Source: Candidatus Latescibacterota bacterium
GTDB taxonomy: Bacteria > Latescibacterota > UBA2968 > UBA8231
Direction of reading: 5' to 3'
Assembly (NCBI GenBank): GCA_022819745.1
Contig: JAJEGS010000039.1
Coordinates: 310,001-374,000, forward strand
DNA length: 64,000 nucleotides
Under the pieces are notes generated by a model. The model searched no databases. It saw nothing but the letters and a program-made list of their open reading frames with translations, and was not told where the DNA came from. The translations under genes were made by a program, and so were the position numbers. Positions 1 through 64,000 of this stretch are shown piece by piece. Each line of letters begins with the position of its first letter. Position 1 is the stretch's first letter.

Positions 1-951
1 GCGCTGTTAGAGGCGGTGCAAAGCGGCGAGCAAGCCCTCGATTACGTCACCATCGTCACGCCCAACTTCGCCCACTACGAGCCGGCCAAAGCCTTTTTGC
101 AGGCTGGCATCCCAGTACTCTGCGAAAAGCCCATCACCATGACGGTTGCCGAAGCCGAAAATTTGGCCCAAATCGTCGAGCGCGAGCAGGTGCCCTTTGT
201 ACTGGCCCACACCTATACGGGCCATCCCATGATGATGCTGGCCAAGGAAATGATCCAAAGCGGCGAGATCGGCCAAGTCCGCAAGGTGGTTTCCTGGTAC
301 AATCAGGGCTGGCTGGCCACGGCCCTCGAACAGACCGGACAGCAGCAGGCGTCCTGGCGCACCGATCCCGCGCGCACGGGCATCTCCAATTGCGGCGGCG
401 ACATTGGCACGCACGCCTTTATCGCCGCGACTTGGGCAACCGGGCTGGCCGTCGAGCGGGTCTCGGCGCGGCTCAATACCTTTGTCGAAGGCCGCGTACT
501 CGACGACGACTTCAACGTAATCGGCGAACTGGAAAACGGCGGCACCGCGCTGATCACGGCCACGCAGATCGCGGTTGGCTACCGCAACGACAACGGCTTC
601 CGCGTCTTCGGCACCACAGGCTCCATCGAATGGCATCAGGAGCGAGCCGAATGCCTGCTAGTGCGCCACGGCGATGGCCGCGACATTACCTACTGGACTG
701 GCGCTGAATTCGACCTGCCCGCGTCGGTCGCCTCGTACTTGCGGGTCCCCTCGGGGCACCACGAAGACTTCTTCCCAGCCCTCGCCAACCTCCACACCAC
801 CATTGAGCGGCGCATCCGCGTGCGCCGTGGCGAACGAGACGTGCCCGCAGCCTTTCCGCACCCAGGAGTGAAAGAGGGCGTCGCGGGCATGAAATTCGTC
901 GCAGCCGCCGTAGAATCGTCCAACAACAGCGGCGCGTGGACGCAGGTTTAG
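1..951 (+). CDS. Gfo/Idh/MocA-family NAD(P)-dependent oxidoreductase, 5' truncated by the window edge
   Basis: The frame is open from base 1, so the start and the GxGxxG Rossmann loop lie outside the window. The visible 316 residues begin late in the nucleotide-binding domain ('DYVTIVTPN') and include the family's 'CEKPIT' motif, whose lysine is the usual catalytic residue. The C-terminal alpha/beta dimerisation half follows, with 'GGDIGTHAFIAATWATG' supplying the typical G-x2-D-x-G-x-H pattern. Members oxidise or reduce sugars, inositols and related polyols in the cytoplasm. The substrate cannot be read from the sequence. It ends just before an AT-rich gap leading to an unrelated lipoprotein gene. 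Confidence 0.9.
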   Translation, partial: ALLEAVQSGEQALDYVTIVTPNFAHYEPAKAFLQAGIPVLCEKPITMTVAEAENLAQIVEREQVPFVLAHTYTGHPMMMLAKEMIQSGEIGQVRKVVSWYNQGWLATALEQTGQQQASWRTDPARTGISNCGGDIGTHAFIAATWATGLAVERVSARLNTFVEGRVLDDDFNVIGELENGGTALITATQIAVGYRNDNGFRVFGTTGSIEWHQERAECLLVRHGDGRDITYWTGAEFDLPASVASYLRVPSGHHEDFFPALANLHTTIERRIRVRRGERDVPAAFPHPGVKEGVAGMKFVAAAVESSNNSGAWTQV

Positions 952-991
952 CGCGGCGCATCGCTTTTTGAAACTATGTAGGTTCTATAGG

Positions 992-1011
992 AGTTCTATC
1001 TATATAGAACT
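992..1011. promoter_or_regulatory. perfect palindrome upstream of the Spondin_N lipoprotein gene
   Basis: AGTTCTAT-CTAT-ATAGAACT is a perfect 8-bp inverted repeat with a 4-bp centre, in an AT-rich gap (about 960-1030) between two GC-rich genes. A further direct half-site GTTCTATA lies at 982-989. Size and place, about 30 bp before the ATG at 1040, suit a dimeric repressor operator or a promoter region. No regulator is identified, so the role is inferred. Confidence 0.35.
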
Positions 1012-1039
1012 CTATAAACCCTTTTCAGGAGAATTTTCC

Positions 1040-3022
1040 ATGAAACTGTTTTACGCTGTCTGCATTGGGGCCGTCTTATTCGCCGCCTGTGCAGACCGAG
1101 ACCCCCTATCCTCCACCGCAGACTCCCCTAGCATAGCAGGCAAGGTGACGGCCTCTTCCGATCCGACCCCTGGTCTGCCTGAGCCGCGCGTGGCCGCGCA
1201 ATTCACCGTGCGGATCGAAAACCTCGGCACCCTCCTCGCACCCGGCGCGTGGGTCGCCCAGCGCGGTGGAACGCCCCTGTTCACCGACGGCCGGGCCGAT
1301 CGCGGCGCAGGACTTGAAGCACTCGCCGAAGATGGCAATCCCGCCGAGCTAGCCGCGAGCCTCCACCCAAATAGCGGCGTGTTTGCCACGCCAGTGGGAG
1401 CCGATGGCCCTGGTCCGCTGACGCCGGGCAGCGCCTATGAGTTCACCTTCGTCGCTCGTCCCGGCGACCGGCTGTCTTTCGCCACCATGTACGTGCAATC
1501 CAACGACCTGTTCTTGGCACCCGGCGACACCGGCATTGCCCTATTCGCCGACGATGGCCTGCCCATAAACGGCGACATCACCGATCAGATTGGGCTGTGG
1601 GACGCAGGTACGGAAGTCAACGAGGAGCCGGGCGTGGGTGCGAATCAAGCACCGCGTCAGGCCAGAGCCAACACCGGCGCGGACGAAGGTGGCGTAGTGC
1701 GCTTAGTCGATGATGGATTCACCTATCCGGCCGTGTCCGACATCGTGAGCGTCACCGTCACTTCCGTAGGCGGGTTGTATATCGGTACCGTGGCCGACGG
1801 CGACACGGGCGACGGCCAAACTGGGTTCGATACTGCGATAACACCCGACATCCTGTTCCTGACCAATGAGCTGATAAGCTACTTTCAGAACGTTCTGTTG
1901 GTCGCGCTGACTTCGGATGAGGTGACGATTAGCGGAGACGGCGGGGGCACATTGGCCATTGTGGGCAACGAGTGGGTGCTAACGGATTATTCGTCCGACG
2001 GGACGCTAGTCCTCAACGGCACCTTGAACGTCGGCGAAGATCAGCTCCCGAGCATTCCCATAACTGGCGTGATAACCACTTCCGGTGCGTTCGATGGCAC
2101 GGTATCGTTAGACCTCCTAGTTGATGTATCTACAGCTGAGCCATCTGCGACCGGCACCATTATCGTTGGGGTACCGTACGACATCAATGATATCCTCGCG
2201 GTGGCTGAGGGAATTGCAGGCGACGGTGATACCGACGGCGACGGTGACGCCAACGGAGACAGTGACGCCGACGGAGACGGTGATGCCGACGGAGACGGCG
2301 ATGCCGACGGAGACAGTGATGCCGACGGAGACGGCGACACGGAAGGCGACGGCGATGCCGACGGAGACGGTAGCTCTGGACGGATCATCTCTCCCGTGAT
2401 TGTTTCTTCCGATCCGGCTGCTGGCTCGGCTGAAGCGCGCACTCCAGCACAATTCACCGTGCGGATCGAAAACCTCGGCACCCTCCTCGCACCCGGCGCG
2501 TGGGTCGCCCAGCGCGGTGGAACGCCCCTGTTCATCGACGGCCGGGCCGATCGCGGCGCGGGACTTGAAGCACTCGCCGAGGATGGCAATCCCGCCGAGC
2601 TAGCCGCGAGCCTACCGAGAAACAGCGGCGTGTTTGCCACGCCAGTGGGAGCCGATGGCCCTGGTCCGCTGACGCCGGGCAGCGCCTATGAGTTCACCTT
2701 CGTCGCTCGTCCCGGCGACCGGCTGTCTTTCGCTACCATGTACGTGCAATCCAACGACCTGTTCTTGGCACCCGGCGACACCGGCATTGCCCTGTTCACC
2801 GATGACCAGCCCATAAACGGCGACATCACTGCTCAAATTGGGCTGTGGGACGCAGGTACGGAAGTCAACGAAGAGCCAGGCGTGGGTGCGAATCAAGCGC
2901 CGCGTCAGGCCAGAGCCAACACCGGCGCGGACGAAGGCGGCGTAGTGCGCTTAGTCGATGATGGGTTCACCTATCCAGCCGTCGCCGACATCGTGCGCAT
3001 CACCATCTCCTCTGGTGGCTGA
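1040..3022 (+). CDS. lipoprotein with two near-identical Spondin_N domains and an Asp/Gly-rich linker
   Basis: The start is set at the ATG at 1040, preceded by AGGAG at 1027-1031 and followed by a lipoprotein signal (MKLFYAVCIGAVLFAACAD, lipobox FAAC); an in-frame ATG at 968 lacks both. The 660-aa product has a Spondin_N-like domain (about residues 53-235), a middle domain of about 130 residues that I do not recognise, an Asp/Gly tract (about 394-445, units like DGDADGDG, probably calcium-binding), then a second Spondin_N-like domain almost identical to the first. Spondin_N domains in bacterial exported proteins are presumed adhesive or matrix-binding. The gene stands alone, with a strong terminator downstream. 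Confidence 0.8.
   Translation: MKLFYAVCIGAVLFAACADRDPLSSTADSPSIAGKVTASSDPTPGLPEPRVAAQFTVRIENLGTLLAPGAWVAQRGGTPLFTDGRADRGAGLEALAEDGNPAELAASLHPNSGVFATPVGADGPGPLTPGSAYEFTFVARPGDRLSFATMYVQSNDLFLAPGDTGIALFADDGLPINGDITDQIGLWDAGTEVNEEPGVGANQAPRQARANTGADEGGVVRLVDDGFTYPAVSDIVSVTVTSVGGLYIGTVADGDTGDGQTGFDTAITPDILFLTNELISYFQNVLLVALTSDEVTISGDGGGTLAIVGNEWVLTDYSSDGTLVLNGTLNVGEDQLPSIPITGVITTSGAFDGTVSLDLLVDVSTAEPSATGTIIVGVPYDINDILAVAEGIAGDGDTDGDGDANGDSDADGDGDADGDGDADGDSDADGDGDTEGDGDADGDGSSGRIISPVIVSSDPAAGSAEARTPAQFTVRIENLGTLLAPGAWVAQRGGTPLFIDGRADRGAGLEALAEDGNPAELAASLPRNSGVFATPVGADGPGPLTPGSAYEFTFVARPGDRLSFATMYVQSNDLFLAPGDTGIALFTDDQPINGDITAQIGLWDAGTEVNEEPGVGANQAPRQARANTGADEGGVVRLVDDGFTYPAVADIVRITISSGG
1201..2995 (+). 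repeat. intragenic duplication (1201-1747 and 2452-2995) plus Asp/Gly codon repeat (about 2218-2373)
   Basis: Bases 1201-1747 recur at 2452-2995 with only scattered substitutions and one missing codon, including at synonymous sites, so the Spondin_N domain was duplicated recently or kept alike by gene conversion. Between them, units such as GACGGAGACGGTGATGCC repeat imperfectly across about 155 bp and encode the DGDADGDG tract. The high similarity could also invite assembly collapse or expansion. Confidence 0.9.
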
Positions 3023-3061
3023 GAGGACGCAGTGCCAGCGACATAGGCACTGTTAAACGCG

Positions 3062-3101
3062 AAAAGTGGCGGCAACGAGCAAGGTCGTTGCCGCCACTTT
3101 T
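3062..3101. terminator. bidirectional intrinsic terminator
   Basis: A perfect 17-bp stem (3062-3078 with 3085-3101) and 6-nt loop are followed by a T run on the plus strand (3098-3103) and by the matching run on the minus strand. It lies between convergent genes, the Spondin_N lipoprotein (+) and the permease (-), and can terminate both. Confidence 0.93.
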
Positions 3102-3111
3102 TTGTTATCCC

Positions 3112-4122
3112 CTATTCCTCGTCGTAGCGTATCCGCGGATCCAGCCAAGCGTAGAGTATGTCGGCGATGAGGTTGGCCAGCACGAAGACTGTGGCCAGCA
3201 GCAAAACTCCGCCCTGCACAGCGCGGAAGTCGCGCGCCTGTACTGCCAAAAAGAGCCAGCGTCCAACTCCGGGCCAAGCGAAAATGGTCTCGGTGATAAC
3301 CGCGCCCCCGAGCAGGTAGCCGAATTGGAGGGCAATAACCGTAAGCGTAGGTATAAAGGCGTTTTTCAGGGCGTGGCGCACAATCACCACCCGCTCCCGC
3401 AGACCCTTGGCCCAAGCCGTGCGGATGTAGTCCTCGCCGAGAACGTCGAGCAAGCTAGCGCGGGTCATACGCGCGATGACGGCCATGGGAATGGTCCCCA
3501 AGGTCAGGGCCGGCAGAAAAAGGTGCCACAGCACGTCACCGCAGGCCGCGAAGTCGCCCTGCGCAAGGGTGTCGATTATGTAGAAATAGGTGATCGGCTC
3601 AAAGTAGATATGCGTGCTCAAGCGGCCGGACACCGGAAAGAGCGGCACGTAAAAGGCCAATAGCAACACCAGCATCAGAGCCAGCCAAAACACGGGAATG
3701 GAAATGCCGGCCGTGGCCAAGATCATGCTGAGCAGATCCGCGATCTTGCCCCGCCGCACTGCGGCCCACAGTCCGGCCGAGATGCCGACCGTCATAGCCA
3801 GCAGCATACTAGCCAAGGTTAGCTCGCAAGTGGCCGGGAAGCGCTGGAACAGTTCAGTGGTAATTTTCTCGTGAGTGCGAATCGAGCGACCGAGGTCACC
3901 GCTCAACAGGCCGGTGAAGAAGCGGTAAAACTGCACGTGAAAGGGCTGGTCGAGGCCCATGGTCGCGCGCAACTCGGCCAAACTCTCGGCATTGGCGCGC
4001 TCTCCGAGCATGACTTGGGCCGGATCCCCCGGCACCAAGTAGAGCATCAGAAAAACTAAAAGCGAAATCCCCGCCAGCGTCGGCAAGAGCGCGATGAGCC
4101 GCCGGAGGACGAAGCGGTGCAT
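3112..4122 (-). CDS. ABC transporter permease, DppB/OppB family
   Basis: A 336-aa inner-membrane protein with the first transmembrane helix at the extreme N terminus (RRLIALLPTLAGISLLVFLM) followed by 'VPGDPA', the hallmark of the first dipeptide/oligopeptide/nickel permease. The coupling (EAA) loop is visible as 'EDYIRTAWAKGL', and further hydrophobic helices continue to the C terminus (YAWLDPRIRYDEE). It starts 3 bp after the solute-binding protein stop and ends at the bidirectional terminator, so the transcript holds one permease and one binding protein but no second permease or ATPases. The missing subunits must come from elsewhere, or the transporter is incomplete. Confidence 0.92.
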   Translation of the reverse strand: MHRFVLRRLIALLPTLAGISLLVFLMLYLVPGDPAQVMLGERANAESLAELRATMGLDQPFHVQFYRFFTGLLSGDLGRSIRTHEKITTELFQRFPATCELTLASMLLAMTVGISAGLWAAVRRGKIADLLSMILATAGISIPVFWLALMLVLLLAFYVPLFPVSGRLSTHIYFEPITYFYIIDTLAQGDFAACGDVLWHLFLPALTLGTIPMAVIARMTRASLLDVLGEDYIRTAWAKGLRERVVIVRHALKNAFIPTLTVIALQFGYLLGGAVITETIFAWPGVGRWLFLAVQARDFRAVQGGVLLLATVFVLANLIADILYAWLDPRIRYDEE

Positions 4123-4125
4123 GGC

Positions 4126-5739
4126 TCAAGGCGTCAGCGCGGTGCTGTGGAACCACTTGCTGCCCGTGGGATGCAGCTTGAAACCGGTGACGCGGCGCTG
4201 GAAAACCACCGTCTGCGTCGCGTGTACTAGCGGAACCCAAGGCGCGTCGCGGTGGACAATTTCCTGCGCCTGGGCATACAGCCGCGTGCGCACGTCGCGA
4301 TCAGTGGAGCGACGGGCCGCTACAAGCGCGTCGTGCAGCTCGCCACTGCGGTAGAACGAAATATTCTGGGCGGGTTTGATGGCCGCGGTTGAGTCGAGGA
4401 GCACGTAGAGGAAGTTGTCCGGGTCGCCGTTGTCGCCGGTCCAGCCCAACAAAGCCATCTGATGCTGGCCATCGAACACCTTGTCCAAGTACGTCCCCCA
4501 CTCCCAAGACACAATGCGGGCGTGAATGCCCACCTTTTCTAAGTCAGCCTGAATCGCCTCGGCGATCTTGCTAGGCTGTGGCATATAGGGGCGCGGCACC
4601 GGCATGGCCCACAGCTCGGTTTCAAAGCCGTCGGCATAACCAGCTTCCGCCAGCAAGGCCCGCGCTTTGGCTAGATCATAGCCATAGCCTGCAATGGTGT
4701 CGTTGTAGCTCCACAGGGTCGGCGGGATGGGGTTTTTGGCTGGCATGGCCAAGCCCTCGTAGAAATTATCCACGAGTGCCTGCTTATCCACGGCGTGGTT
4801 TATGGCTCGGCGCACCCGCACATCGTCGAAAGGCTTCTTGTCCATATTCATAGCCAAGTAGCCGGTATTCATGCCCGCCTGCGTCAAGAGCTGGAGGTTG
4901 GGGTCGGCGCGGATCGGCTCAATGTACTCAGGGCTGAGATTGTCGAAGCCATGAATCGTGCCCTGCGAAAGCTCCAAGAAGCGCACCGAGGATTCCTGAA
5001 TAGGCTTAAAAATTAGGCGGTCGAGCTGCGGCTGTGGCCCCCAGTAATCGGGATTGCGCTCCAAGACAATGCGCTCGTCCTTGCGCCATTCGACCAAGCG
5101 GAAGGGGCCGGTGCCGACCGGATTTTTGAAGTAATCGCTACCGTAACGGGCCACCGCGGTGGGGCTGACAGCCGCGCAGAAGTTCATCGCCAAGTTCGCC
5201 AAGAAGGGGGCATGAGGCTCTTTGAGGCGGATGACAAAGGTCGAGTCGTCCGGGGCTTCTAACGCGGCGACAATGTCGTCCATGCCCATGGCCTGCCAGT
5301 ATTTGAACGCGCCGGCGACCTTGTGGAAGGGATGGTCTTTGTCAAACTGCCGCCCGAGCGAAAACAGCATGGCCTCGGCGTTAAAGGGAGTGCCGTCGTG
5401 AAAGCGGACCCCCGTGCGCAAGTGGAAGGTCCACGTAAGCTGATCGTCCGCGATGTCCCAAGAATGCGCCAGCTGCGGTACCACGGCCGTGCTCTCGCTG
5501 TCGTAGGTCACCAAGGTCTCGTAGATGTTGTCGCAGACCTTGAACGATTCGCCGTCGTTTTCAATCCCCGGATCTAGCCCGATCGAATCCGAGCCACGGC
5601 CAAAAACCAACGTCTGCTGCGCTCGTTCCTCTTGGCCGCAAGCCACGAGCAGGGCGACAACTACAGCAATCCTGAATGATTGAACAATTCGAATTGCGGA
5701 TCGCCTTGTTTCTACTATTCTGCGTCCATCTGCGTCCAT
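4126..5739 (-). CDS. peptide/nickel-type ABC transporter solute-binding lipoprotein (SBP family 5)
   Basis: About 537 residues, typical for DppA/OppA-type binding proteins. A signal with lipobox LVAC precedes the mature start CGQEERAQQ, so it is a lipid-anchored receptor. 'DPGIENDGESFKVCDNIYETLV' and 'WTFHLRTGVRFHDGTPFNAE' are classic family signatures near the N terminus. The ATG at 5739 is preferred; an in-frame TTG at 5766 would add nine residues. The N-terminal codons lie in a 10-bp tandem repeat. Ligand is unknown: peptides, sugars and opines all occur in the family. It is co-directional with the TIM-barrel gene and the permease. Confidence 0.9.
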   Translation of the reverse strand: MDADGRRIVETRRSAIRIVQSFRIAVVVALLVACGQEERAQQTLVFGRGSDSIGLDPGIENDGESFKVCDNIYETLVTYDSESTAVVPQLAHSWDIADDQLTWTFHLRTGVRFHDGTPFNAEAMLFSLGRQFDKDHPFHKVAGAFKYWQAMGMDDIVAALEAPDDSTFVIRLKEPHAPFLANLAMNFCAAVSPTAVARYGSDYFKNPVGTGPFRLVEWRKDERIVLERNPDYWGPQPQLDRLIFKPIQESSVRFLELSQGTIHGFDNLSPEYIEPIRADPNLQLLTQAGMNTGYLAMNMDKKPFDDVRVRRAINHAVDKQALVDNFYEGLAMPAKNPIPPTLWSYNDTIAGYGYDLAKARALLAEAGYADGFETELWAMPVPRPYMPQPSKIAEAIQADLEKVGIHARIVSWEWGTYLDKVFDGQHQMALLGWTGDNGDPDNFLYVLLDSTAAIKPAQNISFYRSGELHDALVAARRSTDRDVRTRLYAQAQEIVHRDAPWVPLVHATQTVVFQRRVTGFKLHPTGSKWFHSTALTP

Positions 5740-5745
5740 CTGCGG
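5720..5745. repeat. short tandem repeat of CTGCGTCCAT
   Basis: The unit CTGCGTCCAT occurs twice in tandem and starts a third time (CTGCGG). It forms the 5' end of the solute-binding protein gene and may obscure its true start. Confidence 0.6.
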
Positions 5746-5768
5746 ATCATCTTGAAAACGCTGCAACG

Positions 5769-6758
5769 CTAGTCCTCAAACGCCGCGTCAAAGGCAATGT
5801 CCGAAGGCGGGAAATCGACCTGTTTGACAAAGGCGGCCGCTTCCGTCGCCCCGTGGACGCGATCCATGCCGCTGTCTTCCCATTCGACCGACAGCGGCCC
5901 TTGGTAGTTGATGCGATTGAGAGCGCGGATGATTTCCTCAAAGTCGATATTGCCGCGGCCCAACGAGCGGAAGTCCCAATAGCGCTGGCGGTCGCCGAAC
6001 TCGGTGTGCCCGCCGAAGACACCGGCATCGGTCGGCGTCGCGGACCAGCCTACGTCCTTCATGTGGACGTGGAAGATGCGGTCGCTGAATCGGTAAATGA
6101 ACTCGACGTAGTCCACGCCCTGATAGCCGAGATGGCTGGGATCGTAGTTGAAGCCAAAGGCCGGATGGCCGTCGAGTGCTTGAATGGCGCGCTCAGCCGA
6201 GGCGATATCAAAGGCGATTTCAGTGGGGTGAACCTCTAGCGCGAATTTGACGCCGAGCGCTTGGTATTGGTCGAGTATGGGTTTCCAGCGCGCAGCAAAA
6301 TCCGCGTACCCAGCCTCGATCATGTCGGGGGACACCGGCGGAAATGAATAGAGCAGGTGCCAGATCGAAGAGCCGGTAAAGCCGTTGACCACGTCAACCC
6401 CGAGCCGGGCGGCTGCTTGCCCCGTGGCGATCATCTCTGCGGCCGCGCGCTGACGCACGCCCTCTGGGTCGCCATCGCCGAAGATGCGCGGGGGCAGGAT
6501 GGCTTGGTGGCGGCTGTCGATGGCGTCGCACACAGCTTGGCCGACGAGGTGATTGGAAATGGAAAACAGCGCTAGATCGTATTTTGCGAGTAGTTCGCGC
6601 TTGGCCTGACAATAGGCATCTGTGGCTTGGTCAACCTCAAAATGGTCTCCCCAGCAGGCCAATTCCAAGCCGTCGTAGCCAAACTCAACGGCCTGTTGGC
6701 AGAGGGTCTCGATCGACAGGTCGGCCCACTGGCCAGTGAAGAGGGTGACAGGTCGCAT
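5769..6758 (-). CDS. sugar phosphate isomerase/epimerase-like TIM-barrel protein (AP_endonuc_2 family)
   Basis: A 329-aa xylose-isomerase-like barrel. '[16 protein letters not shown]' near residue 28, '[13 protein letters not shown]', '[14 protein letters not shown]' and '[10 protein letters not shown]' supply the Glu/His/Asp metal ligands on successive strands, and '[11 protein letters not shown]' gives the last acidic ligand. The family includes IolE/IolH/Hyi-like enzymes acting on inositol or keto sugars. The nearby Gfo/Idh/MocA enzyme at the left edge fits polyol metabolism, but substrate is not readable. It begins the transcript that continues into the binding protein and permease: the gap to the binding-protein ATG is about 30 bp. 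Confidence 0.88.
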
Positions 6759-6833
6759 TGCAGTCGCTCCTTGTTGGTGTTGGTATGAGAGGGAGTATAT
6801 ACGCCGGTCGCCACCGAAGTGTCAAGTAGGCCG

Positions 6834-7595
6834 CTAGCGGCTGAGCGACTTTTCCCGCCGGAGGTCAATGTCAAAGATGCGCAGGTAGCGGCCCTGAAAT
6901 TCGCCGATGACTTCGGGAATCTGGTCTTCGTCGAGATCGAGCAGGCCCATGCGCTCGCCAAAAGGCTCGGACGACTGCCACTCCAAGTCGAAGAAGCGGG
7001 CGTCGAACACGTACCCGTCGTTGAGCACAATTTCGTCTTCATCGTCCCCATCGACATCGCCGATGAGAATCTGATGAGCCGTCAAATCGGTCTGGTCGCT
7101 GCGCCACTGCTCGTACTGGTCGCGGCCATCGTACACGACTAAGCGGCCATCGGCGCAGAACACGAGCTCAGGCTGGGGGTCGTCGTCAATGTCGCCGATG
7201 GTCAGGCTGGTAATGCGTTCGTATTCATTGGGCGAGTTGCTCCACAGCAGCGTGTAGTCCTGAGAGTCGAAGTAATATACACGGCCGTGGTCGGTATAGG
7301 CGACGATCTCGTCGAGTTGGTCGTCGTTGATGTCGAGGACGAATACGCCGGCCACCGCCCCTTCGAGATAGTCGCTGTCCCACACCTCGGTATAGGTGTG
7401 GTCGCGCTCCTCATAGACGTGGAGTCGGCCATCGTTGTCGCCGAGCACGAGGCGGTCTGGGCCTTCGCCCGCAGGCAGGCGCTGGATATTGTCAAATTCG
7501 TCTAGGTCTCCACTATAAGCCGGCCATTCCGCAGCTTGGCTCGACAGCGGAACCAGCCATAACGCACATACGATCAATCGCAACATAATGGTCAT
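6834..7595 (-). CDS. exported FG-GAP/VCBS-like beta-propeller repeat protein
   Basis: A signal peptide (MLRLIVCALWLVPLSSQAAEW) is followed by repeats with calcium-binding-type acidic loops: DINDDQLDEIV, DIDDDPQPELV, DVDGDDEDEIV and DLDEDQIPEVI. At 253 aa it is enough for only part of a propeller. The ATG at 7595 overlaps the larC stop by one base (TAATG); the in-frame ATG at 7586 lies about 11 bp after AAGGAG and may be the real start. Coupling to larC is likely, but no functional link is known. It could be a periplasmic or surface structural protein. Confidence 0.7.
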   Translation of the reverse strand: MTIMLRLIVCALWLVPLSSQAAEWPAYSGDLDEFDNIQRLPAGEGPDRLVLGDNDGRLHVYEERDHTYTEVWDSDYLEGAVAGVFVLDINDDQLDEIVAYTDHGRVYYFDSQDYTLLWSNSPNEYERITSLTIGDIDDDPQPELVFCADGRLVVYDGRDQYEQWRSDQTDLTAHQILIGDVDGDDEDEIVLNDGYVFDARFFDLEWQSSEPFGERMGLLDLDEDQIPEVIGEFQGRYLRIFDIDLRREKSLSR

Positions 7596-8806
7596 TACTC
7601 CTTGATGGCGGCCGCCCGAGCGGCCTCATATACGGAGAGCAAGGGCACTTGGTGCTCTTGGGCCAGCCGCGCACAGTCCTCGTATTCAGGCGCGGCGCGG
7701 CGGCGGCCGTCTAGATAGCTAAACTTGACATTGACCTCCCCGTACGGCGTGGCAACGGCGCGGATTTGGCGTTCCAAGACGCGGCGTTCCACTCCGTAGT
7801 AGCGCAGGCCGATGGTCGTAGTTTCTTGCAGCACGATCGCAGCTAGCTCGTCCAAGCGGCCCGCCGGAGCGAGGACGCTGAGAACGTTGCCCGGACGGCC
7901 TTTCTTCATCAGGACCGGCGTGGCGTACACGTCGCACGCGCCCTGCGCTAGCAGCCGGTCAAAGAGATAACCGTACACCTCTGGGTTCATATCGTCGATA
8001 TTGGCTTCGATCAGCAGGACGCGCTCGCTGGCCGGCACGCGCTCGCCCAAGCGCAGACGCAATAGATTGGGGATGGCCTCTAAGTCGCGGCGGCCCGCGC
8101 CATAGCCGACGGCCTGTTGGCAAAAGGGCGGCTGCGGCCCAAAGGAACGAGCTAAGGTGGTGATGATCGCCGCCCCGGTCGGAGTGACGAGTTCGGCTCG
8201 GATATCGGTCTGTTCAGTCGGCACGTCGCGGCAGAGGGCCAAGACCCCAGGCACAGGCACCGGGTAGCGCCCGTGCGCACAGCGCACAAAACCCGTGCCA
8301 AAGCGCAAAGGCGAAGCGCAAACCTCTTCTACCTCCAAGAGCTGGAGACCGGCCACGGCCCCCACTACGTCTATCAGGGCGTCGAGGGCTCCCACTTCGT
8401 GCAGGGCGACCTCGGTGGGCGCGGCATTGTGCACCTCGGCTTCGGCTATGCACAGGCGCTCAAAGACGTGGATGGAGCGCTCCTTGACGACGTCGTCTAA
8501 GCGGCTGTCGGCAATGCGGCTGGTTATATCTTTGAGGTGGGCATGAGGGTGATCGTGCGTAGGCTCGCCTGACAGGTCGAGATGGTGCTCAGCGTCGGCC
8601 AACGGCGCGCCAGCCACGCAGACTTTAGCGCGGGTGGCAGCAATGGCGTGCCGGGCGGTGGCTTCGCGCTCAATGGCGACGTCTTGGACGCCCAGCTTGG
8701 CAATTTCTCGGTTGAGATCCTCTAGTGGGAGACCCGCGTCGAGCAGGGCACCCAAGATCATGTCGCCGCTGATACCAGAAAAGCAGTCGAAGTAGGCGAT
8801 CTTCAT
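7595..8806 (-). CDS. larC: LarC-type nickel insertion protein (nickel-pincer cofactor synthesis)
   Basis: The N terminus 'KIAYFDCFSGISGDM' with 'LGALLDAGLP' is diagnostic of LarC, which inserts nickel into pyridinium-3,5-bisthiocarboxylic acid mononucleotide to make the cofactor of lactate racemase and its relatives. A His-rich metal-binding stretch follows ('EHHLDLSGEPTHDHPHAH'), then the GAxxITTLA and C-terminal 'IEANIDDMNPEVYGYLFDRL' regions. The start is set at the internal ATG (8806), leaving 403 residues. LarB, LarE and LarA are not in the window. In some organisms larC is split by a programmed frameshift; here it is one frame. Confidence 0.92.
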   Translation of the reverse strand: MKIAYFDCFSGISGDMILGALLDAGLPLEDLNREIAKLGVQDVAIEREATARHAIAATRAKVCVAGAPLADAEHHLDLSGEPTHDHPHAHLKDITSRIADSRLDDVVKERSIHVFERLCIAEAEVHNAAPTEVALHEVGALDALIDVVGAVAGLQLLEVEEVCASPLRFGTGFVRCAHGRYPVPVPGVLALCRDVPTEQTDIRAELVTPTGAAIITTLARSFGPQPPFCQQAVGYGAGRRDLEAIPNLLRLRLGERVPASERVLLIEANIDDMNPEVYGYLFDRLLAQGACDVYATPVLMKKGRPGNVLSVLAPAGRLDELAAIVLQETTTIGLRYYGVERRVLERQIRAVATPYGEVNVKFSYLDGRRRAAPEYEDCARLAQEHQVPLLSVYEAARAAAIKE

Positions 8807-8821
8807 CTTCGCCTCCCGCAC

Positions 8822-9232
8822 TCAGGGCAGGCGCTTGAGATCGGCCTTGCGCTTCTTCCAGTCAAATTCCTCGGCAAAATCGTACACATCGACGAAGTCT
8901 TCAATCCGATCCTCGGCTGTCTTACGCAGCAAATTCGCATCGACCAAGTTGAAGACAATCTCGCCAAAATCGCGCGTTTGCTCAATGCCCCAGTGGGCAA
9001 AGACCGAGCGGGTGAGCGGCCCAAATTGATCGGCGCTGTACTCGCTGATGCCAAAGAGCAGATCCCGACCGGAAATGTGTCGCTTCTCTTCGCTCAAGGT
9101 ATCGTTGTTCTTGCCGAGCTTTCGCACCGTGTATCCTAGCGCATCGTACACAAAAAGATACGCATCGCTCTTATAGCGCCCGTCGCGCTCGGCCAGATTT
9201 TCGATTTCTTGCAGCGCTTTTGGTTCCATCAA
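8822..9232 (-). CDS. Minf_1886 family protein (function unknown)
   Basis: A 136-aa soluble protein. 'DAYLFVYDALGYTVRKLGK', 'RHISGRDLLFGISEYSADQFGPL', 'VFAHWGI' and 'TRDFGEIVFNLVDANLL' match what I recall of the Minf_1886 family, known mainly from Verrucomicrobia, Planctomycetes and related lineages. No catalytic motif is visible. It ends 15 bp upstream of the larC ATG on the same strand, so it probably shares the larC transcript. The taxonomic skew of the family is one reason to suspect a PVC/FCB-type host. Confidence 0.8.
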   Translation of the reverse strand: MMEPKALQEIENLAERDGRYKSDAYLFVYDALGYTVRKLGKNNDTLSEEKRHISGRDLLFGISEYSADQFGPLTRSVFAHWGIEQTRDFGEIVFNLVDANLLRKTAEDRIEDFVDVYDFAEEFDWKKRKADLKRLP

Positions 9233-9256
9233 AGAAGGTCGATACGGCCAATAAAA

Positions 9257-10585
9257 CTAGAGCGGTGCGGATGTCAAGGTCGAGGCATAACGCCAAGGGC
9301 GCGGGCCGAGTGCGAGGACGTGCAAGAGCGCGTCGCGCTGGTGGACAAAGTCGGGCAACAGATCGTCAGCTAGGGTTGGAACGGCATGGCCTTCGTTGAT
9401 GAGTTCGGGATTGATGTGATGGCCATTTTTGATGATTTCGTAGTGCAGGTGGGAGGCGGTCGCGAGTCCGGTGGCACCGACCTTGCCGATGATCTCTTTT
9501 TGCTCTACGAGCTGACCCTCGCGAACCAATATCTTGCTCAAGTGCGCGTAGCGGGTGCGATAGCCATTGGCATGGACGATCTCGACCAATTTACCATAAT
9601 CGCCTTTCCAGCCAGCGAACGCGACCTGTCCGCGGGCCGTAGTCCACACCAAAGTGCCCGTCGGCGCACCGTAGTCCGTACCTAGATGGGGACGCTGCTT
9701 TTTGAGAATGGGATGGAAGCGTTGGCGGTTGAAGCGCGAGGTGATGCGATTGACGCCGAGGGGCTTGAGTACGAACATCCGGCCGAGGGAGCGTCCGCTG
9801 GCGTTGTAATAGGCATCTTCCCCCTCGGTGGCAGCATAGCGGACCGCCAACTCGGTCACTCGTTCGCCTTCATAGCGCGCCAACAGGACGTCGCCGTAAC
9901 GGACGAAGTGCTCGTCGATGTAGAGCTTTTCAAAGACAACTCCTAGCCGATCACCGCGCCGCGGGTCCCGCTGGAAGTCGATGACTGCACCAAATATGTC
10001 ATCGGCGAGCACATCGCTAAGCGCGTTGCCCTCCCCGGCTGCGCTGATGGCATTGGAGAGGTTGTTCTCAATGCGCACTTCAAGCCGCTCAACCCGTCGC
10101 TCCAGCGGTAGCTGCAACTGGCGAGCAACAAACTGACCATCGTGCAATTTCACCTCGATCGGGCGATCAGGGGTGCGGTGAGGCGTGTAGCAGAAGCGGC
10201 GAATGGCGTCACTGGTGTCGATTGCGACCTCGCAGTAGTCGCCCGCCTTGACTCGTGCGGGATCAAAAACCGCGTACAGCGCTTCGTACAGCCGTTCCAA
10301 TTGGCCACTCGGGACGTGGTATTGCTTGAGCAAGCGGTCAATGGAATCCCCCGGACGCAGCTCGGCGGCAATCGTCCGCGTGGGATCGTCGGGTGGGGGC
10401 GGAATCGGGGGGCCGACAAACGGCAACTCCCACACGGCGGCCGCAGCGGCCTGAGTAAAAGCTACTTCCCCTAGGTGGGCGACTGCGCCCGCCGAATGCT
10501 GAGAGGACATCCCCAAGCGCAGCGCCATAAGCGCAAAGCAACCCAATAGGATGCCACAGAACCAGATGGCAAATCCAAATCGCAT
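9257..10585 (-). CDS. M23 (LytM) peptidoglycan endopeptidase, membrane-anchored
   Basis: A 442-aa protein with an N-terminal membrane anchor or signal (about residues 4-25), an OapA/LysM-like segment ('LRPGDSIDRLLKQYHVP', about 77-93), a middle domain, and a C-terminal LytM domain. Zinc ligands are visible as 'RPHLGTDYGAPTG' (HxxxD) and 'HLHYEI' (HxH). It is organised like MepM/YebA-type DD-endopeptidases that cut peptide cross-links to allow cell-wall growth. It is divergent from rlmN across a 123-bp AT-rich gap, which probably carries promoters for both. Confidence 0.9.
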   Translation of the reverse strand: MRFGFAIWFCGILLGCFALMALRLGMSSQHSAGAVAHLGEVAFTQAAAAAVWELPFVGPPIPPPPDDPTRTIAAELRPGDSIDRLLKQYHVPSGQLERLYEALYAVFDPARVKAGDYCEVAIDTSDAIRRFCYTPHRTPDRPIEVKLHDGQFVARQLQLPLERRVERLEVRIENNLSNAISAAGEGNALSDVLADDIFGAVIDFQRDPRRGDRLGVVFEKLYIDEHFVRYGDVLLARYEGERVTELAVRYAATEGEDAYYNASGRSLGRMFVLKPLGVNRITSRFNRQRFHPILKKQRPHLGTDYGAPTGTLVWTTARGQVAFAGWKGDYGKLVEIVHANGYRTRYAHLSKILVREGQLVEQKEIIGKVGATGLATASHLHYEIIKNGHHINPELINEGHAVPTLADDLLPDFVHQRDALLHVLALGPRPWRYASTLTSAPL

Positions 10586-10708
10586 ATTCAGAATCTACAT
10601 GTATGGGGAGAAAAACAAAGGAACTGACAACGGAGGGGAAGCCGTTGACCAATACCAATAAACTTTTAACATATATATTTTCCCATTTAATCGTCAAGGA
10701 TTTTTAAG

Positions 10709-11767
10709 GTGGTCAGTCCGCTCTACGACCTAAAAGCCATGCTGCCCGACGAACTCGACCGGCTCGTCGGCGAGCTCAAAGAACCGGCGTACCGCACCCG
10801 TCAGATTTTCGATTGGCTCTACGCCAAGGGCGTGCGCGACGTCCGGGAGATGACCAACATCTCCAAAATTTTGCGGCAAAAGCTCGCCGAGCAGACGCGC
10901 ATTACTTGTTTAAACCTCGTCAAGCGTCAAGAGTCGGCCACGGGCGAAGCGGTCAAATTTCTCTTTGAACTGCCCTCTGGCCAGCGAATCGAATCCGTCC
11001 TGATCGTCGATGGCGCACGGCGCACGGCCTGCTTGTCGTCGCAAGTAGGCTGTCCGCTCGACTGCAAATTCTGCGCCACCGGTCGGATGGGGATGATCGC
11101 CAACCTCGAAGCCGGGCAGATCGTCGATCAGCTCTTGCAGGTCAACCAGTTCGCCCGCGAGCAGGGCGAGCAGGTGACCAATGTGGTGATGATGGGAATG
11201 GGCGAGCCGCTACTCAACTACTCGGCAGTCACGCGCGCCCTAAAGCTAATGCGCCTAAAAGAAGGCATTGGGTTGGGGGGACGGAAAATCACGGTATCTA
11301 CCGCAGGTTACATTCCCGGCATCCGCCGACTCATGGCCGAAGATCTCAACGTGGGGTTGGCCATTTCGCTCAACGCCACGACCGACGAAATGCGCGAACA
11401 GCTCATGCCCATCAACCGCAAGTACAAAATCGCCGACCTCTTGGCGGTCGCGCGCGAATTTTTCACCTGTCGCGGCTATGGCGTCACCTTTGAGTACGTA
11501 CTCATGGCCGGGTTGACCGATGCGGACGCCGACGCTCAGCGGCTAGCCGAACTGACCCGCGACATTCCCTGCAAGATCAACCTCATACCCTACAACGAAA
11601 CAACAGACCTCCGCTTCCGCCGACCAACCCGTCAGCGTCTAGAGCAGTTCTATCAAGTGCTCAAAGGCTGCAACGTCGAGTTTACCGTGCGCCACAGCCG
11701 TGGACGGGACATCGACGCAGCCTGCGGCCAACTCTACCACCAACAAAAAAATGAGTTGGAGTCGTGA
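10709..11767 (+). CDS. rlmN: 23S rRNA (adenine2503-C2)-methyltransferase RlmN
   Basis: A 352-aa radical-SAM enzyme that methylates C2 of A2503 in 23S rRNA and of A37 in some tRNAs. The cluster motif CxxxCxxC is at C115, C119 and C122 (GCPLDCKFCATG), and the methyl-carrying cysteine is in 'DIDAACGQL' (about C339). 'GMGEPLLNY' is the SAM-binding motif. Start is GTG at 10709, 8 bp after AAGGA (10696-10700). The stop overlaps the GTG start of the next gene by four bases (GTGA), implying coupling. Confidence 0.97.
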   Translation: MVSPLYDLKAMLPDELDRLVGELKEPAYRTRQIFDWLYAKGVRDVREMTNISKILRQKLAEQTRITCLNLVKRQESATGEAVKFLFELPSGQRIESVLIVDGARRTACLSSQVGCPLDCKFCATGRMGMIANLEAGQIVDQLLQVNQFAREQGEQVTNVVMMGMGEPLLNYSAVTRALKLMRLKEGIGLGGRKITVSTAGYIPGIRRLMAEDLNVGLAISLNATTDEMREQLMPINRKYKIADLLAVAREFFTCRGYGVTFEYVLMAGLTDADADAQRLAELTRDIPCKINLIPYNETTDLRFRRPTRQRLEQFYQVLKGCNVEFTVRHSRGRDIDAACGQLYHQQKNELES

Positions 11768-12285
11768 ACTTCAAAGGACATGTCTTAGGAGGGGTCGTCG
11801 CGGGAACCGGAGTGGCGATAGGCGCGGTTTCCTCCGGCGCTGTCGCACCCGACGACCTAGCTACTCAAGCCGCCGTCGTCGGCACTGCGCTGTTCTTTTC
11901 CCTCTTTCCCGACTTGGACACGGCTTCAGTGGCTCAGCGGTGGTTTTTCCGCGGCGTCTTCTGCGTCTTGCTCTATCTGGGCTGGACCGAACACTACGAG
12001 TTGGCGACGCTAGTGGGCCTCTTGTGCATCCTACCGCTTTTGGATCACCACCGGGGCTGGACGCACTCGAAGATCAGCCCGTTCATCACCATAGGGGTGC
12101 TGGGCACGAGTTACGAATACTGGCGGGCGCGGCAGGCTTTTCTCGGGGAATTTACTTGGGACAACGTACACGCCCTGCTGGAAGGGCACGTGGTGTTCTT
12201 TATTGCCTGCATCGTCGGTTGGTACACCCACCTGTTGCTAGACGGGCGCTTCAAGGTGTTCCCCACCAGCCAAGACCATCACTGA
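11764..12285 (+). CDS. YdjM-like membrane-bound metal-dependent hydrolase family protein
   Basis: A 173-aa integral membrane protein. The N terminus 'NFKGHVLGGVVAG' supplies the first conserved His, 'FFSLFPDLDT' the conserved PDxD, and 'DHHRGWTHSK' the HRGxTHS motif, which are hallmarks of the YdjM/DUF457 family (PF04307). A late 'GWYTHLLLDG' adds another His/Asp pair. Several hydrophobic helices separate these motifs. The enzymatic role of the family is poorly defined. It is translationally coupled to rlmN through a GTGA overlap and converges on the GerW-like gene. Confidence 0.82.
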   Translation: MNFKGHVLGGVVAGTGVAIGAVSSGAVAPDDLATQAAVVGTALFFSLFPDLDTASVAQRWFFRGVFCVLLYLGWTEHYELATLVGLLCILPLLDHHRGWTHSKISPFITIGVLGTSYEYWRARQAFLGEFTWDNVHALLEGHVVFFIACIVGWYTHLLLDGRFKVFPTSQDHH

Positions 12286-12291
12286 GGCGAC

Positions 12292-12672
12292 TTAGTCGCT
12301 CTCGGCCTCGGCCTTGGCGTCTTTCTCTTTGTTCTTGCTGACGAACTTCTTTATCTTGGCGACGGCCTCGGGCACCAGCGCGATGATCTGACTCCAACCG
12401 GCCTCCTGATCGCCGATGGACGCCACCTGTACCCGGCCATCGGCATCGACGATGAGGAAGGCGATGGGTTCGATGTTCGCGCCGCCGCCCGTCCCGCTCT
12501 GTCCCTTGCCCTCCAGCCCTCCGCCAGCCCCGAAGCCAAACGATATTTTCGATACCGGAATAATGGTCAAGTCGCCGGACTGAAACGGCTGCCCGATGAC
12601 GGTTTCGGTTTGCACGATGCGGTGCAACTCGCCTAGGACGCGCTCGACTAGGGATTCTACAGACGATGCCAT
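12292..12672 (-). CDS. GerW/YtfJ family protein
   Basis: A 126-aa soluble protein with the family signature 'TVIGQPFQSGDLTIIPVSKISFGFG', a Gly-rich segment ('GAGGGLEGKG') and 'GGGANIEPIAFLIV'. In Bacillus YtfJ/GerW is needed for spore germination; homologues occur widely in non-sporulating bacteria, where the role is unknown. The C-terminal tail is Lys/Glu-rich. It lies 15 bp downstream of the DUF2953-like gene, the same pairing as ytfI-ytfJ in Bacillus, which supports both calls. Confidence 0.87.
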   Translation of the reverse strand: MASSVESLVERVLGELHRIVQTETVIGQPFQSGDLTIIPVSKISFGFGAGGGLEGKGQSGTGGGANIEPIAFLIVDADGRVQVASIGDQEAGWSQIIALVPEAVAKIKKFVSKNKEKDAKAEAESD

Positions 12673-12687
12673 GAAAAACTCCTCGAC

Positions 12688-13344
12688 TTAGTTCGGGGTG
12701 CGAAAGCGCGCGGCCAACAAGCGGTATGCCACCTGCAAGCCAAAGCGCCCTAAGAGCAAAATTAACAAGCCCAAGTGCAAATGAGCGACCAAATCCAAGC
12801 GGCCAAAGGCCCCCGCACGCACAAAATTCGGGCTGACATTTATTTGTATCTTTCCCTTGCGCACGGCAATCGCCTGTAAATAGCCATAAACCCGCCCGGT
12901 TTGCGCCGGGTCGGCAAATCCTAAACGACCTTGGGCCCGCAGCTTTTTGAACCGAACAGTGCGCGGCAGGCTCGCCAATAGCCTAAGACTAGGCTTGATC
13001 AGCAGATGCACAAGCGCGCGCAGGTTCCGCTCACTAGCTTTAGGCGCGACCTCTCGCTCGGATCGCCGCCGTGCTCTTTGCCTGCGCTTCACACGGGGCC
13101 GCAGCGGCAGGTAGGGGTACGGCAGAAATTGGCCCAAGAGCACCGGCGCGATGCGCAGGCCCTTGGGGCCCCATCGCAGCCCAAACCCTAGCCCGCCCCA
13201 GAAAAAGGACAGCCGCGCTCCCCATTCCCAAAAGTCCGGCAGTCCCTCGCGCCGACAGCGCAAGGCAAAAGTCATAGGGGCGCACAATGCACCGAGGCCG
13301 AGCACACCCAACGCACCCAATGCGGGTAATAGCCAGTCTAGCAT
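12688..13344 (-). CDS. DUF2953-like membrane protein (YtfI-like)
   Basis: The start is set at the ATG at 13344, which begins directly with a transmembrane helix (MLDWLLPALGALGVLGLGAL); the longer frame to 13383 adds a poor N terminus. The 218-aa product has that helix, a basic central region, 'GRLGFADPAQTGRVYGYLQAI' typical of DUF2953, and 'INVSPNF' before a C-terminal hydrophobic stretch. Function is unknown. Assignment rests on these motifs and on adjacency to GerW. Confidence 0.75.
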   Translation of the reverse strand: MLDWLLPALGALGVLGLGALCAPMTFALRCRREGLPDFWEWGARLSFFWGGLGFGLRWGPKGLRIAPVLLGQFLPYPYLPLRPRVKRRQRARRRSEREVAPKASERNLRALVHLLIKPSLRLLASLPRTVRFKKLRAQGRLGFADPAQTGRVYGYLQAIAVRKGKIQINVSPNFVRAGAFGRLDLVAHLHLGLLILLLGRFGLQVAYRLLAARFRTPN

Positions 13345-13418
13345 GAATTTGTACAACCTAGCGGCGCACGCGGGTTCAGTCAAGCCTTTCTACGGATGCG
13401 GCTAGGGGCTAAACTGCC

Positions 13419-13447
13419 TTGACAGCACCCCCGTCGTACGTTAGGCT
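13419..13447 (+). promoter_or_regulatory. candidate sigma70-type promoter for the exported protein at 13538
   Basis: TTGACA (13419-13424), a 17-bp spacer and TAGGCT (13442-13447). The -35 is consensus and the -10 is weak. It lies in the 193-bp gap between divergent genes, about 90 bp before the ATG. Confidence 0.45.
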
Positions 13448-13537
13448 TGAATTAGACGTAAGTTACAGTTAAAAAGTGAGTTAGGCTTTTTTGATCAAAG
13501 GGCCGATACGCGGTAATAGCGACAAAAGGCGAACCGA

Positions 13538-15316
13538 ATGGCAACCCAAAAGACAGTAGGAAGGCGCGTCCTTCAAAGCAGAGATTATGGAAGTTATTGG
13601 CGCGGGCTAGGGGTGGTCATCGCGCTGTGGGCGGCCGCGGTGCCGGTGAGCGCCCGCTCGACGCTCAGTGCGCGCCTAGACCAACCGGCGATTGCCGGAC
13701 CGGCGTTGGATCAGCAGTCCATCCTCTATCTACACTACTTCCCCGGCGATGGCGAAGCCATAGTCAGCGCAGATCTACGGTGCCTCGGCAACGCGCAGTT
13801 GCAAAGAGTCCGCTCGGCACTAGGCAAGGCGCAGCTAGAAGCAGCGTCAATCAGTATAGACTATGCAGCGCGGCCTTTAGCCGAAGAACACATCGACACC
13901 CTCTACATCGACCTAGTCGCCGCTGAGTTGGGAACAATCGACTGGTCCGCAGCAATTCACTCCTCGCTCGACCCACAGGGTGCTCCGGCCCACCAGATCG
14001 AATTCGACCTAGCGGTGCGCCCGCCGCCCGCCATTTCGTGGTCCATTGAGCCACAGCGGGTCTATCAGGGCGAGCGCTTTGACTTGCGCGCGATTGTGCG
14101 CTTTGACGATGCACCGGCACCACCCTTAGAAGAACTGAACTGGAACTGGCCGCCGGAACTGAACTGGCCGGAGGGCGACGCTCCACAGGGCTGGGAGGGT
14201 AGCTTGGCCCCCGGGCAGGCCGATACGCTCTCTTGGACAGTACAAGTAGCTCCGGCCCACCTCGGCCCCCTACCATTGGCGGTCACTGCACAGGTCTCCG
14301 GCCAAAGTCCCGTAGAATTGGTAGCCCAGCACTTGCAGGTGGACCCGCTGCCCGTGATGGCATTGGAAGCTGGGTTTATGATGGCGGTGGAAGCTGGGTT
14401 TATGGAGGTGGGTAAGCGCGGGCCAATCACCTGTATATGGCGCAACGAGAGCGCCGAGCCCATCGCCCTCGCGGCCCTGCGCCTGCAGGTTGCGCCGGCG
14501 TTCTCGGATGTCTCCTTAATAGAAGGGCCGCCGGGCGCAGCACTCGCACAAAGCGACGAGGAAGCCGCACCGAGCCTGCTGGTGAGCGGCTTGGATAGCT
14601 TGGACGCGAGTGCAGCGATTCGGGTGACGCTCGAAGCTGTGCCGCAGCGCCCAGGGCCTTTTACTTGGCAGAGTGCCTGTAAGCCCTTGGGACGAGAGCA
14701 CTTTATTCCCCTGCGTGGCGCGAACACAGTGCGCGTAGTATGGCAAGGAACGGCCCAATCCCCAGGCGGCACACAGCAAACGCCTACGGACTTGCAACTG
14801 ATCAATCAAGCCTTTGTCCGCGCCCTAGACCACCAAATGGATGCCCTCCCTCTATCCCCGGGTACGCGGCTTTTCCTCCAAGCTGAAGACGAAAAGAACG
14901 AGGCTAATTGGGTCGTCGAGGACGCCCTGATCAAGACCTTGCAGCGGCGAGGCTATCAGGTGCTGGTGCGCCAGCCGGAAGACGCACCAGCCGACGTGAT
15001 TTACTATCGGCTGGTCAGGGCGCGCGTGGTGTACTCGCCAGCAACCCGGCGGCTACTTCTCTGGGGAAACGAACAACGGCGCGATGCGTATGGCGACCTC
15101 TTTCTCAGAATAGAAACAGCCGCCGACCGCATCGTGCGCTGGGACCGCCGCGTCCAAGCCTATAGCTCGGACATGGTGTCTAAGGGGTTGAGCGAGGTCT
15201 TAGGCGGGGGCGACATGGTCGAACAAACGGTACTCAAACGAGAAAACAAAGCCATCGTGCGCGGCCTATCGGCCGGCATTCTCGGCGGGCTATTCTACAT
15301 CTTCTTCGTTTTGTGA
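13538..15316 (+). CDS. exported protein of unknown function
   Basis: I do not recognise a family for this 592-aa protein. A hydrophobic segment after a basic start (RGLGVVIALWAAAVPVSA, about residues 23-40) looks like a signal peptide. The centre (about 150-400) reads as beta-rich, Ig-like segments with Trp/Pro motifs. The last 180 residues are different: 'LINQAFVRALDHQMDALPL' followed by alternating alpha/beta text and a final hydrophobic helix (GILGGLFYIFFVL). A 17-bp direct repeat (14364-14380 and 14388-14404) gives the duplicated 'EAGFM'. It converges on the PBP1A gene with only 3 bp between stops and no visible terminator. Confidence 0.65.
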   Translation: MATQKTVGRRVLQSRDYGSYWRGLGVVIALWAAAVPVSARSTLSARLDQPAIAGPALDQQSILYLHYFPGDGEAIVSADLRCLGNAQLQRVRSALGKAQLEAASISIDYAARPLAEEHIDTLYIDLVAAELGTIDWSAAIHSSLDPQGAPAHQIEFDLAVRPPPAISWSIEPQRVYQGERFDLRAIVRFDDAPAPPLEELNWNWPPELNWPEGDAPQGWEGSLAPGQADTLSWTVQVAPAHLGPLPLAVTAQVSGQSPVELVAQHLQVDPLPVMALEAGFMMAVEAGFMEVGKRGPITCIWRNESAEPIALAALRLQVAPAFSDVSLIEGPPGAALAQSDEEAAPSLLVSGLDSLDASAAIRVTLEAVPQRPGPFTWQSACKPLGREHFIPLRGANTVRVVWQGTAQSPGGTQQTPTDLQLINQAFVRALDHQMDALPLSPGTRLFLQAEDEKNEANWVVEDALIKTLQRRGYQVLVRQPEDAPADVIYYRLVRARVVYSPATRRLLLWGNEQRRDAYGDLFLRIETAADRIVRWDRRVQAYSSDMVSKGLSEVLGGGDMVEQTVLKRENKAIVRGLSAGILGGLFYIFFVL

Positions 15317-15319
15317 CCT

Positions 15320-17554
15320 TCAAAACCTCTGGATGCGCCTCGGGGCCTCCTCTTGGGGCCGTCCATGTAGAGGGCACGTACTCGGCAGGACTTCGCCAGC
15401 GATGAAGATCTCCTCTTTCTGATCGGGACAAAAGCGGGTCGCGATCTTGTAGGAGTCGTTGCAGACCGCGCGGTACACGACGAGGTTTTCTGGGTACTCA
15501 AACCCGCGTTTCCTCAGGCTGCGATAAGGCTCCACGCTCTCATACGCCTCCTTCATAAACTTCGCCCATAAAGGCAGGGCCGCTGCAGAGCCTGCTTGCC
15601 TCGGCCAAAGACGGAGGCTGGGGTCGTCTATTCCGACCCAGACCCCAGCTACGAGATGGGGCGTAAAACCGATGAACCACGCATCCGTGTAGTCGTTGGT
15701 CGTGCCGGTTTTACCGGCTGCTTGCGACCGGAAGCCGTACTTCGTGCGGATGCCGAGTCCAGTGCCGCCGACTTCATCGACGGCCGAGCGCAGCATGTCC
15801 GCGACAACTACGGCCACGGCCGGCCGCAGCACCTCCTGCTTGCGACCGCTTTCCTGCGTAAAAAAGACATCTCCATCCTTGCGCTCCAAGCGACTGATGG
15901 CCATAGGTTCGACGTATATACCCTTATTGGGAAAGACTGCGTACGCAGCCACCAAGTCGAGGAGTAGCACCTCGCTCGTGCCGACGCCAATGGAGGGAAT
16001 GGCTTGGATGGGCGTGGATATGCCCATGTTGCGGGCATAACTCCGAATCAGGGCCGGGCCGAGTTCGTCGGCCAGCTTAATGGAGATGAGGTTGCGCGAC
16101 TGTTTCAGCCCTTCGCGCAGCGTCATCGGCCCCTTGAACTTCTTGTCGTAGTTTTCGGGGTCCCAAAACTGTTCGCGTCTGTGGTCCCACAGCGTAAAGG
16201 CATTGTCGTTGAGCACATCTACCGCAAAGCGGCTGTTGTCGATGGCAGCCGTGTACACGAAGGGCTTGAACGCGGACCCAGGCTGCCGTTTGGCTTGGGT
16301 GGCGCGGTTGAATTTGCTGTGGCTGAAGTCGCGGCCCCCAATCATGGCCAAGATGTGGCCGGTAGCCGGATCCATAGCCACAAAGGCCGCTTGGACTAAG
16401 GCCGAGTCGCGCGCGCTCTGGGACGCGCCTACGTCTTTTAGGTACTTATCCACCTTTTCCTGCACCTTGCTTATTTCAGTATCAAAGTGCTTTTCGGCGA
16501 TCTGCTGCAAGCGCGAGTCGAGCGTAGTGTGGACCACAAAGCCCTCGCGATAGGTTGCCATGCCAAACTCGCGCTGCATTTGCTGACGGACGTGCTCGAC
16601 AAAGTACGGGGCTATGCCATACGTCTCCTCGTGGCTGCCCCTGCGGGCGTCGATGGGTTCGTTGCGCAGGGAATCGCGCTCGGCGGAAGTAATCGCGCCG
16701 TTGTCGGTCATGCTGTACAGCACCAGATTGCGTTGCTTACGGGCGCGTTCGGGATGGCGCAGAGGGCTATAACTATTCGGCCGCGGGAGCAGCCCGATGA
16801 GCAAGGCGCTCTCTTCAAGCGCGAGCTGATCGACTTCGCTGTCAAAGTACAGGCGCGCCGCCGACTTAATCCCGTAGGCACCGTGGCCGAAATAGACTGT
16901 GTTGAGGTACATAGTCATTATCTCGGACTTAGTGTACAGGCGCTCAATTAAAACAGCGGTGATCTGTTCGCGGATCTTGCGTGCGTACGTGGCCGCCGCA
17001 TCGGCAAAGGAAGCACTGCTGCGCTGAGTGCCAACTTCGGCGAATATACTGCGGGCGAGCTGCTGGGTAAGCGTGCTGGCCCCTTGGCCGACGAGACGCC
17101 GGTCCCTGAGGTTGGCCAGTAGTGCCCCGGGGATGCGGTAGATATCAATGCCCCAATGCGAGAAGAAGCGCCGGTCTTCAGCCGCGAGGAGGGCGGCCCG
17201 CACGGATTCGGGGACTTCCTCATAAGTGAGGATCTCGCGATTTTCCTCGAGGAAGTCCTGCAAGTGGCGACCATCAGCCGAATACACGTTGGTGACCCGT
17301 TTGGGCCGGAAGCTCCAATCGTCGATGTTGGGCAAGTTGTCGTTGAAGATCAGATAGGCACTCACGCCGACAACGGCGTACAAGGCGAGGAAGCAAGCGG
17401 TGTAGAGCAGCAGCCTCTTGAGCAGTGAGAGCGTAATCGCATCTTTTACCCCTTCTATCACCCCGCCTAGACGCTCTTTATTAAAATAGAGCAGTAGGAG
17501 ACGAATCGCGCGATTCGCCTCTTCTATTGCCCTGCTCAGAAGCTCTCTATTCAT
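15320..17554 (-). CDS. class A penicillin-binding protein (PBP1A type)
   Basis: A 744-aa bifunctional peptidoglycan synthase. One transmembrane helix (about residues 47-70) anchors it; the glycosyltransferase domain has catalytic E126 in 'AAEDRRFFSHWGID' and 'GASTLTQQLARSIF'. The transpeptidase domain carries SxxK at S427/K430 (QPGSAFKP), SRN at 486-488 and KTGT at 615-618. All key residues are present, so it should be active in polymerising and cross-linking the wall on the periplasmic face. Its start overlaps the stop of the upstream ASPIC/FG-GAP gene by 8 bp, so the two are co-transcribed. Confidence 0.96.
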   Translation of the reverse strand: MNRELLSRAIEEANRAIRLLLLYFNKERLGGVIEGVKDAITLSLLKRLLLYTACFLALYAVVGVSAYLIFNDNLPNIDDWSFRPKRVTNVYSADGRHLQDFLEENREILTYEEVPESVRAALLAAEDRRFFSHWGIDIYRIPGALLANLRDRRLVGQGASTLTQQLARSIFAEVGTQRSSASFADAAATYARKIREQITAVLIERLYTKSEIMTMYLNTVYFGHGAYGIKSAARLYFDSEVDQLALEESALLIGLLPRPNSYSPLRHPERARKQRNLVLYSMTDNGAITSAERDSLRNEPIDARRGSHEETYGIAPYFVEHVRQQMQREFGMATYREGFVVHTTLDSRLQQIAEKHFDTEISKVQEKVDKYLKDVGASQSARDSALVQAAFVAMDPATGHILAMIGGRDFSHSKFNRATQAKRQPGSAFKPFVYTAAIDNSRFAVDVLNDNAFTLWDHRREQFWDPENYDKKFKGPMTLREGLKQSRNLISIKLADELGPALIRSYARNMGISTPIQAIPSIGVGTSEVLLLDLVAAYAVFPNKGIYVEPMAISRLERKDGDVFFTQESGRKQEVLRPAVAVVVADMLRSAVDEVGGTGLGIRTKYGFRSQAAGKTGTTNDYTDAWFIGFTPHLVAGVWVGIDDPSLRLWPRQAGSAAALPLWAKFMKEAYESVEPYRSLRKRGFEYPENLVVYRAVCNDSYKIATRFCPDQKEEIFIAGEVLPSTCPLHGRPQEEAPRRIQRF

Positions 17555-20500
17555 AGTAGCCCTTGACCCAGCGCGTGTTGTATTCCTGTAAGTACTCTAA
17601 GTGCGCGCTAGTCTGCGGGTAGTGCTCGCTTGCTGGGTACGGGTAGCCGGACATGCCGTGAAAGGGCAGCGGCCCGACCGTTAGCGAGTGCGCCGAGTGC
17701 AGGTCCATATCCTTGCCAAAGCCATCGGCATACAGCAAAAACGAGCGCACGAGACCAGCCGCGGGCGGCGGCAAGGCGGCGAATTCAACGGTCAGCTCGT
17801 CGCCGTGGAACATGATGACAAAGCGGTCGTCAATGCCCTCGACCAGTTCCTCTACCGGACCGAATCGAGTGAAGGCTCCGGCGTGGGTGCCCCAAGGCGC
17901 TTCTAACTCCAGTTGATCGTAGTGGTAGCGAAAGGCAAAGGTGCCCTTGATCGCCGTATGGGCCGGGTAGCCACGCCAGTGGAGGTCGCTTTGCGCCGGT
18001 TGCAAGCGATGGACCACAAGCGGAACATCCGCAGCGTCGCCCACCAGCAATTGATCCCAGTAGAGCGCGGTGTTGGTCTCGATCCGCAGCCGGTAGTCGT
18101 CGGACGGGAACAGGCCCGCCAAGTCGAAGAGCGCGTGTTTGGGCAGGCCCGCCGGGCAACCCATATCCGCGCTGACTTCGATCCATCCTCCCTCGCCATC
18201 AGCTACGGACAAACGGGGCGGATACAGCGATAAGCCGCGCTGCGCTGCGCTCCAATTCGAGGTCGAATGCGCGTAATCGACCCACCCGTAGCCAAGCAAG
18301 ACCGGATGGGCAAATTCGGACAGGTCGCCCAAATTCAGCTCTAGCGCATAGTCTTCGGCATAGCCGTGAATGTCGAGCTGATCAAAGCCGTCGTACCACT
18401 CGTCGTCGATCTCCTCCAGCGTGGCCAACACGTCCAGTCCCCGGTGGTCTTTGGCTGCTACCGGTGGGCGCAGATTGCGCAGAGGATAGAGTTTGAACTC
18501 CGGGTAAGGAGGCTGGGAAAGCAGGCGCTCGTTGGGATACACGTCGAACTCGGGCGGATGATCTACGGCCACTAGTTCGAGGGCATCGACGTAAATGATT
18601 TCCTCTAGCTGATTGGCTAGCTGCAAGACGTAATGGCCGTCCTTAGGAGCCAGCGGCCCCAACCGAACGTACTCGTCAGTGTCGGGCTGGTAGTACTGGC
18701 CCGGAGCGGTCAAATAGCCAATAATGGCTCCCCCTAAAATGTCGGTGACAAAGCGATAGCGCTCGCCGTCCCAAGCGTAGAGAATCGGGCACGAAGTGCC
18801 CTTGCGGTCGAGTTCGGTCAGTTCCAGCCGCTGTCCGGCTCCAGTGGCCAACTCGGTCTGGCGCACGCCGCCGGGCCAGAGGATGCGGATGAATTCGACC
18901 GAATCGCTCTGTGCCAAACCAAAGTGGAGCACACCTGCGTACCCTTCGCTGCGAATCTCGCGCTTTTGGAGGCGATGAGTGGTTTTCACCTCCACCTTGG
19001 CCCCGACACCGTCGCGGTTGCTGTTAAGCCCTTGGGCGGCAATCTCGATCCAGCGCCCCCCTTCGCTTTGGTTGTGCAGCACCCGGCCACCCGCCCAAAT
19101 ATCCACGCGACCATCGCCGTTGAAATCGGCCACGAGCACCGCCCCACCCGGCTCGTCAATCGGGGATTGCGGATGGAACTGACCGCCGCCGTACGCCAGC
19201 GGTTGCAGCCGCTCGTCCTCACAGGCCAATAAGTCGAGGTCGCCGTCGTTGTCGAGGTCAGCGGGAAGCAGCACCCGCCCACCGGACGCCGCCGTTGCCT
19301 CGGCCCGAACGAAGGCACGACCGGCTTGGTTGATATGCGTTTCCACGGCACCGTTAGCCGCGACCGCCAAGTCCATATAGCCGTCTTGGTCAAAATCCTC
19401 GACAGCCAAGCCCACGCCCTGCACGGCACCCAAGCCCAAGGCTTCAGCGATCTCCGAGAACGTGCCGTCGCGATTGTTGGTTTGCACTTGCAGGCCCTCA
19501 GCCGAAAGCAGAACTATATCCACGTCGCGGTCGTTGTCGAGGTCGGAGAATGCAGCCCGATCCGCCGCGACCGGACCGGCCGGTTGGCCCGTAGCAGCAA
19601 AGCGGGCCTCTCCATCGTTGGCCAGCAGCGAGACGCTCGGGCCGAGTACAAGCAGGTCCAAGTCGCCATCGTGATCGGCATCGCCCAGCGCGACACCAGT
19701 CGAAGCCACAGACAGGTCTTCCCCGTCAGCCCATTCGCCGTTAGCCGCTCGATAGAGCAGAGTTCCGCCCGCGCCGCTGAGAACCAAATCGGCGGTCCCA
19801 TCGTTGTCGAGATCACCGGAGATCGCACCAGTCGCCCCAAAGCCATCGGGCACCGTCGGAGCAGTGAGCATTTCCCCTGTGCCGCCAGCGTACAAGTGCA
19901 TGCCCTCGGCCCCGGCCAAGACATCCGGCCGGCCATCCGCGTCAAAGTCGCCCAAGGCAGCAAAGCGCACCGGACCAGTCGCCGGACCAGTCGCCGCAAA
20001 GGCAAAAGGCCCGGCCACATCGTCCTGACTCGGATCGCCGCCACCGGCATCGGCCACGGCCTCGGCGTATTTGCCCTGCCCCTGATAGGACGAAGAAACG
20101 CCTTGGTGGCCGGCTTGGCTGAGCTGGTTGAAATGCTCCAAGGTGCTCTTCCACTCCTCCTCGCGCCCAAGCCGCCGATAGAGATTAGCCAGTCCATAGT
20201 ACGCCGACACGTTGTAGGGATCGAGGCGGATGGCCTCCTTGAAGTCGGCGATAGCGGCCTCGCCCTCGTTTAGCTTGGCCCGCATCTGCCCCATGTAGTA
20301 GCGCACGTGAGGGTCGTCGCGGTCGGCAGCGGCGACCTTTTGCAGAGCGGCGAGGGCCTTGTCGTGCTCCCGACCTTGGGCATTGTAGATCAGACCCAGC
20401 GCGTAGTTGGCGTGGAGGAGGTCGGGGTCGATGGCAATGGCGGTTTGCAGGGCCGTGGCGGCGCTGTCGTACTTGCCGAGGGCGTAGTACGAAATGCCTA

Positions 20501-20735
20501 AATTGGCCTGCGCACTAGCGTAGTCTGGAGCCAAGGCGAGGGCGCGGGCAAACTCCTCTCGACCGCGCGTGTAGTTGTGTTGATCCATATAGACCACACC
20601 CTGATTATTGTGCCAACGCGCCTTAGGAGGCCAAGCCGGCGACTCCTCGGGCGGCCCCTGTTCACAGGCCACTCCCAAGAGGGCCGCGACGAGAGATAGC
20701 AGAGCTTGGCGCACCTTGACGCTTATTCGGGGCAT
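17547..20735 (-). CDS. large lipoprotein with TPR, FG-GAP and ASPIC/UnbV regions
   Basis: The ATG at 20735 is chosen because upstream codons of the longer frame are antisense to a tRNA gene. The 1062-aa product begins with a lipoprotein signal (LAALLGVACEQ in essence: 'SLVAALLGVACE'), then TPR repeats (about 40-215; 'NNQGVVYMDQHNYTRGREEF', 'ANLGISYYALGKYDSA'), FG-GAP/VCBS repeats with DxDxDG loops (about 250-560), an ASPIC/UnbV segment (about 600-670; 'VEFIRILWPGGVRQTE') and a 380-residue C-terminal region I cannot name. Proteins of this architecture are common in FCB/PVC bacteria; their function is unsettled. The next gene is PBP1A. Confidence 0.85.
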   Translation of the reverse strand: MPRISVKVRQALLSLVAALLGVACEQGPPEESPAWPPKARWHNNQGVVYMDQHNYTRGREEFARALALAPDYASAQANLGISYYALGKYDSAATALQTAIAIDPDLLHANYALGLIYNAQGREHDKALAALQKVAAADRDDPHVRYYMGQMRAKLNEGEAAIADFKEAIRLDPYNVSAYYGLANLYRRLGREEEWKSTLEHFNQLSQAGHQGVSSSYQGQGKYAEAVADAGGGDPSQDDVAGPFAFAATGPATGPVRFAALGDFDADGRPDVLAGAEGMHLYAGGTGEMLTAPTVPDGFGATGAISGDLDNDGTADLVLSGAGGTLLYRAANGEWADGEDLSVASTGVALGDADHDGDLDLLVLGPSVSLLANDGEARFAATGQPAGPVAADRAAFSDLDNDRDVDIVLLSAEGLQVQTNNRDGTFSEIAEALGLGAVQGVGLAVEDFDQDGYMDLAVAANGAVETHINQAGRAFVRAEATAASGGRVLLPADLDNDGDLDLLACEDERLQPLAYGGGQFHPQSPIDEPGGAVLVADFNGDGRVDIWAGGRVLHNQSEGGRWIEIAAQGLNSNRDGVGAKVEVKTTHRLQKREIRSEGYAGVLHFGLAQSDSVEFIRILWPGGVRQTELATGAGQRLELTELDRKGTSCPILYAWDGERYRFVTDILGGAIIGYLTAPGQYYQPDTDEYVRLGPLAPKDGHYVLQLANQLEEIIYVDALELVAVDHPPEFDVYPNERLLSQPPYPEFKLYPLRNLRPPVAAKDHRGLDVLATLEEIDDEWYDGFDQLDIHGYAEDYALELNLGDLSEFAHPVLLGYGWVDYAHSTSNWSAAQRGLSLYPPRLSVADGEGGWIEVSADMGCPAGLPKHALFDLAGLFPSDDYRLRIETNTALYWDQLLVGDAADVPLVVHRLQPAQSDLHWRGYPAHTAIKGTFAFRYHYDQLELEAPWGTHAGAFTRFGPVEELVEGIDDRFVIMFHGDELTVEFAALPPPAAGLVRSFLLYADGFGKDMDLHSAHSLTVGPLPFHGMSGYPYPASEHYPQTSAHLEYLQEYNTRWVKGYYE

Positions 20736-20782
20736 GGTTATATTTTTTCCTTCCATAGCGATCCATTTCGCGTGATTTTCGA

Positions 20783-20858
20783 GCGAGAGTAGCTCAGTTG
20801 GTAGAGCTCCACGTTGCCAACGTGGTTGTCGCGGGTTCGAGTCCCGTCTCTCGCTCCA
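20783..20858 (+). tRNA. tRNA-Gly (anticodon GCC), CCA encoded
   Basis: A full cloverleaf can be drawn: acceptor GCGAGAG/CTCTCGC, D-arm GCTC...GAGC with AGTTGGTA loop, anticodon stem CCACG/CGTGG with loop TTGCCAA (anticodon GCC), and T-arm GCGGG TTCGAGT CCCGT. Discriminator T and CCA are encoded, then a run of seven T follows from 20859, a likely terminator. Confidence 0.97.
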
Positions 20859-20954
20859 TTTTTTTGCCTCAACCTCCATTTCAATATAGTTAAAACCCCC
20901 ATTGAGAAAAGCGGACCCGGCCTTGCGTCGGATCGATTTCTAAGGAGTCCACGC

Positions 20955-21133
20955 TCAATTTCCAGAGGGATCCAACGGATCATCAAAGCGCTGGCCAAGC
21001 CGGAACAAATCGCCCAGTGGGTTTTCGCGGTCCTCCAGAGCGTCGGCTATAACCGGGCCAATGGAACCGCCGAATTTAAAGCCGTGGCCGCGGCCAAGCC
21101 GAAAATGCCGGCTCCCACAATGCCGACGCGCAT
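20955..21133 (-). pseudogene. FAD-dependent oxidoreductase (DAO family) reduced to its two ends
   Basis: Reading from ATG at 21133, the first 18 codons give 'MRVGIVGAGIFGLAAATA', a textbook FAD-binding GxGxxG start of sarcosine-oxidase-like enzymes. The frame then changes, and the remaining codons to the stop at 20957-20955 read 'HGFKFGGSIGPVIADAL' and 'FDDPLDPSGN', the typical C terminus of the same family. About 350 middle residues are absent and the ends meet out of frame at CCACGGCTT. It starts 3 bp after the RND transporter stop, so it was the last gene of that operon. The rest of 20736-21136 holds the tRNA and nothing else I can support. Confidence 0.8.
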
Positions 21134-21136
21134 GGG

Positions 21137-23536
21137 CTAGGGCTTCTCAGTGCGGCGCTCGCGAATTTGCAGCAGGGCCGGCAGCAGGGTGACAGACGTG
21201 ATAAAACAGGACCCCAAGCCCACCAGCGAGAGCACGCCAATCGACGTGAGCGCCGGATGGATGGCCGGCACCAATCCCGAGAAGCCAACCATCGTCGTCA
21301 GCGACGTACCCAATAGCGCGAGCCCGGTCGTGCGCAACACTAAGCGCAGCGAGCCGCGGCCGACTTCTTGATAGCGGTGGAAGATGTGCACGCTGTTATC
21401 AACGCCCATGCCAATGATCGTCGGGAAGGCGACCATGTTGTAGAGGTTGAGCTTGATGTCAAACACATACATGAAACCCACGACCCAGATCAAGGCGTTC
21501 AAAAGCGGCGTGAGCACCAGCAGGGTATCGACAAAACTCCGCAGGTCGATGAGCAGCACCACCGCCACGACCGCTAGCGTGAGGATCACGGCGAGGGAAC
21601 TGTCATTGAGCATGACCTTGAGCATCTCGGCGACTATGATGTGCGAGCTAGAGGCTATGTAGGTCTTGCCCGTCGGCGTTTCAATATGGCTGATTTCCTC
21701 GGCAAAGCGGATGGCGTCTTTGCCGTCCTTGAGCTCGACTGCGGCGTTGATCGCCACGAAGTTGAGGATGTTGCCCTCCTTGTCCTTGAACTCATTGGTC
21801 AAGTCCGCGGGCAGGTCGTACAGCGTGAGCTTCTCCACGTCGAGGTACGGGCGCAGCGAGTCCAGTTTAGCCCGCTCGCTTTCGCTGAACAGACCCTCTT
21901 CCCGATCGAGCAAAGCGCGGATGTCGGCGATGAGCGCCAGTTTGGCGTCTTGGTCTTGCGGCAGCGCCGAGTACACGCTCTTGACGCTGAGGACCGTGGA
22001 GGAGTCGCCGTGGGCGGCCTTGATGGCCTCGACCGTGCGAACTACTTCCATGGTCTCGTCGTAGCTTTCGGTCAAGACGATGGCCGGTGAGCGGCCTTCC
22101 TTCAGGCTCTGGGGCAGGCTGCCCTTGTTGATGTTGGGCGGCGGCGCGGGCTTGAGCTTGCTAAAGTCGTACTCAAATTCCAAATCGCCGAGGTGGTACA
22201 GCGAGTACCCAGTGATCACCGTGCCTATCAGCAAAGTGACCCAAGGCTTTGGATAGCGACCGGTGCGCCAGAGGACACTGCGCTTGCGGATCGGGATGAC
22301 CAACCGCAGGCGCTCGGCGAGGACGATGAAGGCCGGGCATATCGCAACCATAGCCACCAGCGAGAACAGGATGCCGGTGCCGACGATAAAACCGAACTCC
22401 GAGAACCCCTTAAAATCCGTCAACAGCAGTGAATAGAAGGCGATCGAGGTAGTAACTGCCGTCGTCGCTAGGGCCTTGCCCGTGTACCGGACGGTCACGG
22501 TCAGGGCCTGTTCGATGTCCATGCCTCGGCGGTGGGCCTCGCGGTAGCGAGCGAAGATGTGAATGCCAAAGTCAATGCCCAGCCCAAAGAGAATGGCGAA
22601 CAGCCCCACGGTGATCATGTTGAGGCTGCCGATGGCCAAGTAGGTGACGCCAAAAGTCCAAGTCAGGCTCATCATCAACGGCAAGGTGATGAAGAGCGAG
22701 CCAACTACTTGGCGGAAGAACAGGGTGATGAGCAGCAGCACGCCGACGATACTGTACAAGGCCGTTGACTTGAGGTCTTGTATAATAATCGTGAATTGGT
22801 TGGCGCTGTTTTGGAAACTGCCCTTGTACACGCATTCGATGCTGGGATGGAAGCGCTCTGGGCCGATGGCGGCAATGGTCTGGTCAATATGGTCGATTAG
22901 GTCCTGCGAGAAGGCGACATCCGTGGTAAGCCCAGCCGGATAGAGCCGGAGGATAAAACCGTTCCCCTCGCGCGTGAGGACGTACTGGCGGTATTGCTCT
23001 GCGACCTCGACCGCCGCGCCATCCTGCTGGTACTTGGCCTCGATATCCGCAAAGTCGAGCACCTGCTCTTCCTCGTCGTCCAAGGCAAAGTAGAGCGGCG
23101 ATTGCTTGAGCTTTTGCAACTCTATGTGCTCGTCGAGGCGGCGGTTGACTTCTCGCAGGTCCTCTAAATCCATGTAGAGCAGCCGATTTTTTTCGAGCAG
23201 ATCCTTTTTGCTGTCGAAGCGGCTCACCGAGCTGATTAGCGAACTGTGTTCGAGCGAATCGGCCAAGACCTGCATGAAAGAAACGGCCGCGTCCAAGTCG
23301 TCGCTGGTAATGACGACCATCAGCGGGCCGATGCCGCCGATGCGGGCCTTGATGCGGTTGAGTTCCCTGACGCTGACGTAGTCGTCGGACAGCAGGTCGG
23401 CGAAGTCGGTCTTGATGTTTCCGGCCAGCTTGGCGGCAAAAAACCCGGCAAATACCGAAAGCACCGTGGCCAGCGCAATTATGCCGATGTAGTGGTGGTA
23501 GATGTAGCGAACCAAGCGCTGGTGGCTTATGGGCAT
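21137..23536 (-). CDS. RND-superfamily (MMPL/HpnN-like) transporter
   Basis: A 799-aa inner-membrane protein with the RND two-fold plan: helix 1 near residue 20, a periplasmic loop (about 45-265), helices 2-6 ('FAILFGLGIDFGIHIFARYREAHRRGMD', given here only as its core FGLGIDFGIHIFARYRE), a second loop (about 450-640) and helices 7-12 with 'IIGMGVDNSVHIFHRYQE'. The paired GxGxDfxxHxxxR motifs are diagnostic. Members export lipids, hopanoids or other hydrophobic molecules using proton motive force. The neighbours (two MlaC-type proteins and TolC) support envelope lipid traffic. 9 bp separate it from the mlaC-like gene. Confidence 0.92.
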   Translation of the reverse strand: MPISHQRLVRYIYHHYIGIIALATVLSVFAGFFAAKLAGNIKTDFADLLSDDYVSVRELNRIKARIGGIGPLMVVITSDDLDAAVSFMQVLADSLEHSSLISSVSRFDSKKDLLEKNRLLYMDLEDLREVNRRLDEHIELQKLKQSPLYFALDDEEEQVLDFADIEAKYQQDGAAVEVAEQYRQYVLTREGNGFILRLYPAGLTTDVAFSQDLIDHIDQTIAAIGPERFHPSIECVYKGSFQNSANQFTIIIQDLKSTALYSIVGVLLLITLFFRQVVGSLFITLPLMMSLTWTFGVTYLAIGSLNMITVGLFAILFGLGIDFGIHIFARYREAHRRGMDIEQALTVTVRYTGKALATTAVTTSIAFYSLLLTDFKGFSEFGFIVGTGILFSLVAMVAICPAFIVLAERLRLVIPIRKRSVLWRTGRYPKPWVTLLIGTVITGYSLYHLGDLEFEYDFSKLKPAPPPNINKGSLPQSLKEGRSPAIVLTESYDETMEVVRTVEAIKAAHGDSSTVLSVKSVYSALPQDQDAKLALIADIRALLDREEGLFSESERAKLDSLRPYLDVEKLTLYDLPADLTNEFKDKEGNILNFVAINAAVELKDGKDAIRFAEEISHIETPTGKTYIASSSHIIVAEMLKVMLNDSSLAVILTLAVVAVVLLIDLRSFVDTLLVLTPLLNALIWVVGFMYVFDIKLNLYNMVAFPTIIGMGVDNSVHIFHRYQEVGRGSLRLVLRTTGLALLGTSLTTMVGFSGLVPAIHPALTSIGVLSLVGLGSCFITSVTLLPALLQIRERRTEKP

Positions 23537-23545
23537 GGCGGCGGA

Positions 23546-24256
23546 TTAATCCTCGGTTGCACCGCCTGAAGGCGGCGAGAGAATCGCTTCGCGCAGACGG
23601 GCCAACTGCTTGTCGAGCTGGACGATCAGCTTCTCGTAGCCATTTTTTTCGATGTAACGAGCATAGCGTCGCCTGTTGCCCTCAGCCGTGCTAACGCCGT
23701 CGATGACCAAATCGTATATCCGCCACACACCCTCCACCCGATGGAGCTTGTATTCGATCTCTATTTCCTCATCCTGCACAGGTGCCAGCGCTTGGACGAC
23801 AGCCGCGTCTTCTTGCACCTCAGCCGACTCGTAGCGGATCTCGCCCTCGCGGTAGTAGCGGGAGAAGCTGTCGAAATTCTGCTCGCGGATGATGCTGCTG
23901 AAGGTCTCGGCGAAGTGGTCGCGCTCGTCTGGGGAGCGGCCTTCCCAGTGATCCCCCAAGGCGAGGCGACTCAATTCCCGGAAGTCAAAGGCCGCATTGA
24001 TGTGCTGCTTGATCTCTTCCCGCACGGCCGGAGGCAGCGAGTCGGTCGGAGCCTCGGCGAGTATGGCCTGCACCTCAGCGTCGTGGCTTTTGAGAAAGGC
24101 AATGGGGTCGTCATCCTCTGCGGTCGCGCCGACCACAGTGGCGCAGAGGGCGGCCCACACACCGCACCATACGGCTCGACGACTCGGCTGAGCGGTTCGG
24201 CTGAGCTCACCGTCGAAGCCTCGCCGAAGTCTGAGCTCGCCGAAGTCCATTTTCAT
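23546..24256 (-). CDS. MlaC/Ttg2D-family periplasmic phospholipid-binding protein
   Basis: A 236-aa exported protein; the signal is about residues 27-46 (VWCGVWAALCATVVGATA). The family core is seen in 'EEIKQHINAAFDFRELSRLALGDHW', 'FAETFSSIIREQNFDSFSRYY' and 'WRIYDLVIDGVSTAEGNRRRYARYIEKNGYEKLI', of which 'YDLVIDGVS' is the most conserved. MlaC-like proteins carry phospholipids between membranes; the HpnM branch pairs with an RND transporter for hopanoids. Its first 4 bp overlap the DUF3047 gene stop (ATGA), so the two are coupled. Confidence 0.9.
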   Translation of the reverse strand: MKMDFGELRLRRGFDGELSRTAQPSRRAVWCGVWAALCATVVGATAEDDDPIAFLKSHDAEVQAILAEAPTDSLPPAVREEIKQHINAAFDFRELSRLALGDHWEGRSPDERDHFAETFSSIIREQNFDSFSRYYREGEIRYESAEVQEDAAVVQALAPVQDEEIEIEYKLHRVEGVWRIYDLVIDGVSTAEGNRRRYARYIEKNGYEKLIVQLDKQLARLREAILSPPSGGATED

Positions 24257-25530
24257 TGTAAATTCTCCTCTGCGTACGCGCCGTTGGGGGCGGGGAGTCC
24301 ACCGCAGTAGTTGACAATGCGCCCGCCGTCAAAAGCCCCGCGCGTCCACACGCGCAAATCTGCGTAGTACGCCTCAGCGTACGAACGAGTCGAGTTGGCG
24401 TCTGTGAGCAGACCCAAGCCGATGGTGCGCTTAGCCGGCCGACCGCCTAACTTTTCCCGATGGTGCTTTTCCAAGTCAACGACCTCAAAAGTCCATTTGT
24501 CTAAGTTGGTCGCGCCGCTTTCGACCACGAAGAACCAAGGCCGGAATATCTTGTCGCGCCGGCCCACCGTGCCTTCGGGCAAGCTCGTGCTCCACACGTA
24601 TTTGAGCTGTTTGGGAACCCCCAGCCAATTCTTGGAGAATATAACGTACAAACCAGCCGCGCTGTCGTTGGCATCGTCGAGAAATTCGTTGCCCCCCTGC
24701 GGCAAGGCCGCAGCGCGCCAGCACCAAGTCATAATCGGGTACTGGCGAGGATTCCAGTGGACGAATTTTCCCAGGATGACCGAATGGCTCGAATCGCGCG
24801 CCGCCATATAGCGCCGGGGACGCCCCTCTACGCGGTAGAGCACGGGTTTGAGTCGGTCCTTTTTCTTCCACGGCCCCCACTCCATCGGCTGCGACCCATC
24901 CCAAGTAGCGGCAAAGTCCTCGAGGACGACGTACTCGCGCTCGGCGAGCTGAGCCTCCAGCACCGGCGGCGAATGACCGCGGTCGATCAGCGACTGGTAG
25001 CGACGCCGATAGTGGCTGGAGACGGGCCGGCCGTCGATCTTCAGCTCGGCAATTTTCCAAGTTCCGTCTGCGAGAATCAAATCGGCCTCCACGCCGAGCG
25101 AGTGCGTGGCCGACAACGCGCTAAGCTGCGCACGGCCCCGCTGCCCATTCACTTCGAGGCTATCCAAGCGCAAGCCGCGCAAATCAGCAGCAGCAAGCTG
25201 GGCGGCCAAGTCGGCGCTGAGGCGGTGCTGATAGGCCCTAGCCAGTCGGCTGCGATAGTGCTCGACGAGGTGGATAAAACGCGGGCTAGATAGCAAGCCC
25301 CGGTATGCGTCCAGCGACTTTTCGAGATAGTCGCCAAAGGTCGTCGCAGTAAACTCGTCCACAGCCAAGTGCTCGCGCACTAAGCGGTCGGCCCCGTCGG
25401 CGCGCTCGCGGTTGGGAGCCTCTAGCAGCGCGTTCAGCCGCGCCACGGTTGCCGTCGCCCAAGCCGCGTCGGCCCAGCCGCTGCCCGGGCTAGCCAACGC
25501 CAACAGCACCACTGCGCTAAGGAGTGTCAT
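24253..25530 (-). CDS. fusion of an MlaC-like domain with a DUF3047 domain
   Basis: A 425-aa exported protein with a signal peptide (LLSAVVLLALASPGSGWADA). Residues about 30-190 look MlaC-like: 'YLEKSLDAYRGLLSSPRFIHLVEHY', then 'WKIAELKIDGRPVSSHYRRRY' in the position of the MlaC YDvvIdGvS motif. Residues about 205-425 match DUF3047: 'WNPRQYPIMTWCWRAAALPQGG', 'AAGLYVIFSKNW', 'LKYVWSTSLPEG' and a C-terminal jelly-roll-like end. DUF3047 function is unknown. It overlaps mlaC by 4 bp and tolC by 14 bp, so the operon is tightly coupled. Confidence 0.8.
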   Translation of the reverse strand: MTLLSAVVLLALASPGSGWADAAWATATVARLNALLEAPNRERADGADRLVREHLAVDEFTATTFGDYLEKSLDAYRGLLSSPRFIHLVEHYRSRLARAYQHRLSADLAAQLAAADLRGLRLDSLEVNGQRGRAQLSALSATHSLGVEADLILADGTWKIAELKIDGRPVSSHYRRRYQSLIDRGHSPPVLEAQLAEREYVVLEDFAATWDGSQPMEWGPWKKKDRLKPVLYRVEGRPRRYMAARDSSHSVILGKFVHWNPRQYPIMTWCWRAAALPQGGNEFLDDANDSAAGLYVIFSKNWLGVPKQLKYVWSTSLPEGTVGRRDKIFRPWFFVVESGATNLDKWTFEVVDLEKHHREKLGGRPAKRTIGLGLLTDANSTRSYAEAYYADLRVWTRGAFDGGRIVNYCGGLPAPNGAYAEENLQ

Positions 25531-26881
25531 CGCGTGGGATCAGTTTGAGGCCGCCCGTGGCCTTTTCGAGGCGGGCAACGCTGAGGTTGAAGTCGTATAG
25601 GGCTTCGCCGTAGGCTTGTTCGCGGCGGGCCCAAGTCTCAAAGGCGGCGATCAAGTCGCCAATGGTCTGCGGGTCAAACTCAAAATCGTCGCGGGCCTCC
25701 CGCAACCACTGCCGGGCCAATCGCCGGCTCTTGCGCGCGTCTTGTAAATCGCGGTCGGCGCGGCCATAGTCCAAATAGGCGCGGTGGACATCTAAGCGGA
25801 TCCCTTCCTGCGCGCTCGGTACGCGCACTTCGAGCGCGCGATATTCAGCGCGTGCCCTATCCACATCCGCTGCCAACAAGTGCCACTCCAAGGATTGACG
25901 CACTCCGATGAAGACGCCGCCGTTGAAAAAGTTAAACTCGTCTTTGACAAATGGGTTCCGCTGGTCGGTGCGCCCAGGGGCCACGGCATAGCGCAAACCA
26001 CCGCCAATGAACACTTGGGGCTGGTACGCGGCGCGGGCCGCTTGCGCGAGGGCTTGTTTGGCGGCGAGACCCGCTTGCAGCTTGCGCCATTCCGGTCGCA
26101 GATCGAGAGCCTGTGCGACCAATTCGTCTAAGGGCGGGACTAAAGCGGCCACCGGCGCGAGCCGCTCGGCCCGGAGCAGGAGCGGAGCATCTCTAGGCAG
26201 GCCCGTGCGCCAAGCCAGCGCCGCCTGCGCCAAGGCCAATTGGTCGGCGACCTCGCGCTGCTGCACGGCCAAGTCGAGCTGGGCCAGCCGCAGCTTGTAG
26301 CGGTCGGAGGACGAGAGCGCGGGGTCGTCGTCCAGTTCTTCGGCTCTGCTAGCCAACTCATCGCTCACGCGCTGCGCCAAGGAATTCAAGTCTTGCGCCA
26401 ACAGCAGTCCGTAGTACAGCTCCTTGACGGCAAAGGCCACATCCAACCGAGTCTGCGACAAATCGGATTGCTCCACATCGACTCCTCGGGTCGCGGCCTC
26501 GTCCAAGTGGCGAGCGAGGCTGATGGGATAGAGTGGCTGCACAAATTGCAACTCAGCGCGCGCAAAAGGCCCCAAGGATCGGAACCCCGTGGTATCAGAG
26601 GGCGGGTTGAACACGCTGCCCATAGCATCTGGGACTAGGCCGCTTTCGCTGTCAATGCGCAGGCGAGGGAGGATTTTGGCGGCCGTAGCTTGGCGGCGAC
26701 GGGCGTCAGCCGACTCGACCTTCCAGCGGCCGCTCGCAACCTCGCCATCGTGCTCCCAAGCGCGGTCGATAAGCTCAGTCAGCGTCCAGCGCTTGTCGGG
26801 CATTTGGGCGCGGGCCGGGAGGGTGGGCAAGCATATAGCAAGGCCCCAAATCCCTAGCCATAAGGGAGCGCAAATTTGCAT
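25517..26881 (-). CDS. TolC-family outer-membrane channel protein
   Basis: A 454-aa protein with a signal peptide (LGIWGLAICLPTLPARA) and two repeats of long Ala/Leu/Gln-rich helices typical of outer-membrane efflux proteins. 'LTELIDRAWEHDGEV' opens repeat 1; 'ALDLRPEWRKLQAGLAAKQALAQAARAAYQPQV' opens repeat 2 with the LAxAAxxAxxP motif; 'VFIGGGLRYA' is a beta-barrel segment. It should form the exit duct for the RND transporter downstream in the same operon. It is the first gene after a near-consensus promoter at 26973-27001. Confidence 0.9.
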   Translation of the reverse strand: MQICAPLWLGIWGLAICLPTLPARAQMPDKRWTLTELIDRAWEHDGEVASGRWKVESADARRRQATAAKILPRLRIDSESGLVPDAMGSVFNPPSDTTGFRSLGPFARAELQFVQPLYPISLARHLDEAATRGVDVEQSDLSQTRLDVAFAVKELYYGLLLAQDLNSLAQRVSDELASRAEELDDDPALSSSDRYKLRLAQLDLAVQQREVADQLALAQAALAWRTGLPRDAPLLLRAERLAPVAALVPPLDELVAQALDLRPEWRKLQAGLAAKQALAQAARAAYQPQVFIGGGLRYAVAPGRTDQRNPFVKDEFNFFNGGVFIGVRQSLEWHLLAADVDRARAEYRALEVRVPSAQEGIRLDVHRAYLDYGRADRDLQDARKSRRLARQWLREARDDFEFDPQTIGDLIAAFETWARREQAYGEALYDFNLSVARLEKATGGLKLIPRDDTP

Positions 26882-26972
26882 GCCAGTGGGAAATCTCAGC
26901 GTCGGAAGAGGCGGAATTCGCGGTAATAGCGCGAGTCCGTCATTTTTATAAGTTGTTAAAAATAGTTAAGTT

Positions 26973-27001
26973 AATATACAGACTAAGCGATTTAGCGTCA
27001 A
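26973..27001 (-). promoter_or_regulatory. sigma70-type promoter of the tolC-mlaC-RND operon
   Basis: On the minus strand: TTGACG (-35, 27001-26996), a 17-bp spacer and TATATT (-10, 26978-26973), with transcription predicted near 26966, about 85 nt before the tolC ATG. The rest of the 280-bp gap to 27161 holds the uvrA-start repeat and nothing else I can support. Confidence 0.7.
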
Positions 27002-27094
27002 TGTGAACGCCCGTCTGCTTCTTGGATTGTACAACACCCGAACCCTATGTTTTATGCACCTATGTTTTCCTTAAAATGCGCGGATAGGCAGGTG

Positions 27095-27126
27095 CCATGC
27101 AGCCGACTTTAGTCGTCCGGGAAGCC
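27095..27126 (+). repeat. 32-bp direct repeat of the uvrA-paralogue start, left copy (right copy 28855-28886)
   Basis: The 32 bp that begin with CC and the ATG of the uvrA paralogue (28855-28886, CCATGCAGCCGACTTTAGTC and 12 more bases) are repeated exactly here, encoding the same first ten residues before the match stops. The two copies bracket the AAA/PD-(D/E)XK gene, so the 1728 bp between them look like an insertion that copied the start of its neighbour. Confidence 0.9.
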
Positions 27127-27161
27127 GCATCCTCTTGCAATAGCGGCCTCCGACCACCACC

Positions 27162-28739
27162 TCACTCCCGTTCCACCTCAAAGGCGACCACGTTGCGCTT
27201 CTCCCGACTGAATTCCACCCCAATCAGGTGAATCGCCGCGCCCCGACCGCGATACTTGGCCGCGTAGTCCCGCTCCTGCAACTGCCGCAGCGCCGCCCCC
27301 TCCGCCGCCCGTTCCACCACCTTGAACTCGAACAGGTACACCTGCCCATTGAACTCCACCGCCATGTCCAAGCGACCAGCACTGCTACTGTCCTCTACTG
27401 TGATCGACAGCCCCAGCGACGCGAAGTACGAGTAGAACACGCTGGCGTAATACCCCTCGTAGTCGGCAATCTCATTATTCGTATGCCACTGATACGGAAT
27501 GCTGGCAAAAAACGACGCGAACAGCGTCTCTAAGCCGTCGAAGTCGTTGACCAGCAGCAGGTCGTACAGCCGGGCGTTGTGCTCAACTTGGCGTGCGGGG
27601 TTGCTCGTCAGGTGATTCAGCAGGCTCTTGTTCAGGCTCTGCTGCACCTCCCGATTTGGGTAGCCCAGCCGATAGTATATCTCCCCGCCGCGCGGCTCAC
27701 TGCGGCGAATGGTCAGGTAGCCGGTCTGGAACAGCAGGGCCTCGGTCGCAATGTGATCCACGTCAAACGCCGATAGCAACTCCTCACTGCCGAGCATGTC
27801 GTCCAAGGCAAGGGAACTGACTCCGCGCTCCAACAGGGTCTCGAGCAGAAACGTCGGCGTACCCGTCTCAAACCAGTAAGCCCCGAACTGGCGACGGTCA
27901 AAGAGCAGAAGGACATCGAAGGGGTTGTACACCTGTTCCTCACCTAGCCAGTTGTACCCGTTGTACCAGCGCCGGATTTCCTCTCGGTCTAAGCCGGGCA
28001 GTTCCGGGGCGAACACCGCGTCCAAGTCCTCCTCGGTATAGCCGCAAATGGCCGAGTAGCGCGGGTCTAAGGTAATGTCCTTGAGATTGTTGAGGCCGGA
28101 GAACAGGCTGACTTTGGAGAACTTGCTCACGCCGGTGAGGAAAGTAAACGCAATGTGTGCGTCGCCGAACTTGATCGTCGAATACAGCCCACGCAGATAG
28201 TCGCGGTTGGCTCGCGCCACCTCCGGCACCTCCAGCGCGTCTAAAATCGGTTTGTCGTACTCGTCGATCAGCACCGCTACCCGCTGCCCGCTGCGCTCGT
28301 GCAACGCTTCCATCAGATGGCTAAAGCGCGCTGGCGCACCAGCGTAGTCCGAGCCGACGCCCTCCCGCCTTTCTATGGCGTCTAGTTGCGCCATCACGTC
28401 CTCTTGTAGCTGGCCCGGCTCCTTGAAGTTGCCCCTGCTAAAGTCGAACCGCAGCACCGGATGGCGCACCGACCAGTCCCACCGCTCGTGGATGGCCAGC
28501 CCCTCGAACAACGGCTCGTTGCCCTCGAATAGCTCCTTCAGGGTATCGAGAAACAGGCTCTTGCCAAACCGACGGGGGCGCGACAGGAAGTAGTGCTTGC
28601 CCTCGTCAACCAACCGCGCTGTGTAGGCGGTCTTATCGACATAGTAGCAGTTGTCCTCGCGGATCTCGCGAAAGGTCTGAATGCCGATGGGTAGCTTGCG
28701 CTTGGCTGTCCGTGACGAATCGGGTTCCATCTGTATCAT
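27162..28739 (-). CDS. AAA-ATPase-like protein with C-terminal PD-(D/E)XK nuclease domain (PF09820/PF08011 type)
   Basis: A 525-aa protein. 'LPIGIQTFREIREDNCYYVDKT' and the Walker A 'FLSRPRRFGKSL' (K60) are the AAA-ATPase-like family signature, and 'VAVLIDEYDKPILDAL' is Walker B. The C terminus holds a PD-(D/E)XK core: D458 in 'GRLDMAVEF' and E471-x-K473 in 'LFEFK'. The family is abundant and patchy in Bacteroidetes and uncultured phyla and its biological role is not established; mobility or defence has been suggested. It is divergent from the uvrA paralogue and flanked by 32-bp direct repeats, suggesting it arrived as a unit. Confidence 0.9.
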   Translation of the reverse strand: MIQMEPDSSRTAKRKLPIGIQTFREIREDNCYYVDKTAYTARLVDEGKHYFLSRPRRFGKSLFLDTLKELFEGNEPLFEGLAIHERWDWSVRHPVLRFDFSRGNFKEPGQLQEDVMAQLDAIERREGVGSDYAGAPARFSHLMEALHERSGQRVAVLIDEYDKPILDALEVPEVARANRDYLRGLYSTIKFGDAHIAFTFLTGVSKFSKVSLFSGLNNLKDITLDPRYSAICGYTEEDLDAVFAPELPGLDREEIRRWYNGYNWLGEEQVYNPFDVLLLFDRRQFGAYWFETGTPTFLLETLLERGVSSLALDDMLGSEELLSAFDVDHIATEALLFQTGYLTIRRSEPRGGEIYYRLGYPNREVQQSLNKSLLNHLTSNPARQVEHNARLYDLLLVNDFDGLETLFASFFASIPYQWHTNNEIADYEGYYASVFYSYFASLGLSITVEDSSSAGRLDMAVEFNGQVYLFEFKVVERAAEGAALRQLQERDYAAKYRGRGAAIHLIGVEFSREKRNVVAFEVERE

Positions 28740-28856
28740 GAGGCTTGCTCCACAATCTGGCCGCCGTCAACGTTGGCCGGGGCAAGGATGAGACTTACAA
28801 TAGACAAGATAGACTACAGGGCAACCCATGCAAAGAAAAGCGAATAAGCGACCACC

Positions 28857-31610
28857 ATGCAGCCGACTTTAGTCGTCCGGGAAGCCTGCGAACACAACCT
28901 GCGCGCCGTCTCCTTAGACCTGCCCCACGAATCCCTCGTGGCCGTCAGCGGCCCGTCCGGGTCGGGCAAGACCTCCCTCGTCTTAGACACGATTTACGCC
29001 GAGGCGCGTCGGCGCTTTCTCGCGGCACTGGACCAAGGAGGCGGCTGGCGCGCATTGCGCGTGCCCAAGGCCCGCCGCATCGACGGCCTAGCCCCCGCCC
29101 TCGCACTAGCCGGAGGGGCTGGCCACCAGAGTCCGAGGGCCACAGTGGCGACCCTATCCGGCCTGTACGACCTGTTGCGCTTGCTCTTCGCCCGCGTCGG
29201 TCAACCTAGCTGCCTCCACTGCGGCGGACGGGTGCAGACGCACCGCTTTGAAGAAGCAAACGAAGCGGCTGCGAGTATGCCAGAGGGCACTCGCCTGATG
29301 ATTCTCGCGCCGCGCCGACAGCGGAAGGACGAGACGCCCGAGCAAGTTCTCGCCGCAATTGACCGCGCCGGCTACCGCCATGTCCGCCTCGACGGACAAG
29401 ACCTGCTGCTGGATGACATCGCGCCCGAACACGTCGCCCGCGCCCAGCACCTGTCCGTGGTCGTCGATCGCCTCATCGTCAAAAAGGGCATCGCGCGCCG
29501 CCTGCAAGGATCGCTGCAAGCAGCCTTGGAAGCGGGCGACGGCCAAGTGGTTCTTTCAACCCCAGACGCAGCCAGCGATCTGGTCTTTGCCGTGCGGCCG
29601 GCATGTTCTACCTGCGGTGCGCCCTTCCCTCCCTTAGAACCCGCGCTCTTTTCCTTTAATAGCGCGACCGGAGCCTGCCCGACGTGCCGGGGCCTCGGGG
29701 TGCAGAGCGGCTTGAGCAGCGAGCAGATTTTCGCTGGTGGGCAGGCTACACTCGAAGGGGCCTTGGGTCCCTTGTGGCACGACTTTGGCCACGGCGATTT
29801 GCGCGACCGTCTGCAAACCTTCTGCCGGCGGCACCAAGTCGATCCCGAACAGCCCGTGGGCGACTGGCCGGACCAAGCAGCCGAACGGCTGTGGCACGGC
29901 GAGGGCCGCCGATTCATCGGACTGGCGCGCTGGCTGGAGCGCATCAGTGCCAAAGCCGCAGGCGAGGAATTGGCTTGGCTGGAAGAACGCCTCGACGACG
30001 CGCCGTGCCCTAGCTGCGGCGGGGCACGATTGCGACCTGAATCCCTCGCCGTGGAATTGGGCGGAGCGTCGATTGCCACAGTCGGCGAGTGCGCGGTCGT
30101 CGCGGCGACCGAGTGGCTCAACAACCTCGATTTTCCCGCAGCTACAGCCCCCGTCGGCGAGGCCATCCGCGCCCAGATCAGCCGCCGCCTGAACCTATTG
30201 CAAGAGTTGGGACTAGAGTACCTGCAACTGAACCGCCGCGCCGACACCCTGTCGAGCGGGGAGTTTCAGCGGCTGCGCCTCGGGTCCGCCCTGTCGTCGG
30301 GCACCACGCAGATGCTCTACGTGCTCGACGAACCCAGCGCCGGTCTGCACGCACGCGACGCCGCCCAACTCCTAGACGCGCTCAGGACACTGCGCGACGC
30401 CGGAAACTCCGTGTTCCTAATAGAACACGACGCCGCACTCTTGCGCGGAGCCGACTGGCTGGTTGATATGGGACCGGGTGCGGGGACCGCCGGAGGGCAG
30501 GTCGTAGCCGAGGGCACGCCGAGTGAGGTAGCCGCAGCCGAGTCTTTGACCGGACGCTATCTGCGCGGTGCACTGCAATTGCCGCGCACCCGAGCGCGCC
30601 AGCCACAGGGGTGGTTGGTCCTATCCGGTGCCCGCGGCCACAACTTGCGCCAACTCGAAGTAAAATGGCCGCTGGGGACCTTGATCTGCGTGACCGGGGT
30701 TTCCGGTTCGGGCAAAAGCTCGCTGGTCAGCCACACCCTGCATCCGCTCTTGGCGGCCAAACTCCACGGCGCTCAGCGTCGTCCCCTGCCCTATGATTCT
30801 TGCACCGGAATCGAGCAGGTAACGCGCGTCGTCGCGGTCGATCAGCGGCCCATCGGCCGCAGTGCGCGCTCAAACGCGGCGACCTACACGGGGTTGCTAG
30901 CGCCGATTCGCCGCCTGTTTGCCGACCTGCCCGAAGCTCGCCTGCGGGGCTACCGGCCCGGGCACTTCAGCTTTAACTCCCCAGAGGGAGCCTGCGACCT
31001 GTGCAAGGGTCGTGGAGTGTACAGCACGCGCCGAGGCGCATTCGACGATCTCGAAGTAGTATGCCCTTCTTGCAGCGGACGGCGCTACCGTGCCGAGGTC
31101 TTGGACGTGCGCTTCCACCAGCACCACATCGCCGAAGTGCTGGAGCTGAGCGTGGCCGCAGCGAGCGAGCTTTTTGCAGCCGTGCCCCAAGTCGCGCAGC
31201 GGCTAGACACCCTCGCGGAAGTGGGCTTGGGCTATTTGCACCTCGGCCAGCCGGCGACCAGTTTTTCCGGCGGTGAGGCGCAGCGAGTTAAGCTGGCTGC
31301 CGAACTGGGGCGCTCGCGCCAAGATCACGCGCTCTACATCCTCGACGAGCCGACCTCGGGCCTGCACTTGGAGGATGTGCGCTTGCTGCTGGCGCTGTTG
31401 CAGCGCTTAGTTGACGAGGGCAATACCGTAGTAGTAGTTGAACACCACATCGAATTTATCGCGGCCGCCGACTGGGTCATCGACTTGGGGCCAGAAGGCG
31501 GCGAAGCTGGCGGAGCAATCACCGCTTGCGGCCGCCCCGAGGAAGTGGCCAGCGCGGCCGACTCCCACACGGGCGCGTACTTGCAGCAGTTGTTTGACGC
31601 GCAGAATTGA
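28857..31610 (+). CDS. UvrA-family ABC ATPase (UvrA paralogue)
   Basis: A 917-aa protein with two ABC modules. Module 1 has Walker A '[10 protein letters not shown]' (K38) and signature '[18 protein letters not shown]'; module 2 has '[16 protein letters not shown]' and '[16 protein letters not shown]'. Zinc-finger cysteines are seen in 'CLHCGGRV', 'CSTCGAPF', 'CPTCRGLG' and '[10 protein letters not shown]'. It is close to the usual 940 aa of UvrA, but the divergent N terminus ([20 protein letters not shown]) and short UvrB-interaction region suggest a UvrA2-like class rather than the canonical repair subunit. Such paralogues are linked to DNA-damage or drug tolerance. The next gene starts 20 bp on. 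Confidence 0.88.
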
Positions 31611-31630
31611 GCTAATTGAGGAGTCTTTCA

Positions 31631-32800
31631 TTGGATCTACAAAAAATACAAGCCTATATGCAGCAAGAAGGAATCGGCGCTTGGTTAGTGTACGACTTCC
31701 GCGGCGGCAATCCGGTCTTATGGCAGCTTTTGGGCCAGCGGCGACTTACTACCCGGCGCGTCTTTCTCATCGTGCCAGCCGTGGGTGCCCCGCGTCTGCT
31801 CGGCTCAGCGGTCGAGCCGGAAGCTCTCGCCGGGCTGGGCATAGATATCGCCCATTACGCTAGCTGGGAACAGCTACATGCCCTGTTGCGCGATGCGGTG
31901 GAAGGTCTGCCGCAGGTAGCTATGGAATACTGGCCCGGAGGGACGCTGCCCACGGTGTCTTGGGTCGATGGCGGCACCTTAGAGCTGGTGCGCTCCCTCG
32001 GTCCCAAGGTGGTGTCTTCGGCCGATCTGTGCCAAGTCGCCTTGGCCACGTGGAGCGCGGACGCGCTCGCCTCGCACCGCGACGCCTGCCGCCAAGTGGC
32101 CGAAGTCAAAGACGCGGCCTTTGAGCACATCCGCGACCGCCTCCACACCGGCCTCACCGAATTCGACGTCCAAGCCTTCATCGTCTCCGAACTGGAGCAG
32201 CGCGGCCTCGACATTGGACATCCGCCGATCGTCGGCGTCAATGGCAACAGCGGCAATCCCCACTACGAGCCGCACGCGGACACGGCCGCCCCCATTGAGC
32301 CGGGTGCTTGGATCCTCATCGACCTGTGGGCGCGCCACCCCGGCGAGCAGCACGTGTTCGGCGACATGACTTGGGTCGCCTTTGCCGGCCCGCGCGTCCC
32401 CGCCGCCCACGCCGAGGTCTTTGCCGCAGTGCGCGAAGCGCGCGATCAAGTGTTGGAACGGCTCGACGCCGCTTGGCGCGCCGACGAAGTCCTCCAGGGC
32501 TGGCAACTCGACCGCGTAGCGCGCCAAGTCCTGACAACGCACGGCTTGGGCGAGCAATTCGTCCACCGCACGGGGCACAGCCTTGGCCCGGGACCGAGCA
32601 TCCACGCACTCGGCGTAAATCTCGACGACCTTGAGACCCACGATGCGCGGTCAATCCTACCGGGCACGGGCTTTTCCGTCGAGCCGGGCGCGTACCTGCT
32701 GGAGTTCGGCGTGCGACTCGAAGTTAATGTGTACGTGGATCCAGAGACTGGACCAGAAGTTACAACCCCCATCCAAAACGAAGTCGTCCTCTTGCCTTGA
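31631..32800 (+). CDS. M24-family metallopeptidase (Xaa-Pro peptidase-like)
   Basis: The start is set at TTG 31631, 7 bp after GAGGAG (31618-31623), giving 389 residues. An N-terminal creatinase-like domain is followed by the pita-bread fold: metal ligands in 'GAWILIDLWARHP' (Asp), 'FGDMTW' (Asp), 'HRTGHSLG' (His), 'FSVEPGAYL' (Glu) and 'GVRLEVNVYV' (Glu). It should be a cytoplasmic Xaa-Pro aminopeptidase or dipeptidase, or a related pseudoenzyme. Its stop overlaps the queC TTG start by four bases (TTGA). Confidence 0.9.
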   Translation: MDLQKIQAYMQQEGIGAWLVYDFRGGNPVLWQLLGQRRLTTRRVFLIVPAVGAPRLLGSAVEPEALAGLGIDIAHYASWEQLHALLRDAVEGLPQVAMEYWPGGTLPTVSWVDGGTLELVRSLGPKVVSSADLCQVALATWSADALASHRDACRQVAEVKDAAFEHIRDRLHTGLTEFDVQAFIVSELEQRGLDIGHPPIVGVNGNSGNPHYEPHADTAAPIEPGAWILIDLWARHPGEQHVFGDMTWVAFAGPRVPAAHAEVFAAVREARDQVLERLDAAWRADEVLQGWQLDRVARQVLTTHGLGEQFVHRTGHSLGPGPSIHALGVNLDDLETHDARSILPGTGFSVEPGAYLLEFGVRLEVNVYVDPETGPEVTTPIQNEVVLLP

Positions 32801-33468
32801 GCCTCGCAATCGTCCTCGTCAGCGGTGGGCTCGACTCCTGCGTCACCGCTGCCATTGCCGCCCGCCGCGGCCCCTTGGCCTTCCTCCACTTGCACTATCG
32901 CCAACGCACCGAGGAACGCGAATTCGCGGCCTTCTCCGCCCTCGCAGATCACTTCCAAGTGGAGACCCGCCTCGTAGTAGATGTCGATTACATGCGCCAA
33001 ATCGGCGGCTCCAGCTTGGTCGATGCGACCCAACCCATACCCGAAGATGACGCCACAGCCAGCTTACCCACGACCTACGTCCCCTTCCGCAACGCCAACC
33101 TACTCGGCGTGGCCGTGGCTTGGGCCGAGGTCATTGGCGCAACCGACATCTACATCGGTGCCCACGAAGCCGAGAGCTACTACCCAGACTGCCGGCGAGA
33201 GTTTTTCGCCGCCTACGAGCGCATGGTCGCCACTGGCACCGGCCCACAAACCCAAATCCGCATCCAGACCCCGCTCATAGACTGGGACAAAGCCGCCATC
33301 GTCCGTTGCGGCCTAGCGCTAGCCGCCCCTCTGCACCTGACCTGGTCCTGCTATCAGCGCGACGACCTCGCCTGTGGCCGCTGCACAAGCTGCCGCATGC
33401 GCTTGGCGGGCTTCCGCCGTGCCGGTGCTAGCGACCCCTTACCCTACGCCTCTATTCCAAGGAGCTAA
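32797..33468 (+). CDS. queC: 7-cyano-7-deazaguanine synthase QueC
   Basis: A 223-aa enzyme that converts 7-carboxy-7-deazaguanine to preQ0 using ATP and ammonia. The PP-loop SGGLDS is at residues 9-14, and a C-terminal zinc site is formed by C185, C193, C196 and C199 (ACGRCTSC core). Start is TTG overlapping the upstream stop. Queuosine synthesis also needs QueF, found at 47556 beyond the restriction island; queD and queE are not in the window. The product may feed tRNA queuosine or 7-deazaguanine DNA modification. Confidence 0.96.
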   Translation: MSLAIVLVSGGLDSCVTAAIAARRGPLAFLHLHYRQRTEEREFAAFSALADHFQVETRLVVDVDYMRQIGGSSLVDATQPIPEDDATASLPTTYVPFRNANLLGVAVAWAEVIGATDIYIGAHEAESYYPDCRREFFAAYERMVATGTGPQTQIRIQTPLIDWDKAAIVRCGLALAAPLHLTWSCYQRDDLACGRCTSCRMRLAGFRRAGASDPLPYASIPRS

Positions 33469-33471
33469 CCC

Positions 33472-35055
33472 ATGCTAATCGGCTACGTCAGCGACGAGCG
33501 CTACATCGCCCTGCACGACGTGCAGTTCGAAATCGCCAACGAAAACCTGCACATCGAGACCCGCTCGCGGGCCACCGGCGAAGTCTTCGCCGACATCCCG
33601 CCCGGCCCCTACACCGTGACCTTGCAAAAAGACGGCTTTGGCCCTAAGCGCGGGCAGATCAACATCCACCCCGAGCGGCCGCACCACTTCCGCTTGCTCG
33701 CGCATCAGTTGCTCGGCTACGTCTGGCCCAAGTGGGTCCAAGCGGGCGAGCGATCCGAGTTCCGCGTCCACGCGCTCGAAGCCTATCGCCTCGATTTGTG
33801 GCGCTACGGCTGGCAAAAAGAGCACATCCGCCCGCTGGGCTGGTTCGACGAGCACGGCCCGCGCGCCACCATGCAGATCACCCCGGACGGCGACTACACC
33901 CAGACCGGAGTAATGTGGAACAAGTTTGGCTACACCAGCCCCTCTCACAAACAGTTCGTCACCGCGCCGGAACGCTCTGGCCTGTACTACTTCCACGCCA
34001 AAGGCGAGTCTGGCGCGTTTTTCTCTTTCCCTTGGATCGTCGCCCCAGCCGCCCCCAGCGCGGACATCGCAGTCCTCGCCGCCAACATCAACTGGAATGC
34101 GTACAACAACTTCGGCGGGCGCTCCAACTACATCCACCCCGACTGCTTTCCGCCCACGCCGACGATCAATGCCCGCTTGGAACTCAAGCGCTACACCGAC
34201 CCCGAACACATCAACTACGACGCCGAGGACTACGCCCCCCTCTCCTTCGACCGACCCGAGCCGATCAACCACATTCCCGAACACGTCGAGATCACCGACC
34301 CCATCGCGGGACGCGCGGCCTGCCATGTCGCCCCAGCCGAGTGGCGCTTCCTCGGCTGGCTAGAGCGCGAGGGTTATGCTTACGACCTGTACGCCGAGAC
34401 CCAATTTCACTTTGGCCAACTCGACCTCGACCAATACAAAATCCTCATCACCACCACTCATCCCGAATACTGGTCGCGCAAGATGTACTACGACGTCAAG
34501 GCGTGGGTGCGCGAGCGCGGCGGCAAATTCATGTACTTGGGCGGCAACGGCCTCAACTGCGAGGTGGAACTACTCGACGAGCAGACGATGAAAGTCAAAA
34601 ACGGCGACGGGCGCGTCCAGCGAGCCGAGGGCCACGATAGCCGCTTTCACCAGTACAACGAGTCTGAGGCCAACCTGCTCGGCGTGGTCTTTACCCATCC
34701 GGGCATTATGACGGCCGCACCGTACCAAGTCCTCGCCGCCGACCACTGGATTTTTGCCAACACGGGCGTCAAAAACGGCGATACCTTCGGCGAGGCCAGC
34801 CTACACGAGCGGATCCCCGGCGGAGCCTCCGGCCACGAGACCGACAAAACCTCGCCCTTTTCGCCCCCCGGCACCGAAATCGTCGCTCGCGGCCTCAACC
34901 CCGACCAAGGCGGCGCGGAAATCGTCCACTACGAGACAGCCAGCGGCGGCGCGGTTTTTTCCGTCGGCTCCATCACCTATCCGGCCTCAATTCTGGTCGA
35001 TGAGACCGTCTCGCGCATCACCGCAAACGTCATCGAGCGCTTTGGCGCAGCATAG
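33472..35055 (+). CDS. N,N-dimethylformamidase large-subunit-like protein
   Basis: A 527-aa protein. Residues about 1-85 form a carboxypeptidase-regulatory-like beta domain ('GEVFADIPPGPYTVTLQKDGF'). The rest matches the N,N-dimethylformamidase beta-subunit family: 'ANINWNAYNNFGGRSNYIHP', 'YDLYAETQFHFG', 'TTHPEYWSRKMYYDVKAWV' and 'GGNGLNCEVE'. The characterised enzyme is a mononuclear-iron amidohydrolase; Tyr/Glu ligands are plausible here but cannot be placed with certainty. Many uncultured FCB-type genomes carry several paralogues. It starts 3 bp after queC. The 3' end is repeated at 47390-47494 beyond the restriction island. Confidence 0.82.
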   Translation: MLIGYVSDERYIALHDVQFEIANENLHIETRSRATGEVFADIPPGPYTVTLQKDGFGPKRGQINIHPERPHHFRLLAHQLLGYVWPKWVQAGERSEFRVHALEAYRLDLWRYGWQKEHIRPLGWFDEHGPRATMQITPDGDYTQTGVMWNKFGYTSPSHKQFVTAPERSGLYYFHAKGESGAFFSFPWIVAPAAPSADIAVLAANINWNAYNNFGGRSNYIHPDCFPPTPTINARLELKRYTDPEHINYDAEDYAPLSFDRPEPINHIPEHVEITDPIAGRAACHVAPAEWRFLGWLEREGYAYDLYAETQFHFGQLDLDQYKILITTTHPEYWSRKMYYDVKAWVRERGGKFMYLGGNGLNCEVELLDEQTMKVKNGDGRVQRAEGHDSRFHQYNESEANLLGVVFTHPGIMTAAPYQVLAADHWIFANTGVKNGDTFGEASLHERIPGGASGHETDKTSPFSPPGTEIVARGLNPDQGGAEIVHYETASGGAVFSVGSITYPASILVDETVSRITANVIERFGAA

Positions 35056-35112
35056 CCAAGGCACCCGTTTGGTTTTATTCTAAGATGTTTTAACCACCCG
35101 TAGGGAATCCCG

Positions 35113-37119
35113 ATGACGACCAGCAACGTGACAACAAACAACACCGACCTAAACTGGATCGCCAACTACATCTGGGGCATCGCCGACGACGTCCTGCGCG
35201 ACCTATACGTGCGCGGCAAGTACCGCGACGTGATTCTACCGATGACCGTGCTGCGCCGGCTCGACGCGGTGCTGGAAGACAGCAAGCAGGCGGTCTTGGA
35301 CATGAAAACCACCCTCGACAACGCCAGCGTCATCGAACAGGATCCAACTCTGCGACAGATCGCGGGACAGGCCTTCTACAACACCTCCAAGTTCACCCTG
35401 AGCGACCTACGCGCCCGCGCCAATCGTCAGCAACTCGAAGCCGACTTCCGGGCTTGGCTCGACGGGTTCTCGCCCAGCGTCCAAGACATTCTCGAAAACT
35501 TCGAGTTCCGCAACCAAGTCTCGCGGCTTTCTAGGGCCGACGCCCTCGGCACGCTTATCGAGAAGCTCACCTCTCCCGACATCAACCTGAGCCCGGCCCC
35601 AGTACACTACGCCGACGGCACGGTCAGGCACCCCGGCCTCGACAACCACGGCATGGGCACGATTTTCGAGGAGCTGATCCGGCGCTTCAACGAGGAGAAC
35701 AACGAGGAGGCGGGCGAACACTGGACCCCGCGCGACGCCGTAACCCTGATGGCGAAGCTGGTCTTCCTACCCGTCGCCGACCAGATCAAGTCCGGCACTT
35801 ACCTTATCTACGACGGAGCCTGCGGCACCGGCGGTATGCTGACCGTGGCCGAGGACGTGCTTCAGCAACTCGCCGCCGACCACGACAAGGAAGTCTCCAC
35901 CCACCTCTACGGCCAAGAGATCAACGCCGAGACCTACGCCATCTGCAAGGCCGACCTGCTGCTGAAGGGAGATGGAGACGCCGCCGACAACATCGTGGGC
36001 GGCCCGGAGCACTCCACCTTGGCCAACGACGCCTTCCCCTCCCAAGAGTTCGACTTCATGCTCTCCAATCCGCCCTACGGCAAGAGTTGGAAGACCGATT
36101 TGGAGCGCATGGGCGGCAAGCGCGACATGCGCGACCCGCGCTTCGTGATCGAGCACGCCGACGATCCCGAGTATTCCTTGGTCACCCGCTCCAGCGACGG
36201 CCAGATGCTCTTTCTCGCCAATAAGCTCTCCAAGATGAAGCCGGGCGGCAGCCGCATCGCCGAGGTACACAACGGCAGTTCCCTGTTCACCGGCGACGCT
36301 GGCCAAGGCGAGAGCAACATTCGCCGCTGGATCATCGAGAACGACTGGCTGGAGGCGATCGTCGCCCTGCCGCTCAACATGTTCTACAACACCGGCATCG
36401 CCACCTACGTCTGGGTGCTCACCAGCCGCAAGCCAGAGCATCGCCGGGGCAAGGTGCAGTTGATCGACGCCACCGAGTGGCACCGGCCGCTGCGCAAGAA
36501 CTTGGGCAAGAAGAACTGCGAGCTTGGCGAGGCGGACATCCAGCGCATCTGCGATACCTTCCTCGCCTTTGAGGAGAGCGAACAGAGCAAGATCTTCGAC
36601 AACGACGCCTTCGGCTACTGGAAGGTGACGGTCGAGCGACCGCTGCGGCTCGAAGGGGCCGACCCCAACCGCGCTTACAAAGCCGCCGAGATCAAGAAGC
36701 TGAAGGAGGACTGCGAGCGCAGCGAGACCGCGCCGCCCGTCATCAAAAAGATCCACAAGAGAGGCACAGAGGCCGACCCGCTGCGCGGCCGGTTCGAGGT
36801 TACTGTCAACGGCAAGCCCGTCGTGGTGGAGTACGAACCGGACACTGACCTGCGCGACACCGAGCAGATTCCGCTGCAAGAGGAAGGCGGCATCGAAGCG
36901 TTCCTGCAACGCGAGGTCCTGCCCTATGCGGCTGACGCTTGGTACCAACCGGACAGCGTGAGGATCGGCTACGAGATCAGCTTTACCCGATATTTCTACA
37001 AGCCGCAGCCGATGCGGACGCTGGAGGAGATTCGGGCCGACATTCTGGAGTTAGAGAAAGAAACAGAAGGGTTGCTGGGTGAGATACTGGGCGAAAGTCA
37101 ACGGCCAGCGGCCATATAG
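35113..37119 (+). CDS. hsdM: type I restriction-modification methyltransferase subunit HsdM
   Basis: A 668-aa N6-adenine methyltransferase. The N-terminal helical domain ('YRDVILPMTVLRRLDAVLED') is followed by 'GEHWTPRDAVTLMAKL', SAM motif I at 234-241 (DGACGTGG) and catalytic motif IV NPPY at 319-322. It would work with HsdS to methylate the target and with HsdR to cleave unmodified DNA. AGGGAAT precedes the ATG. It is the first gene of the island inserted after the DMFase-like gene; hsdS follows only after a toxin-antitoxin-like pair and a transposase-like gene. Confidence 0.96.
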   Translation: MTTSNVTTNNTDLNWIANYIWGIADDVLRDLYVRGKYRDVILPMTVLRRLDAVLEDSKQAVLDMKTTLDNASVIEQDPTLRQIAGQAFYNTSKFTLSDLRARANRQQLEADFRAWLDGFSPSVQDILENFEFRNQVSRLSRADALGTLIEKLTSPDINLSPAPVHYADGTVRHPGLDNHGMGTIFEELIRRFNEENNEEAGEHWTPRDAVTLMAKLVFLPVADQIKSGTYLIYDGACGTGGMLTVAEDVLQQLAADHDKEVSTHLYGQEINAETYAICKADLLLKGDGDAADNIVGGPEHSTLANDAFPSQEFDFMLSNPPYGKSWKTDLERMGGKRDMRDPRFVIEHADDPEYSLVTRSSDGQMLFLANKLSKMKPGGSRIAEVHNGSSLFTGDAGQGESNIRRWIIENDWLEAIVALPLNMFYNTGIATYVWVLTSRKPEHRRGKVQLIDATEWHRPLRKNLGKKNCELGEADIQRICDTFLAFEESEQSKIFDNDAFGYWKVTVERPLRLEGADPNRAYKAAEIKKLKEDCERSETAPPVIKKIHKRGTEADPLRGRFEVTVNGKPVVVEYEPDTDLRDTEQIPLQEEGGIEAFLQREVLPYAADAWYQPDSVRIGYEISFTRYFYKPQPMRTLEEIRADILELEKETEGLLGEILGESQRPAAI

Positions 37120-37133
37120 AGCAGGGACGAGCG

Positions 37134-37247
37134 ATGTCCAGCACCGAGATCATCTTTGAAGTCAGAGAAGACGAAGTGGGCCCGTGGCAGGCACCGAACT
37201 CAGGAGGAAATGGAAATGACAACGGAAACCCTGAATCAACACATTGA
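37134..37247 (+). pseudogene. 5' remnant of a HicB-like/DUF1902-type small antitoxin gene
   Basis: An ATG at 37134 opens 'MSSTEIIFEVREDEV', the start I associate with small HicB-like antitoxins (EIIFEVxEx...). The text then turns into low-complexity Gly/Asn and stops at 37247, inside the 5' end of the DUF433 gene in another frame. It looks like a beginning that was cut when the DUF433 cassette joined. Confidence 0.45.
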
Positions 37248-37539
37248 GATCACCCCAGGCATATCAAGTGGCAAACCCCGCATTGCCGGTCATCGAATCA
37301 CTGTGGAGAATATCGTCATCTGGCACGAGCGTCTAGGCAAAAGTGCCGACGAAATCGCCAGCGATTACGATATAACCCTCGCGGATGTGTATGCGGCCTT
37401 GGCTTACTATTTCGATCATCGGCATGAGATTGACCAATCGCTCGAAGAGAGTCGAGCATTTGTAAATGCCTTACGCCAAAAATCCTCTTCGAAGCTTCCT
37501 CAAAAGATTCAAGACCTGACGCAACGTGGCGAAGATTAA
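37216..37539 (+). CDS. DUF433 family protein (putative antitoxin)
   Basis: The ATG at 37216 lies 8 bp after AGGAGG (37202-37207) and gives 107 residues. 'EITPGISSGKPRIAGHRITVENIVIWHERLGKSADEIASDY' spans the whole DUF433 core, of which GKPRIAGHRITV is the hallmark; it has a winged-helix-like fold. DUF433 proteins usually pair with a DUF5615 PIN-like protein. Its end overlaps the start of that partner by 14 bp, the usual arrangement of a VapBC-like toxin-antitoxin operon. Confidence 0.9.
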   Translation: MTTETLNQHIEITPGISSGKPRIAGHRITVENIVIWHERLGKSADEIASDYDITLADVYAALAYYFDHRHEIDQSLEESRAFVNALRQKSSSKLPQKIQDLTQRGED

Positions 37540-37855
37540 GTTTTACACGGATGAGAATGTCTCAAGAGCAGTTGTGATGGGGCTACGTCGAAGAGGTGTG
37601 GATGTACTGACTGTTGCCGAAGCCGGAAATCTTGGAGCGTCTGATGAGGAAATTTTTAGAATGGCGAAGGAAGCAGAACGTGTCATCTTCACGCAGGATG
37701 ATGACTTCCTTCGTCTTGCAGCAACTGTTTCTGACCACCGAGGAATTGTTTACACGTCTCAAGAAAATACGGTTGGTGAGATAATTCGTGGCTTGATGTT
37801 GATCTATCAGGTTTTGGCAGCGGAAGAGATGGTGGGACATGTGGAATACCTGTAG
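37526..37855 (+). CDS. DUF5615 PIN-like protein (putative toxin)
   Basis: A 109-aa protein starting with GTG inside the DUF433 gene. The PIN-like core is visible: 'KFYTDENVSRAVVMGLRRRGVDVLT' with the first acidic pair D-E, 'GASDEEIFRMAKEAERVIFTQDDDFLRL' with the second acidic cluster. These acidic residues are expected to bind metal for RNA cleavage. It completes a two-gene toxin-antitoxin-like module placed between hsdM and hsdS, a common cargo of type I restriction loci. Confidence 0.88.
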   Translation: MAKIKFYTDENVSRAVVMGLRRRGVDVLTVAEAGNLGASDEEIFRMAKEAERVIFTQDDDFLRLAATVSDHRGIVYTSQENTVGEIIRGLMLIYQVLAAEEMVGHVEYL

Positions 37856-37877
37856 AACATGATGAGGTTCTCTTGGG

Positions 37878-38534
37878 ATGAAGTTACCTAACGCCGGCAA
37901 ACTGAAGCCGTATCCCACAATGAAGGATTCCGGTGTCGGGTGGATCGGCGACGCACCGAAACGCCAGCGTCGTTCCATACGGCTTCAGGGGTATGATTAC
38001 ACCCGACAGGGGGCATATTTCGTCACGATCTGTACTCGGAACCGGGCGTGTCTTCTCGGCGACATAGTAGAAGGCAGAATGCACCTTAGTGAGGCTGGAC
38101 GGTTGGCACAGGTCGCATGGGAAGATCTACCACACCATTACCCACACGTTCAGATAGACGTTTGGGTAATCATGCCCAATCACATTCACGGTATTGTAAT
38201 TTTGACCGAGGCACAGGCGACAGATGATGATATGCGGGTAGGGGCAGATCCCAAAACAGACGTAGGGGCAATATCCAAAATAAACGTAGGGGCAGGTTTG
38301 AAACCTGCCCCTACCCACCACGGCCTGTCCGAAATCGTTAGGGCCTTCAAGACCTTTTCGGCCAGACGCATCAACGCCTTGCACAATACGGTCGGTACGC
38401 CTTTCTGGCAGCGCAATTACTACGAACACATTATCCGAAACCAATCCGCGCTGGATCGGATTCGGCAATACATTGCGGATAACCCGGCCAGATGGTCGGA
38501 AGACCTAGAGAATCCTGCCGTTAGGGACGGCTAG
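37878..38534 (+). CDS. REP-associated tyrosine transposase (Y1/RAYT) with an HsdS-derived N terminus
   Basis: A 218-aa protein with the HUH motif HIH at 102-104 ('MPNHIHGIV') and a likely catalytic Tyr near 182 ('YEHIIRN'). These single-strand transposases mobilise REP palindromes. Residues 8-27 (LKPYPTMKDSGVGWIGDAP) do not belong to the family: they match the HsdS start (LKPYPAYKDSGVEWLGEVP) of the gene just downstream, so an hsdS beginning is fused to it. Residues about 115-140 are encoded by three 24-bp-spaced GTAGGGGCA units (38238, 38262, 38286), the last a REP palindrome in frame. Confidence 0.88.
   Translation: MKLPNAGKLKPYPTMKDSGVGWIGDAPKRQRRSIRLQGYDYTRQGAYFVTICTRNRACLLGDIVEGRMHLSEAGRLAQVAWEDLPHHYPHVQIDVWVIMPNHIHGIVILTEAQATDDDMRVGADPKTDVGAISKINVGAGLKPAPTHHGLSEIVRAFKTFSARRINALHNTVGTPFWQRNYYEHIIRNQSALDRIRQYIADNPARWSEDLENPAVRDG
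38286..38314. repeat. REP-like palindrome inside the RAYT coding sequence
   Basis: GTAGGGGCAGGTTT, one central G, then AAACCTGCCCCTAC: a perfect 14-bp stem. It is the third of three GTAGGGGCA units spaced 24 bp apart. It stays in frame and encodes VGAGLKPAPT. The same motif type is a known REP element of many bacteria. Confidence 0.85.
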
Positions 38535-38546
38535 GATCCATTCGGC

Positions 38547-38570
38547 GTAGGGACGACCGGTCGCCCCTAC
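38547..38570. repeat. REP-like palindrome downstream of the RAYT gene
   Basis: GTAGGGACGACC / GGTCGCCCCTAC forms a 12-bp stem with one mismatch, 13 bp after the RAYT stop and just before hsdS. It shares the GTAGGG...CCCTAC ends of the internal element and is the likely substrate-type partner of the transposase. Confidence 0.75.
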
Positions 38571-38580
38571 ATTGGTGAAT

Positions 38581-40035
38581 ATGATGACCACAGATCTCAA
38601 ACCCTATCCTGCCTATAAGGACTCCGGTGTAGAATGGCTAGGGGAGGTGCCGGCGCATTGGGAGGTGAGGAAGCTACGTAACACGATACGGTCGGTAGCT
38701 GAACGAAATCGCCCAGACTTGCCGTTGCTGTCAGTGGTTCGTGAGAAAGGAGTAGTGGTTCGTGACGTATCGGACAAGGACGAAAACCACAATTTTATTC
38801 CCGATGACTTGACGAACTACAAGGTCGTAAAAAGACACCAATTTGCCATGAACAAAATGAAGGCATGGCAGGGGTCGTACGGGGTTTCCAATTTTCATGG
38901 TATCGTTAGCCCCGCGTATTTTGTTTTCGACATAGAAGGTGTTGATTCCAATTACTTCCACACGGCTATCAGATCTAAGGCCTACGTTCCATATTTCACA
39001 CGTGCTTCCGACGGCGTCCGCATCGGGCAATGGGACTTGTCAATAGCACGAATGCGCGAAATCCCATTCTTGGTCCCCTCCGTCTCGGAACAAATCGCCA
39101 TCGTCCGCTTCCTCGACTACGCCGACCGGCGCATCCGGCGCTACATCCGCGCCAAGCAGAAGCTGATTGCGCTGCTGGAGGAGCAGAAGCAGGCCATCAT
39201 CCACCAAGCCATTACGGGCCAGATCGACGTCCAAACCGGCCAGCCCTATCCGGCTTACAAGCCGTCCGGAGTGGAGTGGTTGAGCGGCGTACCGAAACAT
39301 TGGCAGCTTCTCCGGCTCAAGGATGTAGCGCAGGTCCAAACAGGCATCACTTTGGGCAAGGACTACAGGGGTACGCAAACCACATCTCGACCGTACTTAC
39401 GTGTCGCTAATGTTCAGGCGGGTTGTTTGGATCTTACACACGTCAAGTCTATCGATGTTCCGCAGAATGAGGCGAATCGGGCCACCTTGTTGACCGGGGA
39501 TGTTCTGATGACGGAAGGTGGAGATATCGACAAACTTGGGCGTGGATGTGTTTGGCGAGATGAGATTCCTGGATGTTTACACCAGAATCACATCTTTGCG
39601 GTGCGATGTAAGCGAGGACTCCTGAGCCCAGAGTTTCTAGTTGGACTCATGGGGTCGATACACGGACGGGCATATTTCGAATTTACAGCAAAGAAGACGA
39701 CGAACCTCGCATCCACCAATAGCAGTACATTGCGCAAATTTCCGGTTCTTCTTCCAGTTCTGGAAGAGCAAGTAGCTATACTCAACGTAATTTCTGAGGA
39801 AACGAATGCCCTAGACAATGCTATTGGTCGGGCAAGACGAGAAGTCGACCTAATCCAGGAATACCGCACCCGCCTCATCGCCGATGTCGTCACTGGCAAG
39901 CTCGACGTGCGCGAGGCGGCGGCTGAACTGCCGGAAGTGGATCCGCTTGCGGAAGATGACTTGGACAGTACAATCCATGATAGAGAGAATTCAAATCTCG
40001 GCGAACTCGACGCCGCCGAGGAGGTGACACTGTGA
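38581..40035 (+). CDS. hsdS: type I restriction-modification specificity subunit HsdS
   Basis: The ATG at 38581 gives 484 residues with two target-recognition domains, each led by the conserved opener 'YPAYKDSGVEWLGEVPAHW' and 'YPAYKPSGVEWLSGVPKHW' (about residues 7 and 222). The central helix is 'RFLDYADRRIRRYIRAKQKL' followed by 'ALLEEQKQAIIHQAITGQID'; the distal one ends 'YRTRLIADVVTGKLDVREAA'. It sets the bipartite DNA target of the HsdM/HsdR complex. The last 50 codons recur at 44167-44340 before hsdR, a sign of recombination. The stop overlaps the DUF433 GTG start. Confidence 0.95.
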   Translation: MMTTDLKPYPAYKDSGVEWLGEVPAHWEVRKLRNTIRSVAERNRPDLPLLSVVREKGVVVRDVSDKDENHNFIPDDLTNYKVVKRHQFAMNKMKAWQGSYGVSNFHGIVSPAYFVFDIEGVDSNYFHTAIRSKAYVPYFTRASDGVRIGQWDLSIARMREIPFLVPSVSEQIAIVRFLDYADRRIRRYIRAKQKLIALLEEQKQAIIHQAITGQIDVQTGQPYPAYKPSGVEWLSGVPKHWQLLRLKDVAQVQTGITLGKDYRGTQTTSRPYLRVANVQAGCLDLTHVKSIDVPQNEANRATLLTGDVLMTEGGDIDKLGRGCVWRDEIPGCLHQNHIFAVRCKRGLLSPEFLVGLMGSIHGRAYFEFTAKKTTNLASTNSSTLRKFPVLLPVLEEQVAILNVISEETNALDNAIGRARREVDLIQEYRTRLIADVVTGKLDVREAAAELPEVDPLAEDDLDSTIHDRENSNLGELDAAEEVTL

Positions 40036-40256
40036 CGCCTTGGAATACCTGTTCTGCCGTCGAGCGCGACCCGAACACGGTGAGTGGAGCTTGGGTATTT
40101 CGCGGAACTCGAGTACCCGTTGCCGCGCTCTTCGAAAATCTCAGGGCCGGTGCCACAATCGAACAGTTCATGGAATGGTTCCCCAGCGTTGAAAGATGGC
40201 ACATCGAAAACGTTCTCGACCACGAGACCTGGGAATTGAAGGACTCGGTTATTTAA
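40032..40256 (+). CDS. second DUF433 protein, short, without partner
   Basis: A 74-aa protein with GTG start overlapping the hsdS stop (GTGA). 'NTVSGAWVFRGTRVPVAALFENLRAGATIEQFMEWFP' is the DUF433 core, of which FRGTRVPV is the conserved turn. No DUF5615 toxin follows; a fragment of the hsdR start comes next. It may be an antitoxin left after toxin loss, or a regulator. A related tail ('GATVNQLVEWFPD') is preserved in the remnant at 43731-43856. Confidence 0.85.
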   Translation: MTPWNTCSAVERDPNTVSGAWVFRGTRVPVAALFENLRAGATIEQFMEWFPSVERWHIENVLDHETWELKDSVI

Positions 40257-40257
40257 T

Positions 40258-40317
40258 GAGGATTGGTTGGAGCGGCGGTAACTTCCACAATTACGACCGG
40301 GAGTACTGTGTCGGCTT
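40258..40317 (+). pseudogene. hsdR: hsdR internal 5'-region fragment
   Basis: Translation from 40258 reads 'RIGWSGGNFHNYDREYCVG', matching 'GVGWAGGNFHDYDREYCVD' of hsdR at about 44496-44556. The fragment has no start and ends in an A-run. It shows that an hsdR gene once followed this hsdS-DUF433 pair directly. The rest of 40318-40478 is AT-richer and may hold the promoter of the ParB-like gene, but I see no clear motif. Confidence 0.8.
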
Positions 40318-40478
40318 TAAAAAAACGCTATTTTACGCTAGGTAATTGCAGCCGAAGATCTTCGAATTACTGGTGATGGAGAGGAAGGTTTAACGGCGAA
40401 AGCTTCTCGTCAGATGGTAAAATAAAAATTTGGCGAAGCATGGGTCACGGTCACCAAATTGAGAAAGACGGTAAGCGA

Positions 40479-41606
40479 ATGAAACTTGAAACGACCTCTA
40501 AGGTGTCGGTAGAAAGGCTTCGACTGGATCGCGAAAATCCCCGATTGTTTGGCCAAGCGGAGGACGCGTCCGACGAGTCGATCATCGCCCGACTGTATCG
40601 TTCGGCCGAGCTCGACGAGCTTCTTCAGTCGATATCCACCAACGGGTACCTCGACATCGAGCCCCTTGTCGTTATGTGCGCGTCTCAAGATGGCGAGCTC
40701 ATCGTACTTGAGGGGAACCGGAGGCTCGCCACGCTTCGTCTGCTGCGGGAGCCTGACTTGGTGGACAAGATCGCGTCCTCGGAGAATACCCGTATAACTG
40801 TGCCGGAGATCAACGACGAGTTACGCAGCACCCTGGACCAAGTGTCGGTCTACCTTGTCGCCGACCGGAAACGGGCCCGGGCGTTCATCGGCTTCAAGCA
40901 CATCAACGGTCCGGCGAAGTGGGACGCATATGCCAAGGCGCGGTTCGCAGCGAACTGGTACCGGACGGGCCGGGATGACGGTGTCGGCCTTGAACAAATC
41001 GCGGCGGCCATTGGAGATCGGCACGATACAATAAAACGGATGGTGTCGGCGATCTACGTGTTGGAGCAAGCGGAAAAAGAGGAGCTGTTCCAAGTCGAAG
41101 ATCGCAACACTAGAAAGTTCAATTTCTCCCACCTGTACACGGCGCTGTCGCGTTCACAATACATGGACTATCTGGGTCTTGAATCCGCTTGGTCGAGACA
41201 TGACCCGAGACCGGATCAAGTTCCGCAGATGAAGCTCAATGACCTTGGAAAGGTGCTAGTCTGGATCTACGGATCAAAGTCCGACGCAGTGCGACCAGTC
41301 GTGAGAACGCAAAATCCGGACATCAAGCGGCTGGGAGAGGTGCTCGCCAACGCGGAGGGCCGGCATGTCTTGGAGCAAACGGGCAATCTCGATGAAGCAC
41401 ACGCCAGCACAGAGCCCGTGGACAAGCGATTTACTGCGTCCCTGCTACGTGCTCGGGATGCGGTCCGTGATGCGACCGGTTCAATACGAGCTTACGATGG
41501 GACCGACAGTTCGCTTCTCGGCATTGCCGAAGACGTAAGGGAAACAGCGGATAGCCTGTACCATAGCATGGCCAGAAAAAACCGTGCCGCCCGTGCGGAA
41601 GAATGA
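40479..41606 (+). CDS. ParB-like (ParB/Srx fold) protein, first gene of a three-gene cassette
   Basis: The ATG at 40479 gives 375 residues. The N-terminal ParB/Spo0J/Srx-type fold is visible in 'VERLRLDRENPRLFG' and the nucleotide-binding motif 'IVLEGNRRLATLRLL' (EGNRR at 78-82, in place of the DGQHR or GERR of relatives). A helix-turn-helix-like segment follows ('GLEQIAAAIGDRHDTIKRMVSAIYVLEQ', core 'IAAAIGDRHDTIKRMV'). No parA or parS context exists, so a chromosome-partition role is unlikely. Its stop overlaps the next start (ATGA). Relatives of this fold act as CTPases, ATPases or nicking enzymes in defence systems; the activity here is unknown. Confidence 0.8.
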   Translation: MKLETTSKVSVERLRLDRENPRLFGQAEDASDESIIARLYRSAELDELLQSISTNGYLDIEPLVVMCASQDGELIVLEGNRRLATLRLLREPDLVDKIASSENTRITVPEINDELRSTLDQVSVYLVADRKRARAFIGFKHINGPAKWDAYAKARFAANWYRTGRDDGVGLEQIAAAIGDRHDTIKRMVSAIYVLEQAEKEELFQVEDRNTRKFNFSHLYTALSRSQYMDYLGLESAWSRHDPRPDQVPQMKLNDLGKVLVWIYGSKSDAVRPVVRTQNPDIKRLGEVLANAEGRHVLEQTGNLDEAHASTEPVDKRFTASLLRARDAVRDATGSIRAYDGTDSSLLGIAEDVRETADSLYHSMARKNRAARAEE

Positions 41607-42598
41607 TGCCCCTATATTTGCCGATAGACGAGGTAACCGGACCGCCGATAGACGCTGATCGCGCAGCCGATTTTTTGGAGCTCATGGCATTCTTTGCAGG
41701 CGACTCCATGGTTCTAACTTCGGAACTCGCCAACGCGGCGTCGCTCCCCGCAGAGGATCATGTCGATTTGCAGGAGGAGATGGAGGAGGGAGAGGAGGAG
41801 ATTGTCTCCACTGCGGTTAACCGGATTGAGACGCGACAGTGTGCGCTCGAGGCGACTTATCCGTTCAGGCTCGATTCTGATGGCGACCAGCTAAAGTGCG
41901 AGCTGGACGAAGAATCGTTCGGGCAGGCAGCGTATATTCTGAGCCTTGTCCTCTCAAACCTGCGAGCCTTTACGCCAGTGCTCGATAGTTCGGACCTCCA
42001 TCCGGGTTGTGCAGAAGTGCGGAGATTGCGGGAGTATTTTCAGTATTTTGCAACCGCGGCTTTGGCCGCAGAAATACAGGGGGAAGCTTGGTCATTTGGT
42101 TTTCCACGTCCTGACCGGTCAGGGTTTCTCGAAAAACTGGAACAGATTTGGGTGAAGCTCCAAGACGGTAGTGTCGAGCCGCAGACCGGAGCCTCGAAGC
42201 AGCCGAAGGATGATCGGATCGATGTCTTCGCAGCCCGTCCGCACCTCGATGGACTGCCGGGATTCCCCCTTGCAGCTGCGCAGGTTGCCACCGGTCGGAA
42301 CGCGGGGGAGAAGTCGCTCAAAGGTTATTTGAGTGCGTTCAAGAGCCGATGGTTCAGGACGCAGCCGGTGACCGATTTCATGGCCTATATGATTATGCCG
42401 TTCGCGACACCCGACGATCAGTTCTTGGATGACGTCCGGGTGATGGGGAATGTGCTGCACCGGCTACGGGTGCCCCGTCGTGTGGCCGAGGCCGACCAAC
42501 TCGTGGAGGCCGGTGTGATGATTGAAGGGTACGATCGGTTGGCAGAAGCCGCGCAGTGGGTCGCCAATTATCGTGGCCGCGCGGGAGTAGCTGTATGA
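41603..42598 (+). CDS. unknown protein, possible PD-(D/E)xK-like nuclease, second gene of the cassette
   Basis: No family is certain for this 331-aa protein. The N-terminal half is acidic ('DLQEEMEEGEEEI'). Residues about 165-240 contain 'SFGFPRPDRSGFLEKLEQIW' and then a pattern like a nuclease core: D207 in 'DDRIDVFAAR', a loop 'DGLPGFPLAAAQVATG' with Q227, and K237 in 'NAGEKS'. In PD-(D/E)xK folds an Asp strand is followed by (E/Q)xK-type residues, so a restriction-like nuclease is plausible but unproven. Both ends overlap the neighbours by four bases (ATGA), indicating equal expression with the ParB-like protein and the methyltransferase. Confidence 0.6.
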   Translation: MMPLYLPIDEVTGPPIDADRAADFLELMAFFAGDSMVLTSELANAASLPAEDHVDLQEEMEEGEEEIVSTAVNRIETRQCALEATYPFRLDSDGDQLKCELDEESFGQAAYILSLVLSNLRAFTPVLDSSDLHPGCAEVRRLREYFQYFATAALAAEIQGEAWSFGFPRPDRSGFLEKLEQIWVKLQDGSVEPQTGASKQPKDDRIDVFAARPHLDGLPGFPLAAAQVATGRNAGEKSLKGYLSAFKSRWFRTQPVTDFMAYMIMPFATPDDQFLDDVRVMGNVLHRLRVPRRVAEADQLVEAGVMIEGYDRLAEAAQWVANYRGRAGVAV

Positions 42599-43683
42599 GG
42601 CATCGATTCCATTCAATCTGTCCTTACTTCGCGATGTTCCCAGAGAGGTTCGTCGAGAAGCACCTTTCGGCGAGTCCATACGACGGAGTCGTCTTCGATC
42701 CGTACTGCGGGCGGGGCACGACCATGTTCCAGGCGCTGCTTCAGGGACGGGAAGCCGCCGGCTGCGATCTGAACCCAGTGGCGGCTTGCATCTCGGGAGC
42801 GAAGAGTGACTCGCCTAGATTCTCGGAAGTCAAAACGCGACTCGACGAGTTACGGCGAGGATGCTGTGAGCCGGACGACTTTGGGTGGCAAGGCAATTTG
42901 GGAGAGTTCTTCGACCTTTGTTTTTACCAGGACACCCTGCTGCAGGTGCGTTATCTGCGGTCCGTGCTAGATTGGCGTAACCGCAAGGACGACCGGTTCG
43001 TCGCAGCGCTGTGCCTCGGTGCGCTGCATGGTGAGTCCCACCGCTCCCCCAACTACTTCAGTAACCGTATGCCGCGTACAATTAGCACTAAGCCTGACTA
43101 TTCGATTCGATGGTGGCGGCGGTTCGGATATGTCCCGCCGCCGCGGGATGTCTTCGAGATTCTCGAACGGATGCTCGAATACCGGTTCCGAACCCCTCCT
43201 CCCAAAGGCTCCGCAGCGGTTATTCAGACCGACGCTCGCCTAGCCGCCTACAAGTTCCCGAGCCTCACAGGCCAAGTCACTGACGTGATTACTTCGCCGC
43301 CGTACCTCGACACCACCAACTACCGTGAGGATCAGTGGCTGCGTCTGTGGTTTCTCGACGGCGAGCCATCGGTACCGCGCGGACGGGGCGATGATCGACA
43401 TGGCGACAAGGACAACTACTGGACATTCATCCAGGAGTCTATGGCGGGACTGGGGCCTCTATTGGCTGGACGGGCGAGGATGGCCATTCGAATCGGGGGG
43501 CGTCGGCTAAATAAATCGGAGTTGAGAGCGGGATTGCTGCGGTCCTTGAGAGGAGGTCTTGGTCGCGAGGTGCGGCTTGTTGACGATGGTGTTACGACCG
43601 AAGTCGACAAAACACAGGCGAACTCGTTTCGCGGCAAGAAAGTGTCACAGTTCGAAGAGCATGACTTCTGTTTTGTGATGTAG
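42595..43683 (+). CDS. SAM-dependent DNA methyltransferase (N4-cytosine/N6-adenine type), third gene of the cassette
   Basis: The ATG at 42595, inside an ATGA overlap, gives 362 residues. SAM motif I is at about 34-43 (FDPYCGRGTT) with 'GREAAGCDLNPVA' forming motif II, and catalytic motif IV is TSPPY at 233-237. Motif I before IV differs from the usual beta-class order. Amino-group methylation of DNA is therefore likely; the exact base is not. It is no longer than a modification enzyme and has no visible nuclease domain, so cleavage would depend on its cassette partners. An HsdS-type fragment follows. Confidence 0.87.
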   Translation: MRHRFHSICPYFAMFPERFVEKHLSASPYDGVVFDPYCGRGTTMFQALLQGREAAGCDLNPVAACISGAKSDSPRFSEVKTRLDELRRGCCEPDDFGWQGNLGEFFDLCFYQDTLLQVRYLRSVLDWRNRKDDRFVAALCLGALHGESHRSPNYFSNRMPRTISTKPDYSIRWWRRFGYVPPPRDVFEILERMLEYRFRTPPPKGSAAVIQTDARLAAYKFPSLTGQVTDVITSPPYLDTTNYREDQWLRLWFLDGEPSVPRGRGDDRHGDKDNYWTFIQESMAGLGPLLAGRARMAIRIGGRRLNKSELRAGLLRSLRGGLGREVRLVDDGVTTEVDKTQANSFRGKKVSQFEEHDFCFVM

Positions 43684-43730
43684 AAGGCCGCAGCACTCTA
43701 GATCGGTTACGATCTTTGACTATCCCGCAC

Positions 43731-43856
43731 GAGGCGACGGCTGAACTGCCTGATGAAGACGCCCCCAGCGATGTCGAGGAATCAGCAGAAGAGTACACAA
43801 TCGAAAGCTTTGGGGCTACCGTGAATCAGTTAGTAGAGTGGTTCCCGGATCAGTGA
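43731..43856 (+). pseudogene. chimeric remnant: HsdS C-terminal text joined to a DUF433 tail
   Basis: An open frame without a start reads 'EATAELPDEDAPSDVEES', a diverged version of the HsdS end (EAAAELPEVDPLAEDDLD), and then 'FGATVNQLVEWFPDQ' before the stop, matching 'AGATIEQFMEWFP' of the DUF433 gene at 40032. It is a leftover of an hsdS-DUF433 junction from a different allele. Confidence 0.7.
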
Positions 43857-43910
43857 GGCTGTTCAGGAAGGTGCAATTGTACCCGACGACCCGACGGTAG
43901 CCCCAAAGCT
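43806..43910. repeat. 17-bp perfect inverted repeat (43806-43822 / 43894-43910)
   Basis: AGCTTTGGGGCTACCGT and its exact reverse complement face each other across 71 bp, starting inside the HsdS/DUF433 remnant. It could be the scar of an inverted duplication or a pair of element ends. The 43911-44064 stretch that follows is AT-rich and I see no gene in it. Confidence 0.8.
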
Positions 43911-44064
43911 GGTGCGATACGTGCCTTGGTGGGCGAAGGAATGAGCCGGACCGGTACTTGATGATATGTCACCCACGTGAGCGAGTCGATCTTGTATTAT
44001 AATCGTAAGAATCATATTATCAATGAGTTATGTAAATTTTTTTTACTTGACGGGTACTTGACGG

Positions 44065-44145
44065 ATGACTACAAACACCGCCGAACGCGGCCTTGGACGC
44101 CCCATCTGCACAGCCCTAGCTGACCATCCCTGTGATCCGTCGTGA
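44065..44145 (+). pseudogene. hsdR: hsdR 5'-end fragment
   Basis: ATG at 44065 opens 'TAERGLGRPICTALADHPCDP', 20-odd residues matching the intact start at 44382 ('SERGLERLICTALTGHPCDP'), then stops. It is a second copy of the hsdR beginning, about 320 bp upstream of the real one. Confidence 0.85.
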
Positions 44146-44166
44146 AATCGACCACGCGAGTACTTG

Positions 44167-44340
44167 ACCCGCCTAATCGCCGATGTCGTCACTGGCAAGC
44201 TCGACGTGCGCGAGGCGGCGGCTGAACTGCCGGAAGAGGACCCGCTTGCGGAAGACGACTTGGACGGTACAATCCATGATAGGGAGAATTCAAATCTCGG
44301 CGAACTCGACGCCGAAGACGAAGACCGCAAGCGCGGATAA
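44167..44340 (+). pseudogene. hsdS: hsdS 3'-end fragment
   Basis: From ACC at 44167 the frame reads 'TRLIADVVTGKLDVREAAAE' onward to '...ELDAEDEDRKRG' and a stop at 44338-44340. It is nearly identical to 39871-40013 of hsdS, differing at a few bases, and ends 41 bp before the hsdR ATG. It marks the original hsdS-hsdR junction now separated from the working hsdS by the inserted cassette. Confidence 0.9.
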
Positions 44341-44381
44341 GTGCCGTGCGCTTTGTCGATACTACGATACTAACTAGCATA

Positions 44382-47300
44382 ATGCCCACCGACACCTCCG
44401 AACGCGGCCTCGAACGCCTCATCTGCACAGCCCTAACCGGCCATCCCTGCGACCCACCTTTAGGTCCCACCGTAGGCGAACCACCTGCCCGCTACGCCGG
44501 AGTCGGTTGGGCCGGCGGCAACTTCCACGACTACGACCGCGAATACTGCGTCGATCTAGCCCAGCTCTCCGCCTTCCTCCGCGCCACCCAGCCCGAAGCA
44601 GCAGAATCCCTCGACTTGTCCGAGGCCAGCCCCACACGCCGCCGGTTCCTAGCCCGGCTCCAAGGCGAAATCACCAAACGCGGCACCATCGACGTGCTGC
44701 GCCACGGCATCAAGCACGAAGCGCACAACCTAGACCTAATTCTACGGCACGCCTTCAGCCGACAACCCAGAAGCCCAAGAGCGCTTCAAACAAAACCGCT
44801 TCACCGTCACCCGCCAGCTTCGCTACAGCCGCGACGAAACCCAGCGCGCCCTCGACATCGGCCTGTTCATCAACGGCCTGCCAGTCTTCACCTTCGAGCT
44901 AAAAAACAGCCTCACCAAACAGACGGTAGCCGACGCCGTCCAGCAGTATCAGCGCGACCGCAACCCGCGCGAGAAACTGTTCGAGTTCGGCCGCTGCGTC
45001 GCCCACTTCGCGCTCGACGAAAACGAAATCCGCTTCTGCACCCACCTCAGCGGCAAGACCTCCTGGTTCCTCCCCTTCAACCGAGGCTGGAACGACGGCG
45101 CTGGAAACCCACCCAATCCCAACGGCCTGGCCATCGACTACCTGTGGCGAGAAGTACTCCCCCGTGAGAGCCTGACCAATATCCTAGAAAACTACGCCCA
45201 AGTAGTAGAATCGAAAGACGAGAAAACGGGCAAGAAGAAGCAGACCCAGATCTGGCCCCGCTACCATCAACTCGACGTAGTGCGCCGCCTGCTCGCCGAC
45301 GCGCGTATCCACGGCGTAGGACAGCGCTACCTAATCCAACACTCGGCCGGCAGCGGCAAGAGCAACTCCATCGCCTGGCTAGCCCACCAATTAATCGGCC
45401 TAGAGAAAGACAGCGCTCCAGTCTTCGACTCAATCATCGTCGTCACCGACCGCCTCATCCTCGACCGCCAGATCCGCGACACCATCAAGCAGTATTCCCA
45501 AGTATCGGCGACGATAGGACACGCCGACCGCTCGGGCGACCTGCGCCGATTCATCGAGAGCGGCAAGAAAATCATCATCTCGACGATCCAGAAATTCCCC
45601 TTCATCCTCGACGAGATCGGCAACCAGCAGCGCGGACGGCACTTCGCCATCATCATCGACGAAGCCCACTCCAGCCAAGGCGGTCGCACCGGTGCCGCCA
45701 TGGCGCAGGCGCTCTCCGAGGCAGGCGCAGAAGAGGAAGAAGAAACCTTCGAGGACCAGATCAACCGCCTGATGGAGTCGCGCAAGCTGCTCCCCAACGC
45801 CAGCTACTTCGCCTTCACCGCCACGCCCAAAAACAAGACGCTGGAAATCTTCGGTGCCCCGAACCCGCAGGCCGACGGCAAGGTCAGCCACCACGCCTTC
45901 CACAGCTACACCATGAAACAGGCGATCCAAGAGGGGTTCATCCTCGACGTGCTCGCCCACTACATGCCGGTGCAGAGCTACTACAAGCTCGCCAAAACAG
46001 TGGAAGAAGACCCAGAATTCGACGTCAACAAGGCCCAAAAGAAACTGCGCCGCTTCGTCGAGAGCAGCGACCACGCGATTGGACTCAAAGCCCAGATCAT
46101 GGTCGATCACTTCCACGACCAAGTGCTGGCGCAAAACAAAATCGGCGGCCAAGCGCGGGCCATGGTGGTCACCAACGGCATCGAGCGCGCCATCCAGTAC
46201 TACCACGCAATCCGCGACTACCTGCAGGAGCGCAAGAGCCGCTACCGGGCTATCGTCGCCTTCTCCGGCGAGCACGAGTTCGGCGGCGAGAAAGTCACCG
46301 AAGCATCGCTGAACGGCTTCCCCTCCGCCCAGATCGCCGGGCAGTTCCAAGAAGACCCCTACCGCTTCCTAGTCTGCGCCGACAAATTCCAGACAGGGTA
46401 CGACGAACCCCTGCTGCACACCATGTACGTGGACAAGACGCTGTCCAGCATCAAGGCGGTGCAAACCCCTCTCCCGCCTCAACCGGGCGCATCCCAAGAA
46501 GCACGACGTGTTCGTACTCGATTTCCTCAACGACGCCGACACCATCCGCGACGCCTTCGCCGACTATTACCGCGCGACCATCCTAGCTGACGAAACCGAC
46601 CCCAACAAACTGCACGACTTGCAGACGAGCCTAGACCGCGCCCAAGTCTATTCCGACGAACAAATCGACGACCTTGTCGAGCGCTACCTCGGCGGTGCCC
46701 AGCGCGACCAACTCGACCCAATCCTCGACGCCTGCGTGGCGGCCTACAAAACCGATCTGGACGAGGACGGCCAAGTGGAGTTCAAAGGCAACGCCAAGGG
46801 CTTCGTGCGAACCTACGCCTTCCTCTCGTCCGTGCTTCCCTACAACGACGCCGGCTGGGAGAAGCGCTCAATCTTCCTGAACTTCCTGATTCCAAAGCTG
46901 CCCACTCCCAAGGAAGAAGATCTGTCGAAGGGCATCCTCGACGCCATCGACCTAGACAGCTACCGGGTCGAAAAGCAAGCGATGCAGCAGATCCTGCTGC
47001 CGGACGAGGACGCCGCAGTCGATCCAGTGCCGACCACCGGCGGCGGTCACCGCACCGAGCCGGAGCTGGACCGGCTGTCGAACATCCTCAAGACGTTCAA
47101 CGATCTGTTCGGCGATATCGCCTGGGAAGACGCCGACCGCGTGGGGGAACTCATCACCAAGACCATCCCGTCCCGGGTAGCTGCAGACGCTGCCTTCAAG
47201 AATGCGCGGCAAAACTCGGACGCCGCCAACTCCCGCATCGAGCACGATAAGGCGCTGCTGCGGGTCATGACGAACGTCATGAAGGACGACACCGAACTCT

Positions 47301-47389
47301 TCAAACAGTTCATGGACAACGAGGGTTTCAAGCGCTGGATGACCGACAGGGTATTCGAGTTGGCCTGCGAGCAGACGAGTGCGCCTTGA
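44382..47389 (+). pseudogene. hsdR: type I restriction subunit HsdR, disrupted by two single-base frameshifts
   Basis: From ATG 44382 the start reads 'MPTDTSERGLERLICTALTG'. An extra A near 44738-44739 shifts the frame before 'YGTPSADNPEAQERFKQNRF', and an extra C in the run 46466-46469 shifts it again before 'LSRLNRAHPKKHDVFVLDFL'. Between are the nuclease domain ('GLPVFTFELKNS', where E-x-K is the PD-(D/E)xK core), Walker A 'SAGSGKSNSIAWL' and DEAH box 'IIIDEAHSSQGG'. Pieced together it is a full-length subunit of about 1000 residues. The lesions are either real inactivation or assembly indels; without them restriction would be intact. Confidence 0.88.
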
Positions 47390-47494
47390 GCGGCGTTTTC
47401 CGTCGTCTCCATCTCCTATCCAGCCTCGATCCTCGTGGACGAGACCGTCTCGCGCATTACCGCAAATGTCCTTGAACGCTTTGGCGCGGCATAG
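47390..47494 (+). pseudogene. 3'-end fragment of a DMFase-like gene
   Basis: The frame from GCG 47390, directly after the hsdR stop, reads '[20 protein letters not shown]' and ends '...ERFGAA' at 47494, matching the last 34 residues of the gene at 33472-35055. DNA similarity is about 85% by eye and continues past the stop (GCATAGCCAAGGCA shared) for some 35 bp. It is the right flank of the restriction island and lies just before queF. Confidence 0.9.
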
Positions 47495-47555
47495 CCAAGG
47501 CATCCATTTGGCCTTATCTTTAAGTGTTTTTAGGCTGTTAGGAGACGAAATTTTC

Positions 47556-47915
47556 ATGGCTACCGAGCCGAGCAAAGACCTAGCGGTTTTTGCCAATCCC
47601 CATCCGGACCGCGACTACACAATCGAGTTCTCGTGTCCGGAATTCACTTCGATATGTCCCGTAACCGGGCAACCCGATTTCGGCACCATCCACATCCGCT
47701 ACGTGCCCGACCAACAGTGCATTGAGCTCAAATCGCTCAAGCTCTACCTGTGGTCCTTTCGCCAAGAAGGCGCTTACTACGAAGCGGTCACCAACACCAT
47801 CCTCAACGATTTGGTGGCCGCCTGCGCGCCGCGGCGCATGACCGTAGTGGGAGAATTCAATGTGCGCGGAGGCATTTCCGCCGTCGTAACGGCCGAATTT
47901 GCCCCACAGCCCTAA
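47556..47915 (+). CDS. queF: NADPH-dependent 7-cyano-7-deazaguanine reductase QueF (short type)
   Basis: ATG 47556 follows AGGAG (47540-47544) and gives 119 residues; the longer frame from 47379 runs through the DMFase fragment. '[19 protein letters not shown]' places the catalytic Cys at 34 and Asp at 41, the spacing seen in the family, and '[14 protein letters not shown]' is the QueF motif. The enzyme reduces preQ0 to preQ1 with NADPH in queuosine synthesis, so preQ1 and tRNA queuosine are the likely end use of QueC as well. The length suits the unimodular class. Confidence 0.96.
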
Positions 47916-47954
47916 CGCCCGGAGACATATCATTTTATCGAATGGAGATTTACA

Positions 47955-48806
47955 ATGGAAGAAGTACGCCAAGACGCCGCTGAGACGGCAACAGAAGAAG
48001 GATCGGAGGAAAACAGCAGCCGGCAGGACCGGGCGTGGTTTCCCTACATCACCAAGGTGCAGTTCGAGCGGTTCCTCTCTCGGCTGGAGACCAAGATCCC
48101 CGACCAAATCGACCGCGACTACGTGCGGCCTATTATTCGCACCCCGTCGATGATTCACCGCTTTTTGCGCGGCATCGAGTCCATGAACCTGACCGACCGC
48201 GACCAAAAGCCCACGGAGCTATTATTGCGGATAGTCCCCAAGGATACGCGCAAATTCGCCCTTGCCGAAGTGGTCCGCGACCTCTACAAAGACCTGCTGC
48301 CGGAGTGGGAGCAAAACAACGGCAACATGAGTGACGACGCCATTGTCGATTACTTCCGCAACCGCACCGGTATGGGGCGCGATTCGGCCAACAAGATGAA
48401 GATGTTTTTCAAATACCTCATCGCCGAGGCTGATTTCGGCGACCCCTCCGCCCCGCAAGAGGAAGCGGCCGCCGAACCCGAGCCCCAAGACGAAACTCCC
48501 GAACCCACACCCAAAAAGGAGGCTCGCAGCGCCCGCGAACCCGCCCCCAAGGAGCGCTCCGGGCGCGACGGACGCACCAAGCGCACCAGTTCCGACCGCC
48601 AAGAACGACAAGAGCGACAAGACCGTTCGGAACGCTCCGAACGACAAGAACGCCAAGAACGCCCCTTAACTGAGACGCAGCGAGCCTATCTAGAGACCCT
48701 CCAGTCCATGGTCCAGATCAAAATCGACGGCGACTGGGACGAAGACATGATCCGCCTCGCCTTCGACCGTCTGGAGCGGCTCTTCGACCGCTTGCGGCGC
48801 GCCTGA
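47955..48806 (+). CDS. DUF5343-like protein with an Arg/Gln/Glu-rich low-complexity region
   Basis: A 283-aa soluble protein. Residues about 30-160 resemble DUF5343: 'YVRPIIRTPSMIHRFLRGIESMNLTD', 'KFALAEVVRDLYKDLL' and 'GRDSANKMKMFFKYLIAEA', a helical fold often seen as a DNA- or protein-binding module. Residues about 165-240 are Pro/Glu then Arg/Gln/Glu repeats (QERQERQDRSERSERQER), probably disordered. A short helical tail closes it. Function is unknown. It lies 39 bp after queF. Confidence 0.6.
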   Translation: MEEVRQDAAETATEEGSEENSSRQDRAWFPYITKVQFERFLSRLETKIPDQIDRDYVRPIIRTPSMIHRFLRGIESMNLTDRDQKPTELLLRIVPKDTRKFALAEVVRDLYKDLLPEWEQNNGNMSDDAIVDYFRNRTGMGRDSANKMKMFFKYLIAEADFGDPSAPQEEAAAEPEPQDETPEPTPKKEARSAREPAPKERSGRDGRTKRTSSDRQERQERQDRSERSERQERQERPLTETQRAYLETLQSMVQIKIDGDWDEDMIRLAFDRLERLFDRLRRA

Positions 48807-48817
48807 TTCAAAATAGA

Positions 48818-48851
48818 GTTCGCGCCTACGATTGTCCCCGTAGGCGCGAAC
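48818..48851. terminator. inverted repeat after the DUF5343-like gene, possible terminator without T-tract
   Basis: A perfect 13-bp stem (GTTCGCGCCTACG at 48818-48830 with 48839-48851) and 8-nt loop lie between two co-directional genes. No T run follows, so factor-independent termination is doubtful; it may be a REP-like or processing element. It favours the ATG at 48865 as the next start. Confidence 0.45.
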
Positions 48852-48864
48852 GATGAGACATCTT

Positions 48865-49992
48865 ATGAACAACTACCGCATTGCGATTATCGGTCTCGGC
48901 GGCATGGGCGGGCATCACGCGGAGGCCGTGCAGTTAGAGGCGAACTGCGAACTAGTCGCCGGAGCGGAAATCAACCCCGAGCGGGCGGCAGCATGGGGAG
49001 AGCGCTTTGGTGTCCAAGCCCTCTATGACGACTACGAGAAGATGCTCGATGAGCAACAGCCCGACCTCGTCATCGTCCCAACGCAAGCACCCATGCACCA
49101 CCAGCCGACGATTGCCGCAGCCCAGCGCGGCATCCACGTGTTCTGCGAAAAGCCGATTGCCCTGAACCTCATCGAAGCCGACGAGATGGTTGCAACCTGC
49201 GACCAGCACGGCGTCAAGTTTGCCATCAACCACATCAAACGCGCCAGCCCGTACAATCGCCATGCCCTCGCGCTGATCGACCAAGGCGCAATCGGCCAAG
49301 TGGTGTTGCTGCAGGCAACCGACAAAGGGGGCCGCAAGGTGGGCAACTCGCTGATGGAGATGGGCACCCATCTCTACGATTGGGTGCGTCTGTTTGGCGG
49401 CGATGTCGAGTGGACGCACGCGCACCTCGTGCAGATGGATGGACGCGAGTCAACCGTTGGCGACATCAAACACACCCAAGAGGTGCATCCGAAAGACCGC
49501 GATGCAGGAATTGTGCTTGGCGAGCGCGGGCACGCCTCGTTTCGCTTTGCCAACGGCATCCATGCAGACGTGCAGTTCCTCGCCCAGCCGCAGACCAACG
49601 ACAATGGCTACGGCATTGACATCATCGGCACCGAAGGGCGCATCGCCGTGCGGGAGAGCGTGGGTACGACGATGTTTATCCACAAAGGACAACACAAGAC
49701 GCCGGCCGAGGCGTGGGAACCCGTGCATCTGCCCGCCGAAGATCTCGACGAGCAAGGCAATCCACGCGATAGGACATCCATACGCTTGCTCTTGCAGCGC
49801 CTCATGCTGCGCGACCTCATCGCCGCCATTGAGGAGGACCGGGATCCGTTTGCAAGCGGCAGAGACGGTCGGGATTGTCTCGAAATGATTCAGGCGACGT
49901 GGGAATCACATCGGCGCAAGGCGCGAGTGTCCATGCCGCTCACGCCGCGCGAACACCCGCTCGAACGATGGCGCGCCGACGCGGTCGATTGA
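48865..49992 (+). CDS. Gfo/Idh/MocA-family oxidoreductase
   Basis: ATG 48865 leads straight into the Rossmann motif 'YRIAIIGLGGMGGHHAEAV'; the longer frame from 48853 would start in the hairpin. The 375-aa product has 'CEKPIALNL' with the catalytic Lys and 'NSLMEMGTHLYDWVRLFGGD' in the C-terminal domain. NAD(P)-dependent oxidation of a sugar or polyol is expected, the substrate being unreadable. A second family member truncates at the left edge of the window. It converges on accA; between them is only a 6-bp GC stem (50000-50015) without a T run. Confidence 0.93.
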   Translation: MNNYRIAIIGLGGMGGHHAEAVQLEANCELVAGAEINPERAAAWGERFGVQALYDDYEKMLDEQQPDLVIVPTQAPMHHQPTIAAAQRGIHVFCEKPIALNLIEADEMVATCDQHGVKFAINHIKRASPYNRHALALIDQGAIGQVVLLQATDKGGRKVGNSLMEMGTHLYDWVRLFGGDVEWTHAHLVQMDGRESTVGDIKHTQEVHPKDRDAGIVLGERGHASFRFANGIHADVQFLAQPQTNDNGYGIDIIGTEGRIAVRESVGTTMFIHKGQHKTPAEAWEPVHLPAEDLDEQGNPRDRTSIRLLLQRLMLRDLIAAIEEDRDPFASGRDGRDCLEMIQATWESHRRKARVSMPLTPREHPLERWRADAVD

Positions 49993-50039
49993 TAGTGCCC
50001 CGCTGCGCCCAGCGGAGTTGCAACGCCTCTTAGAGAACC

Positions 50040-51002
50040 CTACTCCTCAAAGCGCGCCATCGCCGCAAACTTGTCCAGCCGTTGAGCGATTAGCTTTTCT
50101 GGGTCGAGTCGCTGAAGCTCGGCTAGCGCATCTTGTACGCAACGCTTGAGCGCGGAGGCCGCATTATCCCAGTCGTGGTGCGCACCGCCCAACGGCTCGG
50201 GCACGATGCGGTCGATGATACCCTCCTTCTGCAGATCTTTAGCCGTGAGCTTGAGGGCCTCGGCCGCCTCCTCTCGGCGCTCGCGCACCTTGAACAGGAT
50301 CGTCGAGCAACTCTCCGGCACAATCACCGAATAACAGGCGTGCTCCAGCATCAGGATCCGGTCACCAACCGTAATGCCAATGGCACCGCCGCTGAAGGCT
50401 TGACCAATGATGGCCACGACGATAGGCACCGGCAGATGCGACATTTCGTAGAGGTTGCGGGCGATGGCCTCAGCTTGACCCCGCTCTTCGGCCTCAATCC
50501 CGGGATAGGCACCCGAGGTATCGACTAAGGTCAAGACTGGCAATTTGAACTTGGCCGCCATCTGCATCAGGCGGCGGGCCTTGCGATACCCTTCTGGATG
50601 CGGCATACCGAAGTTGCGCTTCTGCCGCTCTTCGAGATTGCGTCCACTCTGGATGCCGATGACCATGACCGATTCGTCGTTCAGCCGCGCCGGCCCGCCG
50701 ATGACCGAGGGGTCGTCGGCAAAAAGGCGGTCGCCGTGTAACTCGGTAAAATCTGACAGCATCCGCTCGACGTAATCGAGCGCGTACGGACGGTTCGGGT
50801 GCCGCGCGATCTGCACCCGCTGCCAAGAACTGAGATTGGCGTAGATTTCTCTGCGCTTCTTCGCAGCCTGCGCTTCGAGCTTGCGCACGCCCTCATCCAA
50901 ATTCAAGCCATCGGCTTCGGCTTGGCTTTTTAGCTCGTCGATTTTCTTTTGTAGCTCGACGAGGTCGCGTTCAAAATCGAGGTAAAATCCACTGTTATTC
51001 AC
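50040..51002 (-). CDS. accA: acetyl-CoA carboxylase carboxyltransferase subunit alpha
   Basis: A 320-aa protein, the usual length. 'FYLDFERDLVELQKKIDELK' is the N-terminal coiled helix and 'SSWQRVQIARHPNRPYALDYV' the family start; 'GQAFSGGAIGITVGDRI' and 'YSVIVPESCSTILF' belong to the crotonase-like carboxyltransferase core. With AccD, AccB and AccC it makes malonyl-CoA for fatty acids. It is the last gene of the ilv-leu-arg operon, 31 bp after the aminotransferase. accD is not in the window. Confidence 0.96.
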   Translation of the reverse strand: MNNSGFYLDFERDLVELQKKIDELKSQAEADGLNLDEGVRKLEAQAAKKRREIYANLSSWQRVQIARHPNRPYALDYVERMLSDFTELHGDRLFADDPSVIGGPARLNDESVMVIGIQSGRNLEERQKRNFGMPHPEGYRKARRLMQMAAKFKLPVLTLVDTSGAYPGIEAEERGQAEAIARNLYEMSHLPVPIVVAIIGQAFSGGAIGITVGDRILMLEHACYSVIVPESCSTILFKVRERREEAAEALKLTAKDLQKEGIIDRIVPEPLGGAHHDWDNAASALKRCVQDALAELQRLDPEKLIAQRLDKFAAMARFEE

Positions 51003-51033
51003 CGGACAAAACCTCCTAGGTTAAATTCGCAAT

Positions 51034-52215
51034 TCACGCCAACGCACCTAGCGCCGCCTCAACTCGGTCCAGCGCCTTTTCAAGCAGGTCCAGCGACGTG
51101 GCGTAGGAAAGCCGGATGTGCTCGTAGGTGCCAAACCCAGCACCGGGCACACAAGCCACCTTGGCCTCTTCAAGCAAGTACTCGCACAATGCTACTGAAT
51201 CGCGGACCTTACTACCGTAGTACGCGGAAACATCGGGATAAGCGTAAAAGGCCCCCGATGGCAACGTGCATTCCACGCCCTCTATGGCGTTGAGGCGCTC
51301 GACCATGTAGCGCCGCCGCTCATCAAAGGCCTGGCGCATTTCCTCGACCGACTCCTGCGGGCCATCGAGCGCCTCGACAGCCGCTTTCTGCGCCATCGAC
51401 GAAGGGTGCGACACCTCTTGGCTTTGCACCTTGTTCATTCCGGCGATAATCTCCTCGCTGGCACCCGTATAGCCGATGCGCCAGCCGGTCATCGAATAGG
51501 CCTTCGATACTCCATTGACCACAATGCTAAATTCCTTGGCCTCCGGACTACAAGCGGCAATCGAGTGGTGCTCAGCTCCGTCGTAGATCAGCTTCTCGTA
51601 GATTTCATCGCTGAGCACATAGACCTCGTGCTCGACGGCCACTGCCGCCAAACTCTCCAACTCTTCGCGGGTGTACACCGCGCCGCTGGGATTAGACGGC
51701 GAGCACAAAAAGAGCATCCGCGTGCGGGGCGTGATGGCAGCGCGGAACTCGTCCGCAGTCAGCTTAAGTCCATTAGCAGCCTGGGTCTCGACGATCACCG
51801 GCTCGCCGCCCACTATCCGCGGCTGCTCGCAGTAGGTCACCCAATACGGCGTGGGGATAATGACCTCGTCGCCGGGGTTGACCAGCGCCGCCACCGCCAA
51901 AAAGAGCGAGTGCTTGGCCCCATTGTTGACGATCACTTCGTCGGTGGTGTAAACCAAGCCATTGTCGCGCTCGAATTTGCGGCAGATCGCCTCCTTGAGC
52001 TCGATGATCCCCGACCCCGGCGTGGTGTACTTGGTAAAGCCCTCAACAATGGCGCGGATGCCAGCGTCTTTGACGTTTTGCGGCGTATCGAAATCCGGCT
52101 CGCCCGCCGACAGGGAAACCACGTCGATACCAGCGCGCTGCATAGCCGCAGCCCGCGCCGAAATCTGCATGGTGACCGACGGCTGGACGCGCTGTACATT
52201 GTGCGAAAGTGGCAT
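51034..52215 (-). CDS. class I PLP-dependent aminotransferase (aspartate aminotransferase-like)
   Basis: A 393-aa enzyme. 'SLSAGEPDFDTP' and 'GSGIIELKEAI' open the fold, 'PSNPSGAVYTREEL' contains the substrate-carboxylate Asn, and the PLP lysine is K238 in 'NGVSKAYSMTGWRIGY'. It fits the AspC/AspB-type subgroup Igamma, which uses aspartate/glutamate and often prephenate or alanine. In this operon it could supply the amino-transfer step of branched-chain or arginine synthesis, but no BCAT is visible. It starts 6 bp after argJ. Confidence 0.93.
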   Translation of the reverse strand: MPLSHNVQRVQPSVTMQISARAAAMQRAGIDVVSLSAGEPDFDTPQNVKDAGIRAIVEGFTKYTTPGSGIIELKEAICRKFERDNGLVYTTDEVIVNNGAKHSLFLAVAALVNPGDEVIIPTPYWVTYCEQPRIVGGEPVIVETQAANGLKLTADEFRAAITPRTRMLFLCSPSNPSGAVYTREELESLAAVAVEHEVYVLSDEIYEKLIYDGAEHHSIAACSPEAKEFSIVVNGVSKAYSMTGWRIGYTGASEEIIAGMNKVQSQEVSHPSSMAQKAAVEALDGPQESVEEMRQAFDERRRYMVERLNAIEGVECTLPSGAFYAYPDVSAYYGSKVRDSVALCEYLLEEAKVACVPGAGFGTYEHIRLSYATSLDLLEKALDRVEAALGALA

Positions 52216-52221
52216 AGTTCC

Positions 52222-53415
52222 TCAGGTGGTGTATTCGGCGTTCAGGCGCACGTACTCGTACGTCAGATCGCAGGTAAAAATTTCAGCCGCGGCCTTGCCC
52301 ATCGCTAAGTCGATGTCAATGGCCATTTCCTCCGCCTGCATGGCCGCGCTCAGCTTATCCTCGTCAAAATCGAGACCCGCGCCGTTGCCGTAGATGTCGG
52401 TGCCACACAGCGACACGCACGCCCTCTCGGGGTCAAACTCGACGCCGGCGTACCCCATCGCGCACAGAATGCGTCCCCAGTTGGGATCGTTGCCAAACGC
52501 CGCGGTCTTCACCAAGCTCGAATTGGCCACCGCAATGCCGACTTGTCTCGCTTCCGCTTCGGTCGCGGCACCGCGCACCGCTATGGTGATCAGCTTGGAC
52601 GAGCCCTCGGCGTCGCACGCGATCGCCTGGGCCATCTGCCGGCACGCGTACTCAATGCCCTCGTAGAGGCGCGCGCAATCGCGTTCGCCTAGCTCCGCGC
52701 CGTCGCCATTGGCCATCAAGATCACCGTGTCGCTCGTGCTCATGTCGCCGTCAACCGTAATGCAGTTAAACGTGCGCTGGATGGCCTGCGACAGCAGCTC
52801 TTGCAATTGTCCGCTGGGCACGGCCGCGTCCGTAGTCACCACCGCCAGCATCGTCGCCATGTTGGGTGCGATCATCGCCGCTCCTTTGGCCATCGCTCCA
52901 ACTACGGCGCGGCCCGATTCCAACTCTACCTCGACGGCGCAACTCTTCGGCACAGTGTCCGTAGTCATGATCGCCTCAGCGGCAGTTGCACCGCCTTCCT
53001 CGGACAACGCCGCGACAATCCGCGGGATGCCCGCTTCAATTTTGTCAATCGGCAGCGGCACGCCGATCAAGCCGGTGGAGCAGACCAGCACTTCTTCCGT
53101 TTGCAGACCCAACTCGCTCGCCGTCAAGGCGCACATCCGCCGGGCGTGATCCAAACCGACGTCGCCGTTGCAGACATTGGCGTTGCCGCTGTTGAGAATG
53201 ACGGCCCGCGCCCTGCCATCGGCGAGGTGCTCGCGGTCGATGGCAATTGGCGCGCCCTGCACCTTGTTGGTGGTGTACACCGCGGCGGCATTAGCCGGGC
53301 GTGTCGAATACACCAGCGCCAAATCCTTAGCACCCGATTCCTTAACACCCGTCTGGATGCCAGCCGCCCGGTACCCACTCGGCGCAGTGACCCCACCGCC
53401 CTCGATAATTCTCAT
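52222..53415 (-). CDS. argJ: bifunctional glutamate N-acetyltransferase/amino-acid acetyltransferase ArgJ
   Basis: A 397-aa protein that transfers acetyl groups from N-acetylornithine to glutamate, and in bifunctional forms also from acetyl-CoA, in arginine synthesis. The autocleavage site is at Thr188 in 'APNMATMLAV'. 'RAVILNSGNANVCNG' and 'NDPNWGRILCAMGYAG' are further family signatures. It ends 6 bp before the aminotransferase gene. On its other side a 204-bp insertion separates it from cimA. Confidence 0.96.
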   Translation of the reverse strand: MRIIEGGGVTAPSGYRAAGIQTGVKESGAKDLALVYSTRPANAAAVYTTNKVQGAPIAIDREHLADGRARAVILNSGNANVCNGDVGLDHARRMCALTASELGLQTEEVLVCSTGLIGVPLPIDKIEAGIPRIVAALSEEGGATAAEAIMTTDTVPKSCAVEVELESGRAVVGAMAKGAAMIAPNMATMLAVVTTDAAVPSGQLQELLSQAIQRTFNCITVDGDMSTSDTVILMANGDGAELGERDCARLYEGIEYACRQMAQAIACDAEGSSKLITIAVRGAATEAEARQVGIAVANSSLVKTAAFGNDPNWGRILCAMGYAGVEFDPERACVSLCGTDIYGNGAGLDFDEDKLSAAMQAEEMAIDIDLAMGKAAAEIFTCDLTYEYVRLNAEYTT

Positions 53416-53416
53416 A

Positions 53417-53659
53417 GCACTCAGTCCGTTCCCGTCGCGCAGACCGCTAGCGCAGACCGAAGCTCCTCGGCGAAGTCTTCGCGTAATTCCGCTCCTTCAT
53501 CAGGGTCGCCCAGCATTTCTGAGAGTGTGTGTACAACAATCTCCTGAACAAGTGCTTTAAACTCATCAACTGTTAAATCGGCAACTTTTGCAGAGGTCAT
53601 TGTCTTGCTCCTTGCTTTGGGCACTCAATCCGTTCCCGTCGCGCCGACCGCTAGCTCAG
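53417..53659. repeat. 39-bp near-identical direct repeats (53417-53455 / 53621-53659) flanking a small gene
   Basis: GCACTCAGTCCGTTCCCGTC at 53417 recurs as GCACTCAATCCGTTCCCGTC at 53621, and the match runs on for about 19 more bases with two further differences. The copies are exactly 204 bp apart. They encode the shared C-terminal text 'ATGTD' of cimA and of the small gene, so the small gene ends on a copy of the cimA end. Confidence 0.88.
53421..53600 (-). CDS. small protein of unknown function between cimA and argJ
   Basis: The ATG at 53600 lies 7 bp after AAGGAG, giving 59 residues; a longer frame starts in cimA-adjacent sequence. 'ADLTVDEFKALVQEIVVHTL' and 'GAELREDFAEELRSALA' read as two acidic helices, a family I have seen as small proteins in cyanobacteria and Chloroflexi and which often neighbours toxin-antitoxin genes. 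No partner lies next to it. Its last residues (VCATGTD) are borrowed from the cimA end by the flanking repeat. Confidence 0.6.
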   Translation of the reverse strand: MTSAKVADLTVDEFKALVQEIVVHTLSEMLGDPDEGAELREDFAEELRSALAVCATGTD

Positions 53660-55220
53660 CCAGCGCGTCCTTCATCAACTTGTAGTGCAGACTATCGGTC
53701 AGTGCGATCCAACTCGCCTCAATCACATTCTCTGACACCCCCACCGTCCCCCACACATCCTTGCCGTCCGAGGACTCGATCAATACCCGCGTCTTGGCCG
53801 CGGTCCCGTCGCTGCTCGACAACACCCGCACCTTGTAGTCCTCCAAGTGTACCTGCTTGAGCGCGGGAAACTCCTGCTCCAGCGCCTTGCGCAGTGCTTG
53901 GTCGAGCGCGTTGACCGGACCATCGCCGCCAGCGACCATATGGTACTCGGCATCGCCGATGACGACCTTGACAATGGCCTCGGCTTCTTCGGCGTGCTCC
54001 CCGATCCTGCGGTTGATGGTGCGGAAGTTGATCAGCGTAAATAAGTCCTCGTACGTGCCCTGAACCCGCCGCGCCAACAACTCAAACGACCCCTCCGCCG
54101 CCTCGAACTGATAGCCTTCGTGCTCCAACTGCTTGACCCGCTCCAAGACCCGTCCCACCAGCGGATCCCTCTTCTCTATGTCGGGCAAAAATCGCCGCAA
54201 CTTGCTGACGACCGTCGCACCACCCGCTTGATCCGAGACCAAGAACCGCCGCTCGTTACCCACCCGCTCCGGCTCGATGTGCTCAAACGAGTGGGCGACC
54301 TTCATCACTCCATCGACATGTGCTCCGCCCTTGTGGGCGAATGCGCTCTCGCCGACATACGGCTGGCGGTGGTCGTGATAGACGTTGGCGATCTCGCTGA
54401 GGAAGCGGGAGAAGTCCATCAGCTCCGCAAGGTTGTCGCGGCCCACTGTCTCGAAACCCATTTTCAGTTCTAAGTTGGGCAAAATCGAGCACAAGTTGGC
54501 GTTGCCACAGCGCTCGCCATAGCCGTTGAAGGTCCCTTGCACTTGCACCGCCCCCCGCTCCACGGCCACGAGGGTATTGGCCACACCGACGCCGGCATCG
54601 TTGTGCGTGTGGATGCCAAAAGGGATGCCGATCCGTGCCTTGACCTCCTCGACAATCTGACTCATCTCGCTGGTCAAGGTACCGCCATTAGTATCGCAGA
54701 GCACCAAAATCCGCGCCCCACCGCGCTCGGCGGCCAACAGCGTCTCAACCGCGTAATCGGCGTCGGCCTTATAGCCATCGAAAAAGTGCTCGGCATCGTA
54801 GATCACTTCGCGACCGTGCGCGACCAGATAGGCGACTGAATCCTCGATCAACTGCACATTGCCCGCTAGCGTGGTGCGCAAGATCTCAGTCGCGTGCAAG
54901 GTCCAGCTCTTGCCGAAGAGGGCAATGCTCTCGGTCTCGGCCTTAAGCAGCGTCTGCAAGGTCTCGTCTTCCTCCGGTGCGTTGGTCGCCCGCCGGGTGC
55001 TGCCGAAGGCGGTTACTTTCGCCTGTAACCCGAGCTTTTTCGCCTCTTGGAAAAAAGCCAAGTCCTTGGGATTGGTCGGATTCGGCCAACCTCCCTCAAT
55101 GTAATCGACCCCCAGCGCGTCGAGCCGCCGCGCGATCAGCAACTTGTCCTCTAGCGAATAGGAAATGCCCTCGGCTTGAGCACCGTCTCGCAGGGTGGAG
55201 TCATAGACTTCGATGCGCAT
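53625..55220 (-). CDS. cimA: (R)-citramalate synthase CimA
   Basis: ATG 55220 gives 531 residues starting 'MRIEVYDSTLRDGAQAEG', the metal-binding opening of the HMGL-like TIM barrel. 'GGWPNPTNPKD' and 'CDTNGGTL' are typical of the CimA branch, and 'HTHNDAGVGVANTLVAVE' gives the HxH ligands; a LeuA-type allosteric dimer domain forms the C terminus ('VHLEDYKVRVLSSSDGTAAK', core 'LEDYKVRVL'). It condenses pyruvate and acetyl-CoA to citramalate, giving 2-oxobutyrate for isoleucine without threonine. GGAGGG precedes the ATG. Confidence 0.95.
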   Translation of the reverse strand: MRIEVYDSTLRDGAQAEGISYSLEDKLLIARRLDALGVDYIEGGWPNPTNPKDLAFFQEAKKLGLQAKVTAFGSTRRATNAPEEDETLQTLLKAETESIALFGKSWTLHATEILRTTLAGNVQLIEDSVAYLVAHGREVIYDAEHFFDGYKADADYAVETLLAAERGGARILVLCDTNGGTLTSEMSQIVEEVKARIGIPFGIHTHNDAGVGVANTLVAVERGAVQVQGTFNGYGERCGNANLCSILPNLELKMGFETVGRDNLAELMDFSRFLSEIANVYHDHRQPYVGESAFAHKGGAHVDGVMKVAHSFEHIEPERVGNERRFLVSDQAGGATVVSKLRRFLPDIEKRDPLVGRVLERVKQLEHEGYQFEAAEGSFELLARRVQGTYEDLFTLINFRTINRRIGEHAEEAEAIVKVVIGDAEYHMVAGGDGPVNALDQALRKALEQEFPALKQVHLEDYKVRVLSSSDGTAAKTRVLIESSDGKDVWGTVGVSENVIEASWIALTDSLHYKLMKDALAELAVGATGTD

Positions 55221-55242
55221 GGTGTCGCTTCCCTCCATCGCC

Positions 55243-56301
55243 CTAGGCGTCGGCAACAGCCTGGGCTACTAGGTCGCCTACTTCCGCCGTCGAATATCCC
55301 ATTCTCCCCGCGCCCATATCGTCGAGCTTGGTCAGCGTCGAGACGATAGCGCCCTCCAAAATGTCGGCACCCTCGTGCTCGCCGAGCGTATCGAGCATGA
55401 GCTGACAGGCACCGACGGCGGCCATAGGATTGATGATATTCTGGCCGGTGTACTTGGGAGCCGAACCGCCGATCGGCTCAAACATCGACACGCCTTCGGG
55501 GTTGATATTGCCACCGGCGGCAATGCCCATCCCACCCTGAATCATCGCACCCAAATCCGTGATGATGTCCCCGAACATGTTGTCGGTAACTACCACGTCG
55601 AACCACTCGGGATTTTTAACCATCCACATGCAGATAGCATCAACGTGGGCGTAGTCGCGCTTGATGGCCGGATAGTCGGCCGCGCCGATTTCCTCAAACA
55701 CCCGCTCCCACAGATCAAAGGCATACGTCAGCACGTTGGTCTTACCGCACAGGGTCAAGGTGTTGTCCTTGTTGCGCCGCTGAGTGTACTCAAAAGCGTA
55801 GCGCAAGCAACGCTCGACGCCTTTGCGAGTGTTGATCGATTCCTGCACCGCGATCTCGTCGGGCGTGCCCTTTTTGAGAAAGCCGCCAGAACCCGCGTAC
55901 AGTCCCTCAGTATTTTCCCGCACCACAACAAAGTCGATATCCTCCGGCCCCTTATCCTTGATCGGCGTCGGCACGTTGGGATAGAGCTTGACCGGGCGGA
56001 GGTTGATGTACTGATCTAGTTCAAAGCGCAGCCTCAGTAGAATGCCCTTTTCGAGGATACCCGGCTTCACGTCGGGGTGGCCGATGGCCCCTAGGTAAAT
56101 GGCGTCGAACTGCCTAAAGTCGTCGGCCGCCGACTCGGGCAAGACCTCGCCGGTGCGCAAGTAGCGGTCGCCGCCAAAGTCAAAATCCACAGTCTCGTAT
56201 TTGAATCCCTGCTTAGCAGCTACAGCGTCGAGTGCTTTCAGCCCCTCGACTACCACTTCAGGCCCTGTTCCGTCTCCGGGTATTACGGCAATTTTGTGCA
56301 A
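55243..56301 (-). CDS. leuB: 3-isopropylmalate dehydrogenase-like enzyme
   Basis: A 352-aa isocitrate/isopropylmalate dehydrogenase-family enzyme starting at TTG 56301, 7 bp after GGGAGA. '[12 protein letters not shown]' is the start signature, '[15 protein letters not shown]' and '[20 protein letters not shown]' hold substrate and metal ligands, and '[15 protein letters not shown]' the NAD site. In this operon it should oxidise 3-isopropylmalate and, with LeuCD, process the citramalate branch. Its divergence from typical LeuB ([16 protein letters not shown]) leaves a tartrate/homoisocitrate dehydrogenase as an alternative. Confidence 0.9.
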
Positions 56302-56324
56302 TTATTTATCTCCCATGTTAAGGT

Positions 56325-56699
56325 TCATCCATCGTTGGATATGGTTTCTAATTTCACCAGTTCAACAGTTCTACTCACAAAATTGATCTCCAAACAATAC
56401 TCTCTTAACAAGTGCGTCCCTATGAGAATTTGGGGACCAGAAACGAAAGTAGCTTCTGCTTGAATAATCTGACCATCAAATGGAAAATCAACCAAGTAGG
56501 CATCTTCATCAATAATTTGACCACCAGCCAAAGCAGAAGTCATCCGGCCAACGTACCGGGCGTTTAACGAATCGCGTATGTCTTCTGGCAATTCCAAGTC
56601 ACCATTGAAGCCTGTGTCAATAGTGGCAGCCCAATTTTGACCAATGATCGGCAGTGTAACCGTGGGTACACCGATAGATGAAACGGTGCCTCGAATCAC
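56325..56699 (-). CDS. retropepsin-like aspartyl protease family protein
   Basis: A 124-aa protein with catalytic-type D28-T-G in 'AATIDTGFNGDLELP' and the second hydrophobic turn 'ILIGTHLLREY' of clan AA small aspartic proteases. These are single-lobed and act as dimers; roles in bacteria are poorly known. It overlaps the small upstream gene by four bases (ATGA) and is less GC-rich than the leu genes around it. The pair interrupts leuD and leuB, so it looks acquired. Confidence 0.82.
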   Translation of the reverse strand: MIRGTVSSIGVPTVTLPIIGQNWAATIDTGFNGDLELPEDIRDSLNARYVGRMTSALAGGQIIDEDAYLVDFPFDGQIIQAEATFVSGPQILIGTHLLREYCLEINFVSRTVELVKLETISNDG

Positions 56700-56944
56700 T
56701 TACATCCCTTGCGGAGATATGTTTCAGAGCCGACTCGTTCAAAGAAAAGGGGCGACTTCATATCTTCAGCATCTCTTTGCAAAACAATATCTCGAATCGA
56801 TTCCCCAAACCAAATCTGTCCGCTTCTAGGATCAATTCCCACGGTCTGCCCGACTCGATCGGCAACATTGTACTGCCGTTGGTATTGTGCCCAAATTTGC
56901 TTTGCCTTGATCGAATCGGCTTTCGTCCAGTTGGAACGTCCCAT
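56696..56944 (-). CDS. small protein paired with the aspartyl protease
   Basis: ATG 56944 follows GAGGTGAT closely and gives 82 residues beginning 'MGRSNWTKADSIKAKQIWAQ'. 'VADRVGQTVGIDPRSGQIWF' and 'DIVLQRDAEDMKSPLFFERV' look like a compact alpha/beta fold, and 'GSETYLRKG' closes it. I do not recognise the family, but such small genes are often found directly before a retropepsin-like gene. The ATGA coupling suggests a two-component module, possibly toxin-antitoxin-like. It starts 13 bp after the leuD stop. Confidence 0.65.
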   Translation of the reverse strand: MGRSNWTKADSIKAKQIWAQYQRQYNVADRVGQTVGIDPRSGQIWFGESIRDIVLQRDAEDMKSPLFFERVGSETYLRKGCK

Positions 56945-56957
56945 CTTATCACCTCTT

Positions 56958-57551
56958 TCAAAACCCCGCCACGTACGGCAGCTTCCGCGTAGTGCTCTCA
57001 ATCTGGTCGCCAGCAGCCAAAAGCTGACCTAGCGAGTCCCAACTCCCCTTGAGAAACTGCTCGCGCGGGCCGTCGGCAATATCGGCTGCAACTTGGCCGC
57101 CAGCCCAGCGCACCTGCCGCGCTTCGAGATCAATGGCCACCTCCTGTGCCGAATCGCTCTCGACCGCGTCCATCAACGTCTGCATGTCCTCGGCCGCCAC
57201 CCGCACACAGGGCAATCCCATGGCGATGCAGTTGCCAAAGAAAATCTCGGCAAAGGACTCGGCGACAAAGCCCTTGATCCCCCAGCGCATCAGGGCCTGC
57301 GGCGCGTGTTCGCGCGAGGACCCGCAGCCAAAATTGGCGTTGGCCAACAGGATCGACGCTCCTTGGAAGCGCGCTTGGTCAAACGGATGGTCGCCACCGG
57401 CGCGATCATCCTCAAAGGCATGGGCACCCAAATTCTCAAAGGTCACCGTCCGCAAAAAGCGAGCCGGAATGATGCGGTCTGTATCAATATCAGCCCCGCG
57501 CACTACCACGCCGCGGCCGGTTATCGTCTGAATCACACTCGAATTTTCCAT
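56958..57551 (-). CDS. leuD: 3-isopropylmalate dehydratase small subunit
   Basis: A 197-aa protein. 'GRGVVVRGADIDTDRIIPARFL' is the family opening and 'NFGCGSSREHAPQAL' the substrate-binding loop of the aconitase swivel domain. With LeuC it isomerises 2- to 3-isopropylmalate and, in this organism, probably citramalate to methylmalate. It is separated from leuC by the hicBA module and a remnant, an unusual gap for genes that are normally adjacent. Confidence 0.95.
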   Translation of the reverse strand: MENSSVIQTITGRGVVVRGADIDTDRIIPARFLRTVTFENLGAHAFEDDRAGGDHPFDQARFQGASILLANANFGCGSSREHAPQALMRWGIKGFVAESFAEIFFGNCIAMGLPCVRVAAEDMQTLMDAVESDSAQEVAIDLEARQVRWAGGQVAADIADGPREQFLKGSWDSLGQLLAAGDQIESTTRKLPYVAGF

Positions 57552-57593
57552 TGTGTCTCCTTAAGGTTTCGTCAGCAAACCCGCGCCGAGTAT

Positions 57594-57821
57594 CTAACGC
57601 GCCCCGAGGAAGTCGTCGACTCCGATTTGGGCTTCTCGAAGAATGGCGCGAAGCGTTCCTTCCGCCATATCTCTAGTGTGCCGGGGCACAGTAACTTTCC
57701 GACCAGTCTGTGCATGACGCCAAACTTCGTGACTACCCGGTCCCGGACGGTCGAATACATAACCAAAACGTCGTAGACGCTGGGCAACATCTCGGTACTT
57801 GAACCCGGAGAGCCGACCCAT
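57594..57821 (-). CDS. hicA: HicA-family mRNA interferase toxin
   Basis: A 75-aa dsRBD-like protein with the catalytic histidine at H31 in 'PGSHEVWRH' and 'KVTVPRHTRDMAEGTLRAIL', the typical HicA second half. The fold cleaves mRNA during starvation or phage stress until neutralised by HicB. Its start touches the hicB stop. 42 bp separate its end from the leuD start. The antitoxin-first order is one of the two known arrangements. Confidence 0.92.
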   Translation of the reverse strand: MGRLSGFKYRDVAQRLRRFGYVFDRPGPGSHEVWRHAQTGRKVTVPRHTRDMAEGTLRAILREAQIGVDDFLGAR

Positions 57822-58075
57822 TACGGCACGCTGACAGGTACCAGCAGATCAATCTCGGCGTTACTCTCAGGAAAAGTCGCCAATGCACGAGGAAGTGGGT
57901 CGCCGTGTTCAATGCACGACTCTGCAATTTTTCGTACGAGACCTTGTGCTATCTCGACAGCCTCGGTGAGGCTGCGTCCTTCCGCAACCAAGCCCGGGAC
58001 ATCAGGGCTGGTGGCGAGAAAGCCGCCTTCGTCTAATGACTCAATACGCAGTCGGATTGCTGATTCGTTCATCAA
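57821..58075 (-). CDS. hicB: HicB-family antitoxin
   Basis: An 84-aa protein: 'LRIESLDEGGFLATSPDVPGLVAEGRSLTEAVEIAQGLV', whose core GGFLATSPDVPGL and GRSLTEA are the HicB signature, then 'LPRALATFPESNAEIDLLVPV'. No separate DNA-binding domain follows, so autoregulation may be weak or done with other factors. The hicBA pair is placed inside the leu operon and so is transcribed with it. Confidence 0.9.
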   Translation of the reverse strand: MMNESAIRLRIESLDEGGFLATSPDVPGLVAEGRSLTEAVEIAQGLVRKIAESCIEHGDPLPRALATFPESNAEIDLLVPVSVP

Positions 58076-58094
58076 AATTTGTCTCCTCTTGCGT

Positions 58095-58190
58095 CACGCG
58101 GCATACAACAATTGCTTCGTCCGCTCAATATCGCGAGCGATATAGCGATTCTTCACAGCTCCTGCAACGACCAGATCAACCTGCTTTCCT
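58095..58190 (-). pseudogene. 3' remnant of a MNT-type nucleotidyltransferase gene
   Basis: On the minus strand 58190-58095 reads 'GKQVDLVVAGAVKNRYIARD' and 'IERTKQLLYAA' then a stop. This matches the typical C terminus of small MntA-like nucleotidyltransferases, antitoxin partners of HEPN proteins. The rest of the gene is missing, and no HEPN partner is present. It lies between the leuC stop and hicB. Confidence 0.65.
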
Positions 58191-58221
58191 AGTCAGTTTT
58201 GACAATCCTAATAACGGATCC

Positions 58222-59628
58222 CTACCCCACCAATTCCCGCACATCCGCCACCTCGCCCGCCACCGCCGCCGCGGCGACCATCGCCGGACTCATTAGCAGA
58301 GTGCGGCCAGTGGGGCTGCCCTGTCGGCCCTTGAAATTGCGATTGGACGACGAGGCACATAGTTCGCGCCCTTGCAGTTTGTCGGGATTCATCGCCAAGC
58401 ACATGGAGCAGCCCGCTCCCCGCCACTGGAACCCAGCCTCCGCAAAGATCTCGTGCAGGCCCTCAGCCTCGGCTGCGGCCCGCACCTGTTGCGACCCAGG
58501 CACCACGAGGGCGCGGACGCCGGGGGCCACTTTGCGCCCGTGAGCAACCCGGGCTGCCTCGCGCAGATCCGAGAGCCGGCCGTTGGTACAGGAGCCGATA
58601 AACGCCACATCTACTTTGGTCCCGGCGATCCTCTGCCCCGGCTCAAAGTCCATGTAATCAAAGGCTTCCTGAACGGTGGAGCGATCAGAGTCGGCAAAAG
58701 TGTCTAGGTCGGGCAAAGCCTGATCAACGCCGACCGATTGGCCCGGCGTAATGCCCCACGTCACGGTCGGACCAATGTCGGCACCGTCGATTTGGACTAA
58801 ATCGTCGTACTCGGCATCGGCGTCCGAAGTCATCGACTCCCACCACTCGACCGCAGACCCAAAATTGCGCGGCGCATGAGGCCGCCCGTTGAGATAGTCG
58901 TACGTCGTCTGGTCGGGATTGACGTACCCGACCCGAGCACCGCCCTCAATCGACATGTTGCACACTGTCATCCGCTCTTCAATGGACATGGCCTCAATGA
59001 CTGAGCCGCCGTACTCATAGCCGTAGCCAACGCCGCCATTGACCCCGAGCAGGCCGATGATGTGCAAGATGACGTCCTTGGCGTACACCCCTTCGCTCAG
59101 CGCACCGCTAACCTCAATCCGCCGCACCTTGAGCGGGTCCATGGCCAAGCACTGCGTAGCGAGCACGTCGCGCACTTGGCTGGTGCCAATGCCAAAGGCC
59201 ACCGCGCCAAAAGCCCCGTGCGTCGAAGTGTGACTGTCGCCGCAGGCAATGGTCATGCCCGGCTGGGTCAACCCCAGTTCCGGGCCGATGACGTGGACCA
59301 CCCCCTGGCGCTGATCGTCAATGTTGAACAGCGGGATCTCGAACTCGGCCGCATTCTGTTCGATCGCGTCCATCATCTCCTCAGCCAAGTCATCGACAAA
59401 AGGCCGCTGCACCAAGTCCGTGGGCACAATGTGATCCACAGTGGCAAAAGTGCGCTTTGGGAAGCGGACCGTGAGGCCGCGCTCCCGCAGCATCTCAAAG
59501 GCCTGAGGGCTGGTCACCTCGTGAACCAAATGCAGGCCGACGAACAATTGCGTCTGCCCAGAGGGCAACTCGCGCACGGTGTGCGCATCCCAAACCTTGT
59601 GCAACAGGGTCTTCTTACTCATCTCCAA
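58222..59628 (-). CDS. leuC: 3-isopropylmalate dehydratase large subunit
   Basis: A 468-aa aconitase-family protein. '[24 protein letters not shown]' near residue 130 and the cluster cysteines in '[14 protein letters not shown]' and '[13 protein letters not shown]' hold a [4Fe-4S] centre. It forms the LeuCD heterodimer of leucine synthesis. The start could be the ATG at 59628 or the in-frame ATG two codons on. It begins 8 bp after the leuA stop. Confidence 0.96.
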
Positions 59629-59635
59629 ATCTCCT

Positions 59636-61195
59636 CTACACTGTCTGGAGTGACTCTTTGGTGCTCTTTGCCGCCAAGCGATTCAGCGCATCCACATAAG
59701 CCCTCGCACTGGCGTCAATAACGTCGGTCGAAACGCCCCGGCCTCGCGCCTTTTCTCCACTTCTCGACAGATGTACCGTCACCTCGCCCAGCGCTTGGCT
59801 GCCCGAGGTGATAGCGCGAATGGCATAATCGTCCAGTTGGATGTCGTTGTCTTCTTGTGGATGGCTAGCGAGAGCTCGGTTAATGGCCTCGTAAACAGCG
59901 TCCACCGGGCCGTCGCCCTGAGCCGCTCCCTCCACAGGCTCGCCACCAGCGATACTCAAACGCACCGTCGCCGAGGGCACGTCTCCGGTGCAGCTGACTG
60001 CGTGCAGATACTTCAGCTCGTAATAGACTGTCCCCTCGCCGGGGTCGTCGTGGAAGATCTCGATCAGGTCCTCGTCGAAGACCTCCTTCTTCTTGTCGGC
60101 TAGTTCCAAGAACTTCTCATAGACCTTGTCCAGCTTCGCCTGATCCAACTCGTAGCCCAAGACCTCCAGCCGGTGCCGCAGCGCCGCGCGTCCCGAGCGC
60201 GCCGTTAGCACGATCTCGGTAGCCTCCAGCCCCACATCTTTCGGATCCATGATCTCAAAGGTGTCGCGCTGCTTGAGCACCCCGTCTTGGTGGATACCCG
60301 AGCTGTGAGCAAAGGCATTGGCACCGACAATCGCCTTGTTGGGCTGGACCGCGATGCCCATCAAGCGGCTAACTAGCCGGCTGGTGGAGACGATTTCCTC
60401 GGTAACCACTTCAGTATCAAAGCCGAAGTAATTCTGGCGCGTCTTTAGCGCCATGACGATCTCCTCCAGCGAGGTATTGCCGGCTCGCTCGCCCAAGCCA
60501 TTGATCGTGCATTCGGCTTGGCGCGCGCCTTTTTTTATTGCGGAGAGGGTATTGGGTACCGCCATGCCCAGATCGTCGTGGCAATGGACGCTGATAATGG
60601 CGTCTCCACTGTTGGGCACTTCGGCGATAATCCGCGCGATCATTTCCCCGAATTCTTCGGGCACGGCATAGCCGACCGTGTCGGGGATATTGATCGTCGT
60701 CGCCCCGGCCGCGATCGTCGCCGCGATGATCTCGTAGAGGTAGCTAGGCTCCGTGCGAGTGGCGTCCAAGGGCGAGAACTCGACATCGTCACAGTACGAC
60801 TTGGCCTGCTCCACTGACTCCACCGCCATCTTCAGCACCTCTGCCCGGTCCTTGCGCAATTGGCCCGCGAGTTGAATATCCGATGTGCCGATAAAGGTGT
60901 GGATCCGCGGCCGAGATGCGCCTTGGAGGGCCGCACCCGCTCGCTCAACGTCCTTGGGCACGGCGCGGGCCAACCCACATATTACCGGCCCTTCGACTTC
61001 CTGCCCAATGCGGCGCACGGCCTCAAAGTCCTCGTTGGAGGACACCGGAAAGCCGGCCTCGATAATATCGACCTTCAGCCGCGCCAACTGGTGGGCGATT
61101 TCCAGTTTCTCTCTAGCCGTCAGCGAAGCACCGGGCGTCTGCTCGGCATCCCGCAGCGTGGTGTCGAAAATATATACGCGATTTGCATCAGCCAT
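59636..61195 (-). CDS. leuA: 2-isopropylmalate synthase LeuA
   Basis: A 519-aa enzyme condensing 2-oxoisovalerate with acetyl-CoA, the first committed leucine step. '[21 protein letters not shown]' is the metal-binding start (DTTLRDxEQ), '[21 protein letters not shown]' the HxH site, '[19 protein letters not shown]' follows, and a C-terminal regulatory domain ('[19 protein letters not shown]') allows feedback inhibition by leucine. A 44-codon open frame upstream overlaps its start, which may couple their translation. Confidence 0.96.
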
Positions 61196-61322
61196 GATGT
61201 GTTTTTCCTAGACTGGCCGGATGAAGTGGTACGAGCGGCAGACAGTCCCTTCCAGCCGTGCAGAGACCGCCTACCGATCTAAGGTCGGGGTCGGAACTCA
61301 ACTCGCTAAGTAGGGGTTCCAT
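61188..61322 (-). CDS. 44-codon open frame overlapping the leuA start, possible leader/uORF
   Basis: In the 160-bp gap between ilvC and leuA, ATG 61322 is preceded by a strong AGGAGGTGAG and opens 'MEPLLSELSSDPDLRSVG' with nine leucines among 44 codons. The stop TGA (61190-61188) lies just inside leuA, which starts at 61195 in another frame. leuA itself has no clear ribosome-binding site, so leuA may be reached by re-initiation. Leu codons are scattered, so sensing of leucine is less convincing than for the ilvC leader. Confidence 0.5.
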   Translation of the reverse strand: MEPLLSELSSDPDLRSVGGLCTAGRDCLPLVPLHPASLGKTHHG

Positions 61323-61355
61323 CGCGCTCACCTCCTCTCAAGGTTTTCCTATTTG

Positions 61356-62348
61356 TTATTTGTCGTCCAGCCAACTCATCATCGCGCGCAGCCGGGTGCC
61401 GACGGTCTCGATCAGGTGCTCGGAATCGCGGCGTTTGATCGCGTTGTACACCGGGCGGCCCACTTGGTTTTCGGCCAACCATTCCCGCGCAAAGTGGCCG
61501 TTCTGCACATCGGCGAGAATCTGCTTCATTTCCGCTCGCGTCTGCTCGGTCACCACCCGGCGGCCGCGCGTCAAGTCGCCAAACTCCGCGGTATCCGAAA
61601 TTGACGAGCGCATGTTGGCAATGCCGCCCTCGTAGATCAGATCGACGATCAGCTTGACCTCGTGCAGACATTCGAAATAAGCGACCTCGGGCTGGTAGCC
61701 AGCCTCGACGAGCGTGTCAAACCCAGCGCGAATCAGCTCGGTCAAACCGCCGCACAGCACCACCTGCTCGCCGAACAAGTCGGTCTCGGTCTCCTCGCGG
61801 AAGGTCGTTTCAATGACTCCGGCCCGGCCGCAGCCAATCCCCTTGGCATAGGCCAAACCGAACTCGTGCGCCCGGCCCGTGGCGTCTTGGTAAACAGCCA
61901 ACAGGCCCGGCACGCCACCCCCCTGCTGGTACACGCGGCGCACCAAGTGCCCCGGCCCTTTGGGCGCGACCATGAACACATCTACATCGTCCGGCGGCAC
62001 CACTTGCCCAAAGTGGATGTTAAACCCGTGGGCAAAGGCGAGGGCATTGCCCGCTTCGAGATTGGGGCGGATATCGGCTTCGTACACAGCCTTCTGGACC
62101 TCGTCGTTGATCAGGATCACCACGATGTCCCCCCGCTTGCTGGCCTCGGCCACATCGGCTACCTCCAGCCCTTCGGCCTCGGCTTCAGCGCGCCGCTGGC
62201 TGCCTGTGCGCAGTCCCACCACCACCTTGACACCGCTCTCCGCCAGATTGAGCGAATGGGCGTGGCCCTGGCTGCCGTAGCCGATGACGGCCACGGTCTT
62301 GTCCGAGAGCAGGTCGAGGTTGGCGTCGTTGTCGTAGTACATCTGCAT
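61356..62348 (-). CDS. ilvC: ketol-acid reductoisomerase (class I)
   Basis: A 330-aa enzyme. The Rossmann motif is '[20 protein letters not shown]' with downstream 'GLRTGSQR' binding the NADPH phosphate; the C-terminal knotted domain has '[20 protein letters not shown]' and '[20 protein letters not shown]' with the two magnesium-binding acids. It makes the dihydroxy acids of valine and isoleucine. AAGGAG precedes the ATG. It is the first structural gene of the operon; ilvBN and ilvD are not in the window. Confidence 0.97.
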
Positions 62349-62469
62349 GAAAATTCTCCTTCACTGAGGGCGTTGAGATTGTTTTATAGACATAGTTAGC
62401 TAATAGCCGGCTCGTTGCAGCGGCTTCGTCCGTTAATTGGGCTGTTAAACGTGGAACGAGGAGCGAAGC

Positions 62470-62586
62470 CTACTTGACCGGCCGGCCAATAATAAGCAGT
62501 AAGTCGAGGAGGAGAAGTCGGAGGCGCGCCCACACTGGTGTCGGGCGGAAAATACGCGGGAACTGGGATGGCGCGCTCATTGTCAT
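62470..62586 (-). CDS. branched-chain amino-acid leader peptide of the ilvC-leu operon
   Basis: A 38-codon open frame (ATG 62586, or in-frame ATG 62580) ends in 'LRLLLLDLLLIIGRPVK': eight Leu, two Ile and one Val in the last 17 codons, exactly the three products of the operon. It starts about 40 nt after the predicted transcription start and ends about 120 nt before ilvC, the position of an attenuator leader. Downstream, GGCTTCG (62470-62464 side) can pair with CGAAGCC, and other overlapping pairings are possible (CTCGTT/AACGAG), but I see no clear U-tract, so the readout may not be an intrinsic terminator. Confidence 0.82.
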   Translation of the reverse strand: MTMSAPSQFPRIFRPTPVWARLRLLLLDLLLIIGRPVK

Positions 62587-62633
62587 TAAACCTAAGTAAG
62601 CCAAGAAGTTAGCGTTCAATTTAGAAAGGTTCC

Positions 62634-62662
62634 AATATACGGCGCGCAAAGGGGAATGTCAA
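62634..62662 (-). promoter_or_regulatory. consensus sigma70-type promoter of the ilvC-leu operon
   Basis: On the minus strand: TTGACA (62662-62657), a 17-bp spacer and TATATT (62639-62634). Transcription should start near 62627, about 40 nt before the leader peptide. Promoter, leader peptide and the region up to ilvC fill the otherwise gene-free 62349-62732 gap. Confidence 0.85.
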
Positions 62663-62732
62663 GCTGTATGGCGCAATCGCCCGTCCTGCCCCAATTTACC
62701 TTGCATGTTGAATCCCAATTGCGAAATCTCCT

Positions 62733-63716
62733 GTGGCCGACACCTTTGAAATCCGCCTCGTCGCCGACGACACCGCTTGGGACGCCTTCGTCCGCCAAGC
62801 CGTCGGCGGCACGGTATTTTCCACCAGCGCGTGGCTGCGCTGTGCTGCGGCCGCCACCGGCGGTCAAGTCCACCGCCTCGGCTGCTACCGCAATGACCGC
62901 CTCGTCGCCGGTATCAGCGGCTTGGCTCGCCGCCGCATGGGTCTCTACCGCCTCGAAACCCCAGAGCTGACGCCCTACACCGGCCTACTCCTCGCCCCGG
63001 TCGCTGGCAAAGGACCAGCCAAAGCCGAAGCAGCCCAACACCGCGCTTGCATGCACCTGACGGACCATCTCGCCAAGCACTACGACCGCGCCTTCCTAGT
63101 CCACGCACCGGCCATCGCCGACGTGCGCCCCTTCACTTGGCAGGGCTGGAACGCGCACCTGCGCTATACCTATCGGCTGCCACTCGGCGACAGCAACGCA
63201 CTCTGGGAGCGAATCGAGCGCCGCACGCGCACGGCCATCCGCAAGGCTGAAAAACTCGGCTATCAACTGCGGCCCACCAGCGATGTCGCGCTGTTTCGGC
63301 GGCAGTACGAAGCCATCTACGCCAACCAAGCCGACGGCCCCCCAATCGCCGCAGCCTTAGCTGAACGCTTTGTCGCCGCAGCTTTAGCGGCTGGTCTGGC
63401 CCAAGCGTACGAAATCGCCTCCCCAGACGGACCAGCCGCGATCGTCGCCTTTGTCGAAGGCTTCGACACCACCTATGCCTGGGCCGCAGGAGCCGACCCC
63501 GCTTACAACCACACGGGGGCCATCTCGCTGTTGTATTGGCAATACTGCACCACGACCGCCCACCAGTACTTCGACTTCGTCGGCGCTAACATGCCGAGCA
63601 TCGCCTTTTTCAAGCGCGGCTTTGGCTGCGACCTCGTGCCGTACTACGCGGTGGAGGGATACAAGAGTGGGTGGGTCAAGCGCGCTTTTGGCCTCCGACA
63701 GGCCCTGCGCGGCTGA
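62733..63716 (+). CDS. GNAT/FemAB-like acyltransferase
   Basis: A 327-aa cytoplasmic protein with GTG start. The order of elements suits the FemAB/CelD-like double-GNAT family: 'WDAFVRQAVGGTVFSTSAWL' at the start, 'YTGLLLAP' , 'WNAHLRYTYRLPLGDSNALW' , 'RRTRTAIRKAEKLGYQL' and 'YDFVGANMPSIAFFKRGFG' (text FDFVGANMPSIAFFKRGFG), the last being the conserved C-terminal motif. Such enzymes transfer aminoacyl groups to peptidoglycan precursors or modify sugars. The acceptor is unknown. It is divergent from the ilvC operon. Confidence 0.8.
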   Translation: MADTFEIRLVADDTAWDAFVRQAVGGTVFSTSAWLRCAAAATGGQVHRLGCYRNDRLVAGISGLARRRMGLYRLETPELTPYTGLLLAPVAGKGPAKAEAAQHRACMHLTDHLAKHYDRAFLVHAPAIADVRPFTWQGWNAHLRYTYRLPLGDSNALWERIERRTRTAIRKAEKLGYQLRPTSDVALFRRQYEAIYANQADGPPIAAALAERFVAAALAAGLAQAYEIASPDGPAAIVAFVEGFDTTYAWAAGADPAYNHTGAISLLYWQYCTTTAHQYFDFVGANMPSIAFFKRGFGCDLVPYYAVEGYKSGWVKRAFGLRQALRG

Positions 63717-63722
63717 CCGACC

Positions 63723-64000
63723 TCAATAATGCAACTGCGTCACCGACTTGGATATCAACGCAATCGCCACCGCGGACATCCCCACCAAACCCATCCCACA
63801 CGCATACCCAGCCAACAACACCGGCGCGTATTGCCGCCACTGCTGCGTCCCAAAGCGTGGCTCCAGCCAATAGCGGGCCAGCAGGGCACCGGCCATCTCC
63901 GGGATCAGCAAATGCGGCAGCCCCCCAAGGCCGCGCACAAACCCGTACACCAGCGAAATCGGCCACCCCAACCACGACATCACCCCAAACAGCCCCCCAG
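63723..64000 (-). CDS. C-terminal part of a DUF6785-like polytopic membrane protein
   Basis: The frame is open to the window edge, so the N terminus is missing. The visible 91 residues hold two or three transmembrane segments: 'WLGWPISLVYGFVRGLGGLP', 'HLLIPEMAGALLARYWLEPRF' and 'YAPVLLAGYACGMGLVGMSA', ending 'SKSVTQLHY'. This matches the end of the large DUF6785/DUF6784 membrane proteins that I recall from Latescibacterota and Poribacteria genomes. Function is unknown. It converges on the GNAT-like gene with 6 bp between stops. Confidence 0.7.
   Translation of the reverse strand, partial: GGLFGVMSWLGWPISLVYGFVRGLGGLPHLLIPEMAGALLARYWLEPRFGTQQWRQYAPVLLAGYACGMGLVGMSAVAIALISKSVTQLHY

Follow-up and report, generated by a model that had tools for sequence, protein, structure and literature searches.

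What is a three-gene cassette encoding a ParB-like protein, a middle protein (MID) and a DNA methyltransferase doing inside a type I restriction locus? The cassette occupies positions 40479 to 43683 of the DNA stretch of 64,000 nucleotides that was analyzed (the window), and its genes are intact, lie on the plus strand and are translationally coupled (Table 1). Our best explanation, to which we assign a probability of about 0.7, is a three-component restriction-modification system that uses interchangeable methyltransferases and is a relative of PD-lambda-5.

A three-gene cassette within a type I hsd locus

An earlier note on this DNA had pointed to several sequence features, and all of them are present. 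Two ATGA overlaps join the three genes (41603-41606 and 42595-42598). The ParB-like protein contains EGNRR at residues 78-82 (codons 40710-40724), and MID contains D207, Q227 and K237 (codons 42221-42223, 42281-42283 and 42311-42313). In the methyltransferase, motif I FDPYCGRGTT (residues 34-43; 42694-42723) precedes TSPPY (residues 233-237; 43291-43305); the enzyme is a predicted amino-methyltransferase (N4-C or N6-A) of the PF01555 type.

Table 1. Features of the cassette and of the surrounding hsd locus, with window positions
Feature	Position	Strand	Basis
hsdM	35113-37119	+	PF02384 (1.4e-52), PF12161 (3.6e-20)
hsdS, directly upstream of the cassette	38572-40035	+	PF01420 (9.4e-10); PADLOC Specificity_I (5e-98)
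hsdS 3' end, repeated past the cassette	39859-40022	+	Repeat family D1, 92%; 96% over 148 bp
ParB-like protein, 375 aa	40479-41606	+	ORF list; open frame reaches back to ATG at 40440
MID, predicted PD-(D/E)xK-type nuclease, 331 aa	41603-42598	+	ORF, conservation and Mrr_cat profile comparison
DNA methyltransferase, 362 aa	42595-43683	+	PF01555 (8.5e-11); PADLOC MTase_II PDLC03325 (5.6e-25)
Second, partial hsdS 3'-end copy, between cassette and hsdR	44158-44321	+	Same repeat
hsdR, downstream, distributed among three frames in the assembly	44382-47389	+	SWI2_SNF2 (2.2e-28) in 45280-46590

The surrounding hsd locus had gone unmentioned in that note. In two congeneric genomes, the hsdR counterparts are uninterrupted, with 1,024 and 1,014 codons in one open frame each. 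The repeated hsdS 3' end beyond the cassette is possibly a recombination scar; in genomes G005 and G009, this repeat matches only the hsdS gene itself. The hsd genes were also considered as a required partner of the trio, and this was rejected because two relatives have hsd without the trio.

Methyltransferase partners of the ParB-MID pair

In all 29 loci with an intact MID gene, a ParB gene was located immediately upstream on the same strand, with a gap of -80 to +5 bp between the longest open frames. A ParB gene was likewise present in 25 of 25 loci found through MID, a count that excludes the window and the phage loci found through ParB (L020, L022 and L023). A methyltransferase gene adjoined the pair, in several positions and orientations, in 28 of the 29 loci; these link a DNA methyltransferase with a predicted nuclease, as restriction-modification systems do. 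The remaining locus, L087, had no methyltransferase within 3 to 4 kb according to our own models and to Pfam analysis of four of its eight other ORFs of at least 150 aa. These counts bear out the co-occurrence of the three genes elsewhere, which the earlier note had proposed as a check.

The 28 methyltransferases belonged to the PF01555 type (9 loci), the D12 class (9) and the C5 class (10), as assigned with Pfam in 13 loci and with models built for the analysis in the remainder. Along the ParB and MID trees, the class switches four to five times. A single clade was rejected by the AU test, both for the PF01555-type partners (P = 2e-6 and 1.6e-9 on the ParB and MID trees, respectively) and for the D12 partners (5.9e-4 and 3.6e-9). 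The cassette spans distant bacteria and phages and occurs with three unrelated kinds of methyltransferase. We conclude that ParB and MID probably form a fixed core, while the methyltransferase appears to be a replaceable module of the PF01555, D12 or C5 type.

The coliphage WPhi genes orf98-orf96-mth encode a ParB-like protein, a MID-like protein (6.8e-20) and a C5 methyltransferase. WPhi thus shares the three-part plan with the window, but its methyltransferase is convergent and of the C5 class. In the E. coli D10 prophage and in phage 12474III, the trio lies between the P2 genes A and Q, a region presented in the available text of PMC9122126 as a hotspot of anti-phage systems. Between WPhi and 12474, identity was 97.8% for the methyltransferases, 32% for ParB and 25% for MID. 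Among 5,426 complete E. coli genomes, 103 matched the WPhi C5 trio with a query coverage of at least 80% and 36 the 12474-type C5 trio, while 8 matched the D12-form MID gene; these are sequence matches and not counts of intact genes, and the three sets may overlap.

Phage records yielded no match when queried with two MID proteins and 14 matches when queried with ParB, six of which were taken as loci L020 to L025. The phages of L024 and L025 carry a ParB domain without MID. Most of the other eight matching records are named after these phages or sisters of them. Among viral contigs, the window MID found none and an E. coli MID found four.

The two core proteins

The middle protein had been proposed to act as a nuclease. 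Of 112 MID rows (90 rows of alignment A2 and 22 more, some of them identical or near-identical), all have D207, 109 have Q227 and 110 have K237. Q227 is replaced by Ala in L079 and by Asn in L067 and L070, and both rows without K237, which are sisters, have a lysine at the classical QxK position. Furthermore, comparison of the C-terminal half of MID with 15 Mrr_cat domains gave an hhalign score of 24.2, which was reached by none of 300 column shuffles (best, 20.9); five control comparisons scored 10.2 to 16.0. In this alignment, the Asp of the Mrr motif GDGGID is paired with Asp207 and the Gln of QAK with Gln227. Two alternative versions of the family profile reproduced the result, and the hhalign probability was low (6 to 19%). 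Conservation and alignment together suggest that MID is most likely a PD-(D/E)xK-type nuclease, in agreement with the proposed role.

The window MID had no match in Pfam, PADLOC, NCBIfam (E ≤ 1) or PDB (E ≤ 10). Pfam analysis of 90 MID members returned scattered weak families (the best, DUF6197, at 0.0021 in 2 of 90), and a PDB search with the MID profile returned two matches, both spurious and of the tag-and-linker kind (0.73 and 2.1). With nine divergent MIDs, nothing was found in PADLOC at E ≤ 0.1, and NCBIfam gave three weak matches for nine MIDs (0.002, 0.053 and 0.036), far below their cut-offs. MID did match phrog_14650, a family of unknown function (4.8e-17). Of 7,998 scored candidates, 895 were MID relatives at E ≤ 0.001. 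If the restriction-modification reading holds, this large family of predicted nucleases, which Pfam does not list, would gain a function.

In the ParB-like protein, E78-G79-N80-R81-R82 was unchanged in 33 of 33 rows. Because EGNRR is invariant and D207, Q227 and K237 of MID are conserved, the three-gene pattern is more than chance. The ParB-like family profile matched PDB ParB 4umk in the EGNRR region (4.2e-4). In addition, the Spo0J helix-turn-helix (1vz0) aligned with a second segment, not significantly on its own, and a helix-turn-helix near residues 169-192 is possible. The protein also matched phrog_3694, again of unknown function (1.7e-81). The canonical ParB box is GERR; since the cassette protein has EGNRR instead, nucleotide binding is not assured.

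Proposed mode of action and relation to known systems

The sequences themselves show how the genes are ordered and coupled, that the pair is conserved and that the methyltransferase class has changed repeatedly, as well as the conserved D/Q/K residues and the ParB-type N-domain. From them we infer cleavage, protection, a self/non-self logic, nucleotide gating and a physical complex, arranged as follows. In the host genome, the methyltransferase would mark a short sequence. The ParB-like protein, in which the N-domain with EGNRR is probably followed by a helix-turn-helix, would bind DNA as the recognition and activation subunit and may be nucleotide-gated, as in ParB/Spo0J. It would recruit or license MID, which would cut DNA without the mark. 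Such an arrangement would fit the methylation-based plan of the earlier note.

A more specific version can be put forward tentatively: a ParB-type nucleotide-gated DNA clamp may serve as the specificity and activation subunit, loading at unmethylated sites, sliding and licensing a dedicated nuclease, with the core re-paired with N4/N6-amino, D12 or C5 methyltransferases. If so, evolution would swap the chemistry of the self-mark and keep the weapon. More generally, the restriction-modification reading would place PD-lambda-5 in a larger modular family and bring ParB chemistry into restriction. It is directly testable in laboratory E. coli, since the classical phage WPhi carries the trio.

Abortive infection is a rather unlikely alternative. 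The methyltransferase would again mark self and the ParB-like protein would sense foreign or unmethylated DNA, but MID would attack the cell's own nucleic acid (or RNA), and the cell would die. The second half of the PD-lambda-5-like proteins in phage AS1 and ValB1MD-2 is not MID-like, so effectors vary behind the ParB-methyltransferase pair. However, the MID residues resemble a DNA-cleaving PD-(D/E)xK site, and an effector that targets DNA would be expected to have a DNA methyltransferase linked to it. It is improbable that the cassette serves prophage or plasmid maintenance or partition, with a partitioning ParB-like protein, a methyltransferase that shields the element's DNA and MID as an accessory. 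Although PGAP names the E. coli D10 protein 'ParB/RepB/Spo0J family partition protein', no ParA-annotated gene lies beside ParB in L019 to L023 (where several neighbors are merely 'hypothetical'), the strictly conserved partner is the nuclease-like MID, and the cassette is also chromosomal, in the window within the hsd locus. Finally, it is very improbable that an orphan methyltransferase stands beside an unrelated, type IV-like pair degrading modified instead of unmodified DNA: GmrSD type IV enzymes do join ParB-like domains with nucleases (available text of PMC12373910), but coupling to a methyltransferase in 28 of 29 loci is expected of a protective methyltransferase and not of a pair directed against methylated DNA.

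The restriction-modification reading leaves the cassette close to, but distinct from, described systems. As regards Dnd/Ssp, BREX and DISARM, to which the earlier note could not match the cassette, PADLOC was applied to eight window proteins (the trio and the hsd pieces). Among the best 25 matches listed for each protein were models of type I, type II, PD-Lambda-5 and PDC-M38A systems, together with mad2 (6.1e-17) for HsdM; the sister methyltransferase of L007 weakly matched PglX (8.4e-7). The available open-licence PubMed Central text (PMC9519451, PMC9122126, PMC12373910, PMC12839542, PMC10853773, PMC12629846, PMC5379612, PMC3089641 and PMC13092281) contained no description of the trio, no name for the WPhi trio as a system and no experiment on any trio member; figures or supplements, such as the P2-hotspot catalogue of PMC9122126, may contain a description. 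The cassette had been called a candidate undescribed system. None of the MIDs compared with PADLOC has a match there, but other parts of the cassette do have known relatives: the ParB-like protein matches PD-Lambda-5_A (7.7e-25, residues 6-159; with one A model, up to residue 235) and PDC-M38A (2.6e-17), and the sister D12 enzymes match PD-Lambda-5_B.

With type II restriction-modification, the cassette shares a separate methyltransferase beside a predicted PD-(D/E)xK nuclease, but it adds a constant ParB-like protein and combines one nuclease family with three unrelated methyltransferase classes. To our knowledge, GmrSD/DUF262 type IV enzymes have no methyltransferase. They resemble the cassette in pairing a ParB-like domain with a nuclease (PMC12373910), but differ in the HNH or DUF1524 nuclease, the DGQQR motif and the methylated or glucosylated targets. 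The link of DGQHR and GmrSD proteins to the cassette ParB probably extends no further than a common ParB/Srx fold. ParB/Spo0J partition proteins share the N-domain with a G-x-R-R box and, as a weaker hint, the helix-turn-helix, but the cassette protein has EGNRR for GERR and stands beside genes for a methyltransferase and a nuclease-like protein. The model of PDC-M38A, a PADLOC phage-defence candidate, has 715 residues, twice the length of the window ParB, and its residues 57-346 match residues 41-345 of the latter.

Of ten phages, only one showed no effect of PD-lambda-5 on plating or on plaque size, according to the available text of Vassallo et al. 2022 (PMC9519451). The ParB-like N-terminal domain of PD-lambda-5 is homologous to the window ParB, its methyltransferase matches the sister D12 enzymes over nearly their full length (7e-94, E. 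coli), and both systems have prophage homes. The D12 methyltransferase of PD-lambda-5 has counterparts in L008, L015 and L006, while the window enzyme is of the PF01555 type. Moreover, PD-lambda-5 has two components and the cassette three: PD-Lambda-5_A models mostly comprise 430 to 590 aa, with the ParB part fused to a C-terminal region, as opposed to 375 aa in the window. MID as that C-terminal part was rejected, since the MID profile had no match to the fused relative AS1; similarity to MID was not detected in the C-terminal halves of the AS1 and ValB1MD-2 relatives, a comparison confined to these two phage relatives. In summary, the cassette is best explained as related to PD-lambda-5, the two-gene anti-phage system of E. 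coli, but split and equipped with a predicted nuclease.

ParB-MID pairs and their methyltransferase partners

The three genes described in the earlier note are open and translationally coupled at 40479-43683. The ParB-like product matched partition families below threshold (PF02195, E 0.1; TIGR00180, 0.0013). The profile of its family reached solved ParB proteins (PDB 4umk, 4.2e-4), with EGNRR (residues 78-82) aligned on the GERR box, and a second segment lay over the Spo0J helix-turn-helix, a match that was nonsignificant by itself. WPhi gp98, of the same family, matched TIGR00180 at 4.2e-7, below that model's cut-off. The methyltransferase is of the PF01555 type, with motif I preceding TSPPY (Pfam). 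Searches of Pfam, NCBIfam, and PADLOC (E ≤ 1) and of PDB (E ≤ 10) with the 331-aa middle protein (MID) yielded nothing.

Gene neighborhoods were compared at 32 loci (the window; L001-L005; L006-L008, plasmid records; L015-L018, viral contigs; L020, L022, and L023, phages reached via ParB; L066-L073; L078-L080; L087-L091). L019 and L021 were omitted as repeats of L015 and L020, and L024 and L025, with a ParB domain and no MID, lie outside this set. Three loci were set aside: L006 (MID in two frames, D12 methyltransferase present, no ParB), L066 (a stop within MID; ParB and methyltransferase frames open), and L073 (a 148-aa MID piece; no partner detected). L006 and L066 combine a broken MID with an open methyltransferase frame; unless misassembly caused the breaks, this is the order of loss to be expected as a restriction-modification system decays.

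At the 29 loci with intact MID (23 clusters at 80% identity), ParB was directly upstream of MID on the same strand in 29/29, and a methyltransferase stood beside the pair in 28/29. PF01555-type partners were downstream (9 loci), D12 (PF02086) partners convergent (6) or upstream (3), and C5 (PF00145) partners upstream (5), convergent (4), or downstream (1). These class calls used our own models, each from two to four sequences; Pfam agreed in all 13 scanned of the 28 loci (PF01555: window, L007, L067; PF02086: L008, L015, L069, L072, L079; PF00145: L022, L023, L070, L071, L080). No methyltransferase was found in the neighborhood of L087, where the pair adjoins polysaccharide-type genes (DegT aminotransferases, sugar transferase).

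Trees comprised 21 of the 29 loci (L017, L018, L080, and L087-L091 left out). Methyltransferase class changed four times on the ParB tree and five times on the MID tree, the least possible being two, counts that are soft because of several long branches. The C5 rows formed one side of a single branch, AU tests rejected a single clade for PF01555-type and for D12 partners, and L067 (PF01555) and L069 (D12) were sisters (support 98/99 and 97/93). Since the methyltransferases of the P2-like phages WPhi and 12474 are 97.8% identical, versus 32% for ParB and 25% for MID, the methyltransferase gene seems to travel separately from the ParB-MID pair within these phages.

Coordinates of the features discussed
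Sequence	Positions	Feature
Window	37156-38534	DUF433/DUF5615 pair and transposase
Window	40479-41606 (+)	ParB-like gene
Window	41603-42598 (+)	MID
Window	42595-43683 (+)	Methyltransferase
Window	44382-47389	hsdR
L006	6992-8809	Broken MID, open methyltransferase
L066	3081-6296	Broken MID, open methyltransferase
L087	4340-6519	ParB-MID pair
L110 (G001)	8146-10820	Two other ORFs
L024 (AS1)	4971-7436	PD-lambda-5-like set
L025 (ValB1MD-2)	3132-5571	PD-lambda-5-like set

Distribution and genomic place

MID is a large family, with 895 relatives at E ≤ 0.001 among 7,998 candidates scored. A Vibrio MID query gave 97 relatives among 1,149 candidates (names including Vibrio, E. coli, Salmonella, Klebsiella, and Proteus), and a Mesorhizobium ParB query gave 2,044 among 7,994 scored. 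Whole genomes carried MID sparsely and patchily: 1/60 relatives of the nearest genome, 1/274 in another set (the genome used as center), 8/396 (center included; one fragment, one broken), 4/385 (center included), and 6/291 (G005, which contributed to the query, among them). This distribution fits a mobile defense gene.

The trio of E. coli D10 is flanked by the replication endonuclease and portal genes of a P2-like prophage, and it occupies the same place in phage 12474III. PMC9122126 presents the stretch between P2 genes A and Q as a hotspot for anti-phage systems.

The window cassette separates hsdS from hsdR in a type I locus, and an additional, incomplete copy of the hsdS 3' end (92-96%) lies downstream of it. 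In the congeneric genomes G005 and G009, hsdM and hsdR are 90-94% identical to those of the window, and the hsdS-hsdR junction, about 1 kb, contains no trio; G005 has its own D12 cassette elsewhere (L072). At the same junction, congeneric G001 has two other ORFs, of 567 codons (resembling PDB 3lmm, an uncharacterized protein; 9.2e-18) and 344 codons (no PDB chain at E ≤ 0.001). Comparison with these three genomes suggests that the junction receives cargo and that the trio arrived there recently. Between hsdM and hsdS, a DUF433/DUF5615 (PIN-like) pair (PF04255, 4.5e-19; PF18480, 2e-21) accompanies a REP-associated tyrosine transposase (NF047646, 1.4e-17, below cut-off); cargo is therefore present at two junctions of the window hsd locus. 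The window hsdR runs through three reading frames, owing either to sequencing error or to a decaying type I nuclease; the gene is a single open frame in G005 (1,024 codons) and G009 (1,014 codons).

MID as a candidate nuclease

In 112 aligned MID rows, D207 was invariant, Q227 was present in 109 (Asn in two, Ala in one), and K237 in 110. L087-L091, added later, retained all three. K237 was replaced in L072 (Thr) and L078 (Leu), the only rows with lysine at position 229, giving a classical Q-x-K (QCKTG). Because L072 and L078 are sisters, we count this shift as one event. Lysine migration is known in PD-(D/E)xK enzymes.

The MID C-terminal half was compared by hhalign with 15 Mrr_cat domains, the cleanly reading ones of 30 loci, one of which (L055) is probably spurious. 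It scored 24.2 (E 0.0026), a value reached by 0/300 column shuffles, while controls (ParB, three methyltransferase sets, and the MID N-terminal half) scored 10.2-16.0. A five-member MID subset scored 26.0 (best of 200 shuffles, 18.2) and the 112-row set 24.5 (best of 200, 17.5). Since the hhalign probability was <20%, we grade a PD-(D/E)xK fold of MID as likely only, at roughly three chances in four.

Relation to PD-lambda-5 and PDC-M38A

The recurrent company of MID (29/29 ParB, 28/29 methyltransferase) partly supports the earlier reading as a candidate three-gene restriction or defense system. That reading could not match the cassette to BREX, DISARM, Dnd/Ssp, or classical type I-IV systems; the cassette is related to PD-lambda-5, a two-gene E. 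coli anti-phage system. We infer that the cassette may provide cleavage, protection, and nucleotide gating. PD-Lambda-5_A models of PADLOC aligned with some 160 residues of the ParB proteins from the window (7.7e-25) and E. coli (4.6e-22), and PD-Lambda-5_B covered D12 partners nearly full length (E. coli, 7e-94; Vibrio, 6.6e-95; Microvirga, 1.2e-89). The window ParB match to PDC-M38A, a PADLOC candidate with a 715-residue model, was longer (residues 41-345; 2.6e-17).

PD-lambda-5-like sets also occur in phages AS1 and ValB1MD-2, in fused and split forms; the split second protein of ValB1MD-2 had nothing convincing in Pfam. The AS1 protein did not match MID, and its C-terminal part weakly matched the separate ValB1MD-2 gene (1.5e-4), so ParB and methyltransferase apparently combine with two or more kinds of effector. 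In the screen published as PMC9519451, PD-lambda-5 altered plating or plaque size for all but one of ten phages. Our comparisons partly support the cassette as a putative modular three-component restriction-modification family, related to PD-lambda-5 and, by the tests made, not a member of it.
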